Below are positions 1-64,000 of a stretch of DNA of 64,000 nucleotides, piece by piece. The notes beneath the pieces are model-generated. The model was not told where the DNA came from. It did no database searches and saw nothing but the letters and a program-made list of their open reading frames with translations. Positions within the stretch are counted from its first letter, which is position 1; the number at the start of each line of letters is the position of its first letter. The translations under genes were made by a program, and so were the position numbers. The DNA comes from Owenia fusiformis (lineage: Eukaryota; Annelida; Polychaeta; Sabellida; Oweniidae): positions 24,125,936 to 24,189,935 of the forward strand of contig CAIIXF020000006.1 in NCBI GenBank assembly GCA_903813345.2. Direction: 5' to 3'.

Positions 1-1460
1 ACGTCTCCTTCACCCAGTCTAATATAATAATATACAAAATGTATACAAGTGCAACATCAAGGAGCTCATGTTTATACAATATACATGTAACACATATGGC
101 TGCATGTACCTCAGTCCTCACACTCAATGCTAAATCAGAGAGTTAAAAATGATTAGTTTTTAATCATTTGAATTAAGAACAGCTTTGTTTGAATGAATGA
201 CACCATCTCACTTTCTTACTCCATAATACAGGATGGGTTGAAGTTATTTTAGGGTAGATCTATACAAAGTAGTTCCATTGTGATGAAGAGAATACATTCA
301 GCTCTTAATGGCCTATTTACTTGCCATATATGGAGTCATGTCGTGATTACAAATTTCGAAATCAAAGCGTGAGCTGCCATTTTGTTACTTCAGAATTTGA
401 TTTGCAAGTATTGGTCTTAGAGATTGGGATCAGGAAATGTAGAATGTCATTCAACTTTTTTTCGAAGAGACTTTTCTGTACATGATATTCATCAACTATG
501 AATAATTTGTTTGCAGGGAATTTCAGCCACCCATGATACGGTTCCTCAGTTGGCTTTTGAGCCAGGTATGAAAGCCAGCTATGTTCAGTAGATTGTGACC
601 TGTGTATCTTGTTTTTATTTTGCATGGGAGATACACATATTGTTCAGATCACGGGCTTTTATTTTCAAGAGATCTAGAGATCCATTCTGATACTGAGGCC
701 CCTCTTCTGAGGCCCATCAAAGGTTGAATAAATAGTGCAGAGACGTATCCAACGATCATGGACCTAGTGTTAAAATATATCGAAGTTTGGATACTTTCAT
801 CAAGGCTAACAACTATTTTCATTAGCTACAAAGAAAACCCCCGAACATACCTTATTTCTGCCGATATTCACAATATCAAATCAACCTTAATCCCCAGGAA
901 TCTTCTCCCGAAACCATAAAACATCGACAGAAACCTTTTATGATTTCCTAGTGATATTGACATTGGGTTCCAGCCCCATTTGCACCTAACGTTCTATCCA
1001 ACATTCTGTTTGCTATAGACCATGCAAGTGTCAAGAAGACCTTGAATAAGGTAGATTTGAAGGGCTTTAGTCTTCAAGTTCAAGGCTAACTGCAAGGATC
1101 GCCAGTTATTGGCCGTCAGCGGTGGTCATATTGTGTACCATGTACGGTTATATCAGACAACCGCGGGTCAGCGAAGCATTGACAAGGTTATACTGTAATT
1201 CAAAAACTAAAAAGGGGGACGTCTATCCTTTCAATTGCTTATTTACAGTGGGGGACAAAAATAAAACTCAACATTCACAAGTTGTCACAATGAGCTAATT
1301 TCCAAGTTTCGTGTCTCAAACTCTCCCAAGCGGTAGAAAAATAATTCCCGTTCACTAAAGTAGCACAATAAATGAATCCAAAGCTTCATACCTGCAAATA
1401 ATGGATAAATCCCTACCAAATGGAATGAATGTTTTCATGAATCGCCATGTTTGTTATCCA

Positions 1461-1588
1461 AGGACGGTTGACTCCCAGAATGCAACATCAGTTACCGTAT
1501 TTACTCATAACAGGTTTCGAAATGGCGGAACAGCATTTTGAAAGCTGGCACGTGTCATGTTGCATTCTGGGAGCCAATCCTCCGTTCC
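1461..1588. repeat. Inverted repeat, about 28-bp arms
   Basis: The left arm (1461-1489) reads GGACGGTTGACTCCCAGAAT and on into GCAACAT. The right arm (about 1556-1588) is its near-perfect reverse complement, ending ...CCAATCCTCCGTT. The loop is about 65 bp. This is probably a small MITE or its remnant; no target duplication was identified. Confidence 0.6.
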
Positions 1589-2017
1589 GGCGCAATCGGG
1601 CGACAAAATCACCTCAACATTTGAAGAGTCGGCATAACATGTGAATATCCACTTCAACCTTTGAAGTTCTTATTTGTCATAAGGGACACAAATTCCACTA
1701 TATTTGGACTTACTCAGACGGAGAAAATAGAGCACTGAATACACTGAGGTAAGAATTTATTACATGTGCGACAGCATGTAATTTTCATAGCTTTTGCAAT
1801 TCTTTATGATCCCCACTGTAGAAGTATATTTGCAAGTCTGATTGGTGGTATTCGTCGACAAGTGCATATTATTATAGGTATGGCGAAGAAGATATTAGGC
1901 CAAACGTTGCACTAGGCCTAGGGCTAATAAAATTTCCCAACATGCACCCTGTCCTTAAACTTAATATATGCCTAGCCCTTTACTAGGCAGCTAATGGTTG
2001 AGCTTGAGCCTGAGGTT

Positions 2018-2074
2018 CACAGAGAGCTTTTTTACATTTTTACGATACAAATCATATGTAAAAAGTTCTCTGTG
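2018..2074. repeat. Hairpin / short inverted repeat
   Basis: CACAGAGAGCTTTTTTACAT is followed about 18 bp later by ATGTAAAAAGTTCTCTGTG, giving a stem of about 19 bp with one or two mismatches. Function is unknown; it is compatible with a small foldback element. Confidence 0.55.
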
Positions 2075-2314
2075 CTGAGGTTGTCAAAAAATATTGTTTT
2101 GATATTTTTGAAATAAATTTTTTTATACTCGCTCAATTTCATTAACTATGCGAAGGTGCAGCAATGAAACTGAATATTTCGCGAGTTGATATTATATTTT
2201 CTATATAAAATTAGATATGACTACATACCACTATCTATCGCATGGAATCGAAGTCGAGAAAGGGCATCTAAAAGTTTTTCTGTATCCGCCATTTTAGAAT
2301 TTACCGCCAACTAT

Positions 2315-2326
2315 TGCGCATGCGCA
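2315..2326. promoter_or_regulatory. NRF1-like palindrome TGCGCATGCGCA
   Basis: A perfect 12-bp match to the consensus palindrome bound by NRF1 in animal promoters. It is set next to two CGCC-type motifs (about 2288 and 2305) in a locally GC-richer patch. The same palindrome recurs at 34683-34694. No gene start could be tied to this site, so promoter function is inference. Confidence 0.3.
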
Positions 2327-2867
2327 GTGAATAATAGTAAAAGATGGCAGCATTCTCTGACAAAAAGTAAATATGGTCCTGACATCTTTAGAAAGAACAC
2401 AAACTTGTTTTTAAAAACTAATTTTTAAGTTCATATTATAACTGAGATAGACCTAAGATGAAGAATTCTTCTTGGAAATTGCAAGTGTGATATAGATTAT
2501 AATATTACTGTTTAATTAATTTGGCGCTGCATAATTTGGTGATTTTGCAATATTGGCGGCTATCTAATTTGGCTTGGACATTAGATCTACTCTAACACCA
2601 CAACTTCACAAAATGCACCCATTCCTTCAAGTCAACTGCTATATCTTGTAATCTATTATTCAAGCAATTCTCCTGAGCCAAATTAAAAGTGGCATGTTCT
2701 GATTATCACCCTTATCCTTTTCAAATTTTGTAAAAACTAGGCTAAACCAGAAGTAACTCAAATAGCCAACACCAGAAGTTGTAATTTGGTGTTTTTGTCA
2801 ATTTAATATAATATAATTCCTTTCAGCTTTGAGAAGGTCATATTTGAAGGTCAGACATGTATATGCA

Positions 2868-4409
2868 TGTAATATACCTCTTTTCTATGCTTCCAGGTGA
2901 TCCTGGTGGCCTTATACTAGTGTGCATGTGAACTCTACCTACCCAGCTGTTGTCATAGCCTTCTAGCTTATTGCACCCTAATAAACACTAGACTGAATGT
3001 TAACACGCTATCTCTTAAATGCATCCTTCACCTTCTGCATGCCTTATTCCTGTAGTGATAATCTCCCTGTGGTGGTAGTCTTATACCTTTAGTGATTATT
3101 GTATAGTGACCTTCTTAGATCCAGCTAGAGGTACTTGGTATAATAAACTGACATAAATAAATATGCTACAGAGACACTCAGGGCGAAGTGCTTCAGTATA
3201 GATCATATGATAAAGTGATATATAAATCTGTAACAAAGACACTTAAGTGACATATGATAATATGGGCAATAGTATAGATCATATGATAAAGTGATATATA
3301 TAAATCTGCAACAGAGACAATTAAGTGGCATATGATAATATGTGCAACAGTATAGAGCATATGATAAATTGACATAGATTAACAAAGCCACAGAGACACT
3401 CAAGGTGGAGCACAACAGTATATTTCAATAAAGTGATATACATATCTATGACAGAGACACTTAAAGCGACACATGATAGTATGGCGATGGTATTGATTTA
3501 GTGACAAAGACACTATTTGTTGAAAGTAACATTATGTTTATTAGAGCATTGGTTTCGTTCTCAGAGACTCTTGTAATAATGTAACAGAGACACTCAAAGC
3601 AAAGTCCGACAGCGTTACAGAGATATTCATATGGCAATTGACACTGTGTTTATTATATTGGTATAATTACTAGGAACGCATAATTGATAGAGAAACGGAG
3701 AGAATCGTTAGATTGCACAGTATTACATCAGTTGGTTTCAGAGACACTCTTATGAAAGGTGACATTGTGTTTATTATGTTGGTGTAATTACTAGAGACTC
3801 ATACTTGATGGAGAAACAGGCAGAGACAATTGTTTGATTAAACACCGTTATATAATTGGTTACAAAGACACTTTAATATAAAGGGGACATTATGTTATTA
3901 CAGTGAGGTTACCCTTTGCACAGAAAATGACAATAGCTTGATCTGAATCTGGTGTATCAACTTAAATGTGCCTTATATACCATATTATTGGAAGTTGTAT
4001 GTTCAGGGTAGTGATTCTACAGCACAGGTGTTGAAAAACTGAGTTTAGATTATAGAACGTAGTGAGGTTGGGTTAGTGTACCTATAGAGCGTGGTTCACC
4101 CCCATTTAAAGTAACAGAGTATAGTTAGGCCTATTGTGAGTGGCAGGATTAAGTTTATCAACCCGGTGTCTGAATTGAAGTATAGGATTAATCAAGAGGT
4201 CCAAGCAGATCTTACTAGGTCAGATCGTTAAGACAGATAACTCGAGTTTCTATAGTTAAGTCAGAATAAGTTAGTGATAGCACTTAGGTACATATATTAT
4301 ACAAAAACCATACTTTACGATATAGTTGGTATTACAATTACTTGTATGTAACATTGTAACTTTATATAAGTTTAAAATAGAAATATAGTTCAGAAAGCAA
4401 CTATTTACA
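2868..4409 (+). repeat. 5' long terminal repeat
   Basis: 1542 bp, TG...CA ends. It matches 9784-11325 at a constant offset of 6916 bp with no difference seen by eye. About 450 bp are AT-rich sequence with AATAAA motifs; the rest contains about ten degenerate copies of CAGAGACACTYAA spaced 60-130 bp apart. Short open frames on its minus strand appear identically in both LTRs and are not taken as genes. Confidence 0.96.
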
Positions 4410-4410
4410 T

Positions 4411-4419
4411 TGGTGGCAG
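4411..4419 (+). other. Primer-binding site, probably tRNA-Leu
   Basis: TGGTGGCAG starts one base after the 5' LTR. Its reverse complement CTGCCACCA matches the CCA-tailed 3' end of eukaryotic leucine tRNAs of the GGTAGC... acceptor type. The Gag-Pol ATG follows only 5 bases later, so the element has almost no leader. Confidence 0.7.
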
Positions 4420-4424
4420 TCATC

Positions 4425-7400
4425 ATGGCGGACCCAGTGCCTCAAGATGTGAACGACATAGGAGGCAACGAAGCAGCAGCGGTACATGAGGACCAGCCGG
4501 CCCCGGTTCCTGTTGCACCAGTTCAGCATGTGAAAGAGTACAGGAAGGCTGTGACTCCACGAAGTTATGATGCTAAAAATACAACATGGGACAGTTGGAT
4601 GAAGCATTTCAACAGAGTGGCGGGGGCCAATAATTGGAGCCAACAGACAAAGGTTGTTATGCTTAGTACAACTCTGGATGGCAAAGCACTAGAGGAATAT
4701 GAACGTCTGTTGTCGGAAGATGAGGATATAGAGTTTGAAGCTCTGACTGCAGGAATTGCCAAGGAAGTACGCCCAACGCGCAAAGTGGCTATGGAAATCT
4801 ATACTAGGATGAAGTTGGGTGATGACACTCCCAAGGCATTTTATACCAAGTTAGTAGAGCAATCGAAATTGGTTTATCCAGTGAGTGAAGTTTCCTTAGA
4901 TGCTCGACTAATGATGGTTAAGACACAATTCATACAGTCGCTTCCATCAAAACTCCTGGAGGACATGGCCAAGCAGCATGATGTCCATCTCTTAAATAAA
5001 GATGACTTACTGGCACTAGCTACTAGAGTCTGGGAAGCTACCAAACAGAATGCAGAGGGAGCCAAAGAGGTTCTTATAGGTGCAGTAGGACCTGTGGTTC
5101 CAGATGCTGTTGTACAGCTTAGGGAGGAAGTCCAGGAATTAAAGAAGTTACTTGTGTCTTCCATGAGTTTACGTGCAACAAAAACAGAAGCCAAGCCATC
5201 CAGTACGGTATCGTGTTTCCACTGTGGGAAGGCAGGCCATATTGCCCGGAACTGTTATGCAAAACAAGGGGGTTCTTCAGGGATCAGGTGTTATAATTGT
5301 CAGGGCATAGGTCACATGGCGAAAGACTGTCCGTCACCAAATACTAGGAGGAATCAGGACACATCTACAGGAAGCCAGCGAGTATCAGGGAGCGTGTCGC
5401 AAGATAACAGTAGTCAAGTGGCAGAAATTAAAGGCCCATCAGCATTAATGGTTACAGTTGCAGTTGCAGGGAATGGTATGACCACAGAACAGCCAATGCA
5501 TTGGCTTGTTGATACAGGTGCCAAGATATCAGTCTTGGATGTCCATACTTATAACCAGTACCTACATGAGGTACCACTTCAGGCCCGTCCAGATGACTTT
5601 GAATGTGTCTCTGCGGATGGAAGTGGTATTGCAGTAGTTGGACAAGTCCAATTGACTTTAGCTATAGGTGCTAAAAAGTTGGACCTTCTCGCAACAGTTA
5701 TAAAAGGATCGACACGCACAGCATTGTTGGGACGTGATGTTTTGGACCAGTTTGATAGTTGGGCAGTATCTAAAAAGGATGGTGTGATCAGGTTAGACAA
5801 TGAGATCCTTAAGTTATGCCATGTCTCATCAGAATCTAACACAATTTGTAAAATCACACTTGCAAAAGATGTTGTGTTACCAGGTCAAAGTGAGTCCTGG
5901 GTTAAGGTCTCTCTGCCACAACGTCTTAACTCTCAAGCAGGGCTCTTTACTCCAGATGATAGACTCCTGTCCAGGAAGAATGTCATCGCAGCCAATGGTA
6001 TATGCAGGGCAGATGTTTTAACAAAGTCAGTTCAGGTGCGCGTACTCAACCCTGATGATATACCACGACGCCTCTACAAGGGTACTAACATGGGTACGTT
6101 TGATTCAACAGTGGTCGGAAATTTTGCAACAGTAGCTGATCCTTTTGGAAATAAGGAAAATGATGTACAAATTAATGAATTTAACACACAAGTCAACCAC
6201 AAAACAGGTGGAGAGGAGGACACATGGTTTTCACAAGCAAGTAAGGTGTGGACGAATGAAGTACAACATCTTAGTGATGATAAATCAAGGAAAATCTTGG
6301 ATCTCCTAAATGCATCTAGAGCGGCGTTTTCAGAAGATGGTAATGACCTTGGCAAGACATCACTGTTACAACATCACATTGAGCTCAAAGAGAATAAAGT
6401 CATACACCGCCGACAATACAGACATAGTCCAAAGGAGCTAGAAATCATTGATAATGAAGTTGACCGCATGCTTGCGTCAGGCGTGATTCAACCATCAATG
6501 TCTCCTCACTCCTCTCCAGTATTGTTGGTACCGAAAAATGGTGGGAAGTGGAGATTCTGTCACGATAGCAGATTCCTCAACGATGCCACTGTTGATCAAC
6601 ACTTTCCGATAATCAGGATTGATGATGCTATTGATCATTTGGCTTCAGCTACCATATTTTCAACGCTCGATGCTACTAGCGGGTACCACCAGGTGGAGCT
6701 AGATGATGACAGTAAACCGTTGACGGCATTCTCAACTAGAAAAGGCCACTGGGAATTCTCAAGGATGCCATTTGGATTGAAGGGAGCACCACACACTTTT
6801 CAAAGACTGATGACTTTGATAATGCAAGGTCTTAATTACCAGGAGGTCCTGGTGTATCTCGACGATGTCATCGTTTATTCCTCGACGTTTGAAGCACACA
6901 TCCAGTCCTTGCAGCGAGTTTTCAAGCGACTGATTCAACATGGTCTCAAACTTCAGCCAATGAAGTGTCATTTTGCCCAGACAGAGGTGAAATACTTGGG
7001 ATATGTTGTGGATGCTCAGGGAGTGAGACCTAATCCTGATGCAGTTAGAATCATCATCGAGATGAAGACCCCAGAGACAGTGGAACAGATGTTAAGGTTT
7101 TTGGGCAAGCTCAATTACTACCGTAGATTTATCCAGGGGATGGCTGAGACAGCAAAACCATTATATGACAGCATCAAAGAGAGTCGCATTAAAAGGACCA
7201 AGATGTTAACCCTAAACAATGATCAGTTGCAGACAGTAGAAATACTCAAGAAGAAACTAGCCTCATATGAAGTTATGGCTTATCCCCAATTTGACAGAGA
7301 TTTTTTGGTTGATACTGATGCATCGGCAAATGCAGTGGGTGCATGTCTTTCTCAGAAAGATGACGCTGGTCATGAACGACCAGTTGCCTTTGCAAGTACT

Positions 7401-9752
7401 ACCTTGAGCAAGGAGCAAAGAAACTACTCCACCACGGAAAGGGAATGCCTGGCCATTGTATATGCAGTGAATCAGTTCAGGCAGTTTCTATATGGGAAGG
7501 AATTTATCTTAAGGACAGACCATAATCCATTGGTATGGCTCAGGAAGACTAAGGAGCCAAAGGGACGTTGGGCAAGATGGCTGATGCTTCTAGAAGAATT
7601 TCCCTATAAGATCATTTACAGGAAAGGAAGCGAACATGCCAATGCAGATTTTCTCTCACGTTTGGGAGATGAGGGCTCAGTACAAAGCCCTGTGTATAAA
7701 TCTGTAGGCACACAAGTGAGTGACACCTTGGAAGTTAACAAGTGTGATGTGGTGAAAAAAGGTGGAGTTGATATTGGGTTACAGAACCCAATTCCTTCTA
7801 AGAGGGTTACAGGCAGTGACCCAACACCACACACTCTCATCCAGCTTACCTCCCCATTCCTGGATCCAGTGAATCAAGATGAAGAACAGCATATCTCAGA
7901 TATCAAAGAAAAGCCCAATGCTACAGATGAGATCGTTAAGGCTGACGGGGTGGAGGAAATCAAGGATACAGTCACTGAGGACAAATTATTGGAGCTTGAG
8001 AATACAGATATCGAAGATGAAATCCAGACACTCAATATGAATACACTAAAGAGGGACCAATTAGAAGATCCAGATATAGGTATAGTTATGAAGTGGATTA
8101 GTGGAGGCGAACCTACCGAGGCAGTACTGAAAGGAGCTTCAAGAACAGCGAGGTGGATATTTAGACAGAGGGGACAGCTACAGATCAGAAAGGGAATTTT
8201 GTACAGAATAGTTGAACGAGAGAATAATCTGTCCCCAATTAGGCAAATTGTTCTACCTCAAACATGGCGTGAATTTGCCTTAGAGGAGCTTCACGACAAT
8301 ATTATGGCCGGCCATTTTGGACCAGAACGCACATCAGCAAGGATCAGGTTAAGATATTATTGGCCTGGCTTTCAACAAGATGTCGAAGACTGGTGTTCTA
8401 GTTGTTTGGAGTGTCAACACAGGAAATCACCAAGAAGTAAACCTAAGGCCCCACTGACTAATATCCCTATCAAAGGAAGGCCCTTTGAAGAGATAGCTAT
8501 GGACTTTGTTGAGCTCCCACCCACATCTAGAGGCAATAGGTATGCATTAGTGGTAGGAGATTATTTGACAAAGTGGGTCGAAGCGTATCCAATGAGAGAT
8601 ATAAAGTCTGAAAAGGCAGCATCCTTACTGGTCCGTGAGTGGATAAGTCGATTTGGTTGTCCAGTGTCCATCAATTCAGACCAAGGTTCACAGTTTGAGG
8701 GTAAACTGTTTACTGAATTGTGTAGAATTCTGGAGACAAAGAAGAGACGAACAACATCATATCACCCTAAGACAGATGGGATGGTGGAGAGGAGCAACAA
8801 GATGTTGATAAATGCACTCTCAATGTATGCAGAAAATGATAGGGACTGGGATCTTAAACTTCCCTTAATTTTGTTTGCATATCGTACCAGTGTGCATAGT
8901 TCAACTGGGTTTTCACCTTTTATGCTCACATATGGTAGAGAGGCACACCTTCCCATTGATTGGATGATTGGGGAAGAGTATCCCAGTGAGAAATTGTCCA
9001 CACAAGCCTGGGTAGCTCAACTTCAAAAGGACATGAGGGTGGTATTTCACCAAGCACAAGAGAACATAAGTAAAGCTCAAAGGAGACAAAAAGCACAACA
9101 TGACAAAGACCTCAAAGGAACCTTCCAAACCTATGAACCTGGAGACAAGGTAATGCTCTATGATTATACGGCCCGAGGAAAAGATGGTAAATTGAACAAT
9201 CCCTGGAAAGGCCCATTCAAAATACTACAAAGGACTAGTAATGTAACATACAAGGTAGACATGGGGCACAGGGAAATACATGTAAACTATGACAGATTGA
9301 AGAGATTTGTCAGTAGAAAACAATATAATAGAAAAGCGGATGAAGTCAAACAGACAGTTAATCCAACCAGAGTGAAACAACGAAACAGCCAAACTGACAG
9401 GGTACCAAAACCAAAAGATAATAGTTCAAGCTCAGATGAGGATGACCAACAGTATACGAGTTCAAGCTCAGATGAAGATGAAATAGAAGTGACCCTACCA
9501 AATCAGATGAACGAAGTTCAAGATTTGACAGAATCACCATCTGACTCCTCTGAAGAGCAGATAGAGGAAAATCATGCTTCCGATGCTGATTCTGAAAGCT
9601 CAGTACATGAGGACAATAATTTCTTTGTCGAGGAAAATGAACTGCCATATGGCAAGAGTGGTTACACAGACGATTTTTCAAGATATCATTGTGATGTAAG
9701 CAATGATAACATTTTACCATTAGGTAGCAGACGTAGTTGTACTAAAAAATAG
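4425..9752 (+). CDS. Gag-Pol polyprotein of the Ty3/gypsy element
   Basis: A single frame of 1775 codons without frameshift or stop encodes capsid and replication enzymes together. In order: a Gag capsid region (about residues 20-250); two CCHC zinc knuckles starting near C264 and C289 that bind RNA; an aspartic protease with the DTGA active site at about D363; reverse transcriptase with YLDD at 811-814; RNase H beginning around D963; integrase with an HHCC zinc finger from about H1290 and a catalytic D-D-35-E triad at about D1360, D1419 and E1455; then a GPF (GPY/F) module near 1596. The last 150 or so residues are a serine- and acid-rich tail that I do not recognise. ATG 4425 is chosen as the first Met after the LTR; the frame is open right back to the LTR edge. 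All catalytic motifs I can check are intact. No env-like membrane segment is apparent. Confidence 0.96.
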   Translation: MADPVPQDVNDIGGNEAAAVHEDQPAPVPVAPVQHVKEYRKAVTPRSYDAKNTTWDSWMKHFNRVAGANNWSQQTKVVMLSTTLDGKALEEYERLLSEDEDIEFEALTAGIAKEVRPTRKVAMEIYTRMKLGDDTPKAFYTKLVEQSKLVYPVSEVSLDARLMMVKTQFIQSLPSKLLEDMAKQHDVHLLNKDDLLALATRVWEATKQNAEGAKEVLIGAVGPVVPDAVVQLREEVQELKKLLVSSMSLRATKTEAKPSSTVSCFHCGKAGHIARNCYAKQGGSSGIRCYNCQGIGHMAKDCPSPNTRRNQDTSTGSQRVSGSVSQDNSSQVAEIKGPSALMVTVAVAGNGMTTEQPMHWLVDTGAKISVLDVHTYNQYLHEVPLQARPDDFECVSADGSGIAVVGQVQLTLAIGAKKLDLLATVIKGSTRTALLGRDVLDQFDSWAVSKKDGVIRLDNEILKLCHVSSESNTICKITLAKDVVLPGQSESWVKVSLPQRLNSQAGLFTPDDRLLSRKNVIAANGICRADVLTKSVQVRVLNPDDIPRRLYKGTNMGTFDSTVVGNFATVADPFGNKENDVQINEFNTQVNHKTGGEEDTWFSQASKVWTNEVQHLSDDKSRKILDLLNASRAAFSEDGNDLGKTSLLQHHIELKENKVIHRRQYRHSPKELEIIDNEVDRMLASGVIQPSMSPHSSPVLLVPKNGGKWRFCHDSRFLNDATVDQHFPIIRIDDAIDHLASATIFSTLDATSGYHQVELDDDSKPLTAFSTRKGHWEFSRMPFGLKGAPHTFQRLMTLIMQGLNYQEVLVYLDDVIVYSSTFEAHIQSLQRVFKRLIQHGLKLQPMKCHFAQTEVKYLGYVVDAQGVRPNPDAVRIIIEMKTPETVEQMLRFLGKLNYYRRFIQGMAETAKPLYDSIKESRIKRTKMLTLNNDQLQTVEILKKKLASYEVMAYPQFDRDFLVDTDASANAVGACLSQKDDAGHERPVAFASTTLSKEQRNYSTTERECLAIVYAVNQFRQFLYGKEFILRTDHNPLVWLRKTKEPKGRWARWLMLLEEFPYKIIYRKGSEHANADFLSRLGDEGSVQSPVYKSVGTQVSDTLEVNKCDVVKKGGVDIGLQNPIPSKRVTGSDPTPHTLIQLTSPFLDPVNQDEEQHISDIKEKPNATDEIVKADGVEEIKDTVTEDKLLELENTDIEDEIQTLNMNTLKRDQLEDPDIGIVMKWISGGEPTEAVLKGASRTARWIFRQRGQLQIRKGILYRIVERENNLSPIRQIVLPQTWREFALEELHDNIMAGHFGPERTSARIRLRYYWPGFQQDVEDWCSSCLECQHRKSPRSKPKAPLTNIPIKGRPFEEIAMDFVELPPTSRGNRYALVVGDYLTKWVEAYPMRDIKSEKAASLLVREWISRFGCPVSINSDQGSQFEGKLFTELCRILETKKRRTTSYHPKTDGMVERSNKMLINALSMYAENDRDWDLKLPLILFAYRTSVHSSTGFSPFMLTYGREAHLPIDWMIGEEYPSEKLSTQAWVAQLQKDMRVVFHQAQENISKAQRRQKAQHDKDLKGTFQTYEPGDKVMLYDYTARGKDGKLNNPWKGPFKILQRTSNVTYKVDMGHREIHVNYDRLKRFVSRKQYNRKADEVKQTVNPTRVKQRNSQTDRVPKPKDNSSSSDEDDQQYTSSSSDEDEIEVTLPNQMNEVQDLTESPSDSSEEQIEENHASDADSESSVHEDNNFFVEENELPYGKSGYTDDFSRYHCDVSNDNILPLGSRRSCTKK

Positions 9753-9770
9753 AGGGCTGTGTGTAAGGCA

Positions 9771-9783
9771 AGGAAGGGAGGAG
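9771..9783 (+). other. Polypurine tract of the retrotransposon
   Basis: A pure purine run AGGAAGGGAGGAG ends exactly at the first base of the 3' LTR (9784). This is the expected site for priming plus-strand DNA synthesis. Confidence 0.85.
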
Positions 9784-11325
9784 TGTAATATACCTCTTTT
9801 CTATGCTTCCAGGTGATCCTGGTGGCCTTATACTAGTGTGCATGTGAACTCTACCTACCCAGCTGTTGTCATAGCCTTCTAGCTTATTGCACCCTAATAA
9901 ACACTAGACTGAATGTTAACACGCTATCTCTTAAATGCATCCTTCACCTTCTGCATGCCTTATTCCTGTAGTGATAATCTCCCTGTGGTGGTAGTCTTAT
10001 ACCTTTAGTGATTATTGTATAGTGACCTTCTTAGATCCAGCTAGAGGTACTTGGTATAATAAACTGACATAAATAAATATGCTACAGAGACACTCAGGGC
10101 GAAGTGCTTCAGTATAGATCATATGATAAAGTGATATATAAATCTGTAACAAAGACACTTAAGTGACATATGATAATATGGGCAATAGTATAGATCATAT
10201 GATAAAGTGATATATATAAATCTGCAACAGAGACAATTAAGTGGCATATGATAATATGTGCAACAGTATAGAGCATATGATAAATTGACATAGATTAACA
10301 AAGCCACAGAGACACTCAAGGTGGAGCACAACAGTATATTTCAATAAAGTGATATACATATCTATGACAGAGACACTTAAAGCGACACATGATAGTATGG
10401 CGATGGTATTGATTTAGTGACAAAGACACTATTTGTTGAAAGTAACATTATGTTTATTAGAGCATTGGTTTCGTTCTCAGAGACTCTTGTAATAATGTAA
10501 CAGAGACACTCAAAGCAAAGTCCGACAGCGTTACAGAGATATTCATATGGCAATTGACACTGTGTTTATTATATTGGTATAATTACTAGGAACGCATAAT
10601 TGATAGAGAAACGGAGAGAATCGTTAGATTGCACAGTATTACATCAGTTGGTTTCAGAGACACTCTTATGAAAGGTGACATTGTGTTTATTATGTTGGTG
10701 TAATTACTAGAGACTCATACTTGATGGAGAAACAGGCAGAGACAATTGTTTGATTAAACACCGTTATATAATTGGTTACAAAGACACTTTAATATAAAGG
10801 GGACATTATGTTATTACAGTGAGGTTACCCTTTGCACAGAAAATGACAATAGCTTGATCTGAATCTGGTGTATCAACTTAAATGTGCCTTATATACCATA
10901 TTATTGGAAGTTGTATGTTCAGGGTAGTGATTCTACAGCACAGGTGTTGAAAAACTGAGTTTAGATTATAGAACGTAGTGAGGTTGGGTTAGTGTACCTA
11001 TAGAGCGTGGTTCACCCCCATTTAAAGTAACAGAGTATAGTTAGGCCTATTGTGAGTGGCAGGATTAAGTTTATCAACCCGGTGTCTGAATTGAAGTATA
11101 GGATTAATCAAGAGGTCCAAGCAGATCTTACTAGGTCAGATCGTTAAGACAGATAACTCGAGTTTCTATAGTTAAGTCAGAATAAGTTAGTGATAGCACT
11201 TAGGTACATATATTATACAAAAACCATACTTTACGATATAGTTGGTATTACAATTACTTGTATGTAACATTGTAACTTTATATAAGTTTAAAATAGAAAT
11301 ATAGTTCAGAAAGCAACTATTTACA
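9784..11325 (+). repeat. 3' long terminal repeat
   Basis: 1542 bp, same length and, by eye, same sequence as 2868-4409, including the CAGAGACACT array. It is followed by the TGCA target duplication at 11326-11329. Confidence 0.96.
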
Positions 11326-11513
11326 TGCATAAAAGAACAGCTCATATTTGCATAATATGTAGTCCTCTCATTTAAGATCTTTACAAATTGATGACATGCA
11401 AGGTGAAGGTCAAGTTCTAGGTCAATGTTGCATGAAAACCAATTACGGATCAAATTGGTTGTTAGTGGGGATTTTTATGAACGTGTGAATGATACTTATC
11501 AAGGAGTATTCTG

Positions 11514-11545
11514 TATTGTATTGCATTGCATTGTATTGTATTGTA
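11514..11545 (+). repeat. (TATTG)n microsatellite
   Basis: About six 5-bp units of TATTG with two TGCAT variants. Confidence 0.8.
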
Positions 11546-13791
11546 CTTTTATTTTAACTGCTACCAAACCTTAATTACTTCCAAGTGATCAAGTATTGTA
11601 GAAACAACAATATCGTTAATTAGCTTTCAAAGTTTAAGTATTTATTTTACAATAAACCATTCATTTTCACATATTACAATACCATGCAAAATATAGCAAA
11701 ATTATATCACTACCCAAGCAAGAAAATAATTTAATTTACAATTAATAATAATAGTGCAGATGTACTACTAGAATGACTATTACTAACGATTGAATATTTT
11801 TTTATCCATAAATTTTTAGGCTTATAGGGGTTTGCTTTATATATGACCATATAAGGTCATCTTGTTTGAGACGCTCACATAAGGTCTTCAAAATATCACT
11901 TTATCACAAACTGACTGTTTGTTTCACTGTTAAGATTCAAATAGACTGTTTTACAATTAAACTGTCATCAGAGAGTCAAAAGGTTAATTTAGAAAAACAT
12001 TTCTAGATCTTGTTAAGAATGTTTGTGATCAGATAATGGGAATTGACATACATTTACTTCATTAATCTAGTAATATTTCTCCACATGATATATGGTGAAA
12101 ACTAAGAGAAGTGAAAACTAAAAGTTATACAATCATAAGTTCATAACTAACTTTTTCAAATCAGCACTTAGTCGATTTGAGAATATGTAAGATTGCCATC
12201 TTGAATAAATACAAGTTAACATAGTTAACAACAATAACAAATTGCTAATAACAAAAGTGAAAATGAACAGCATGAGCCGAAAGTATATTTAGATACAACT
12301 TTTAAAAAATACATATCTGCTGAATATTTTATCATTCAAATAATCTTTTCTTGAAAAATGGCGAGATTGCATTCAACAGTCCATTTGGAATGATGAAATT
12401 GAAGACTGTTTTCCAGCACATGAATTCCAAAATATCTAAATCAACACCTTTAACATCAAAATTAATCATATAAGTATTAAAGGTTCCGTGATACACTAAA
12501 GGCTAATTATTGTAATAATTTAATGTATCATGGTATCTCGAATAAGTAATGTGTTGACAATGACATACTTATAATTACACAACTTCAGATGAAAATTCTC
12601 TCATGAGAATTTCAGGATTAAAACAGCCTTCCGCAATGACCCAAGAATTATGCTAATTAACCCTTGAAATCCATTAATTTACATGCCACATATTTGGTTT
12701 TTCCTTGATTTTATATTCTTGGGACTTTGCACTTGACTGAGTTAAATATTTTTTCTAACCACATCAAAAATAAAGTAAAAGAAAACAACACTTTCATCAA
12801 AATACCTAACAGTGGTACATGTTTTTCAAATTATGATGCTAAATCCAACAGCTGATATTGCACAAATTCCCTAACATACACTTCTCTATGAACAAGATGA
12901 CAATAATATAGAGCACTTTAAAAAAGTGTGATAAAAAGTCAAACTTCAAGAATTCTAACAGTAACATCTACATCGTTATCTCTCATTTCAGGACCAAATC
13001 CTGACACTTGATAAACCATTAGGGCTCATTAAAGAATATTTAGGATACATTCCTTGGGCCAATAACCTAACATATAAACAAAACTTAAAGATTTTTACAT
13101 TAGCATTACATATTGCGCCTCTCCACACAATACAAATTCTATTCATAAAGTTCACATAAGTGAATATCCCGAACCTTAGTGAATACTACATATAAATTCT
13201 AAAATCTACAGTATATAGTATTTCTGTTCTGTATATAATATTTTTATTTACAAATTTTATATTAATCATTATATTTACTTCATTTGATATATTTGGTTAT
13301 ATTCATTCCATATAAGTACTAAGTACACTTAAGTTACTTCCAGCTGGTTACTTCGTTAGATTTGGTTAATGTTCATTCATTAAAAGTACAAAGTACAGTG
13401 CAGTAATTGTATGAAAACTTTTATAAAAGAAATAGTCAAACAAATATCTTTATATCAATCATTTGCAGTTGATTGTTGCATTTTCAATACAACAAATATA
13501 TTTGGCAAAATGTCATTCCACATTGCAAATTTGAGAATCATTCAAAAAGTTACAGGAACAAGAAAAGTCTGATGACTCAAGAATTGACAGATTGGTGGTG
13601 ATTTAAAACTGCATATTCATTATCATAACTTTTTGAATGACACCCATACATACTGTCACAGAAAATGTTGATCTTTCATTTTGATATACATTATAGGTGT
13701 ACATCAGCGATCAAAAATAAGTAAAAAATCAATCAGATATGTACTTGAGAGAAAGCTAACTGCAACATACAAGCCAATATATCCATGGAGT

Positions 13792-13910
13792 ACAGTAAAA
13801 CCCATAAACCTCTCTAAGTGGAACATCTCCATAAGTGGAACACATTTCAAATATCTGTAACCTATTAACGAACGTAAAATGTCCCAATGTGGACACTATG
13901 TACTGTCAGC
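13792..13910. mobile_element. Partial Tigger/pogo-like MITE
   Basis: TACAGTAAAACC followed by CTCTCTAAGTGGAACA resembles the CAGTNNAACCTCT-type termini of Tigger/pogo elements and the ends of the copy at 61665-61845. Only one end is clear. Family assignment rests on terminus resemblance alone. Confidence 0.4.
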
Positions 13911-14737
13911 ATTTACATACATTTCTGTTCTGCTCCTGGCATTTCTCTCCAATATAATGAAAAAAGATGAAAAACAAGCAATAAAAATGGAAAAAAGGAA
14001 AAACACTAAATGGTAGTGAAATGTCAGAAAAATCAGAAAAAGATTTTGAATGAAATCTTTCAACCCACCAAAAAGGCACATATGGTTTGTAAACCCTGTC
14101 TCTGATAGTACCCTTACTATGTTTATATACATACAACATGTTATCTTTTTTATGACAAGGATACCATATTGAGGGTGAACTTTCACCTAACCTACTCCCT
14201 GTTAATGAGGAGTGACAGTATAAATGTCATATATACACTGTATCATGCATATGTATGAAATACATATAATTCACATAACTGTCAAAAGGGGATGGTATAA
14301 TAAATTGATATACACCAAAACTTAAACGAGAGATTGTCTTCAATGCTACACAAGCTATATATGTATCTTACTACGGAAATATGAGCGAATGACAAACATT
14401 TTTAAAAAGCCATGTCAGATGTCTCTATAAGAATAGGCTTACTTGTGCATTATCTATACACCTTAACCTCTAAGAAATAAGAACACAATATCTGGTCTTT
14501 GGAGTCTTGCAGTACACAAGGCTGTTTCTGTTAAAAATTAAAAAACTTTCTTGGAAGATCTTAAGAGTATAAACATGAATGGAAAAATGATATGAATTTC
14601 TAATCCAGAGAAAATATGGGTCAAGTGAACCCAAATGTGAGTGAAACACATGTAGAATAGATGGCACTCTGATCATTCATATATGGCAGACTGATGAAGC
14701 CGAGTATGACGAGATTAATGATATATGATTTCTGTTA

Positions 14738-17700
14738 CTATGGTGATGCTTTATGATGGAATGTTGCATTGTTCTCCCTCATGTACGCTGGTATGACAGA
14801 CTCCTTGATGTGCAGTAGGCGCGTGTTCATCACTTCACAGTCTATCTGGATCATTGCGATACTTCCTGCAGGTGGCGCCATTGTTTCTGAAACATTTTTT
14901 ATATATGATATTCAAATAATATATGAAATTACAATTCAGCAGTGATGGTTGTATATTCTACAATAGATTTTATATGCTACGTCATAAAATTAATAAATTT
15001 CATGTAATGATACCTTACCTATTACTTGTTTATGACAAATATTTCAATAATGAATATGTGATAGGTTTATGTATGTTGTTTTTCAAGTTTACCCCTTTTG
15101 CATACTTATTGTACACTTCCTAGGCACTCACCATTTAATGAAGCAACAGTAGGTACAACAAGTGACATCCTTGGCCGCATAGTCTTATTATGGGCTGTGG
15201 CTGGGAGAAGCAGGTGGTCCTAGAAATACAAATATATCTTTCTAAGTCAACCTTTTAATTGATTACATAGTGTAAAATGATGTAATAGGATTGTCACTGA
15301 ATAAATTAAATCACGAGGATCATATTTAAGCCTTTATGAAAACTATAATTTCATATCAATATTATATTGGTCAAGAGAGTGTACAATATACAGCATGCTG
15401 TATAAAAACATCAGTGCCATATTGTCTACACAGTACAAATCCAAATCATTGGAATAAATGTAAAATTGCATAAGTATTTATGTAAGACATCAAATTATCA
15501 AACATAACATTAGGACTGCCTGGAGAAGGTTTAAGATGAACAGCTATACAATGTATATGTAATTCAATGACTTGGTAAGAACCAAATACATACCTTATTA
15601 AAGGAGACCACATAGAAAGTGTCATTTCTCCTGTGTATAGAGTCCAGGAAGTCAAGATAGTTGTCACGTCCATTGAACACCTGCACTGAGTATTGTCCAT
15701 CACTGGAATATACGATTTATCTTATAATTAATACATTGGACTTAACATGACATACACATTTATCATGCATCATGTATCTTAAACAGTTGTGTTGAAAATC
15801 ACCACTCTTCCTGTTGAACACAGTGAACTTATTAGCAGGGTAGGAACATATTTCTTGACTATATGGACTATGTACCTCTAAATTTCACCCCATTGGTGTG
15901 AACACTGAATACCCCCTCTTAAATCCAGAATATCTCTACTTTCACCCCATTGGTGTGAATACCTCTTCTTCAACCCGCAATACCTCTACTTTTACCCCAT
16001 TGGTGTGTATCCCTCCCCTTAAACCCGCAATACCTCTACTTTTACCCCATTGGTGTGAATACCTCCCCATTCAACCCGCAATACCTCTACTTTTACCCCT
16101 TGTACCTCTTTTTTACCCAATTGGTGTGAATATCCCTACTTACCCTCCACTGGTATGAATAAGCTGCTGGTCCATCTGTCCATCCATTGCAGCTCGTAGC
16201 TTCCTGAGTGGTCGAACTTTCAGTTTCTTCTTCTTCTCAGATTTTCGCACTCTCTGTGCCAAGAGGCGCTCCTTCTCCACCTGAATGCGTTCTTTTTCTT
16301 GACGCTCTTTTTTCTTCAGCTCTTTATGACGCTCCACCCATCCTGTAAGCTCATTGGCTAATCTGAAAATTACAATACTAGAATGTAAAAGAATGCTTAT
16401 CAAAAAATTTACCAACTTTATTAAACTTTTCTTAACAAGAGTAAGTAAAATCATCTTTTGATTCTCATAGTATAATCTCCAATTTAATTGCCTGAAGCTA
16501 CCACAAACACATGAACTTTTAAACAGACTGCTGAATGTAAACAAGGCTCAAGTCTGTCAATTCATGGACAATTTAAACCACTTTAACAAAGAAACACAAC
16601 ACCTACCTTAGAGATTCAGTTTTATTGAAGTATAACGGGCAGAGCTGTGAGTCGGGAACAATACTAGAATTGATCCACATAAGGTCTCCCCTCTCTTGTG
16701 GGCTATGGACGTTTACAAACTCAGAGATGTTAGGATATGATGGCTCTTCAGGAACAGACATTAGATGGCGCCCCTGATGATTTACATGAACTTTACTGCC
16801 AGGAGATATTGCACTTAAACCACTATTAGTGTTACTTGAGTTGCTGAATATATCTCTGTAAATAAAATCATTTGATATGTTAATAAATTATAGTTGTCTG
16901 ACTGTAATTATTTACTCATTCATATCTCATGTCTACTTTTGTAATCTTTATTTTTGAGGATGAAATACTGGTTAATCTTTAGATTTTTTAATTTCAAATT
17001 TTCAGTTTATAAATAAATGCTTTTTAGGCAAATGAAATCTGACATAATTTATCAACTTTAAAAATTAGATTTACAGATACCAGTATGAATTATTTAAGGA
17101 AGCTTAATGGTGCTAGTCAAAGCTCCATAAACCATTGGAAAAATGACTTACGTGAGTGGACCTAAGTTGAGACCGACCATTAACATAATTGTGAGAACTA
17201 CAGTTGCTTTTGTTTTACTAATATTCGGGAATGACCGCTTCCACATCTCATTCTGAAAAACAAAAGGAACTTTTTAATTAACTTTTATTGAAAAGATGTT
17301 GCGCATTCACACCTTGAAATACTTGGTTGCATTATAAAAATACAAAGAAGCTGTTTTTTAGTATTTCTAATGCAGCAAAACCTGTATATCAATACCTCTT
17401 TCAAATCTGAACACCTTTCCTGGTCAACATTTTTTTCAGTCTCACTTTCTGATTTGCCACGGATTACCAAAGTAAAAAATGTGAACACCTGCCAATCTGA
17501 ACACTTTCATCCAGTCCTAGTGGCTTTCAGATTAAACAGGTTTTATAGTGCATTTTGAAATTCTACCCCATTCATTCTCGAATAATTTTTGAACTCCTGA
17601 AAAATTATCTTAAAATTGTATACCTCTCCTTGAAGTACAGACAGCCTTTGTTTTAGTTTGTCATTCTCTTCTTTAAGACGTTGGTTTTCTTCATAACTCT

Positions 17701-20700
17701 GAGCCAGTCTTTCTTCTAAGCTGCCTACATACTAAAATATATACAAAATATTTATATGATAAATAATAATAGAAATATGGAAAATATAATTTAAAAGAAA
17801 TAGAGAATTGCAAAGCTCAACATGTAAGAACAAGACATTCACATGCAAAATGTCACAACCTGCCATTTATTACAGACACCAACTGCCGAATGCCATTTGA
17901 TACAGACGCCAACTGCCAAACACCATCCACAAAAAGTTGGAGACAATATAACAATATGTCACCACTTGTGGTGACATAATACAAATCACAAAATCTTAAT
18001 TTGGTTAACTTGTATTTATGAAATGAATAAAACTTACCTCTTTTTTCCTCTTTCTGGATAAGCTGGCTGATTCTCTATTCTTAATCATTCTTTGTTGCCG
18101 CTTGACAACTTTGAGCTGCATAATATAAAGTTTTAAAATATAAAACATGAGATATATTGGTAAATAAAACATAAAGTTTTAAAAGATAAAATGCATAAGG
18201 TTTTGAAATATATAATAAATTCAGTGTTCTGAGACAAATTAAGAGACACAAATATAGATTCATTTCAATAAGGCGTGTAAGAATTGTTAGTATTAGAATC
18301 ACTTACATCATTTTCATTATGATTTTGAGACGTGGCTTGAATTAACATTTTGCCAGCAGGTGGAGCTGGTGGTTTACTCTCCTGTGGTGGAGGTTGAAAC
18401 TTGAGCAATCCTTGCTGAGTCAGACGTGTGAACTCTTCTGGTGTCAATACAAGGGGTTTAGTTGTGCATTGGGCTGAAATAAATCACAAAATGGGTTTAG
18501 TTCTCCATGGAATTGAAATACATGTAGATGCAGATACATGGCCAAGTAACACAAATCATTAATATAAAGCAAGTTTCACACATGGAGCATTGGTCCTAGT
18601 ATACTGTACATTTATTTATTTTTATTTAAAGTATGTATGTTTACCATAATTTTGAACATTACATACATCCAAGCATTTGCAAATGGGTTGTATAACAAAT
18701 ATCAATTATACGTCGTATAAAATATATTTGGGCTAAGTTTGCATTTTATTATCATTACACATAGATTCCCATTTGATATCATATCATATTATAAGAGGAT
18801 CTAGAATCTGGACATATCTAACTAAAGTCAGTTCAACAACTCACCTTTATTAGTTGTATTCAATACTGTTTTAGGCTGTATTAAAGGCACTGGTTTAGGT
18901 TGCAATTTCATCTTCTTATTGGCTGGCGTCCCGTTTAAATCTGCTAAGTTTGTGGTAATAACAATTGTATTTCCATTCTGTGTAATGTTGCTTTTCACAG
19001 CACTGTTTAAACCGTTCGTGATCACATTCTGTGGCTGAGAAGTAACGATATTACCCGCAGGTAAAATGTTTATATTTTTGTTGAGCCCCTGGAGGGTTGT
19101 CGGGCTGATGAGGAATGGTTGGCTGGTACAGGTGCTGCCACCTGGTAGTTCTTCTGCTTTGACGCAGACGTCGCTAGGTGGTATATGAGGGATGACATCA
19201 TTGATAGTCTGAAAGTTCGGGAAATAATTTTAAAATAAAACTAACAAACAATGCCATTTATATTCTCTCAAAAAATTTTAGGGTGTTCAAAGTGGTAAAA
19301 ATCCAGATTTTGAGACTATAATACAAGTCTTCAAGGATTGAAACAAAACTGCTTATCCTGTAGCTAGATACCACTTCAATTTAGGATCTTACATCTTAAA
19401 TAAAACATTGACCTGACTTGGGTAATTAGCTATACTTCTCATCATAAATGACCCTAAAATAATTTTAAATTCATAATGATATCTTACATACACAATCTAT
19501 AGAATTAGATATTAATTATTTTCTAAAATATTATAGCTTTAAGAAAATAAATTTCACTGAGTGAGCAGTATAGCAATTTCCAAACTGAATATACTATATG
19601 CATCTTTTTAAATTTGAAAGGTGACTACATGTTACATATGTGCAACATTAACAATTTTTCCCAAGCTTAAATAATTAAAGAAAATGAGGTTAAAGCCTAT
19701 TGATATCATCAATAAACAAGGCACAGACGTGAACAATATCGTACCTAAAACACAGCATTGTGGTCTTGTTGACCAAGAAAGCAAGATGGCCGCAGAAAAG
19801 TTAATCAGCTCTAGAACTTATCACTGTGTAACATATGTAAAAATTTGAACGGTTTGGCTGGAAACCTGTAGACAAGCCTTGAAAGTGAAGATTTTAGGAT
19901 GGAAAATCCAAAATGGCCACCTTAAGATTTACCCAGAATGCCCAAAAACTAATCAGTTCTTGACGTTGATATGTAGAAACATCCCTGAAAATTTCAGATG
20001 AATCCCTCAAATGGTTTGGCTGAAAACCTGTAGACAAGTCTTGAAAGTGAAGATTTTAGGACGGAAATTCCAAAATGGCCACCTTAAAATTTACCCAGAA
20101 TGCCCAAAAACTAATCAGTTCTTGACGTTGATATGTAGAAACATCCCTGAAAATTTCAGATGAATCCCTCAAATGGTTTGGCTGGAAACCTGTAGACAAG
20201 TCTTGAAAGTGAAGATTTTAGGACGGAAAATCCAAAATGGCCACCTTAAGATTTACCTAGAATGCCCAAAAACGAATCAGTTCTTGACATTGATATGTAG
20301 AGACATCCCTGAAAATTTCAGATGAATCCCTGAAATGATTTGGCTGGAAACCTGTAGACAAGCTGAAAAGTGAGACGCCGCCCGCCGCCTGTCAAGCTGA
20401 CTACAATATTGTACCTCTTGTTAGGTACGATAAAAATTAAAACTATTAAATAAGGGTTGTTTTCAATGTATGAAGAATTGAGGGAGCGTACCTGTGTTGA
20501 GAAGGAATCAAGGGAGCCATCATCTGAGCTGTGGGAGAATGAAGGAGACAATGGTTCCTGCTTCACACTGGATCCTGTAAGAAGCAGTAGAAGTTAAAAT
20601 ATCATTTTCTAAATTACATGTGTATAAATAAATCCAAAACATATACATATCATACTTGCAAACAATACTGACAATTTATCCATAAATTGTGATTTTTCAA

Positions 20701-23700
20701 GCAAACATATGTATTCCATTCTATTCTTACAGGACAATAAATATTGTGTAAAGAATTTACCCGAGCCACTGATGCCACTGTCTGAAGAGGAATCCCCACC
20801 AAGGTCATTCCAGGGGTCAAGGTCAGACTTGAAGAGGTCACTTGTGTCATCTGGTAGCATAGGCAACTAAAACAGAAACAGTGACAAATAGAACAGAAAC
20901 ATTTCCTGGAAGAGTGACATGCATAAACACATAAATAATGGGCTGAATATATTAATGTCATTCAATGTAATATTTATTCATATAAAAAATTGTTGATGAT
21001 CTGTATCTGATTTATCAATTGATCAATAAATTGTAACAAGAATAATCTAGCTAAATATTCAGAATTAAAACCTTTTTTATATATTTTCATAGACTTTATA
21101 GCCATGCTTTTTATATTTACAATTTTGAAATAAAATGCCCTGACATTTCCCCACACATTTTTTATTTCAAAATCACCCCATGACATTTAAGGTATGATTG
21201 ACCTTAGTATAAAATTCCTTGATATTTCCAAGTACTCACAAACTAAAAACATTTACTTGATATTTTCAGGTATGTATAGGAACCAATTGATATTTCCCTG
21301 TGAGGGTAATAAAGCATTTGCTATATACTCATTACTCACATCAAAGTCAACATCTGGAAGCTGTTTCATGAGTTCGTCAGATGCAACATTGGCCTCAACA
21401 TCAAGAAAACTTGCCAAATCATCAAATTTATCCAAGTTGGCATCTGGAAATATAGAAAATAATAAAATCATTAATTTAATTTATTTCTTATTTTTACACA
21501 TAAGGTATACATCTTTATGGTAGATTTGTTTTATTACATGGTAACCTTAGTATGACATAAAAAGCTTTCAGAATTGTGTGTAGTCTTCCCCATTCTCTGA
21601 TGAGAAACCAACATATCTTCCCTATATCTCACAAGGCTAGAGACATAGATATAGACAAATGGGTAGTTATTGACCATACTGTTATTACACACATTATCTT
21701 TGTCCAGATAGTTCATACAATAATTATCCACTCTGCATTTAATATTCAATAACTGATCTTTTATAACTGAGTAATTATGCCAGCTGAATAAAATATAACT
21801 TCGACAAAGGAAATAGATGATTTGCCCCTTAGATAAATTGAGAAGCATAATCATTGTAATAGTTGAAAACATGTTAGAATGAACCACTGATGATATTTCT
21901 GAAATATCTGGAATCAGTCATTTCCACAAAAATATTCTTATTAAAAGAATTTATGAAATTGCGGGTCAGTGTCTATCATTTTCATCTTTGTCCAGGGGAA
22001 ATCCTTAAAAGAATTGCAATTTTAATTTCACTTTTTACAAAGTTCCAGATTTGTCTGCAGATACATATGCATGTAACATAGTGAAAGGCCAAATAGAAAC
22101 CATCATCATTCTAAGAATAAGACTGACTCAATATAGCAGGTCACTAGCACTCTGCATCTACAATACAAGGCATTAACATGAAAAGGTCATCACCTGCCAT
22201 TTGTTACAGACATCGAACAACAACTGTCAAACCCGAACATTGTCCACAAAAACTTGTAGACTAACAATACTTGTGGAGTGACATAATAATATCATAAAAC
22301 CAACCTGAAGGCGATTTCAGCATATCTGAGATCCATCGAAACGCCATTTTGGCGTAGATCTAAGCAATAAGCTAATCCCATCCAAATGTTAGTTGTCTTA
22401 CATATAAACTATATCCTAATCGTAAGTCTTAGTTCTGCAATTGTTCAATTGTTTTCTAGAGATCCATTATGTACTCCACTTTTACTATATATAATATGTT
22501 CCATGTTATTCCAGGGAGTATGTTCCAGGTTTACTTTCATATCTCATGTTTGCTTGATTAATATGATCACATACATGTCTATATGGCATATCATATTATT
22601 GAAATGTTATCCAGTGACATTTATTTTAATACCGATTGTTATAGCACATGCTTCTCGTGATTTCATTTCTTTATACAGGCATAATCAATAATGATTGTTC
22701 CTAGTATTCCTAAGTATGTCCAAGTTTTCCTAATAAACAATATAAAGTATACTGATTTATTTACATATTACACATAAAAGACAATGAACAATGCAATATT
22801 GGAGCTTGAACCTAGTTTTGTTTGCAACATGTGTTTCTAAAAATGTACTTCATTGCAAAAATCAATCATATTTTCATATCAGTAGACGATGTAATAGCAA
22901 TTACAATTAATCACTGATTAGAAAATTACTTTTGCCACTTAAGAAAGTTATCCCTATGTTTTTAAAGTCCATAAGGATGAAACATCTCTCTGTTATAACT
23001 AAATTGCAATCAAAGTATCGATAAAAGCTAGAAAAATTCAGACAAAATCATGCTTTAGTGATCATCCTCGTAATCGTCATTGATAATTAACAGCCTGAGA
23101 GCCATCAATTTTTGATAAAATGCTGTCCAGTTGCTACTTGCCTAGAGTGATGTATTTTTGCTAGACTCTATTACTTATCGATTTCTGATAAATATTTAGT
23201 ACAGTAAAGTAATTATTATCATTTAATAATATAATTTTGTGATTGTATAATTGACTGAATTTGTTATCTTTGTTTTGCAGTTTTCACTGATATTTCACAT
23301 GCATGTGCATGTATATTTCTATGTACATCAAGTAGCTCATACCATGTGTTCTGTACTAGGTGTGAGAAATACATGAACGAGATAATATATTGCTAGCATC
23401 TTATTGAGGATGTCACATGCCTTATTTTCTTGCTTGATCCCTTAGGCTGAACTAATAGACAAATAGTTTTTTTATAAGACATTAATTATCAAGCATGCCT
23501 ATAGTATCACATTTGACTCGCTGCAGTCAGTGTATTTATCAACAATAGCACCTATCAATAGACACGCTCCAAGGCATCGTCACAATTCCTGAATATGTAA
23601 CGTTTTGACAGCTTGCAAATAATTTTCTTTGTTTTTTCACTATCAAAATAATTATTTCATCTTTTGCATGCAGGTGATTTTGATTCTAAAATATCCAGGT

Positions 23701-26700
23701 GCAGATTGCCGAAATCAGTCCTGGCCAATGTGATCCTATACTGTATATAGACCCCATATGTAGTTGTCACACCTTTATCTTTGACTGTAATTGTGAAAAT
23801 AATTTTTTCTTTGTTTCAAGCTACCGATATGATAAGAGATACCCTCACAAAATCCCCAATTTTGTTCATTATCAACAGACTAAATTAAAAATACCTGAGG
23901 TTTTAAATTTTAACATACGATTTAAGAGAAATTATACAAATACTCAAAAATCAGAGATTTCATTGATGTTACGTTCAATAATAATATATCAATTTACAAC
24001 CGTCTGTTCTGAAATATTTTGAATGGTGACTTACCAGACATGTTATCAGTGTGAAGTGTTTGTATGATAAGTCCACATTTTATTTACTATGACTTAGTCC
24101 AAAAAACCTTGGGATGGAGTATGAGTAGAGTTGACCTGTATTAATTGCCTCCTCATCAAACACAGAATGGACCAAAAGTTAAGCTGAACCCAGGTGCCCA
24201 GGGTGTCCTATCACAAAAAGTATACTTGACATACATACACTACACAATTTTGAAGCGCATAGACTGTATAGGCTAATAATTATCAAATACTTATTGATCA
24301 ATCGGACTAATTATTAATTGCCTCTTCATCAAATATACAACAGATAAATCTGAACTTAAAGTATGACATGACACATATAATATTAATTATTAAATGCTTC
24401 TCAAGTAAAAGAGAGCTTCGTCTACCATATTTTTTGATCCACAATTGCGTCTTATTCATCCTTTCCAATAGAGAGTTTCGTGTACCTTATCTACGGACAT
24501 TCAGAGCATATATAAGGAAAAATGCTTGTTTCTTATTGATATTCCCAATTTGACCTAGATTGTCTCTTGTCTGTTGTATCTATACTACTATGTCTAGCAC
24601 ATGGTTTGCAATACATACTATATTATTGATTGTTCAAATGCAACACATGTGCTCTATATCTACTACTAAGACCTGTCTTAGTGAACACCTTTCTCTCTCA
24701 GTAAACACCTGTGTTCAGTGAACACCACATCAATATAAAATTTCCTCTCTGTAGTGAACACCTACCTACAGTGAACACTTCCTACTATTTTTTTCAAGGC
24801 CTGTCTGCGTCGCTAACATGCTAAATATAAGAGTTAGCTGACGTTTGGGAGTCTGACTTACCTTCTAAAGGTTAGAACCCGAATCTTAATGAAACCATAT
24901 CACCTTTGTTCCGTCAACCATGGAGCATTTGCCACAACATCCAAGAGGTAAATCATGGATCGAGAAAATGAATGATTTCCTTGTAAGTTCCGGAAGTTTC
25001 AATACGAAAAATTACCGAACATATGTGAAAACCGAATATTTGTTCGTTGTTTTCACGATTTACAGGTTCGTTTGTTCTTCAATGTTTTGGTCTAAATTAT
25101 AAAGCATCACCAACAGGTCTTACTCTATTAATCGACTAATACAGCAGACGGCTCATATTTCTACGTAGCATTTCATTCAGACCAATAGTGGGAGTGTAGA
25201 TCACGCAGTTTCGTTCGTTGCGTACTTCACTTGAAATTGGTAATTTTTAATATTGACTACTTCACTTAGCTTGGCGGATGTAGAACATTGCTTAATATTC
25301 TTTTAATTTTCACACCAGACATGCTTGGTTGACACGTCAACAAAGTAAAGTTCAAGGGTCAATGCGTTATTTCGTGATAACTACAACGCCTTCCCGGAAG
25401 TCAACATTGATGAAAAATGAAAAAGTCGGAAAAGCATTTACGCTAATTTCTATCAAATGCTATGTTTATGCATCATCATCGACGCAACAAAGGTGATATA
25501 GTTTCATTAAGATTCGGGTTCTAACCTTTAGAAGGTAAGTCAGACTCCCAAACGTCAGCTAACTCTTATATTTAGCATGTTAGCGACGCAGACAGGCCTT
25601 GAAAAAAATAGTAGTGGAATGTGACTCTATAGGTGTTCACTACATACAGGTTTTATTGTATTAGCATCCATTCTAAGGATGAATGCAAAAGAAAATGTTG
25701 ATCAACTTTGCGAACATTATTTTCATTGTATTAATCCATTTCAAAATTTTTTTCATTAGATTTGCATTATTTGTATGCATTTTTACCAGCATCTGAAATG
25801 TCACATATCTCTAGCGATCTGTTTCCACCAACAGTTAATTATCATTTTGTGATAATATCATTTTGTGATAATTATCCTATTTCCTTTCCATATGTATCTT
25901 TTCTATTGTATTATACTGACTCTATTCTAGGTGTTTACTGATCAAACATTGTTCAATGCAGCCACATGGCTCGGATGTCAGGAGTTAGTTAAAGGTCTAC
26001 AATTATTGTCATCGATTAACAGTTAAATGCTTGACTGATCTATTAAGTATGCATTTTTATAGAATAATTTACTGACAAACAGATAAATACTCCTGAATAA
26101 ATGAAGCATGAAACTATTGAGTTTGTCAGAAAACACGTATTCACCATTTTCTATATTTGCCTGTCTGCCTGTGGTCAGTACATTTACTATTACTACATTT
26201 AGCAGAGTTCAGAACACATGGTCTATATTTGAACATGTGCTACTGTAAATCCAGAACATTTACCATGATGAACATGAAGTTTGACAGTTCATCTTTGTAG
26301 CTCTTTGTTAATGATGCTGATGTAGTTTTATAAATTGACAGAAAATTAAAGGACTGTTCTGATACAGAACTAAGCATGCATCACAAATACTCAATGTGTT
26401 TAGAAATGTATTTAATTACTGAACAAAAAAACATGTCCAGAATAAGCTGCAAATTGCCTATATGACCTCATTAATTATAACAAGTAAACTGTAAAAATAC
26501 ATTAATACGCAGTATTCAAATAAAATATGTCTTCTGACACTAGGTGTGGGAAAGTTAAATGATCAGATATATGTATATTTGTAACTAGTACTCTTTGTGA
26601 GAGCTCTCTATCTATCTTCACTCTTCAAATGAAATCATTCTTTATCTAGGCATTTCCTGCCTATAATAAGTAACACACATTCATTTCACATTCAAAATCT

Positions 26701-29700
26701 GAAAAATACTGTAAAAGCTACATTTTAGATTATTGAGATCAGCATCAAATCTCTAAGATCATTTGCATTTAAGGCAGAGGGTCATGTGGCAAATCAATAG
26801 GGATTCTAAGTAGACAATCGTAAATCATTTCCATGTACATCCTTTGCCATAAAATCAATGTTTATAAGCCTAGACAGAGGGAATAAAACTATTTCCAGAT
26901 TGTATCTAGTTTACGACAGTGAATACATCATATTGATTTTAAATACTTGCATTTGAGTGACAAAAAATGATTGATCATAAAAGATAATGTATTTGTATGA
27001 GAAAAATTTAACACATACTTCATTGATTTCTTTTGAAAATCAATAAATTCTTTTTCTATTCTTTTTATTCATTCAATAAACTCTCACTATTTTTCAGGAA
27101 AGAGGAGATTGTGTAATTTAAGAATCATACAAGGTGAACTTTTATCTGGACTTTTATTTTGTTTAGCCCCAAAAGCAGAGAACATGCCAAAAGTGAGGTA
27201 GACTTTAAATCGTGTAAATCTTGTAAAATTCTAGTATAATCAGCTACGCTGAATGTTAACCATTTGTAAAAGCATTATTACTCAATGGTTCAACATTTAA
27301 TACATTAAAACTAACAAGGAATTGATCAACCCCCCCCCCAGGTGCAATTGACTGGCCTTTCCATGTTTACCAGACAACAAAACAATCCAATACTAAGGAA
27401 TTCTGGGACTGCCAGTCTCATTTGTCTGAAATAAAAGTTTTGCAAAAACAAAAACAATTAGATTTTATTTTGGTCCAGGGCCTAAACTGCTAAAGGTCCT
27501 CTAAGGATAAAGTCCTTAGTCCACAAAGATATTAGTCCTTGCAAAAAGTTTCAACTACCACAAAACTTAATTGAAAATTCCTACAAATAAAGACATTTTG
27601 AATGGTGGCAGACTGTTTTCCAAGCATTTGTCCTTTGATTTCCTTCTTCACTTTCACTCAAGATATAAAGAAAAAATTAATTAATTAACAGCTCTTCAAA
27701 GGATACCTCAGTCATGACCTGACCTTTACATGTGCATCATTTGACTTGTTGACTTGAATATATATATAACTTTGCAGTTATATTTCCCTTGAACCTTGTT
27801 TACATACAGACAGAAGTTTTATTTTCTGAGGCCTTAGGCTTGGCTATATGGTATGAGCAAGGCCATCAAAAATCAGGGGGGTTAGTGTTATGCCTCGGTC
27901 ATGTTAACTCCGATTCATTGGCCGGCGCCCAGGTGATTGAGTATTTTGTTCAAAACTGAATACAGGCCAGCGCCTGGCCGATGTATCGGAGCAAATGTGA
28001 CCCAGCCATTATGTATGAAAGTTCCCCTCCCCCTCCCACAGAAATCTAACATGTGTTGGACACTCCTAAATTCCCAGCAATTTACCACTTTCACCATCTC
28101 TAGTTTATGTGTCAAAATACATGACTAGGAGCATATTAAAACTATATCCATGGGGGACTGTTTTTGGATTGGGTTCAGCCAATTTTCCGCTGTGTTTCAT
28201 TTCAGGGAGAAAACTGTTGGATATAATACAAGAATATGACAAAAATTTGGATTGATTTATATAATTTTAAGCAATGTCAATGACTTTAAATTCTAAATAG
28301 GGTATTTCAGTTCAAAAATAATGATAACAAAAACCTATTAAAGCATGTTTAAGTATTTCGCAATTTTCAAAAATAAATAACTAATCGATTTTCTTATAAT
28401 TACATTTCTGCTCAATAGATATGACGTTTATTGCATTGCAGGAGCTCTATTTACATTTTTACAGAAATATTAAAATACATTTTTATTAACATGAAATGCA
28501 TGGAAGACCAAAATACTGCTTTTTATAAGAAAAATATACAACTAAAATCAATCTTAAACATATAGACTCAATACATATATTAATTGTGATAAAACCTCAA
28601 CCATTTACACAAGTATATAATCAAATCATGAAGATATGTCCTTCAAGATCGGTCCTTCACTGCTTTCATAGCAGATCATGTAATACAATGAATTACTCTT
28701 GGTCCAAGGATGAGAAGATACACATTGCCATGTAAAAAAAATGTGCATTGTGATCTCTCCATTCTATTTCACTACTACACAGATGAGACAGATTAATTGT
28801 TTCATATTGGATTGGCAGGCCATACTTTTAATTTTTACGACAAAAATATGTGAAGGAAGTACTGGTCCACTTGAAAATATAAATTGTGATTACTTTTTCC
28901 GAGAAATTTATGTCCTGAAATAACATTATTACACTCAAATCTGATTTTTAATGCTTATTTAAATATTATTTGAGACCTTGGAATATCTCCATTTATTTAT
29001 TCATCTATTGCGCAACTAAAGTAACCTTAGACACCATCTTACAGACTCGAAAATATAACCCATACATGATTTTATGCACATATGTACTATTATTTGTCAA
29101 CGTGTATCTCAAAGTTATATATGTATATGTCCTTTATTGCTTAATTTTCCTTTGAGAATGTCAAAACATTTAGGACCTTGTCGGATTAAAGTATATTTAA
29201 AATGTTTTTAATCGTTCCTTTCCAAGACCTTGGTCCCAGTATGGTAGATTAAGCATGTTAATTTCATACATCAAGTCTATATCTTTTTTCTCCATTAGTC
29301 CTTTATAATGTAAGACATATATGGTAAATCTCAAATATTGCAAATTTTGACTGTCATCAATAGTCCCAAGTGCTTATAGTTACAAATTCGGACTCAACGT
29401 CTTAGAAGGCATGCCCTTTCAAAAGTTCGGAGCAGGTTGACAATAAGCACCAACGGATTGCTATGTGAGTATGACATGAAATGAATCTCCATGCATCCAG
29501 AGAAGTCAACATTTATAGTTCATATACAGGAGGCATGTGTATTGAGCAATGTTTGAATTTGCGTTTATTTCCATCAATTTGTGTTCGCTCATGGAAGGCA
29601 CATTTGATCGACACGAGGAGCAAATCCAGCGAACAACAAAACCATCAGAAGTAACACGTAGATCATGTACAGGATAAGCGCCATATTGTTCAAAGTTAGT

Positions 29701-32700
29701 TTTCTCCAAATCAACAAGTGTTTATAACAGATCCTAAATTTGAGCGATAGATTGTTGTGTTCATGGCAGACACGCTTGTTCAAATCGTGGTCCAAATCCT
29801 GCGAATAGAGCAATCACAACCAGTAGCAGATAAAACAGATACAGCACAAAAGCCATATTGGAAATGTTTGTGTTTGTGAAGTGAATTTCACAAAAATCCT
29901 TCCCTCATTTAATATTTGGACTGTACTGCTATAACATCTCTAGTCTCTCACCACAATCAGTAAACTTTTGACTTTGGTTGCACTTCTTATATAGATACTT
30001 ACGAAGACAATCCAATTAGCTCATTATCGACTTTAGTCTTTGTACAGTACGTGTGGCCTCCTTTCAATGATACAGGATGCAATATTCAGTTTTTTAATTT
30101 GAGGTAATCATTTACAGATATATGTATGCTATCTCTGTGAAAATATCCTGATTTATTACTTGAGCAGTTCAACCTTTATGCTTATAAGTCCCAGCTTCTA
30201 TTCTTGATAGTCTGGCTGATGAAAGTTCTCAATTTTGTAACCTTAGTCCATGCGTTCATGATTCTGCCACATGATCACAACACATATTAAAATTCTGACC
30301 AATCACGGCATTGCAAATCACATACTCTAAGGCCAAGTGAACTAGTTGTTAGCTTAATCAATGATTTAAGTGGCAATATTGGATTGCAATAAAAACAAGA
30401 AAACAAAGGATCAAATATTCTAGCCTAATCTGGGCTATAACCCAATATCTAGATTAAATAAAAATATGATCAGCAGCCCAGTCCATGGCTGTGAACTTTA
30501 CATAACAATGAATGAATAGCCACATAAGCTAAAAATAAGCTATTTTAATACGACCAATCTGTTATAAAGCACTTCACTGACAAGGGAGAAAATAAAGCCA
30601 ATAAATATTAAAAATATTAATTAGCTTGAAGTGACCAGGACAAGAGCAATTTAAATATTATTGCAAATTATCACTGGGCCTTGAGGACACGTACAGTTTT
30701 TAAAACAAATCAAATCAGATAGATTTACCTAATCAACTAAATAATGCGAATGGGAAATTCAGCAAGGGCTTTGAGAATGCGTGAAAATTCTGAACTTTGA
30801 TAAGCCACAAATAAGTAAACAAACAAGAGTAAACTGAACAACAAACACCAATTACATATATTCAATAGCACCTCACCAAAATCCGTCCCTATACAAATAA
30901 ACCAACATGTACTATTATAATCACATGTAAGAAAGGCAAACAATATTAATGGACGTTATTGCATCATCACAAATGGCAAAAAAATATTGCATCATGATGA
31001 ATGCAATATACTCTTGCATCATGCAGTGGTCAAGATGCAATTGAACACTGACCACTAACTGCAGGTATAATTGCTGATGCAATATATGAAAAGTTCACAA
31101 CATGTTTGTCTCCAACTGAGCCAGTGATGTAAGTAAGCCCCGCCCAATTCCTGCTAAAATATTGATCTCCCTCTTATATGAAAGTTTAATAAATAACTAG
31201 AATTACTGACACAGAATGTGACAAAATGTCACCATACGCAGCCCTGTCAACTTGGGAAGGCCTAACATGAGTGACTTACAAATGTTGAACTGTGCAGGAC
31301 ATGTATGGCTGCAATCCAACCAACAAATAAGTAACCTTTATCTTAATTTTGAGCTTTTTCTTTGCAGTTTGAAGCAGGGCTCTAAATTTGATTTCAAATC
31401 TATTTATACTACAAATTCAAAGTCCTCATAGGGACTTCTAATGTTCTTTTCACCAAGGATGAATCATTTTCTCCTCCAAATTCCTTGTTCCCAGCGTGAA
31501 TTCCCAAGGATGTGAGTGTTACCATTTTCACCACCAGGTAGCTGATTCAGGGTAAAAAACATTGCAGGGTATTACAAAGTTCCCTTAAACTTGAATATTC
31601 ACCAGTTTTAGTTCAATTTTCATATTACTGTTATATATTTGATAGATATACAAACTTATATATATCCAGTAAAAGAAAATATTATCTGTCCAATACAAGA
31701 AAAGATATCTCTCTTTTTATGATTTTATGACATGGGGTCAATGGGGAATCTCCCCGACCTATAGAACTTACATTTTCAAGGTTACCTATATTTTACAGGC
31801 GACCCAGGCGGGCGCTTTTATTTTTTTCATAGGGGTGGTAGGATCAAAAACACATTCCAAAATTATTTTATTGCATGATTATCTTTGAGATTCTGTTGTC
31901 GTGTAACTATATTGCTAACCACAATTGGAAAAAGTTCCCTACCCGAATTAAAAGTAACCAAATTGCCGTTGAAAATAAGAATATATTGCTAACCACAATT
32001 GGAAAAAGTTCCCTACCCAAATTAAAAGTAACCAAATTGTCGTTGAAAATAAGAATATATTGCTAACCACAATTGGAAAAAGTTCCCTACCCGAATTAAA
32101 AGTAACCAAATTGTCGTTGAAAATAAGAAATCGTGTTTACTGAAGCAAGGTTGGGATGTGTAATTGGGAGGAATCAGGGCAATCCGCGCGAGGTTCGTTT
32201 TTTCTTGCTCTTCACAAGATAGCACCCATTTGTTATCCCATCGAACGAAAATCGTTCAAAATCGGGACAAACTGAGCATGACATAAGTAAACTGAACAAT
32301 ATTGCAAAATATTACACAGGATTTAAAAGGCCGAAACTGTTTGGAAAGTTCCTAAATTTAGTGTAATTAAAATCTTGACCGGAAGTTAAAAATCCAGTGT
32401 CCTTGAGGTGTTACTCCGGTAAATACCACCTCCGGTTTTAATACTTTAAAAACAAAGCCATACCAACTTCAATGGTGTGTATAGTAGGTTTAAGTTTATC
32501 TACTATGGCCATTTGAGGTATGTATGTAAAGCCGAGGCCAAGTACTTTCTTAATGTGCCATTTTTAGAATAAAATCGCAAGAATATAGTCCCATAAATCG
32601 GAACTACTTTATTCGTTAATTTTCATCGGTGAAGCAGGGATTTTACTTAAAAATGAGTCCCTATGTTGGCGTAGTGATATTAAAAAATCGAGACGCAAAC

Positions 32701-35670
32701 CCTATGTTAAATATAGTTTCAAGATGAAGGTTATGTATAGGGGAACGCAGAAATATAGTCATGGTATGGGCTAATTTGTTCGAAAATGACGATATGTACC
32801 CCAGAACTTGAATTCTGTAATTTTGTTCAATTTTTTTCAATGATTTACAGGAGTGACACCTTGACCTGACCGGAAGATGACAACAACAAGATACGTCCAA
32901 CAAGATAATGCAGCAAACTCTTTGTCAAGATCTGCTTGGAGAAAAAAGTTGCCAAGCCCTGATACCCCGGCCTGATACCATCAGTAGTGTAAAGCACTGA
33001 ACGATACCATATACTTGTTTGTTTTGTTGTTGGTTAGGTAGCACGCCTGTGACGTCACAAACGATTGACAAGAATTTAAACCTTGCTTCAGTAAACTTGA
33101 TTTCTTATTTTCAAGGACAATTTGGATACTTTTAATTCGGGTAGGCCTAAGGCCCAATTATGTTAGCTTTTTTTGTTATGACAACATAATCTCAAAGATA
33201 GTCCATAAATCAATTTTGGAATGTGTTTTTGATCCTACCACCCCTATGAAAAAACAAAAGCGCCCACCTGGGTCGCCTGCTCGCTTGTAAAATACAGGTA
33301 ATCCATTTTCAAAGAAAACCAAATTTTCAAAGTTGATAAACACTTTTTAAAACAACATTTCCAGATGTAATTTTAATGTCGTAAATCAAGATCATTTCTA
33401 CTCGCATCTAGTGTATTAGATAGTAATATGAATTCATGACAAATATCACAATGATTCACTACTAATAACTATGTCTAAATGAGGTAAGTATTTATTCACT
33501 TATAAACAAAGTCTTATAAGTGATGGTTCCATATAAATGGATAGAGCTGTGCGACAATTGATTTCACGATAGTAGACACACTTTATACATTATAAACATA
33601 AGGAATTTATAAACCTGTGTTGTTAATGCAGTTGCAAAATCTCTCTATTGTCACACATATACTTATAAAGGATCCCGGGTAAAGGATCAAGAAAGAAATT
33701 ATATTTTCTATCATTTTGAAGTATGGATGAGATTGAAAATAATCTTCTGATCATTTTTATGCTTGAAAATGTCCACTTGACTGAAAAAAATAAATCTTGA
33801 TTGGCACAGATATAGTTGATGGTGATGTGAGAAAAATGTGTATAATAAAGTCATCCACTAATAGGAAAAAAGAATAGAATTGCTGCTGAAAAATTCAACA
33901 AATCTGCAAGATTTATTTTTTCACAAGAAAGTTTATTAATAAATCACTAAATGAATATGTGCATGGTGGTAAAATCTAAAAGGTTTTCTATGATTTATTC
34001 TTAACTGATATGCATCTAGGGTGTGAGATCTATTTAAAAAAGGTGAAACAATGTGCAAAAGTCAATATACTCAGTATCTGCTAGAAATCAAACAGTGGAG
34101 ATCTATAATATGACCTGTTATAAATACTAATAGATGACATTATCATCATAAAATCTCGTTCCTGGTTTTAATAAAAATTACTTGAAAATGTAAAAAATAA
34201 AATTATACACTGAATGGAGGGGGAGCAAAGTGAATGAAGGGGACTAATTCTAGACCTCCCCCCTTCCCCCTCCATTCACTGTAGTATTTTGATTATTTTT
34301 TCATAAAATCTTATAACTCATTTTTAAATTCATTTTGTGATGATTACTTCATCTACTCTCTGTTAAGCATTTAAAGAAGCAAGCAGTTGACTTAGAAAAA
34401 TGAGAGTTAGTCATGAATGTGACCCTCACGTGCCTGCTTGATCTGGTAGTTGACACTTCATAAATTAATACTGTAAGCAGGGGGGGGGATATGATAAGAT
34501 GACCTATCATATTAGCACGTTCGAAAACAAATTTTATAAACAAGCCTCAATTTGCCGTTGAAATGAATCTCCAAATGTTCTCTATAAGTATGGATCGAGT
34601 AACTTCAATAGTATTACCGTAGGTTTGAAATGATGATGTTGAACTGCTGTTAACGCCATTCCACCGATTTCAAATTTAACTCTGCGCATGCGCAGCACTG
34701 AGAGAGCACGTGCTCATGATTGTTCACGTGATCGAATCCTGCAATTTGATTGGAGATGATGCAAGAGATGATGTAATGGGGAATCCCCGAATACGATAGA
34801 ATATGAAAGAAGAAAGAAAGATTACACAGGTTTTCCCAAATCATCCACATTTCCGGAAATGATATTTGTGGCGTGTCAACAAAACAAGTCTTATACAAAA
34901 ATCATTGAAGATTTCCGCAATTTTGATGTTCATTTACAATGAGTCTAGAACAGAATATAGAAGGATAAGGAGTTACTAAAAAATTAGAAGACTGTAGCAG
35001 TTGAAGGCTTTAATCCCTCCTATTTGAGGCTTTTAAATGGGAAAATGGGTACTCTGATATAAATGAGTTGTTAAGTAATTTCTGTTCTTTTGACAGTTCA
35101 ATTTTCTTTGGAATTTTTGGTGAGGTAATAAGACCAAAACTAGCAATTCAAATTGTGATGTTGAAAAATGGCGTACAACTGATTTCAAATTTTATGATTA
35201 CGATAAGACCCGTTAAACATGCAGGAATCTTTGGACCAAGGCCAAGTCACAGTGGCCTTAGAAGATGGTAACATCAAGCAATTTAATTGTGAACTTTCTC
35301 ATGAAAAATAAATCTTGCAGATTTGTTGAATTTTCTAGCAGAAATCGGCTACTCCCTCCTCCATTCATTGTTTCTGATTACCAGGGATGAAAGTAAGCAG
35401 CTGATTTCAGTATTTGATTTACACAGAGCACAATTGCATTACTGGATGTATGGTTAGGGAAACTACATAAGCCATGAATCAGCCTTTGAAAGAGGTAAAT
35501 TCGGATCATTATCGCTTCTAATCGTTCTGACGTCATCGATCATTGACAATCTTGAAGAATCAAGAATAATTTTCAGTAAAAAAATACTCACCCCAGTTGA
35601 GATCATCCTTGGCGAATGGGTCGTCCTTGAAGTAATCATTGTCAGCCCGGGACAACAGGTCGACATTCAT
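14738..35670 (-). CDS. ATF6: ATF6-type ER-stress transcription factor, 14 exons
   Basis: Cyclic AMP-dependent transcription factor 6: an ER-membrane sensor that moves to the Golgi under stress and is cut by S1P and S2P to free a bZIP activator. Exons (minus strand, 5' to 3'): 35592-35670, 21340-21443, 20761-20866, 20492-20574, 18845-19208, 18307-18473, 18038-18115, 17624-17731, 17152-17252, 16607-16855, 16144-16362, 15594-15702, 15132-15219, 14738-14886. All junctions are GT-AG and agree in phase; the total is 667 aa. Visible: acidic N-terminus; KQEPLSPS motif; basic region [16 protein letters not shown] (about 313-328) and leucine zipper to 363; transmembrane helix 379-396 with the N392-x-x-P395 pair needed by S2P; S1P-like site RHLM at 426-429; lumenal cysteines C469 and C635 (human C467, C618); conserved FYVVSF and DHLLLPA blocks. 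ATF6 and ATF6B cannot be separated: an invertebrate would be expected to have one ancestor of both. The first exon is the least certain part. Confidence 0.95.
15872..16150 (-). repeat. Minisatellite, about 50-bp unit, made of splice-donor copies
   Basis: Four to five units of about 50 bp lie in the ATF6 intron directly after the donor of exon 16144-16362. On the minus strand each unit reads ATTCACACCAATGGG-GTAAAAGTAG. This matches the exon end and donor ATTCATACCAGTGGAGG-GTAAGTAGGG. The array therefore looks like an expansion of the exon-intron junction itself, leaving several GT decoy donors downstream of the real one. Confidence 0.8.
17371..17552. mobile_element. Tigger/pogo-like MITE
   Basis: About 180 bp with terminal inverted repeats TGCAGCAAAACCTG and CAGGTTTTATAGTGCA. 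The interior repeats CTGAACACYTTTC-type sequence. It lies in an ATF6 intron (between exons 17152-17252 and 17624-17731). Similar ends occur at 13792, 24671 and 61665. Confidence 0.5.
17829..17979 (+). mobile_element. MITE family A, copy 1
   Basis: Starts ACAAGACATTCACATGC, continues with TGTCACAACCTGCCATTT, carries the family landmark CCACAAAAAGTTGGAGAC and ends CCACTTGTGGTGACATAAT. The ends TGTCACCAC and GTGGTGACA are inverted repeats. It lies in an ATF6 intron. Other copies: 22165, 37551, 42465, 48338 (inverted) and 59583. Confidence 0.75.
19851..20384 (+). repeat. 162-bp tandem repeat, three copies plus a partial
   Basis: The landmark (A)TGGTTTGGCTG begins at 19851, 20013, 20175 and 20337 (the last as TGATTTGGCTG), an exact 162-bp spacing. 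Each unit contains CCAAAATGGCCACCTTAA and GTTCTTGACGTTGATATG. It lies in an ATF6 intron between exons 18845-19208 and 20492-20574. The units differ at only a few bases, suggesting recent amplification. Confidence 0.9.
22165..22290 (+). mobile_element. MITE family A, copy 2
   Basis: Begins ACAAGGCATTAACATG, has CACCTGCCATTTGTTACAGA and TCCACAAAAACTTGTAGAC, and ends CTTGTGGAGTGACATAAT. It lies between candidate first exon 22305-22347 and ATF6 exon 2. Confidence 0.75.
22305..22347 (-). other. Possible alternative ATF6 first exon (14 codons)
   Basis: ATG 22347 opens [14 protein letters not shown] and then a lone G before the donor GTTGGT, again phase 1 and compatible with the acceptor at 21443. 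It would give an ATF6 isoform with a different N-terminus from a promoter about 900 bp upstream of exon 2. Confidence 0.35.
24035..24041 (-). other. Possible alternative ATF6 first exon (2 codons)
   Basis: ATG-TCT-G followed by GTAAGTC, a strong donor. It ends in phase 1 with G exactly like the other two candidate first exons, so it would splice in frame to 21443. Only two codons support it, so chance is possible. Confidence 0.25.
24671..25660. mobile_element. Composite inverted-repeat element in ATF6 intron 1
   Basis: Outer arms have Tigger/pogo-like motifs (left: AGACCTGTCTTAGTGAACACC; right: GTGTTCACTACATACAGG then TTTTATTGTA). Inner arms of about 125 bp, 24783-24908 and 25487-25614, are near-perfect reverse complements running from CTACTATTTTTTTCAAGG to CACCTTTGTT. 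The sequence between the arms has a 60-codon frame (24920-25102 plus) with no recognised domain. No clear target duplication was seen, so this could be one long-armed foldback or two nested elements. Confidence 0.65.
25662..27887. other. ATF6 intron 1, no feature seen
   Basis: AT-rich single-copy-looking sequence. No frame above 60 codons and no repeat shared with the rest of the window was noticed. Confidence 0.5.
27888..28013. mobile_element. MITE family B, copy 1 (palindromic)
   Basis: About 125 bp whose arms contain CTCCGATTCATTGGCCGGCG and the inverse CGCCTGGCCGATGTATCGGAG. The same arms occur at 55043-55193. The element is palindromic with a short AT-rich centre. Confidence 0.7.
28014..29563. 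other. ATF6 intron 1, no feature seen
   Basis: About 1.5 kb of AT-rich DNA. Several short frames (up to 67 codons) lack any recognisable domain or conserved signal. Confidence 0.5.
29564..29569 (-). terminator. AATAAA after the second microprotein ORF
   Basis: On the minus strand AATAAA lies 20 bases beyond the stop codon at 29589. This fits a short 3' UTR for a compact transcript starting near 29960. Confidence 0.45.
29589..29684 (-). CDS. Single-span membrane microprotein, second ORF of a tandem pair
   Basis: ATG 29684 to TGA 29589, 31 aa. I do not recognise the family. The sequence is a hydrophobic segment of about 19 residues starting [12 protein letters not shown], then LFAGFAPR, then a short polar tail ending QMCLP. 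It aligns without gaps to the ORF at 29761-29856: 18 of 31 residues are identical, and nearly all the rest are conservative (I/V, L/F, D/E). About eleven codons differ only synonymously, which argues for selection on the protein. Both start codons share the context CAATATGGC. The 76-base gap between the ORFs has no splice signal I trust, so one dicistronic mRNA is the simplest reading. Known invertebrate parallels in form only are sarcolamban and tarsal-less; the sequence is not like sarcolamban, phospholamban or sarcolipin. Confidence 0.7.
   Translation of the reverse strand: MALILYMIYVLLLMVLLFAGFAPRVDQMCLP
29761..29856 (-). CDS. Single-span membrane microprotein, first ORF of a tandem pair
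   Basis: ATG 29856 to TGA 29761, 31 aa. Residues 2-18 are strongly hydrophobic ([18 protein letters not shown]), followed by AGFGPR and the tail FEQACLP. Orientation cannot be fixed; there is no charge before the helix and an Arg just after it, which favours the C-terminus staying cytosolic. A cysteine and the CLP end are shared with the second ORF. A TATA box lies 131 bases upstream. The gene lies on the same strand as ATF6 inside its proposed first intron, but has its own promoter-like and polyadenylation-like signals. No homolog is known to me, so the function is unknown. Confidence 0.72.
   Translation of the reverse strand: MAFVLYLFYLLLVVIALFAGFGPRFEQACLP
29987..29993 (-). promoter_or_regulatory. 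TATA box for the microprotein gene
   Basis: The minus strand reads CTATATAAGAAG. TATATAA is placed so that transcription would start around 29957-29963, giving a 5' UTR of about 100 bases before ATG 29856. It is a good consensus match, but AT-rich DNA makes chance matches common. Confidence 0.45.
29994..31504. other. ATF6 intron 1, no feature seen
   Basis: AT-rich sequence. A 68-codon minus-strand frame at 30737-30943 includes a hydrophobic run but has no start, promoter or paralog evidence and is not called. Confidence 0.45.
31790..33303. mobile_element. Mutator-like foldback element, 1.5 kb
   Basis: Long imperfect inverted arms: left from GGTTACCTATATTTTACAGG and right ending with the inverse of GATTACCTGTATTTTACA. 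Both arms share the GGGCGCTTTT and GTGGTAGGATCAAAAACACA blocks and a GTTTACTGAAGCAAGGTT block further in. It is flanked by a 9-bp direct repeat CATTTTCAA (31781-31789 and 33304-33312), typical of Mutator-like elements. It is inserted in MITE family C. No transposase frame is left, so it is non-autonomous. Confidence 0.8.
31911..32130 (+). repeat. 74-bp tandem repeat, three units
   Basis: ATTGCTAACCACAATTGGAA begins at 31911, 31985 and 32059. The units differ at single bases. They lie in the left arm of the foldback element; the right arm has only one counterpart, so the array arose after the arms formed. Confidence 0.9.
33878..35348. mobile_element. Inverted-repeat element, about 70-bp arms
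   Basis: 33878-33945 (AATTCAACAAATCTGCAAGA, then TTTATTTTTTCA) is the reverse complement of 35281-35348. The interior 1.3 kb includes a palindromic GGAGGGGGA/CCCCCTCC region at 34210-34275 and shows no coding sequence I recognise. End points are approximate and no target duplication was found. Confidence 0.55.
34683..34694. promoter_or_regulatory. NRF1-like palindrome TGCGCATGCGCA
   Basis: A perfect palindrome identical to 2315-2326, about 0.9 kb inside ATF6 intron 1. It sits beside GCACGTGC and TTCACGTGA E-box-type sites (about 34707-34732). It may be an intronic promoter or enhancer; no transcript start is assigned. Confidence 0.3.
35592..35670 (-). other. ATF6: Preferred ATF6 first coding exon
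   Basis: ATG 35670 opens 26 codons rich in Asp ([14 protein letters not shown]...) and ends in TGG-G followed by the donor GTGAGT. The phase-1 end joins the acceptor at 21443 in frame. With it the protein is 667 aa, close to human ATF6. Upstream, around 35755-35870 on the minus strand, lie GGAAGT (ETS-like) and GGGGCGG (Sp1-like) motifs suggestive of a promoter. Confidence 0.65.
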
Positions 35671-37015
35671 ACTTCTTCCTTTATCAATGAATACACCCTT
35701 TGGGTTGTTTTTTTATGATAAACATTCAAATCTTTAAAGAAATTCTTAAAAATATGTAACTTCCGCTTGTGGGTTACGGACTGAATAATTTATTGCAGGC
35801 CATGAACCGCCCCATATTTTATTAGTTTCGTTCGGAGTAATCCTGTTCCCGGGGGCACTAGTCATTGTATCCAACTTTGGAAGCAGATAACTGAAATTGT
35901 TTTATTACTAAGGACATTCGACACTTACTTTATGCTTAACTTCTTGAGGCTTGCTTTATTAATTGAAATCATGTGAATAAAGGAAGTAGAAAGATATGGC
36001 CATAATTATCATGCAAACATCTTCTTTTTTGAACCTCAAACCTTGAGTATCTTCGTGCCAATGTTATTTAACTGAGCAAAAGTTGTCTCATGAAATATAA
36101 ATGACTTGATTTCTCCAACATACATATACCATTAGAAAGGTAATGTCATCTTTGAGGATCTGGTCAGCTTATGTAGGTTCACTTGTCAAAACGTTCTCTT
36201 ATTAACCATTTCATTACCAGGGGCTTAATTCATGTAATTATCGTGTTAGTTCTAATAAATGCACATCCTGGACTCCTGGCTTTGTATTGGAATTGTGAAG
36301 AGTTTGTGGACACTCTGCATGTACCTAATTAATGTGATTTAGGACACTTAGTGGCATAGCAAGTTGGTATAGAGGGGTTGGGTTAAATGGTCCTATGTCT
36401 CTTACTATTATTTTAGCACGATATGAACTCAGTTTTTATTTGTATCTCTCAGACATCTTAGAGTTTTGACATACTAAATAAATGATGAATCCAACATGAC
36501 ACTAAGGTTAAATTATAGTTTATTTATTGCATCATTATGTTTGAGATTTTTATTTTATTAAATAATTTATGTACATCATTTTATACACATGTTTCTCGCA
36601 TAAAATCCTATACACAATAATAGGCAGAATATTATGTTTTATAAAATCCCTCATGATATACCCAGGCGTGGAGAAGGTGAAACAAATACCAAAATATACA
36701 GTGTGAAACATGCTGCATGAAATAATATACCTCATTTAGCATAAACTTGCCACGCCTATTTAATATATGCCTCATCTAATCTAAGATTCTGACTACAACC
36801 CTTTCTATCATCCCTGATATAAAACCAAGTTTCACATAATGATATATAAAACATTTAGTTACAATAAAATTACCACAAAAATACACCTCTGCTCATATAT
36901 GTATGGAACAAAATTATTACTCAAGAAATAAATAAATCAAAAGAACTTAAGCACACCAAGAGAGAAATTCCAAATACATGTACCAATATTCAAATACTAC
37001 CCATACAGGCGCGTA
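35671..37015. other. Upstream region of ATF6, probable promoter zone
   Basis: No coding sequence seen. The 200 bp next to ATF6 exon 1 hold ETS-like and GC-box-like motifs; beyond about 35900 the sequence is AT-rich and featureless by eye. Confidence 0.4.
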
Positions 37016-37384
37016 TCGTCATGTACGCAAAATACGCCCAGGCGTACTGTTTGAATTTGAAAAAATATTTTGAAAAAACATGAAATTCAGTATTTTACTG
37101 TTATTTTCTTTGATGATGTGTAAACCTTTGTCGTACAAGTGTATTAACAATAAGTTCTCGATTCCCTCATTGCCATTCACTGTTTTCGTGATTCAAAGAT
37201 TCAAATTTTTTCGTGATTCAGAGTTGCGTCATTCTTGTACGTTCGTGCTGCCATCTTTATATCGACCCAGAACCTATGGTAGGTCTGCACGAAAAATCAT
37301 ATGCCAAAAATCGCATTCATCTTCACACATTATTCATCCACATACGGGGGCGTACCCTTGCAAAATGACCACGATACGCGCCTG
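37016..37384. mobile_element. CAGG...CCTG MITE with 5-bp duplication, copy 1
   Basis: 369 bp with inverted ends CAGGCGCGTATCGTCA and TGACCACGATACGCGCCTG. It is flanked by CCATA at 37011-37015 and 37385-37389. The ends and the short duplication resemble non-autonomous hAT-type elements, but a 5-bp duplication is unusual for hAT. Plus-strand open frames across it (37080-37433) are incidental. Confidence 0.75.
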
Positions 37385-37550
37385 CCATATACTGTACAGT
37401 ATATATGTAATTTACAGCATGATATATTGTTAATCATGATTAGAAAAGCAGCTTTTCATACATATGAGCAAGAGTGTATCATACCCTTATAACAAAAGTA
37501 TACAAAATATATCCAAAATTAACAAATTCACCATGGACATTTCATCTGTA

Positions 37551-37681
37551 GCAAGGCATGAATATGCAAAATGACACCAAACGCCAACCACCGAATAGTA
37601 ACTGCCGAACAGCATCTACAAAAAAGTTGGGGACCATATAACAACAATATGTGCCCACTTGTGATGGACTGGTGACAATAA
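37551..37681 (+). mobile_element. MITE family A, copy 3
   Basis: A diverged copy: GCAAGGCATGAATATGC, AAATGACACCAAACGCC, TCTACAAAAAAGTTGGGGAC and an end near GACTGGTGACAATA. It lies in the DAXX-ATF6 intergenic region. Confidence 0.65.
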
Positions 37682-38305
37682 TACTGGGTGTATAGCTGTA
37701 TATCCTAGATACATAATATTCAGTTAATTCAGTATTGCATATATAGTATGTAATTGTGTAATTTTATGGGAGTCAATGGAAAGAAGCATCACCAGATATC
37801 ATATTAGGTACTTTCATCATAGATCTTTTTACAACTTACGCTACAACTAAACAGGCTAACAGGAATAGGCCTGCTCTGACATAAAAAAATAAAAATAATA
37901 TTGGCAAAGTTCAGAGGAAAACCCACAAAATAACATGATTTTGGCATGCACCATTTTAAATGCATTAATTCATTTAGTTAGTTGTCCATAAAACGCATTA
38001 TCTAATAAACTTGATTCTGTTTGATAATAATTAAGCCATGTATCTAATGACATACACATTATTCCTTGACTACTGACAGGGCTTGAGCTAAGATCTGATC
38101 CACTGAACATTGGCAGGTTACTTATGATACAGACCAGTCAATTTGTTTTGTCTCGTATGGGAAAATAATATTGCGACAAGACAGACTGATCTGTGAAGTC
38201 ATTTTGTCCAACTGCACTCAGATTTTTTTTAGAGCCCTGGACACTGTTGAATCATGTATTAAAGGACAGTATTTAAAATTTCATATTTATAACAATTTCC
38301 AACAT

Positions 38306-38973
38306 CACACCGGAATAGCCTGACTACGGTAAGTCAGATACCATTGTCACAAATGGCGGACATAACCGTCGCTTCAACTGTTTAATCACTTGGTCCTCAT
38401 TTCATGGGATTTTATCGTTGCTAATTCTGTGCATGCATTAAGCTCTTGTGATAATGTATCATATGAAATCCCATTTTCAACCAAATTGGGTTGTGAATCG
38501 CCACAATATAGCATCTTCGATATCGTCAATGACAACGGAATCTGAATTTGAGTAATTTAGAAAGACAACAGCATATGTAATTACAGTGTCCATTGTCCCG
38601 TATCTCATTTTGATCGGTTAAATTAAAGAATTTATTTCGATGGTAGAACATTATTAACTGTACAATGAGTATAAAGACACTTTGATTGATCTGAATTTGA
38701 GTAATTTAGAAAGACAACGGCATATGTACTTACAGTGTCCGTTGTCCCGTATCTCATTTTGATCAGTTAAATTAAAGACTTTATTTCGATGGTAGAACAT
38801 TATTAACTGTACAATGAGTATAAAGACACTTTGATTGATTGTTGTTCCAAAGGAATTTAGTCTAGGTGCTCTATTAAACATAGAGTTCATTAAAATCTAA
38901 TTGAAGCGACGTTTATGTCCGCCATTTGTGACAACGGTATCTGACTTTACCGTTGTCAGGCTATTCCGGGGTG
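38306..38973. mobile_element. Foldback MITE abutting the DAXX 3' end
   Basis: 668 bp with arms of about 80 bp: CACACCGGAATAGCCTGAC at the left and the inverse of CACCCCGGAATAGCCTGAC at the right. The flanking direct repeat is AACAT (38301-38305 and 38974-38978). The interior has a 149-bp tandem duplication (units from 38542 and 38691), each with AATAAA on the minus strand. It ends 34 bp from the DAXX stop codon. Confidence 0.85.
38631..38785 (-). terminator. Two AATAAA signals inside the MITE, downstream of DAXX
   Basis: AATAAA on the minus strand at 38780-38785 and 38631-38636, one per 149-bp unit. They are the first canonical signals I see after the DAXX stop at 39008. If used, the transposon supplies most of the DAXX 3' UTR and its polyadenylation site. 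Confidence 0.4.
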
Positions 38974-39007
38974 AACATGCATAAAATCCTTTTGCATTTT
39001 ACACTTA

Positions 39008-42000
39008 TTAATCTAAAACAATAATATCTCCAGATTTTGTCTGATCAGATTTAGTTTGTGGTTGATGTTTAGGTTTGTGATCAGATTTAGTTTGTGGTTG
39101 GTTTACTTTAGGTTTGCGTACAGTAACTTCATCGTTGGTTGACAATGATCTATATGACTCAATTTTTAGCCCCGGGGAAAATTGGGGCGATCTTTGTGAT
39201 TGAGAATTCTTATGATTTGTTGCAACTGATATTGGTTTGGTCAACTTTGATCCCATTGCATTTGTTGCAGCATTGAGAGGTGCAACAATTTTATCCCTTG
39301 ATGCGGCATAGTGGTCGATTGTAACAAATTTGCCAATCGTTGTGGAAGTATTTTTTGTACTGGTTTTGATCTGATTGGTTAATCCAGAGTTCTGAACAGT
39401 CTTGATTTTGGGATTGGAATGCTTGCCTCCTGAGTTATGAACTTTAGTAGTTCTGTTAAAAGGTTTGGAAGGTGTAGAATGTTTTAAGGGCGATGAAATC
39501 AAATCCTGAGATTGAGAGTCTATAATTGAGCTAAAATCAGTTTCATACTCTGAGTATGAAACTTCCTTTTCTTCATCTTCATCGTCAATAATTTCTATAC
39601 TTTGACGGCCAGTATTTCGCTTTTTAGTGCTAGGTCTGTCAAGTTTAGCAAACCGCCTGCTTTTCTTTTGAACTTCCGTTGAGGTAGGATTTTGTGAATC
39701 TTCAGAATTGGAGGAGAAAATATCTGGAGATTGCTCCTTGGTGCTTTTTTGGTTTGGACCATTACTGACTCCTTCTGATTTGGGCGATAGCCTGTCAGAA
39801 TCAACATTCTGTACACCATTTAGTTTTTCTTTTATTTCTTCAAATATAACATTTGCAACCTCCATTTTAGATTTTATTTCATCATCAAGGCTGGTATCAG
39901 ATTCATCACTGATCTTTTCTTTTTTCTTGACCTCAGGTTCATTCACATCATCCTCATCATCTATTTCCAAAGTTATAGGTTCAGAATCTTCAGAAGCATC
40001 AATTTTCTGCTTTGATTTAGTGTCTAATTTAACATTGTTATCATTTTGAAAATTTAGAGGTTTAGAAGACTCTGGATTGGAATCTATGTCTTGGTCCTCA
40101 AACAGATTAGGACTAGCTTCATCTTCTGAAGTAGCAGCTTCATTGAAATTACCATTGTTAGCTTTACCTTCTGTAGGATCTTCTTCATCACTTGTAGGGG
40201 CAGATTTATTTTGTGTTGCAATAATAATTTTTTTCGTTCGTTCTGCAAACGATTTGGATACTTTTAATTTCAGTTTTGATGGACTTGGTTTGTAAACTGA
40301 TTTTCGGATTTTCTTTCCTGGAGATCTGATAATTTCAGATGGAGCATCTTTTTCAGTTTTTTTTCTTTCCTTTATGACGTCATCATTATTACTGATGACT
40401 TTTACTCCAATAATGTGAACACTTCCAGAGGTTTCACTTTTTATACATACATCACTATCTTTCTGGGCATCACATGTATCCATAGGCGTTTCCTCTAATT
40501 CAATATCAGAGTCAAGATTGGTGGTATCATTTAGAATTTCTTGACTACTTGATTCTCTGTACTCAGCAGATGTAGGATCTTCTAATAAATCCCAATCATT
40601 TTCTTGCATAGCAATGTCACTTTCCTGAGACTCCTGACTATCTTGACTATCAAAGATTGTTTCTGGTTTACGTTTGTGCCTATTTTGTTTGTGGATATCC
40701 ACAGGAGTCCGGTCTCTTGGAGTTACACAAATTTCAGGCAGTTCATCATCAATTACTATGGTAATCTCATTGTCAGATTCAACATCATCTGTTGGGTTTA
40801 CAGATTTAACATCAAGGGTTGTATCATCTGTGGGGTTTACAGATTTAACATCAATGGTTGTATCAACTGTGGGGTTTACAGATTTAACATCAAGGGTTGT
40901 ATCAACTGTGGGGTTCACAAATTTAGCATCAAGGGTTGTATCACTCATAGGGTTTGTAGATTTAATGTTAGGGGTTGTTGTATCATTGGATGTGATAGGT
41001 TTAATTCCTGGGGATGAATGCTTGTCTGATTTAGGTTTAGGTTCTGATTTATCTCTGGGGCTTCCACTTTTAAGATCAGAGACTTTTATTCTCCGTGGCA
41101 TCTTTGGAGTTTCATAATTAGATTTGTGTCTGTTATTATCCTCAATAACTGTTGTATCTGAGTGCATAGATGTTATATTCTTAGGGGTTGGTTTTGAATT
41201 TAAACTTTTGTCTTCAGGTCCAGTTTGCTCTTTGTCACTATTATCATCGGACAAAACCAGCATTTCAGGCAGCTCTTGCGACTGTGAATTTGGCGATAAT
41301 GGACTAGGGGTCCGAGATGAATCTGGAAAACAAAAATATAAGAATCACAATATTTATAAAGATTGATTTTTCATTTCACTATAAAGGTATATGCATTCCC
41401 TTTATTTTCCCATCAATAATATTACAATGATGCATGCTATCATGCAGCCATGAAGTAAACTATCAGCTTTAAAAGATAGTTCTGTTCCTCATAAAGAATA
41501 AAGAACAACTATTTCTCATTTAAAATATTATAATTAAATACAATATCCTAGATGCAAGTAGAAATAATCTTGATTTACATCATTAAAAATTCACAATTCA
41601 GTCAAACTGGTGTCATATTTGGAATCTACATATAAAATTACATCTAAAAATGTTTTGAAAAGAGTTTATCAACTTTGAAAATTTAATTTTCTTTGAAAAT
41701 GTGACTTCTAGGTCGGGGAGATTCCCCATAAACCCCATGTTGTAAAACTACAAAAAGTGAAATATCTTTTCTTGTGTTGGGCAGATATTTTCTTTTACTG
41801 GACATATTTTAATTTGTATAACTATCACATATATAAGGGTAATTTGAAAAGTGAACCATTAAAACTGATGCATATTCAAGTTTAAGGGAATTTTGTAATA
41901 CCCTGCCATGTTATTTCCCCCGAATCAGCCACCTGGTGGCGAAACTGGTAACTACCTACTCGCATCTGAGTAATTGTAACTAACTGTAAATGATGAAATA

Positions 42001-45000
42001 ATAGCTACAAATTAGAAAATAAATTAAAAAAATTACAAAACCCAGGTTAGAGAGTGGTAGATAGTGGTAAATAGTATTAACATGAAGCCTCAATTGTCTG
42101 TATGCTAACACAGTGAACTGTCTATTTGGCAAAGATGATTTCATAAATGAGCTAAAAATGACATTAACACAGTTACTGAATATAGAATAATAGACTTAGA
42201 ATAACTGTTGATATGATCCAACCGGTATGGCAGTTTTAATTTGTACCATCTATGTAATGAGATGAATGAACCAAAGGATAAATGGACACCTAGTCAATCC
42301 AATAGGTTCATTATATGAGCAAAAACCATCTTATAAGTGAAGACCCTAAATGCTTTGTCCATCACACATATGTGTAGTATTGTGTAGACTTCAATAACTT
42401 GAGAGTTCCCAGAGTGAGGGGGAGTAAAATAGAGGCTTGACGCAAGACAATGCAATTAAATTGTAACAAGGCATTGCAAAATGTCACCACCTGCTGTTTG
42501 GTACAGATACTGACTGCCAAACTATTACAATACATGTATCAACACTTTTAGTGTTGACATAAAAATCAATTCAATCCTGGAATGTCACTCTTACTCTAAG
42601 CAAAAATGTCAAGAGACCCACTGAACACAGTAATTTACATGTATAGAACCATAACTGACATTCCCTGCCCTTTAACCTGAATTTTACCTTCACAGACCTT
42701 TTTTGCCATTTGCCTCCTCATTGGTTGATTCTGCTCCACTCTGATTGGCTGGGAGTTCTGACTCAGATTCATCCGTATCGGCTGTACTGTCTCCATCTAC
42801 CTCTTGTTTGTAAGTGAACTTTGATATTACCTACAATTTCAATTCATTTATTTTTAACTGATTTTGGGTTATAATAATTTATATGCTACAGTATTTGTTT
42901 TGATTAAACTATAAAACAAACAAAAGGTTATATTCTCAAAAAATAAAAGCAATTTACAACAGAGATAGTGAAATATTAAATATGTCAATTTCAATTTGTT
43001 TATTTCCTAATTTGGCTTTACTCTTCAATGACCATATGAGGAAATATGTTTTTAATTCAATGATGGATCAACATTTTTCATGCATAGTTGAGCACCTGAG
43101 CGCTTATTTGGGGGTTGTGCTAAATACACGGATTACAGTCTATGAAATATATTTTACTTGGATCATATTTTGGAAATAACAAGTCACACACAATATTATG
43201 ATTCAAAAGTTACTACAATTTCCAATTCAAAACATTAATTCAAAATGGAAATTAAAATTTTGGTCTTCCAGTATCACGATCAAAAAAGGTCCCTGATAGA
43301 TCAGTATTGCGCATACAGTATGTCGGTATTGCAGTTTCTTCTCTGGCGGGTAACCATGGATACTTACAGCTTCTAGTCTATTGTGTCCAATGTGTTTGTT
43401 TTGTTCTAACTTCCTCTTCAGATCACGGTCATACAGTGCAGGGTCGTCAAATTCTCTGAAAGTACAGAACACACAAACTTTAATATGAAGCTGTTTATTG
43501 AACTTTATAAGTCATTCCAAGGATAGAGAGATCCATGGCAGGCCCGTAGCCAGGTTTGCCAAGGGGGTTCACTTTTTGAAAAATTCCAGGGGGTTCACTT
43601 TTGACAATTTTGGTCAAAAAATGACCAAAATCACTTGAAAAGTGCTCAGCATAGTGAAAAACTGCATGATTTTGAAAGAATTTTTGACCAGGGGGGAGGG
43701 GGTTCACCCGAACCCCCCTGGCTACAGGCCTGCATGGTGTTATTTCTAATGAGATTCTAAATTCCAGACACCTGATCTTATTATTAGATCTCATTAGAAT
43801 ATTCAATGCTTTCTTACCAGTACATTTTTATGAAAATATAAGCTTTAATATAAGATATCTCATCAATTACCGCCAATTCATTGAGGCTAAACATCTCAAA
43901 AACTGAACATCTTGCAAGTTCAATCACTTAAAAATCAAATATATTGAAAATTAAACAACTAAAAAACTTGAAAGATGGATATTTTGAAAAATCAAGCACC
44001 TTGAAATCTGAACAATAAATCAAAAAGTTAACGACATCAAAGAGAGACATAAAAAACATAGTTTTAAATACAGATGAGATTGACTTTTGACATACGATTT
44101 AATTCTATAACATGGTTTTATGAATTATGTTCAGTACATATGAAATCAGTACATTGATAACACTACTGGGTCAATGTTCAAACCATACTAATAGGTAACC
44201 ATGTATTACATTCTGTACACAAACCTTGCAAAGCATTTGTATGGGAGCCAATAAAAAGTCAGCAGGCTATACACGCTCATATACCCCACATTATTACCAC
44301 CTTGCCGGGCCAGTTCTAGGGGTTTTAGTGCTAGTTTAGAAGGCATTCATTTTACTATATCGACCTGAGAAATGTGTGACGTCACAGTGGTGGTCCATAT
44401 GGACCGGTCTAGAATATATTCTGGACCGGCAATTTTCCCCGGGAAATTAGAAATCGTTCAATGCGTAAGATTTCCTTGCTGTTTCAGTCCTGGTCATTAA
44501 CGGTGGTAATAATACTAATAACGTCATTTCTGCGAGCAATATAGTGAAATATTTGACCTTGGGTCTTAGGCCCTCGGTCCAATATTTCACTATATTGCCC
44601 TTAGAAATGACGTTATTGTACTATTCATTCATGACATATTGCAACCCTGTGAAGTCTACTCGAAAACAGATATATGACATCACTGATATGAAGTTACTGA
44701 GTCATGGGAATAAAGAGATGCAAAACATCAGTTATGTAAATGTGACAAGGGATATGCTTTCATTCTTGCCCAAACTGCTACCCTGCGTGCAGAGTCTAGT
44801 TAAACTACACTCTGCCTAGTAGAGACCATATTACAGTTTAGTAGCCCCCACGACGGGTACCGGTGACAGTTTGGGTAATAAATCACTTCTGACCTACACG
44901 TTGACCTTTCTTCCACCAATCAGTGAGCTTGAAGAAACATATGCCAAATGCTTATTCAACAAGTTAAACCTAGTCTGGGCCTTATTTCTTATCTGACATT

Positions 45001-48000
45001 TCTTGTGGCCCGCCCTAGGTTTAACATCCGTGCATATTCGGCCCTTGATGCAAAAAATGTTAATGATGGCCTATGGCAGCGCATAGAGTTCTATGCGCAT
45101 TTTATTAATAACTGATAGTGAGAATTTGCAACCAATGAAAGCATAGCACGGAAGTTAAACCCAACCACGGCAACAAGAACACTCGGATTATAAATGAAAG
45201 CCGTGGTATTGGGTTTAACTTGTTGAACTAGCCAAATGCGTGCTAATATTAAAGGATAACGTCAGAAGGAATGACCATATATAGAACGTCGGTCAAATTT
45301 GGCCGATGAACACTGATTGGTGCGGTGAGTTCACAGGTTTATCTTAGTTTGAAAGAGTGAAGACGAAGCTCTCTTTTAAGAAGTGAAGTCGAACGAATGC
45401 AAAGGGTACCAAACTGCCCATAAAGGCAGAACTTACTCCAGGTCATCGTTACAGGACCTTAAATATTGTGTAAGTGGAGAGATATCTTAAATATAAGTGT
45501 TGAGAGATAACCAATCATTCAATGTTGTAAATACTGGTATAAGAACACAATAACATAGCTGCAATAAGTAATTTCACACATATCATCATCTGTATAAAGG
45601 GGACTGGGATTTAGAATTACATGTAAGTTCATTCTTTAATTCTTTTTGAAAATGATTTTATTCGACATTCGGTTGTTTGTGTCTGCAACAAATGGCAGGT
45701 GTTTTTTATTATATCTTGGTTACCGCCATATTTGGGGAGCAATACCTTATTGGTATATTCTTTATTTTACACTCGAAGACAGAGTCAGAAACCCCTCCTT
45801 GGAGGAGCCCTGTGTCCTTTTGTGTGCACAGGTACACAGACATACAGGTACACACCACAGCCTTTTATACGAGTCGTGAACCACTCAGTGAAACACCCAG
45901 AATTACATAACACACAAACAAATTAGTCTGAACTGGGAATCGAACCCAGGGCCAAGCGATATTGATAACCTTGACTCTGCCACTGAGCCATAGCGGATGA
46001 CATTTTGCATGTCAATGTCTTGTTAATTATTGATTTCGTTCCTTGCAATCAGTATTCCTATTACAAACAGTTCTTTCTACAGGGTGACCGGAAAAAAAGG
46101 AGACCATTGAAATAGGCAATATCTCCTAAAATAGACTAGTGACATCAATGAAATTTTGCATACATCAGGACAGTTCTATGGAAATTTGTTCCTGAAAGTG
46201 TCAATACAAGCAGTCAACTGGTTCAGGAGCTATGATCATTTACATAACATGCTCCAAATAGGCGCAATTGAGACCAACGCAGAGCTGGATACATTTGGCA
46301 AATACCCTTACATATTCCGACCTTGTTATGGCATTACATTTAGCATTTATTGCCACCTTTAGGTCAGCAATTGTCTCAGGATTGTTTTGGTACACATTGT
46401 CTTTCAAATTGCCCCACAAAAAGAAATCAGGTGGATTCAAATTTGAGGTGTATGGAGACGAAGCTTATCTGACCTATGGCTTCTGACTCAGTGGTCCCAC
46501 TCAGTTACAGTATCATCCTAAGGAGGTTTTGGGCAGCCCTTGGTTTTCATATGGGATTTAATTGTGCCATATAGTGGTTTTAGTAACATGGCACTATGCC
46601 CAATACCTAAAGTGACTCTTAAGATTTGGTAAATCAGCACTTTGGCAACAGGATGATGAACCACATGTCAGATAACCCGTCATTGCCATTACAGCCTAGA
46701 CTTGAATCCTGCTGATTTCTTTTTGTATGGATATTTGAAAGACAATCTATACCAAAACAATCCTCAGACTATTGTTGACCTAAAGAAGGCAATCACTGCT
46801 ATATGTAATGCCATAATAATGCCATAGAGGGCAGAACATGTAAGGGTAGTTTGCCATATGAATCCAACTCTGCGTTGGTCTCAATTGTGCCTATTTGGAG
46901 CATGTTATGTAAATGATCATAGCTCCTGAACCAGTTGAATGCTTGTATTGAAACCTTCAGTAACAAATTTCCATATAACTGTTCCAGTGTATGCAAAATT
47001 TCATTGATGGCACTTGTCTAGTTTAGGAGAAATTGATTACTTCAATGGTCTCCTTTTTTTCCGGTCACCCTGCCCTTGTATGATTAATGAAATAAAGCAC
47101 TACTGGAAACTTTTCAAAAATTATTACAGGTAAAAATTTGAAAAATGGATCCAAAGTCTGATGAGCATGATAAAGAAATGGGAAAGAACCAAGAAGGCCC
47201 ACTCACGTACAAGGTTCCTGATGAACATGTGTTCAAGGGAGTGAAGCTACATGATGGAATGCTACACGAGGGTTCTGAAGAGGCAGACATTTATGATAAT
47301 CTGGAATTGACAGTGGATGACTGTATAGTAGCATCATACCCCAAATCAGGTATAATTTCAACATTTTGAGGTAGTAAGATGTTTATTTCTACATGGATTG
47401 GAACTGTCATATATCTCACGTAAAATAAGAACAGTGGTTGAAGTGGTTTATTAATATTGCTGCTAAATTACTTTAACAAGCATAACTGCTGTTTGATTGT
47501 CTTTATGACTATCAATTAACCCATGGACCTGATGGAGGGAAAGTTGTTTTTGTTTTTCTGTCTTGCATTATCTATTAAAGGACAACTGAAATAGCTTTTC
47601 TCAACTTGAAGCTACAAAAATGCGGTTTTCTCCATTGTAAGCCCAACGTAGTGCTCTTGCGATAGCCATTATAAAATAAATGCTAGATAACTGCTAACGG
47701 TCATAGATAAAGAAATAAAACTAACTGATCAATCAAATTGGCCCCCACGTGATTAGTAACGTCATATACAAAATATAGCTTTGGTTTATTGGTTTCTTAG
47801 TAATCACAACGTCACGGCAACCATAGGATTGTTGTGTAAACAAATAACAAAACATTTTGGCATTATGACGTCATGATCTAAGGGACCAAAACAGGCCACG
47901 TGGGGGCCAGTGAGAGATCATGTGGGGGCCAATAACGTCACAACCAATTCGAATATTGCTTATTAAGCAGCTATAACGATCATTAGAGTGAAATAATTTT

Positions 48001-51000
48001 CACACTTCTGATGAGAAAACATGTCCAAATACATTTATCAAAAAATCATATTGATTCCTTTAGGTAAAAAATACCATTTCATATCTGCTTTAAGCTGAAA
48101 GCGTTGTATTTGGCTGCACCTGTTGTTATATGAGTATGATAGATGTCATCATTGTAAATATACTTTACCAAGAAGTCTCGACCAACAGAATATTCAAAGG
48201 AATTCAAAAATAGAATATAAAATACTGTGATGGTTGCTATCTTTTCAAAAATCATGCCAGTGTTTTACATGTTGCTCATTGTGCTTTTTAATAATTAAAA
48301 TGTAAATGCTGTTGGATGTTTTATGTTTTATGCTTCCACAAGAAGTGGTGACACATTGTTTTAGTCTCCAACTTTTTGTGGACAGCGTTTGGCATTTTGT
48401 GTTCTGCATCTGTAGCAAATGGCAGGTGGTGACATTTAACATTTATGTCCTAATGTTGTGGTTTGTCATTTTCCAGGAACCACATGGACCCAGGAGATTG
48501 TTTGGTTGTTACATCACGGAGCCGACACAGACAAAGCAAAGGAAACAACACTGACTGAAAGATTTTCATTCATCGAAATGATCCAACAGATCCGTAAAGT
48601 ACCCGAGATGCTACCGCCAAAACTGATCAAAACTCATGTGCCGTATTCAAGCCTTCCCAGGAATTATCTCAATAATTCCACAACGAGACCGAAAGTTGTT
48701 TACATAGCACGCAATCCTAAAGATACAGCAGTGTCCTATTTTCATTTTTACAGAGCAAATAGGGCCTATGGGCTGTACAAAGGAAGTTGGAGTGATTTCT
48801 TTGAAATGTTTATCAACGAATACACAGTCTATGGATGCTGGTTCAAACATGTTGTATCTTGGCACAACTTCGCCAAAATGGAGCCTAACATTCTTTTCTT
48901 AAAATATGAAGACATGAAAAAGAAACCGACAGAGCAAATACACAAAATTGCCACATTCTTAGGTAAAGACATTGATAAGGAAGAAGTATTGAAATTAACC
49001 GAGCACACAAAATTTGAAAGCATGAAATCAAACAAAGCCGTTAACTATTCATCAAGTGAGAGGATTGATGCTTCAGTTTCACCATTTATGAGAAAGGGTC
49101 AAATCGGGGACTGGAAAAACTATTTCACAGTTGCTCAAAATGAAAGGTTCATGATGATGTATGAAGAAAAACTGAAAGGCACTGATTTGACATTTGAATT
49201 TGAGTAACACCACACCATGCTGCTCTGGGAATTAACACACTCTAAAATGTTTCCCCGATAGGTCAAAATAATTGACTTATCTATCGAGGACAACAATGAA
49301 AAGATTAATGAATATACACATGTTTAACAATTAGTTGTCACCACCCTGTACTTTAGCTTGTGACTGGAGTAAGATAATTTACATTCCCTTTCCCTATCAA
49401 GATTTGAGGTGATTTAGTCATAATAATGTGAATAATAACATAATGTGACTTTATCATTGCAGAACAGTAATGGGATATCAATATAGGCAACATCGGATAT
49501 ACATATATCTTATATTAAACAAATATCAACAGTCACTTAGCCATCAAAATTCTTTTTCAATCAAAAATCTGGAAAATATAAACTTCATAGGCTGGGTCAA
49601 ACAACTCAAGAAATTGATATATAATACAAATTATTTCAATGATTCTTTACATCCACCACATATACAACATGTTCAACAGGTACTTTCTCCAATCAACCAG
49701 CAGTGTTGAAGTCATATAATGCATAGTGTCCTAAATGATAATTTTATGTTCTATTGGGGCACACTAAATCAAGTAATACATTTCTATATATAAATATTAT
49801 TTTGTCTTTGTGTTTCTCTTCTGCTTCCTCAAAAAATTAAATAAATAAAACTCTCTACATTACAATCCATGCGCTGCAACAGTTGCTTTAAATTTCTTTA
49901 AGATATAGTTATAAATGACATATGAAGGTGCTAAATGAGATTTCATCAAGTCTTTTATATCGGTAGATACTTCAATTTTTCCTGATGTTTTTTTTAACGC
50001 TGGTTTTCTCAATGATACATAGTCTCTCCATGCCCCCCTAAAATATTCTGGCAATAATTTCTCAAAAAACTGAATAGATATATTGTATTGTTCTGTAACA
50101 CCAATAAATGTATATGCATTGTCGATGTTGTATATTGCCTTCTCTATGGCATACGTAATGTTGTACAGGCATGCGTCAGAATGGCCACAGAACCATCTCG
50201 GGTACACCGAAGTGTCCAAGTTGCATCGGGTTAAATCTTGCTCTGATTTCGCACCAGATAAACACTGTTGGAGGCTCATGTTTTTCTCTTCAGGAGAGAA
50301 CTTTTTTTTTAACAGGCTATCGTGTCTGTAGAAATAATATGATGATATAGCATGTTCTACTGGATCTCGAATCATATTTATATAGACTGGCTCCTTTTTG
50401 TGATCTTCTCCAAATGGCACATAATATATATGTCGATTGAAAATTGTCCTTTTTTTCATTCTACTACATTTCCGCACAAATGCTTTGCAACCTTCTTCTT
50501 TTAATCGTTCATGGAAATAATCACTAGATGTTATTGCATTATAAGAATTATTTCTTTGTAATCGTTTAATCATTGTCAGCAAAGTTGTTGAGCCACATTT
50601 TGGTATTCTATTATAGATCACTAGGGATGTGTTCTGCGTGGTTGGTTTCCTAAAAGGACTTGTTGAAGTAGCATCAATATATTTCCAAATATCCACATCT
50701 TCATAAGGATAATGTGGTGGGGCAATACTTGCTTCCTTGATGGGAACCTGGTTACGATTATTCTTAAGATGAACAACACATTTTATTAGACATTATCTAA
50801 TTCATTTTGAATGCTCAAAATGGTATATATGAGTTGTCAACTCTCTTGAAATTCTGATTTGTATTAAAGATGCACATGTTGAAAGTATACCCAACCTAGA
50901 AATAACATTTCAATGAAAATACAAATAATTGCTTATGGTAGTGGAAGGTACTGGAACGTTCCAAAAAATTGCTAGACCTGCACATGTTATTTTCTAGTAC

Positions 51001-54000
51001 AAAATAAAGTATGACATTTTTCAGTATACATGTATCTGGTAAGTGGTCAATGCCAATCTAGTGTTGTTGAGAAACTTGGAGAAGAAATTTGGAAAATTGA
51101 AAAGGCAGCCATTTTCTTGAAGTAACTGCATTTCCTGGAGTTACCATAGACCTCTAACCAGATTTAAAGAAGACAATGAAATTATGCTTTCCTGAAAAAA
51201 GCAAGGAAATACACAGATGCTTTCATACTGTATTTTTATCAGAAAATAACATGTGTTGGTATAGCAATTTTTTTAAAATGTTTTCATCCTACCAGAACCT
51301 TAACAACTTACTTTTACTGGATGAGCGTGGTGTAAAAGTGGTTGAAAAATAGCAAATTTTTCTTTATGTAGGTAATTTGTGGTTTATGATTCTACATTGA
51401 TTCTGAAAATATTGGTGTCTAGTTTTTCAGCGTTTTGGAAATATGCAGATTTATACCCCCCTTGTTTGATTTTGAGGGGGGTACTAGGAAAGCCATGTAA
51501 AATTCCTAGAATTTACAAGCAATCATCTTGATATTTACAGGTAATCATCTACTTATCATGTCCTACAAGAGTCATAAGTTTCATCAAAGTAAGTCAACTG
51601 GTTGCTATGGAAATGGAGATCATACGTCAAAAAGTACACATTTTAGTCAAAATGGAAGACACCCCATGAGACAAAACACATATTATTTTCATGTTATTGG
51701 GAAGAAACACTATGAAAACATTTTAGAAAACTTATTCAGAGTATGTTTGATAATATCAAATCAACTGCTGTTTTATCTTATCCACACAGTGAAATCTATT
51801 GCTCATGATTAAATGGCAATGCAAATAAATTTAGAAAGGGGGCGTGGCACTTTTCCAAAGAATTCTTAATTTGTGTCCAAAATTTGGAAGAAAATGAATA
51901 ACCATTTGTCCTGATATTCACAGATATTATTCACATTATTATGTTTGACTAGCATGGAAAGTTTCATCAGTGTTGGTTTACTTTTTACTATAGTATGCAG
52001 ATTTATACCCACTTGGTATAATTTTAAGGGGGGTTCAATGAAAGCCATCTATAATTCCTAGAATATACTGTATACAGCCAATCATCTTGATATTTACAGG
52101 TAATCATCTACATATCATGTCTTACAACCAAGACAATTTTCATTAATGTGTAACAATTGGTTTCTATGGTAACATAAATCATTTTTTCACAAATACACAT
52201 TAAGGGAGGTACTATGAAAGCCATATATAATTCCTAGAATATCTAACCAGTCATCTTGTTATTGACAGATAATCATCTACTCACCATGTTTTTACACATG
52301 ACAAATTTCATAAATGTGGGGCAAATGATTGCTATGGTAGCAGAAATCATCTTTTAAAAAGTACACATTAGGGCGTACTATGAAAGCTATATATAATTCA
52401 TTAAATATCAAAACAATCATTATGATATTTACAGACAATCTTCTACTTATCATGTCCTACCATTATGACAAGTTTCATCAATGTGGGTAGAAATCTATTT
52501 GTTAAAAAAGTACACATTTCGTAAAATTTTAAGACACACCCTAAGACATTGAAAATTTTCATCAAATTGGGAGGAATTAGCATGAATACATTTTAGAAAA
52601 CCTATTTTGAGTACTGTATAACATGAAATATTGCCGTGGATCTAAAGTTGCCGATTGCCGAATGCAAAACAGAAACGGCAACATAAAATTCGGAAATATA
52701 ATTAAGTAATTGAAGATCGATCTTAGTGGGCGATGATATGGTAGTTGTCTGATGTGTGTCAACTTACTGTAATAGGGTATATGTAATTTTCTAACAAGTA
52801 TCAACTTACTATACTTTAATAAAAATCATAAATAAAATACGATAAAATTGAATCTTTATTCCCCAGCTTAAAATTACAATAAAAAGTTAATAATAAAAAT
52901 GTTGCAGTTAAAATGCATGCAGTAAATTCTATACGATATTAAAAGGATTGTCATGTTAAAAAGTTAAAATGTCAGAAGATCTAATTGTATCCAAGTGCTT
53001 TGGAAATCCCAGTATTAAAAGTTTTTAATCCCGATATTAAGTTTTTAATCCTGGTATTAATTGTCCTGAATCTGTCAAATGCAAGTAATCACTCAAATTG
53101 TCACTCTGGGCCATTTGATGCATTGTATTTGCTTATGATAATAAAACTATGCAGAATGCAGCTGTCACATTATGCGTAGGGACATAGTAAATTATAAGCT
53201 GATCTCACTTAGTCATCTTTTATATCATTTGCCTCAAAATCCTCATTAATAGATCTTTCAATGTCTACTTCTGTCAAAGCATCCGTTGCCATCTTTATGT
53301 GACTATATGTCTCTGAGATCATCAGCAGGTGAAATGGGTTGGTCTGGCCAATTTGGCTCTATTTTGCCATCAACAAGTTGCCACGTCACTTGTAATAAAC
53401 AAACTAAGAGATATATACAACTATTACACCCAATTAAAAATACTGGAAAGGCTTCTTAATGAATTCTAAAAACAACGAACAGTTGAAAAAACAGCAGACA
53501 TAAAAAAAGTTGAGAACAAGAGCATGTATTGCTCTGAGTGTAAAACATGTCCGTTGATGACCAGTGATGGCAATAAAACGTCCACTATTGTGATTGATGA
53601 GATGTGATAAGTTTTATGAAATGTTTTCATGCTTATTTCTCCCAAAATGATGAACATATAATGTGCTTATTGTCAAAGGTTGCATGAGTCTTAGATTTTT
53701 ACGAAAATGTGTTCTCTTTTAACAAATGATTTCTGTTACCATAGCAACCAAATTACCAACATTGATGGCACTTGTTATACTGGTAGGACATGTAGACAGA
53801 TGATTACCCATAAATATCAAGATGATTGATTGAATATTTTAGGAATTATACATGGCTTTCATAGTACCCCCTTAATGTGCACTTTTTAACAAATTATTTC
53901 TTTTACCATAGCAACCAATTGACCAGCATTGATGGCACTTGTCATACTGGTAGGACATGATAAGCGGTGCCATGTCCCCTTTATAAATTTACTTGCATTG

Positions 54001-57000
54001 ACATATAATCATCAGCAATAGATTCTACTGTGCGGATAAAATAAAACAGCAGTTGATTTAATGGGCCCCCCCCCCCCCCTTTAATATTATCAAACATACT
54101 CTGAATAAGTTTTCTAAAATGGTTTCATGGTGATTCCTCCCAATTTCATGAAAATAATATGTGTTTTGTCTCATGGGGTATCTTACATTTTGGCAAAAAT
54201 GTGTACTTTTTTAACATATGATCTCCATTTTCATAGCAACCAGTTGATCAACTTTAATGAAACTTGTCATAATGGTAGGACATGATACGTACATGATTAC
54301 CTGGAAAAATCAAGATGATTGGCTCTGTATTCTAGAAATTATATATTGCTTTCCTAGTGCCCCCCTTAAAATTACACCAGGGGGGTATAAATCTGCATAT
54401 TTCCAAAACGCTGAAAAACTAGACACCAATAATTTCAGAATCAATGTAGAATAATAAACCACAAATAACCTACATGAAGAGAAATTTGCTACTTTTCAAA
54501 ACCACTTTTACACCACGCTCATCCAGTATTTTACATAAATGTTACAGAGGATGGTCACCATAATATCCCAGTACATGTAATTATATTAATCCTTGACAAT
54601 ACCTATATAAAAAACAATGCATTAAATTATATACTTTGAATATGTCTTATAGATTAGAAAATGTCATAAAATGTATTGCTCATTCAAACCTTTAGTGGGG
54701 GTGGTGTAAATCCTTGAATTGAGTTCCTACTTTTGCTTACTGTTACAAATGTATATACTGCAACACATAAACATAGTAGGGCAATTACTCCTTTTTGTCT
54801 CCAATCCATACCTTTTTTAATATTTCTAATATATGTTATATGTTGAAAAATTCCTCCTTTTACTTGTGATTTTTGCTACATTTGTCTGGATTCAGTTTTC
54901 AAACAATTCATTTCAGTTATAACCAATATTATTGGTGGAATACTAGTTCTATAAAAACCTTAGGCCAGGAGAAATAAGTTATGTGTTTCTATAGTGAAAT
55001 ACTTTGCCAGTGACCAAACTGAGATGATTCATTGTCATTTGTATTGTCTGGGTTACATTTGCTCCGATTCATCGGTCAGCGCCTGGCAAATTGAGTTTTT
55101 TGTTAAAAATTACATTCAGTTTTGAATAAAATGCTCAATGAGCCGGGCACCGGGCACCACTTGATGAATTGGAGCAAATGTGACTCAGGCAATAGTTGAT
55201 TAAAGACTCTTGTTCAAATAAAAAAAGGTCAGTATTACATCATCATAAAATGAATAAATCTGAAGATACAATGGGCCAGAGAGTACTAAAATCTGTCCAA
55301 AACTCCAATCATACAAACTCGAATACAATTGCAATGAATAAGTAGCTGCAAGCATAATCACTGCACAGAACACACATCATGCACTGCTTGTTGGCTCATT
55401 GGATGTATTGAGTTTTGGACAATTAGAATCCTGTTTTTACTATATGCTCAGTTTGTTGCCCTTTCAAATATTTATTCTGTATTTCTAGCAGTCTAATCAT
55501 AATCCTGTATTTACTATATACTGGACAAAGTTTGTCGCCCTTACACATATCCACTCTACTATACCTAACACCCAGAAATGCATAAGATACTCTGTTAGTC
55601 TAATTGTATTGTTTAGTATATTTTTGCAAGTACCTTATTAACATCTAACAGTCTTCCGATAAACCATTCATAAGGAACAAACAAATAAAAACAAATAACA
55701 TTATCATTACTATTAAGCCAAATGGGTTGCTCATGAACACTAAATGCAAGGTATAGTAGAGTGATATCTTGTCTGTATTGCTAGCAGTCTATGGAGAGCT
55801 TGGTTGTTTCCCCCTTAAGCTATGCTTTAATATTTAACTAATCAAATATTGGATTCAACTATACACCTTTGTCTACCCTTTGCATTCGCTTGACTTCACT
55901 TATTAAAAGAGAGCTTCGTCTTCACTCTATCAAACTAAAATAAACCTGTGAACTCACCGTGCCAATCAGTGTTCGTCGGCCAAATTTGACCGACTATCTT
56001 TATATGGTCATTCCTTCTGACGTCACCGTCGAGCCCGGAATTGACCAATGACATGCGCATATTTAATTAGAACGCATTTGGCATATGTTTCTTTAAGCTC
56101 GCTGATTGGTGGAAGGTCAGCGCGTAGGTCAAAGGTGATGTAGCCAAACTGTCACCGGTACCCGTCGTTTATTTATACAGGCATTCAGGTCCCCAGCTGT
56201 GAGAAGCTTCAAATTTTCAAAGAATTCAACTACAAGTCTAGTTATCTAGTTATCTATGGAGGACAACAAGAGGTTATCCCAAACTATTTAGTGGTCACAT
56301 AAAAATGTGACATTTCAGCACTTCTGAGATGAAAAATCTAAAGTATTCCTAGCTATTTCCATATTATTTTTTCACAAACACTTTTAGTTTTACATGGCTA
56401 TGTGCTTGAAAGTGTAAATAGATGCTTGACATGATAAATACAGTATATGCAACCCGGGATATGCAATATTGAATTATCTCCAAATAAGCAAATAAAAGTT
56501 TAAAAGTTGGCCAGACAAATAAAGCTGAAATTGAAAATTCAATACAGCCGAACAAAATCTTTGAGTCTTTAGAAAAACTATGATGGGCATTTATTGGTGT
56601 AGCATAGCCTACAGCACTGTCATTAAAGAGGGTTACCTTGAATGACTGACTTAATGTTTGTCATTGTGAAATCTTTTAAACATTGCTGCTTTTGATATAC
56701 AAAATGTCAACACATATTTGCTCACAATATTATGAGTTCAATCTTAAGTCAGATTTGAACTTCTGAGAACTTGTAGATGATTTTGAAAAAATGGTCAATT
56801 TGAGGCAATTTAAAAATACCTTTTTGACCGTTTCTACCTTGAGAGGGTCATTAGAGGTCAAGTCTTAAATCTAAAAATCAAATCTGAACTTCTGAGGATT
56901 TGTAGATAATTTTGAGAAAAAAATGGTCAATTTGAAGCAAGTTGAAAAAAGACCTTTTTTTACCTTGAGAAGGTAGTTAAAGACACACTATACTTCACAG

Positions 57001-60000
57001 CCGATAAAATGGTTCAAAATAATTTCTTCTGGCTTCCATTTTATGGTTTAAAACCTTCTTTGGTGATTCTATTTTCACACTATGCATGAAAGTCCATTCA
57101 AAGTCGTCTATTTAACCTTGAAAAGCCATATTTAGACAGAGGATTGAAAGTTGTTCATGACAACTTTCAGTTCATCTTTATTAAGATAAACGGGAAGTGA
57201 ATTTTGAGTCGAGTAAATGATGATAATGTTTTTTATGAATCGGGGAAGTCAAAACATTACAGATAGAAATCATAGTCAGCATTTGAAGATTCCACGGCAA
57301 AATTTGAAATAATTTAAATAGGTGATCTTTTTTATACTTTTATGAATTTGTCTGATATCTGCTTAAATACGGTAGGTATACTGGTCTTGATTGTTAAATT
57401 ACAAAACAGGTTGAGTGAAGAAGATGTCAAAGTCGTTTGATCTCGTCCTAGAAGCAATATTTTGTTATTCTCTATCACCGAATTCCTTTAAAGGTAAAAT
57501 CACAAATCTAAAGTCAGATTTGAACTTCTAAGAACTTGTTGCTTTTGGAAAAAAAGGTCATTGAAGGTCATATCTCAAATCTAATGTCAGATTTGAACTT
57601 CTGAGAACTTGTAGATGATCTTGAAAAACATTTTCAAGGTAGCTAGATATCTTTTTGCATATGTGAATTCATACATCCAAAAGAATGAGTTCCTTCTCTT
57701 CAGTTCCTTTTCGTGACAAGATATCTGAAAGAAAAGTAAGTAATAAAAATGTCAGACCTCATCTTACCTGTATGTATCAGTCATGTGACATCCGAAATCT
57801 TTGACAAAGTCATCTTTGCGTCGACTCTGAAGACTGTTGCCAACTTCGATAAATGCTTCCTTTGACAGCTCATCTATGCTTCTTTTTCTGAAATGTGAAA
57901 CTATGTATGTATACTATTTTTTCATTTTTGGCTTGGCCTTAAGCTGTGCAAGTCATAAAGATCAGATCTGGTAGGATCTTAATCTTAATATTCATAGAAA
58001 TATGAACACAAAAAACGGAAAATTTGTACTTTCCATGAAATAAATAAAGTACAAAGTTATAATAGGGAATCTTTAGAAAATATGCTTGGTATATGACAAG
58101 GAATGTGATAAGCTGAAAATATTTTTACTACATCTAATTCAATCTATTGATTTACAAAAGGTCAGTTTATTAATTTTCAAACTTTAATGAAAATGTGTCA
58201 ATACAATTACATGTAATAATTGTGATGGTATTTATTTAGAATGTCTGTTTTAGACATTAAGGACTGATAAATTATTGGAATACATGCTACAGTTGTTTGT
58301 TAATGTGAATTAGCCATATAGCTGCAGCCAATACAAATCAGCACTTGCGAATGTGTGGTGTGACTTAAAGTGCACAATTAACAGTTTTAAAACAGTTCCT
58401 GCTGCCTCACATTGAATCAAATAGTATTCACCCTATAGGAAGTGATAGGCCAAAATATAGTGGCATTGAATGTGGAAAAGATTATCCTACGAAAGAGAAA
58501 TCAATCTTGAACCATGAATCTTAAGGTGGTATTTGTTTAAACATAGAGGAGAATTATATAAAATTGTGTATTACTTATAAGTGGAAGATATTAACTACAA
58601 CTTGAACTACTCACTTCATTTCACATTAAAAACTACATCCATTGCAAGATAAGGCTGAGTGGCACAAAGTAAACATACTACTTATATCCCTTGTAGAGTT
58701 TGTCATCAAAATATCATCTCGTAACTTGGCTTTACTTTAAAATACATTTGCCCTTTGTTTTTTCCAATATTTGAACTTTCACCATTTCTATCAGGTTATC
58801 AATTTCTCAAAAATATTCAAGGTACACAGATCATTTCTTCGTACCCTTTAAATTCAATTGACTAAGCTACTGTACTTAAATGATAGCTTTGTCAACTCTA
58901 CACTTTTAAAGTGTAAGAGAACCCTCTGAACTCGACAGGCCAGAAGTTTGTTGTCGAAAGAAGGACAATTTTCAATTTTCCTTATATTGTAATTTCTTAC
59001 CCAGAATTGATCAATGTTAAACATTATTTAAACATCTTTCTTGTTGCTTTTTAATTGGTTGAGAAAATGTTGGTGCAGTTGGTTTAAACTGATTATGACC
59101 CGGCTGTGGGTAAAATTCTTTTAACTGTTCAAAGGTTACATTTAAACACTCTGAGGGTGCGTCTGCATCATCAATGGATCAGCATTATGACTATAAGTTT
59201 GATTTTGACCCCAAAGCTTACCCTAATTTAAGTCCTTTCTTTTGATTGGTTTTCATGATTTCTTTCCGGATATCATGATAATCAGGGAACTGTCTGGTTT
59301 TGTTGATGAAGCGTTCAATTCTCTTATTAATATCAGGATACCTGGTTCCTAAAAAAATTATACAATTTAACTTAATATTTATCAAACCATCAATCAAGAA
59401 CTATCCTTCAATATTTAGAACATTCAGAATCTATTGGCTTTGATTTTTTTTGATTTTTATTGCATTTCAAACAAGTGAAAAAGATGTGGAGCTGTCAAAG
59501 TGAATGCAAGCCTCGACTTATGTGAGTTCATGCACTCATAAGGAGTGTGCAGTTTGTATTTACAAATACTTTAAAAGCTTCAACAAGGCATTAACATGCC
59601 AAATGTCACCACCTGCCATTTGTTACAGATGTCGCCGAATGCCAACTGCAAAACACCAGCTGCCAAATGCCATCCACGAAAAAGTTGAAGACTATTACAA
59701 TATCCTAGTGGTGACATAAAACCTCTGATTTTAGATATTTCTTACCTTCAAATTTGAACTTTGTCTCTGTGAGACGGCCTGTTGCATCACTCCTTTCTTT
59801 CAACTGACATATTCGCTTCCAGATCTTCATGAAGTGCCGTTTTAATTTTTCCTCTTGGAGGTATGTTGAATCTTCATGATCCAAATCGCTAAAATCTAAT
59901 TCTTGTTCGCTGAGGGCTTGTATTTTCTTGCTAATTTTCTATAAAATTTTAAAAGGATTAAAAGAACATAGCATGCTCCGTATACACTCCAGCGTATACC

Positions 60001-63000
60001 ACTGTAGAAGTGCATTCTGGGAACTAATGAATAAAAAAAATCATGAAAATTTTCATGATTTCCTAGAATCAAGTGACGTCATAAATGGTGCCGGCATGAT
60101 TTGCTAGAATCAAGCCACGTCATAAATGGTTCGAGATCAACATCAGCATTATTGAGTTGGCTATGGGATATTTTTATGGTTTTTATTGTCGATTGTGTTC
60201 GAATCAACTGTACATTGAACTTAGAGTGGCATAATAAGATTATATAATGGTTCATTCTGTATATCGTGCATTTTATACTCTCGTGAGAATATAATATATT
60301 CACTCGTTCGCTACGCTCACTTGTGAATATATCATATACTCACTCGAGTATAAACACGATACAGAAAGAACCATTATATAACCTCATAATATACATATTA
60401 TATATATCAAGAGTAGAACAAAAATATTATCAATAGAATTATCTATACCTGAGGCTAAATTAATGAGAAATCAGACAGTTTATTTGATAATTTCATTGGA
60501 ATGTACACTATTTGAGATGGTGTCCAACTATCACTGATGTGGAAAAACTAAATTAGCTTAGAGGTGGGTACCCTGCGTGCAGAGTCTAGTTAAACTACAC
60601 TCTGCCTAGTAGAGACCATATTACAGTTTAGTAGCCCCGCCCCCACGACGGGTGCTGGTGACAGTTTGGGTAATAAATCACTTTTGACCTACGCGCTGAC
60701 CTTTCTTCCACCAGTCAGCGAGCTTGAAGAAACATACGCCAAATGCGTTCTAATTAAATATGCGCATGTCATTGGTCAATTCCGGGCTCAACGATGACGT
60801 TAGAAGGAATGACCATATATAGAACGACGGTCAAATTTGGCCGACGAACACTGATTGGCGCGGTGAGTTCACAGGTTTATTTTAGTTTGAAAGAATGAAG
60901 ACGAAGCTCTCTTTTAAGAAGTGAAGTCAAACGAATGCAAAGGTTAAGAGGTGGGGAGTTAAATCATAAAATTCCTTTTGTTTTTCTACAACTGTGGATT
61001 TTTCTACACTATCCTAACTCAAATATGAAACAGGATTCACTATCATGTGGTACAAACTTCGACCGTTAATTTGAATTTTTGACCTACCGGATGTTTGAAA
61101 ATCAAGGATTACGAGTCTCATACTGCACCGTTTTTCTTCAAACTTGTTCCATTCAAAGCATCACAAAAATCCCTTTCTGATGGTACACTATTCTCTTAAT
61201 CAGAGTCCCTACTTCCAGCGGCATTTTGGTCCCCAGCTGTAAGAAGGCCTCAAAGTTTGTACCGCGTGACTATATTCCTTCTATTTAATTGTTTTTTTGA
61301 TTTCACAATCTGGACTAAAATTGGTCAAAATATGCCTATTTTTCATGGTTTTCCTCATTTTCAAGGGGGCGCAATATTGCAAATGGATTTTTAGGAGGGT
61401 GCAAGTGCAAGTCTATATCTAAAATTACAAGTAGGTGCCGCACCGTGCTTTAATGCTGGCAAGATCACTGCCTAATACCTACTTCTAAGAGATCTTCAAG
61501 TTTTTTCAGCTGCTTAGCTGAACCTTTCTTCTTTTCTTTTCTACGTCCTTCACCTTCACTTTGACTTTGTTCTGGATCTAATAAATCGAAATTATGGTTA
61601 GTAACTACAGTAAAACTTTAGAATATGATCACCTCTCTACAGTAAACATCTTAAAATATGAATACAGTAAAACCTGTCTAAGTGGAACACTTTCAGTGCC
61701 TCTACAAAGTGTTCCACTTGGGAGGTCTTTCACTTGTAGAGGTTCATTAAAACATTAAGTCAGTTGGTCTTTGGACTCTGAAAGGTGTTCCACTAACAGA
61801 GGTGTTCCACTTTTAGGATAGGTGTTCTACTTAACAGGTTTAGGTATACTTTCTTTTGACGTTCTATTGAAATGCATGTTGCAAGAAATTTTAATGTGAA
61901 CACCTCTCAATATGAACACTTTGAGCTTTTGCAATCATTTTTCATTATTTAAAGAATTTGATGAATTTTAAAAATGCCTGGAAGACAAGAAACATTACAA
62001 CTGGCCATTTATACATGATTAGCTGTTACACTGTGTGATATCATATTTAGTAATAAATTGCAAGCTATTGTTCAAATAAAAAAATAAATAATGTATTTAC
62101 CATCTTCCAAAGCAACCTTGGCATCATTTAAGAGATCCTCATGATCATCAGGCTTATTTGTATCAGCTAGACCTGAACATCCTTCCCCAGGGTCAGTCCA
62201 TTCCTCAGGGTCTTTCCGACCAGCAGCACCAATATTATGTAATTTGATACTTGTATTTTTGTTGAATATCCTTGAGGCACCAGTTGACTGAGGGGTTTCT
62301 GAATCACTCCTAGAGCCATTCAGGATCGTTTTTGGAGTTCGTTTTGAATCAGGATCCGATGTCGTCTCCTCAGCTTCAAATATGGTTAGTCTATGTAAAG
62401 TTTTGTTAGTTATTTCTCTTGTAGGGGTTAGTTCCAAAATTGGGCTATTAGTTCTTGAGCTATTATCTTTTTGTTTTGAATGATTTTGTTTCAGATGTGT
62501 TGATACAGAAATGTCTGATATATATGTGGAATCCGAGGTTTCAGATAAGCCAAAATCACCATTTTGCTTGCCATTGATTCGGCGTTTCTTTTCATCAGAT
62601 GCTTCAATGCAACTACTATCTGTACCACTACCATCCCCATGGCCACATCGTCTCTTTTTATGCACTTTACTTCCTCTGTATGCCTTAAACTCGTTATTTA
62701 AGTCTCTTATGTGCACAAAAACATTATTTTTGTCCTTGAGTATTTTCATAAGGGTTGTGTTGAGAAGGTTTTGGAGGTCTTCAGAAGCTTTAAACATATC
62801 ACTCGCTGCATGGAATCTTTTCTGAAGGAATCCAACCATTTCTTCATTACCAGTCAGAAAAGGGGTAACCGTACTGCAAAACTGAAATGACAAAATCAAT
62901 TAAATTTCTACAAACAAGGGTAATCTTCAATGAGCATGTTTAAACATTTGGATGATATATAAGATTGAAGAAACTTTTGATTAATTGATTAAAGATGTGT

Positions 63001-63162
63001 AACCCCAACCCCCACCCCCTCCCCTCCATTACTACCTTCTCTCCCCATCTTTCTAAAATATGACTTTGTGACAAAATACACCACAACCGTTCATATTCAA
63101 AATGACTTTTAGAGCAGACTCAATTGGCTTACCTGATTGAATAACTTTAAATTCTGCTTTGC
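39008..63162 (-). CDS. DAXX: DAXX histone H3.3 chaperone, N-terminus incomplete
   Basis: DAXX deposits histone H3.3 with ATRX and binds SUMO in nuclear bodies. Exons (5' to 3'): 63133-63162, 62101-62881, 61483-61577, 59746-59938, 59222-59348, 57768-57887, 43368-43455, 42698-42830, 39008-41322. Phases agree throughout, giving 1293 aa without the start (human 740). The first two exons encode the DAXX helical bundle (TPFL...FVHIRDLNNEFKAYR). After a low-complexity insertion of about 190 residues, exons 3-8 encode the histone-binding domain, with matches such as ELDFSDLDHEDSTYLQEEKL, RYPDINKRIERFINK, DFGCHMTDTYR and RLEAVISK. The YLQE pair matching human Y222/E225, which reads H3.3 Gly90, is kept. 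The 770-residue last exon is Ser/Asp/Glu/Lys-rich and ends DIIVLD, a C-terminal SUMO-interacting motif like human IIVLSDSD. One donor (after 42698) is the weak GTCTGT. Two sulfotransferase genes lie in the intron 43456-57767. Confidence 0.93.
40786..40979 (-). repeat. DAXX: 39-bp coding tandem repeat in DAXX
   Basis: About five units of 39 bp encode a 13-residue repeat (consensus SVNPTVDTTLDVK) in the last DAXX exon. The unit length is a multiple of three, so the frame is kept. It is acidic and Thr-rich with no known fold. It may be polymorphic in copy number. Confidence 0.85.
41546..41972 (-). mobile_element. MITE family C, copy 2 (uninterrupted)
   Basis: Inverted relative to 31505-33416. 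Ends CTAGATGCAAGTAG and CTACTCGCATCTGAG form terminal inverted repeats. It lies in the DAXX intron between exons 39008-41322 and 42698-42830. At 41690-41712 it carries the unoccupied version of the site that holds the Mutator-like insertion in copy 1. Confidence 0.8.
42465..42562 (+). mobile_element. MITE family A, copy 4 (shortened)
   Basis: ACAAGGCATTGCAAAATGTC, ACCACCTGCTGTTTGGTACA and an end TTAGTGTTGACATAAA. The central part with the CCACAAAAAGTTGG landmark is missing. It lies in a DAXX intron. Confidence 0.65.
43539..43732. mobile_element. CAGG...CCTG MITE with 5-bp duplication, copy 2
   Basis: 194 bp, ends CAGGCCCGTAGCCAGG and CCTGGCTACAGGCCTG inverted, flanked by CATGG at 43534-43538 and 43733-43737. 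The GTAGCCAGG terminus is typical of non-autonomous hAT-like elements. It lies in the large DAXX intron, 79 bp upstream of exon 43368-43455. Confidence 0.8.
44516..44620. repeat. Near-perfect palindrome, about 45-bp arms
   Basis: TAATAACGTCATTTCT and GCAATATAGTGAAATATT on the left are mirrored by AATATTTCACTATATTGC and AGAAATGACGTTATT on the right, with about 15 bp between arms. Each arm carries an ACGTCA/TGACGT CRE-like core. Probably a hairpin MITE. Confidence 0.7.
44779..45408 (+). mobile_element. Mutator-like MITE family D, copy A, with nested insertion
   Basis: TACCCTGCGTGCAGAGTC at the left and AACGAATGCAAAGGGTA at the right, flanked by a 9-bp duplication CCAAACTGC (44770-44778 and 45409-45417). 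Without the nested element it is about 340 bp and matches 60569-60946. It lies in the large DAXX intron. Confidence 0.85.
44952..45230. mobile_element. 279-bp MITE nested in family D copy A
   Basis: Inverted ends TTATTCAACAAGTTAAACC and GGGTTTAACTTGTTGAACTA. It duplicates the 9-bp target GCCAAATGC (44943-44951 and 45231-45239), which occurs once in the uninterrupted copy at 60569-60946. The 9-bp duplication again suggests a Mutator-like transposase. Confidence 0.85.
45775..45998 (-). mobile_element. tRNA-derived SINE
   Basis: The minus strand from 45998 has tRNA-like pol III boxes: box A TGGCTCAGTGG (45980-45990) and box B GGTTCGATTCC (45936-45946). The acceptor ends do not pair as in a real tRNA. 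An unrelated body of about 130 bp follows, ending around an AT-rich TAAAATAAAGAATAT tail. The 3' boundary is approximate. Confidence 0.7.
46240..46440 (-). pseudogene. Mariner-like transposase C-terminal fragment (minus copy)
   Basis: The minus frame reads NPPDFFLWGNLKDNVYQNNP and continues with an IADLKVAI-type helix. This matches the final part of mariner transposases around the last catalytic Asp (NPxDFFLWG). The rest of the transposase is absent. Confidence 0.7.
46693..46827 (+). pseudogene. Mariner-like transposase C-terminal fragment (plus copy)
   Basis: The plus frame reads SLDLNPADFFLYGYLKDNLY, then a VDLKKAI-type helix. It is the same protein segment as the minus copy but inverted. 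Upstream sequence in frame is broken. The two fragments show that the foldback arose by inverted duplication of one transposon end. Confidence 0.7.
47145..49207 (+). CDS. Cytosolic sulfotransferase (SULT family), two coding exons
   Basis: Transfers sulfonate from PAPS to small hydroxyl or amine acceptors in the cytosol. Exons 47145-47349 and 48477-49207 (GT-AG, phase 1) give 311 aa; SULT proteins are usually about 290-300. All signatures are intact: 5'-phosphosulfate loop YPKSGTTW (65-72, rebuilt across the splice), catalytic H122 in KTHVPY, 3'-phosphate site with R147 and S155 (YIARNPKDTAVSYF), RKGxxGDWKN at 274-283, and the dimer motif KNYFTVAQNE overlapping it. An acceptor TTATTACAG ends at 47129, 15 bp before the ATG, implying a non-coding 5' exon. 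The gene lies in the large DAXX intron on the opposite strand. Two overlapping AATAAA (49840-49849) would end its mRNA near the stop codon of the facing 2-O-sulfotransferase. The subfamily (SULT1-like) and substrate cannot be read from sequence. Confidence 0.96.
48338..48455 (-). mobile_element. MITE family A, copy 5 (inverted)
   Basis: Reverse orientation: AAGAAGTGGTGACACATTG, GTCTCCAACTTTTTGTGG, then AAATGGCAGGTGGTGACA. It lies in the SULT intron and ends about 20 bp before the exon-2 acceptor, so part of the splice-site upstream region may derive from it. Confidence 0.75.
49840..49849 (+). terminator. Overlapping AATAAA signals for SULT
   Basis: AATAAATAAA, 633 bases after the SULT stop codon. 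Cleavage 10-25 bases further would fall at or inside the last codons of the convergent gene (stop at 49860), so the mRNAs probably overlap tail to tail. Confidence 0.5.
49860..54809 (-). CDS. Golgi 2-O-sulfotransferase, HS2ST/uronyl-2-sulfotransferase family
   Basis: A type II Golgi membrane enzyme using PAPS to sulfate C2 of uronic acid in heparan or chondroitin/dermatan chains. The main exon 49860-50747 (295 aa) has the PAPS loop NRIPKCGSTT (K90), a likely catalytic His in FNRHIYYV (H146), the 3'-phosphate motif YINMIRDPVEHAISS (R167, S175) and the family block WFCGHSDAC. The NRH context is nearer to UST than HS2ST. Its acceptor AACCAG has a poor pyrimidine tract. I place the first exon at 54809: MDWRQKG then a hydrophobic anchor of about 17 residues. 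It can splice in frame from a strong donor GTAAGC (exon 54741-54809, total 318 aa) or a weak GTTTGA (54690-54809, total 335 aa). The intron holds a 3.2-kb foldback element. It is nested in the DAXX intron, same strand as DAXX. Numbering follows the longer form. Substrate uncertain. Confidence 0.9.
51316..54537. mobile_element. 3.2-kb foldback element in the 2-O-sulfotransferase intron
   Basis: ACTGGATGAGCGTGGTGTAA at the left end is mirrored by TTACACCACGCTCATCCAGT at the right. Arms of about 190 bp share GTCTAGTTTTTCAGCGTTTT and AAATATGCAGATTTATACCC. Inside, both arms carry diverged tandem copies of a unit containing TACTATGAAAGCCATATATA, AATCATCTACTTATCATGTC and ATTGCTATGG-type blocks (at least four units at 51470-52560, inverted units at 53690-54360). 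The centre (52600-53640) has a 27-codon minus frame at 53209-53292 of unknown meaning. No target duplication is clear and there is no transposase, so it is non-autonomous. Confidence 0.8.
55043..55193. mobile_element. MITE family B, copy 2 (palindromic)
   Basis: Ends ATTGTCTGGGTTACATTTGC and the inverse of ATTGCCTGAGTCACATTTGC. The arms include GCTCCGATTCATCGG and CGGGCACC blocks as in 27888-28013. It lies in the DAXX intron upstream of the 2-O-sulfotransferase. Confidence 0.75.
55880..56168 (-). mobile_element. Mutator-like MITE family D, copy B (truncated)
   Basis: Inverted copy starting TACCCTTTGCATTCGCTTGA and stopping at GGTACCCGTCG. The hairpin end with GCAGAGTCTAGTTAAACTAC found in the other copies is missing. 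It lies in the large DAXX intron. Confidence 0.8.
56740..57640 (+). repeat. Diverged tandem/dispersed repeat
   Basis: The block CAGATTTGAACTTCTGAGAA followed by CTTGTAGATGATTTTGA-type sequence occurs near 56750, 56880, 57515 and 57590. GGTCAATTTGA and ACCTTGAGA motifs lie between. It is the last part of the DAXX intron before exon 57768-57887. Origin is unknown. Confidence 0.6.
57888..59221. other. DAXX intron, nothing seen
   Basis: AT-rich intron sequence between two histone-binding-domain exons. No repeat shared with the rest of the window and no open frame worth calling were noticed. Confidence 0.5.
59583..59719 (+). mobile_element. MITE family A, copy 6
   Basis: ACAAGGCATTAACATGCC, AATGTCACCACCTGCCATTT, CCACGAAAAAGTTGAAGAC and an end CCTAGTGGTGACATAAAA. 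It ends 27 bp downstream of the donor of DAXX exon 59746-59938. Confidence 0.8.
60063..60133 (+). repeat. Short direct repeat with CRE-like sites
   Basis: Two copies of about 27 bp, CTAGAATCAAGTGACGTCAT and CTAGAATCAAGCCACGTCAT (each followed by AAATGGT), 44 bp apart in a DAXX intron. The first contains a perfect TGACGTCA. Confidence 0.75.
60230..60390. mobile_element. Hairpin MITE, about 160 bp
   Basis: ATTATATAATGGTTCATTCT then GTATATCGTG, and ATACTC on the left, are mirrored by GAGTATAAACACGATACAGA then AAGAACCATTATATAA on the right. The centre is ATTCACTCGTTCGCTACGCT. It lies in a DAXX intron. Confidence 0.75.
60569..60946 (+). mobile_element. Mutator-like MITE family D, copy C (intact)
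   Basis: 378 bp from TACCCTGCGTGCAGAGTC to CGAATGCAAAGGTTA, flanked by a 9-bp duplication AGAGGTGGG (60560-60568 and 60947-60955). Near the left end a hairpin GCAGAGTCTAGTTAAACTAC-ACTCTGC is visible. It contains GCCAAATGCG, the intact version of the site used by the nested element at 44952. No coding capacity. Confidence 0.88.
61275..61480 (+). repeat. Dispersed repeat family E, copy 1
   Basis: Shares AAAATTGGTCAAAATATGCC, TTTTTCATGGTTTTCCTCAT, GTGCAAGTCTAT and GCTTTAATGCTGGCAAGAT with 63770-63990. It ends at the DAXX donor region near 61482. The 5' limit is uncertain. Confidence 0.6.
61665..61845. mobile_element. Tigger/pogo-like MITE
   Basis: About 180 bp: CAGTAAAACCTGTCTAAGTG then GAACAC at the left, GTGTTCTACTTAACAGGTTT at the right, with internal GTGTTCCACTT repeats in both orientations. 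A TA precedes the left end, matching the TA target preference of this group. It lies in a DAXX intron. Confidence 0.65.
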
Positions 63163-63327
63163 CTGAAAAAATCAAAAAAACATGTCAATAAAATTGATGA
63201 ACATGAAGTCAAAAATGCTGGTACAGAATAATAGCACAGTTCAAACAATCAAGATAAGAGAGTACAACTGTATAGTCAGAAGGTGCAAACATGTGACAAC
63301 CCTTGTACTTCAGAAAAACACATATCT

Positions 63328-63454
63328 AATATTGTCGAATACACCCCGCAGGGCTAGGCACAAACGTTTTCTGTACCCCAAACGACCGAAGGGAGTGAGG
63401 GGTTCGAAAGCTTTTGTGTCTAGCCCTAAGGGATGTATTCGACAATATTATACC
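63328..63454. mobile_element. MITE with TAATATTGTCGAATACA ends
   Basis: About 125 bp: TAATATTGTCGAATACA and GGGCTAGGCACAAACG on the left, TTTTGTGTCTAGCCCT and TGTATTCGACAATATTA on the right. It lies between the first certain DAXX exon and the candidate start exon at 63496-63529. Confidence 0.75.
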
Positions 63455-63495
63455 TGCTCTGAGGTCTATATTATGATTCGAACATGAAAACTCAC

Positions 63496-63529
63496 CAAAA
63501 TGTTTTGAATATTCATTATGGTCCGCCAT
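63496..63529 (-). other. Candidate DAXX first coding exon (unresolved phase)
   Basis: ATG 63529 in the context GCGGACC opens MADHNEYSKHF and meets a good donor GTGAGT at 63495. It lies just upstream of the first certain DAXX exon on the right strand. The junction phase (one base left over) does not match the 30-base exon 63133-63162, so an unseen exon is needed, or this belongs to another transcript. Confidence 0.35.
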
Positions 63530-63769
63530 TACTACGGCCCCCCGTTATGACATCACACTTTACATGTATTACCAGGGGTTTTGTTCGCGAATATACCCCG
63601 GGTGAAATGTTGACTTTGTTTACAGTTTATAGAAGGCGTGAATACAGTCATGTTCTTAATATGACACAATGATAAATATGGTTATTCCAACTTTATTCTT
63701 CATTTTATGATTATTGGTATGAGTTCAATGCTTCAACATCATGCATACACACCAGCATTCTCCACAGGA

Positions 63770-63990
63770 TTTTATCTCAAGTGGGTGCAAAATCCTCATT
63801 TTCACAATTCAGACCAAAATTGGACAAAATATCTCAATTTTTCATGAATTTTCTCATTTTTAGGTGGGTGCAAATAGATACTCAGGTGGGTGCAAATAGA
63901 TACTCAGGTGGGTGCAAGTCTATTATCAAAATCTCAGGTGGGTGCTGCATCCACTTGCTTTAATGTTTGGAAGATCCCTCCAATATGATA
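63770..63990 (+). repeat. Dispersed repeat family E, copy 2, with 22-bp tandem units
   Basis: Matches 61275-61480. Inside, GGTGGGTGCAAATAGATACT(CA) is repeated twice head to tail around 63863-63907, with two further GGTGGGTGC starts at 63908 and 63935. It runs close to the window end. Confidence 0.65.
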
Positions 63991-64000
63991 TTCATCTATG

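What the first reader, a model, noticed from the sequence alone, without database searches (positions are those of the whole stretch)
29564..29993. Compact dicistronic-looking gene for two related 31-residue membrane microproteins
Two ORFs of exactly 31 codons stand in tandem on the minus strand (29856-29761 and 29684-29589), 76 bases apart. Their products align without a gap: a hydrophobic helix, then LFAGF-x-PR, then a tail with Q-x-CLP. Eighteen residues are identical and nearly all others conservative. About eleven codons differ only at synonymous positions, and the flanking DNA is not alike except the start context CAATATGGC. That is the signature of old duplication under protein-level selection. 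A TATA box stands 131 bases upstream and AATAAA 20 bases after the second stop, so the whole gene may be about 400 bases and intronless. I know no family with this tail. Tandem microprotein ORFs on one mRNA are known in animals (tarsal-less, sarcolamban), but these sequences do not resemble either.
Basis: partly seen in the sequence, partly recalled or inferred. Interest (0 to 1): 0.87.

Follow-up and report, generated by a model that had tools for sequence, protein, structure and literature searches.

The report
Twin tiny membrane-protein genes in worm
In the DNA of a marine worm, two short neighbouring stretches appear to encode a matched pair of 31-residue membrane proteins that evolution has preserved; no relative was found, and the layout resembles a few paired tiny-protein genes known from fruit flies.

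Summary
Minus-strand ORFs A (29856-29761) and B (29684-29589) each encode 31 residues, lie 76 nt apart and align without a gap, 18 of 31 identical. Of 32 codons, 8 are identical, 11 differ synonymously, 13 change the residue; differences by codon position are 13/3/17. Flanks show no similarity above shuffles. A codon-model test rejects neutral divergence (omega 0.045-0.126, 2dlnL 16.3-16.6; 0 of 300 neutral simulations). So this looks like an old duplication kept by protein-level selection. The host is Owenia fusiformis or near it. No relative was found in the collections searched, but none was a collection of annelid genomes and the window's own genome could not be searched. Each product is predicted as one long helix with a short tail. 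TATA box, shared start context, AUG-free spacer and AATAAA fit one bicistronic mRNA, but each is weak and no transcript data were available. A sarcolipin relationship was tested and not supported. Best reading: a two-ORF microprotein gene laid out like sarcolamban or sloth1/2, of a sequence family not matched to anything known; its molecular target is unproven.

The parts
29986..29993 (-). TATATAAG box, first base 137 nt and last base 130 nt upstream of the A of ORF A's ATG; candidate core promoter
   Evidence: TATAWAAG occurs 9 times on this strand of the window, so suggestive only
29929..29937 (-). Two-residue upstream ORF (ATG TTA TAG) in the presumed leader
29888..29908 (-). Six-residue upstream ORF (MREGFL) in the presumed leader
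29761..29856 (-). ORF A, 31 aa, [31 protein letters not shown]; start context A at -3, G at +4; no ATG inside except one overlapping its stop codon
29711..29764 (-). 17-residue ORF whose ATG overlaps ORF A's stop (ATGA), ending before ORF B; probably incidental
29685..29760 (-). 76-nt spacer between the ORFs, without any ATG
29589..29684 (-). ORF B, 31 aa, [31 protein letters not shown]; same start context; three internal in-frame ATGs plus one overlapping its stop
29564..29569 (-). AATAAA poly(A) signal candidate, 19 nt between it and ORF B's stop
   Evidence: 89 such hexamers on this strand of the window

Best explanation
A small two-ORF gene of Owenia fusiformis (annelid) that encodes two paralogous single-pass membrane microproteins. 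SHOWN by sequence statistics: the two ORFs descend from one ORF by a duplication old enough that flanks and synonymous sites have been randomised, while the protein, above all L-Y-x-x-Y, LFAGF-x-PR and Q-x-CLP, was kept. INFERRED: both are read from one roughly 400-nt mRNA starting below the TATA box and ending after AATAAA. A is translated first; B is reached by 40S subunits that resume scanning after the short ORF A (or that pass A's AUG), helped by the absence of AUGs inside A and in the spacer. Each product inserts through its N-terminal helix, probably N-cytosolic and C-lumenal, leaving a 10-12-residue tail with one conserved Cys outside; in an oxidising lumen that Cys could link A and B or like chains. 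The pair most likely works as a small regulatory subunit of a larger endomembrane protein, as sarcolamban does for SERCA and Sloth1/2 for mitochondrial complex III; which protein is unknown. My odds: both ORFs are real coding genes about 0.85; one bicistronic mRNA about 0.6; membrane-anchored regulatory subunit (not secreted peptide) about 0.5.
For: Protein identity 18 of 31; codon-position differences 13/3/17; omega 0.126 or 0.045 with 2dlnL 16.3 and 16.6 under two codon-frequency models, and 0 of 300 neutral simulations (first model) reach the observed value, highest 9.8; flanks unrelated. Best 19-residue hydropathy 2.79 and 2.82; predicted helix 2-28 with confidence about 95 and 91 over residues 1-20 and 63 over the next ten. 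No ATG in the spacer and one in the 169 nt between the two start codons, that one overlapping A's stop. ORF A's synonymous codon choice exceeds all 109 control ORFs. Known precedents for paired related smORFs on one transcript: passages of PMC9681215.
Against: No transcript, ribosome or cross-species data. ORF B's synonymous codon score is ordinary (46% of 109 control ORFs as high), and full codon log-odds of both ORFs are below the control mean (71% and 91% of controls as high), as membrane composition may cause. Few AUGs between the start codons is not rare: 12.9% of 2388 control stretches have one or none. Two upstream ORFs would hinder translation of A if the leader is as drawn. Both ORFs have the favourable start context, which argues against leaky scanning, and 76 nt is short for reinitiation (recalled). 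A GTAAGT donor-like hexamer just upstream of the TATA box leaves spliced leaders possible. Identical residues do not gather on one helix face (61% of random draws as clustered), so no interface is indicated.
Confidence: 0.55

Rival explanations
1. Two separate tiny monocistronic genes left by tandem duplication, each with its own promoter.
For: The spacer holds a TATAAA, about 40 nt before ORF B (visible). The FlyBase passages read (PMC4528330) report 45 of 159 dicistronic fly loci with monocistronic transcripts for both genes.
Against: A start site 25-30 nt below that TATAAA would leave a leader of about 10 nt for B (arithmetic). No AATAAA was looked for or seen in the 76-nt spacer that would end a separate A transcript (sequence).
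Confidence: 0.2
2. Secreted peptide pair: the hydrophobic stretch is a cleaved signal peptide and the tail (for example [12 protein letters not shown] and [12 protein letters not shown]) is released as a short peptide, perhaps a disulfide-linked dimer.
For: Hydrophobic N-terminus with tail after it, and Ala at 19 with Leu at 17 is an allowed cleavage site by the recalled -3,-1 rule. The tail is the best conserved part: LFAGF-x-PR and Q-x-CLP.
Against: No basic residue before the hydrophobic core, a long core (residues 3-21) more typical of an anchor, and a predicted helix that runs on through residue 28 (low confidence there). No signal-peptide predictor was available.
Confidence: 0.2
3. Sarcolipin/phospholamban-type SERCA regulator (true family member).
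For: Same length as sarcolipin (31), one helix, and at an offset of 3 residues R24 and Q27 fall on sarcolipin R27 and Q30, L5 on L8, and Y6/Y9 on F9/F12. Sarcolamban, the fly member, is also encoded as two related ORFs on one transcript (passages of PMC9681215).
Against: Score is no better than shuffles: joint best 12.0 against a null mean of 12.9, 2843 of 5000 shuffles as good; the offset-3 alignment scores 8.5. Pfam finds nothing for A or B, while the sarcolipin control finds both its own family and phospholamban. The Asn essential in sarcolipin and phospholamban (passages of PMC8396278) has no counterpart: residue 8 is F or I.
Confidence: 0.12
4. Not a gene: two chance ORFs inside an old repeat or decayed element.
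For: The window has many tandem repeats, and similar neighbouring ORF pairs arise from them (ranks 1 and 3 of 2396). No annotated relative was found.
Against: The similarity stops within a few bases of the ORFs (about 4 nt upstream of ATG) and is protein-biased. No other copy in the window: the next tblastn match to A has E 1.0.
Confidence: 0.08

Closest known systems
Sloth1/Sloth2 (Drosophila CG32736/CG42308; SMIM4 and C12orf73 in humans)
   Same: Two related single-pass microproteins from adjacent ORFs on one transcript; 27% similar (passages of PMC9681215).
   Different: 79 and 61 aa, 5-nt spacer, weak start context on the first ORF, mitochondrial, conserved across eukaryotes. Here 31 and 31 aa, 76-nt spacer, good context on both, 58% identical. 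Sequences were not compared directly; Pfam gave no match for A or B.
Sarcolamban A/B (Drosophila)
   Same: Two related single-helix microproteins of similar small size from one transcript, with a C-terminal lumenal end (passages of PMC9681215 and PMC9338278).
   Different: Their lumenal ends, YLIYAVL and YAFYEAAF (passage), do not resemble PRxxQxCLP. Full sequences were not compared here.
Sarcolipin (1jdm)
   Same: 31 residues, one helix, short polar C-terminal tail.
   Different: No sequence relation above shuffles; no essential Asn; only two residues before the helix here.
tarsal-less/pri/mlpt
   Same: Several related tiny ORFs on one RNA (recalled, and passage).
   Different: Those peptides are not membrane helices (recalled); not compared by any search.
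Purriato (CG9034)
   Same: Single-pass microprotein with a conserved C-terminal part, reported in Annelida (passages of PMC10036370).
   Different: 77 aa in fly; nothing about a two-ORF gene in the passages seen; sequence not compared.

Membership tests
Sarcolipin/phospholamban regulins | Match to the Pfam family model | tested here: not met
   0 families for A and B at E up to 10; the sarcolipin control hits PF05366 (1.6e-23) and PF04272 (0.0073)
Sarcolipin/phospholamban regulins | Sequence similarity to sarcolipin above chance | tested here: not met
   2843 of 5000 shuffles score as well
Sarcolipin/phospholamban regulins | Polar residue (Asn11/Asn34 position) in the helix | tested here: not met
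   At the offset-3 alignment the position is F8/I8; role of Asn from passages of PMC8396278
Sarcolipin/phospholamban regulins | Binds and regulates SERCA | not testable with these tools
   needs biochemistry
Sarcolamban A/B | Sequence similarity to SclA/SclB | not tested
   full sequences not obtained; only the lumenal ends were seen in a passage
Bicistronic paralogous smORF genes (layout class) | Two related small ORFs, same strand, adjacent | tested here: met
Bicistronic paralogous smORF genes (layout class) | Both kept by protein-level selection | tested here: met
   from the pair itself; not tested across species
Bicistronic paralogous smORF genes (layout class) | One processed mRNA carrying both ORFs | not testable with these tools
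   no RNA data for Owenia in these tools
Sloth1/2 (SMIM4/C12orf73) | Sequence relation to either family | tested here: inconclusive
   no Pfam match at all for A or B; no direct comparison, and it was not checked that Pfam holds models for them
V-ATPase subunit e | Sequence relation | tested here: not met
   E 0.77 for A alone, no match for the A+B profile at E up to 10

The most novel reading that the evidence does not exclude
An unrecognised annelid (perhaps lophotrochozoan) family of paired 31-residue membrane microproteins that always travel as two ORFs on one mRNA and work as an obligate heterodimer, joined through the lumenal Cys of Q-x-CLP, regulating an endomembrane pump or channel: a second, independent origin of the sarcolamban-type design.
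Probability: 0.15. Interest if true: 0.78.

Novelty: new member of a known kind. Interest (0 to 1): 0.52.

Why it matters
Proteins of 31 residues escape gene finders. Here, two copies side by side give the evolutionary test within one genome that normally needs several species. If confirmed, it adds to the known paired-smORF genes, which in the papers seen here are described mainly from Drosophila, an annelid case that would show the layout arises or persists outside insects, and it offers a compact system for asking how an animal ribosome reaches a second ORF. It also suggests a cheap genome-wide screen: neighbouring small ORFs with synonymous-biased divergence and unrelated flanks.

Tried and rejected
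Sarcolipin membership: tempting by eye (R24/R27, Q27/Q30), rejected by shuffles. V-ATPase subunit e: a lone weak match (E 0.77) that vanished with the two-row profile. Tandem-repeat artefact: rejected because the flanks are unrelated and no array covers the pair. Helix-face conservation: no signal (61% and 37% of random draws as clustered). AUG depletion as proof of a scanning mechanism: too weak (12.9% of control stretches; and synonymous recoding of A gives one or no ATG in 93.5% of 5000 cases, so A's own lack of ATGs is not special). Codon usage: mixed, A high, B ordinary. Weak Pfam hits of the stop-to-stop frames (FtsL_2 E 0.69, OppC_N E 0.51) are taken as chance. First likelihood fit did not converge (free model worse than constrained) and is discarded in favour. 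Viral and prokaryote contig scans found no relative (91 and 239 pattern matches, none confirmed); these hold no annelid genomes by design, so they say little. Literature: 9 searches. The peptide strings [22 protein letters not shown] and DQMCLP occur in none of the papers held, and no paper holds both 'Owenia fusiformis' and a word beginning 'microprotein'; two searches listed only 12 of 38 and 10 of 268 papers. The fold library was not searched, since a single helix gives no informative match.
Full report
Observation. They align without a gap with 18 of 31 residues identical. Codon by codon, 8 of 32 are identical, 11 differ synonymously and 13 change the residue; nucleotide differences by codon position are 13, 3 and 17. 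DNA identity over the ORFs is 63 of 96.

Is it more than chance? The ungapped BLOSUM62 score is 108; 0 of 100000 shuffles that keep each segment's composition reach it (maximum 69). Of 2396 neighbouring same-strand ORF pairs in the window this one ranks second; ranks 1 and 3 overlap tandem DNA arrays. Unlike those, this pair has unrelated flanks: leader against spacer and spacer against 3' flank score no better than shuffles, and in-register upstream identity is 5, 5, 3, 1, 2, 1, 2 of 10 going outward. A window blastn places the only sizeable repeat exactly over the ORFs plus 4 nt upstream (67% over 100 nt, E 0.011).

Selection. A pairwise codon model gives omega 0.126 (window base frequencies) or 0.045 (pair's own position-specific frequencies); omega = 1 is rejected with 2dlnL 16.3 and 16.6 (an earlier fit failed to converge and is not used). 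This is one pair of short genes, so the omega value is rough, but the direction is clear. Codon choice gives mixed support: A's synonymous choice exceeds all 109 control ORFs, B's is ordinary, and the full codon log-odds are below the control mean for both.

Whose genome. A one-exon sulfotransferase ORF of the window (49863-50792, minus) matches at 100% identity over 95% of the query a protein named for Owenia fusiformis (P0003, contig of 40.8 Mb). The lineage is Annelida, Oweniidae. Neighbours: a Daxx-like N-terminal exon at 62075-62899 minus (Pfam Daxx E 5e-6, 27.0 bits, just under the 27.6 cut-off), and at about 18.0-18.1 kb minus a basic-zipper stretch [23 protein letters not shown] that I recognise from memory as ATF6-type, with an acidic stretch at about 21.4 kb minus that may be its N-terminal exon. 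A 778-codon minus ORF at 39008-41344 may belong to the Daxx gene but has no Pfam match. On that reading the microprotein gene sits in a gap of roughly 17 kb between two genes of the same strand. A spliced 5' leader of the downstream gene that contains the pair cannot be excluded.

Gene anatomy. TATATAAG at 29993-29986 and AATAAA at 29569-29564 bracket about 400 nt. Both starts share CAATATGGC, with A at -3 and G at +4. The presumed leader has two tiny upstream ORFs. Between the two start codons only one ATG occurs, overlapping A's stop codon; the spacer has none. Such a scarcity is seen in 12.9% of 2388 control stretches, so it permits but does not prove a scanning mechanism. B has three internal in-frame ATGs, A none. 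A passage of PMC4528330 gives resumed scanning or internal entry as options for fly dicistronic mRNAs, and its reference list names a 2005 paper whose title ties second-cistron translation to absence of in-frame AUGs in the first; I saw only that title.

Protein. Best 19-residue mean hydropathy is 2.79 (A) and 2.82 (B). AlphaFold2 with the two-row alignment gives one helix, residues 2-28, mean confidence 82, about 95 and 91 for residues 1-20 and 63 for 21-30. The only charged residues are R24 and E/D26. From the positive-inside rule (recalled) the orientation N-cytosolic, C-lumenal is slightly favoured but not secure. The conserved tail PRxxQxCLP carries the only Cys.

Relatives. Nothing was found: no Pfam family at E up to 10 for A or B; no PDB sequence for the profile, only V-ATPase subunit e at E 0.77 for A alone; no protein at E up to 10 in two searches of the 5.8-billion collection with stop-to-stop extensions (1 and 6 candidates scored); none in viral or prokaryote contigs. 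Owenia proteins are in that collection, so it seems neither ORF is held there as an annotated protein in the size range searched, which is expected for so short a gene and does not count against it. No annelid genome could be searched, and the window's own genome was not reached in 9 requests.

Mechanism. I think the most likely role is a pair of membrane-anchored regulatory subunits. [quoted passage not shown] The nature of the target is inference only. A sarcolipin link was tested and failed (control), so 'works like' is kept as an analogy and 'is a' is not claimed. A secreted peptide pair is the main functional rival.

Verdict. Observation confirmed; coding and selection well supported; single mRNA plausible but unproven; function unknown in detail. 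A new member of a known kind of gene, in a new sequence family as far as could be searched.

Noticed in passing
window 2868-11326 +: Ty3/Gypsy-type LTR retrotransposon with two 1543-nt direct repeats, 100% identical (2868-4410 and 9784-11326), around one uninterrupted 1787-codon gag-pol frame (4389-9752): apparently a recent insertion.
   Followed up: partly
window 19851-20373: Tandem array of 162-nt units, 3.2 copies, inside the ATF6-like gene region; it yields near-identical 50-aa ORFs that look like tandem genes but are a DNA repeat.
   Followed up: partly
window 38540-38839: Two copies of a 149-nt unit, 96% matches, also producing a similar ORF pair.
   Followed up: partly
window 31908-32129: Three copies of a 74-nt unit, 97-100% identical to the reference copy, about 2 kb upstream of the microprotein pair.
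   Followed up: no
window 48440-49207 + and 49860-50792 -: Two different sulfotransferase genes (Sulfotransfer_1; heparan sulfate 2-O-sulfotransferase-like) lie close together on opposite strands, between the Daxx N-terminal exon and the 39008-41344 ORF, so perhaps inside a Daxx intron.
   Followed up: partly
window 40784-41004: 39-nt repeat within the 778-codon minus-strand ORF, encoding repeated peptide units (VNPTxDTTLDVKS).
   Followed up: no
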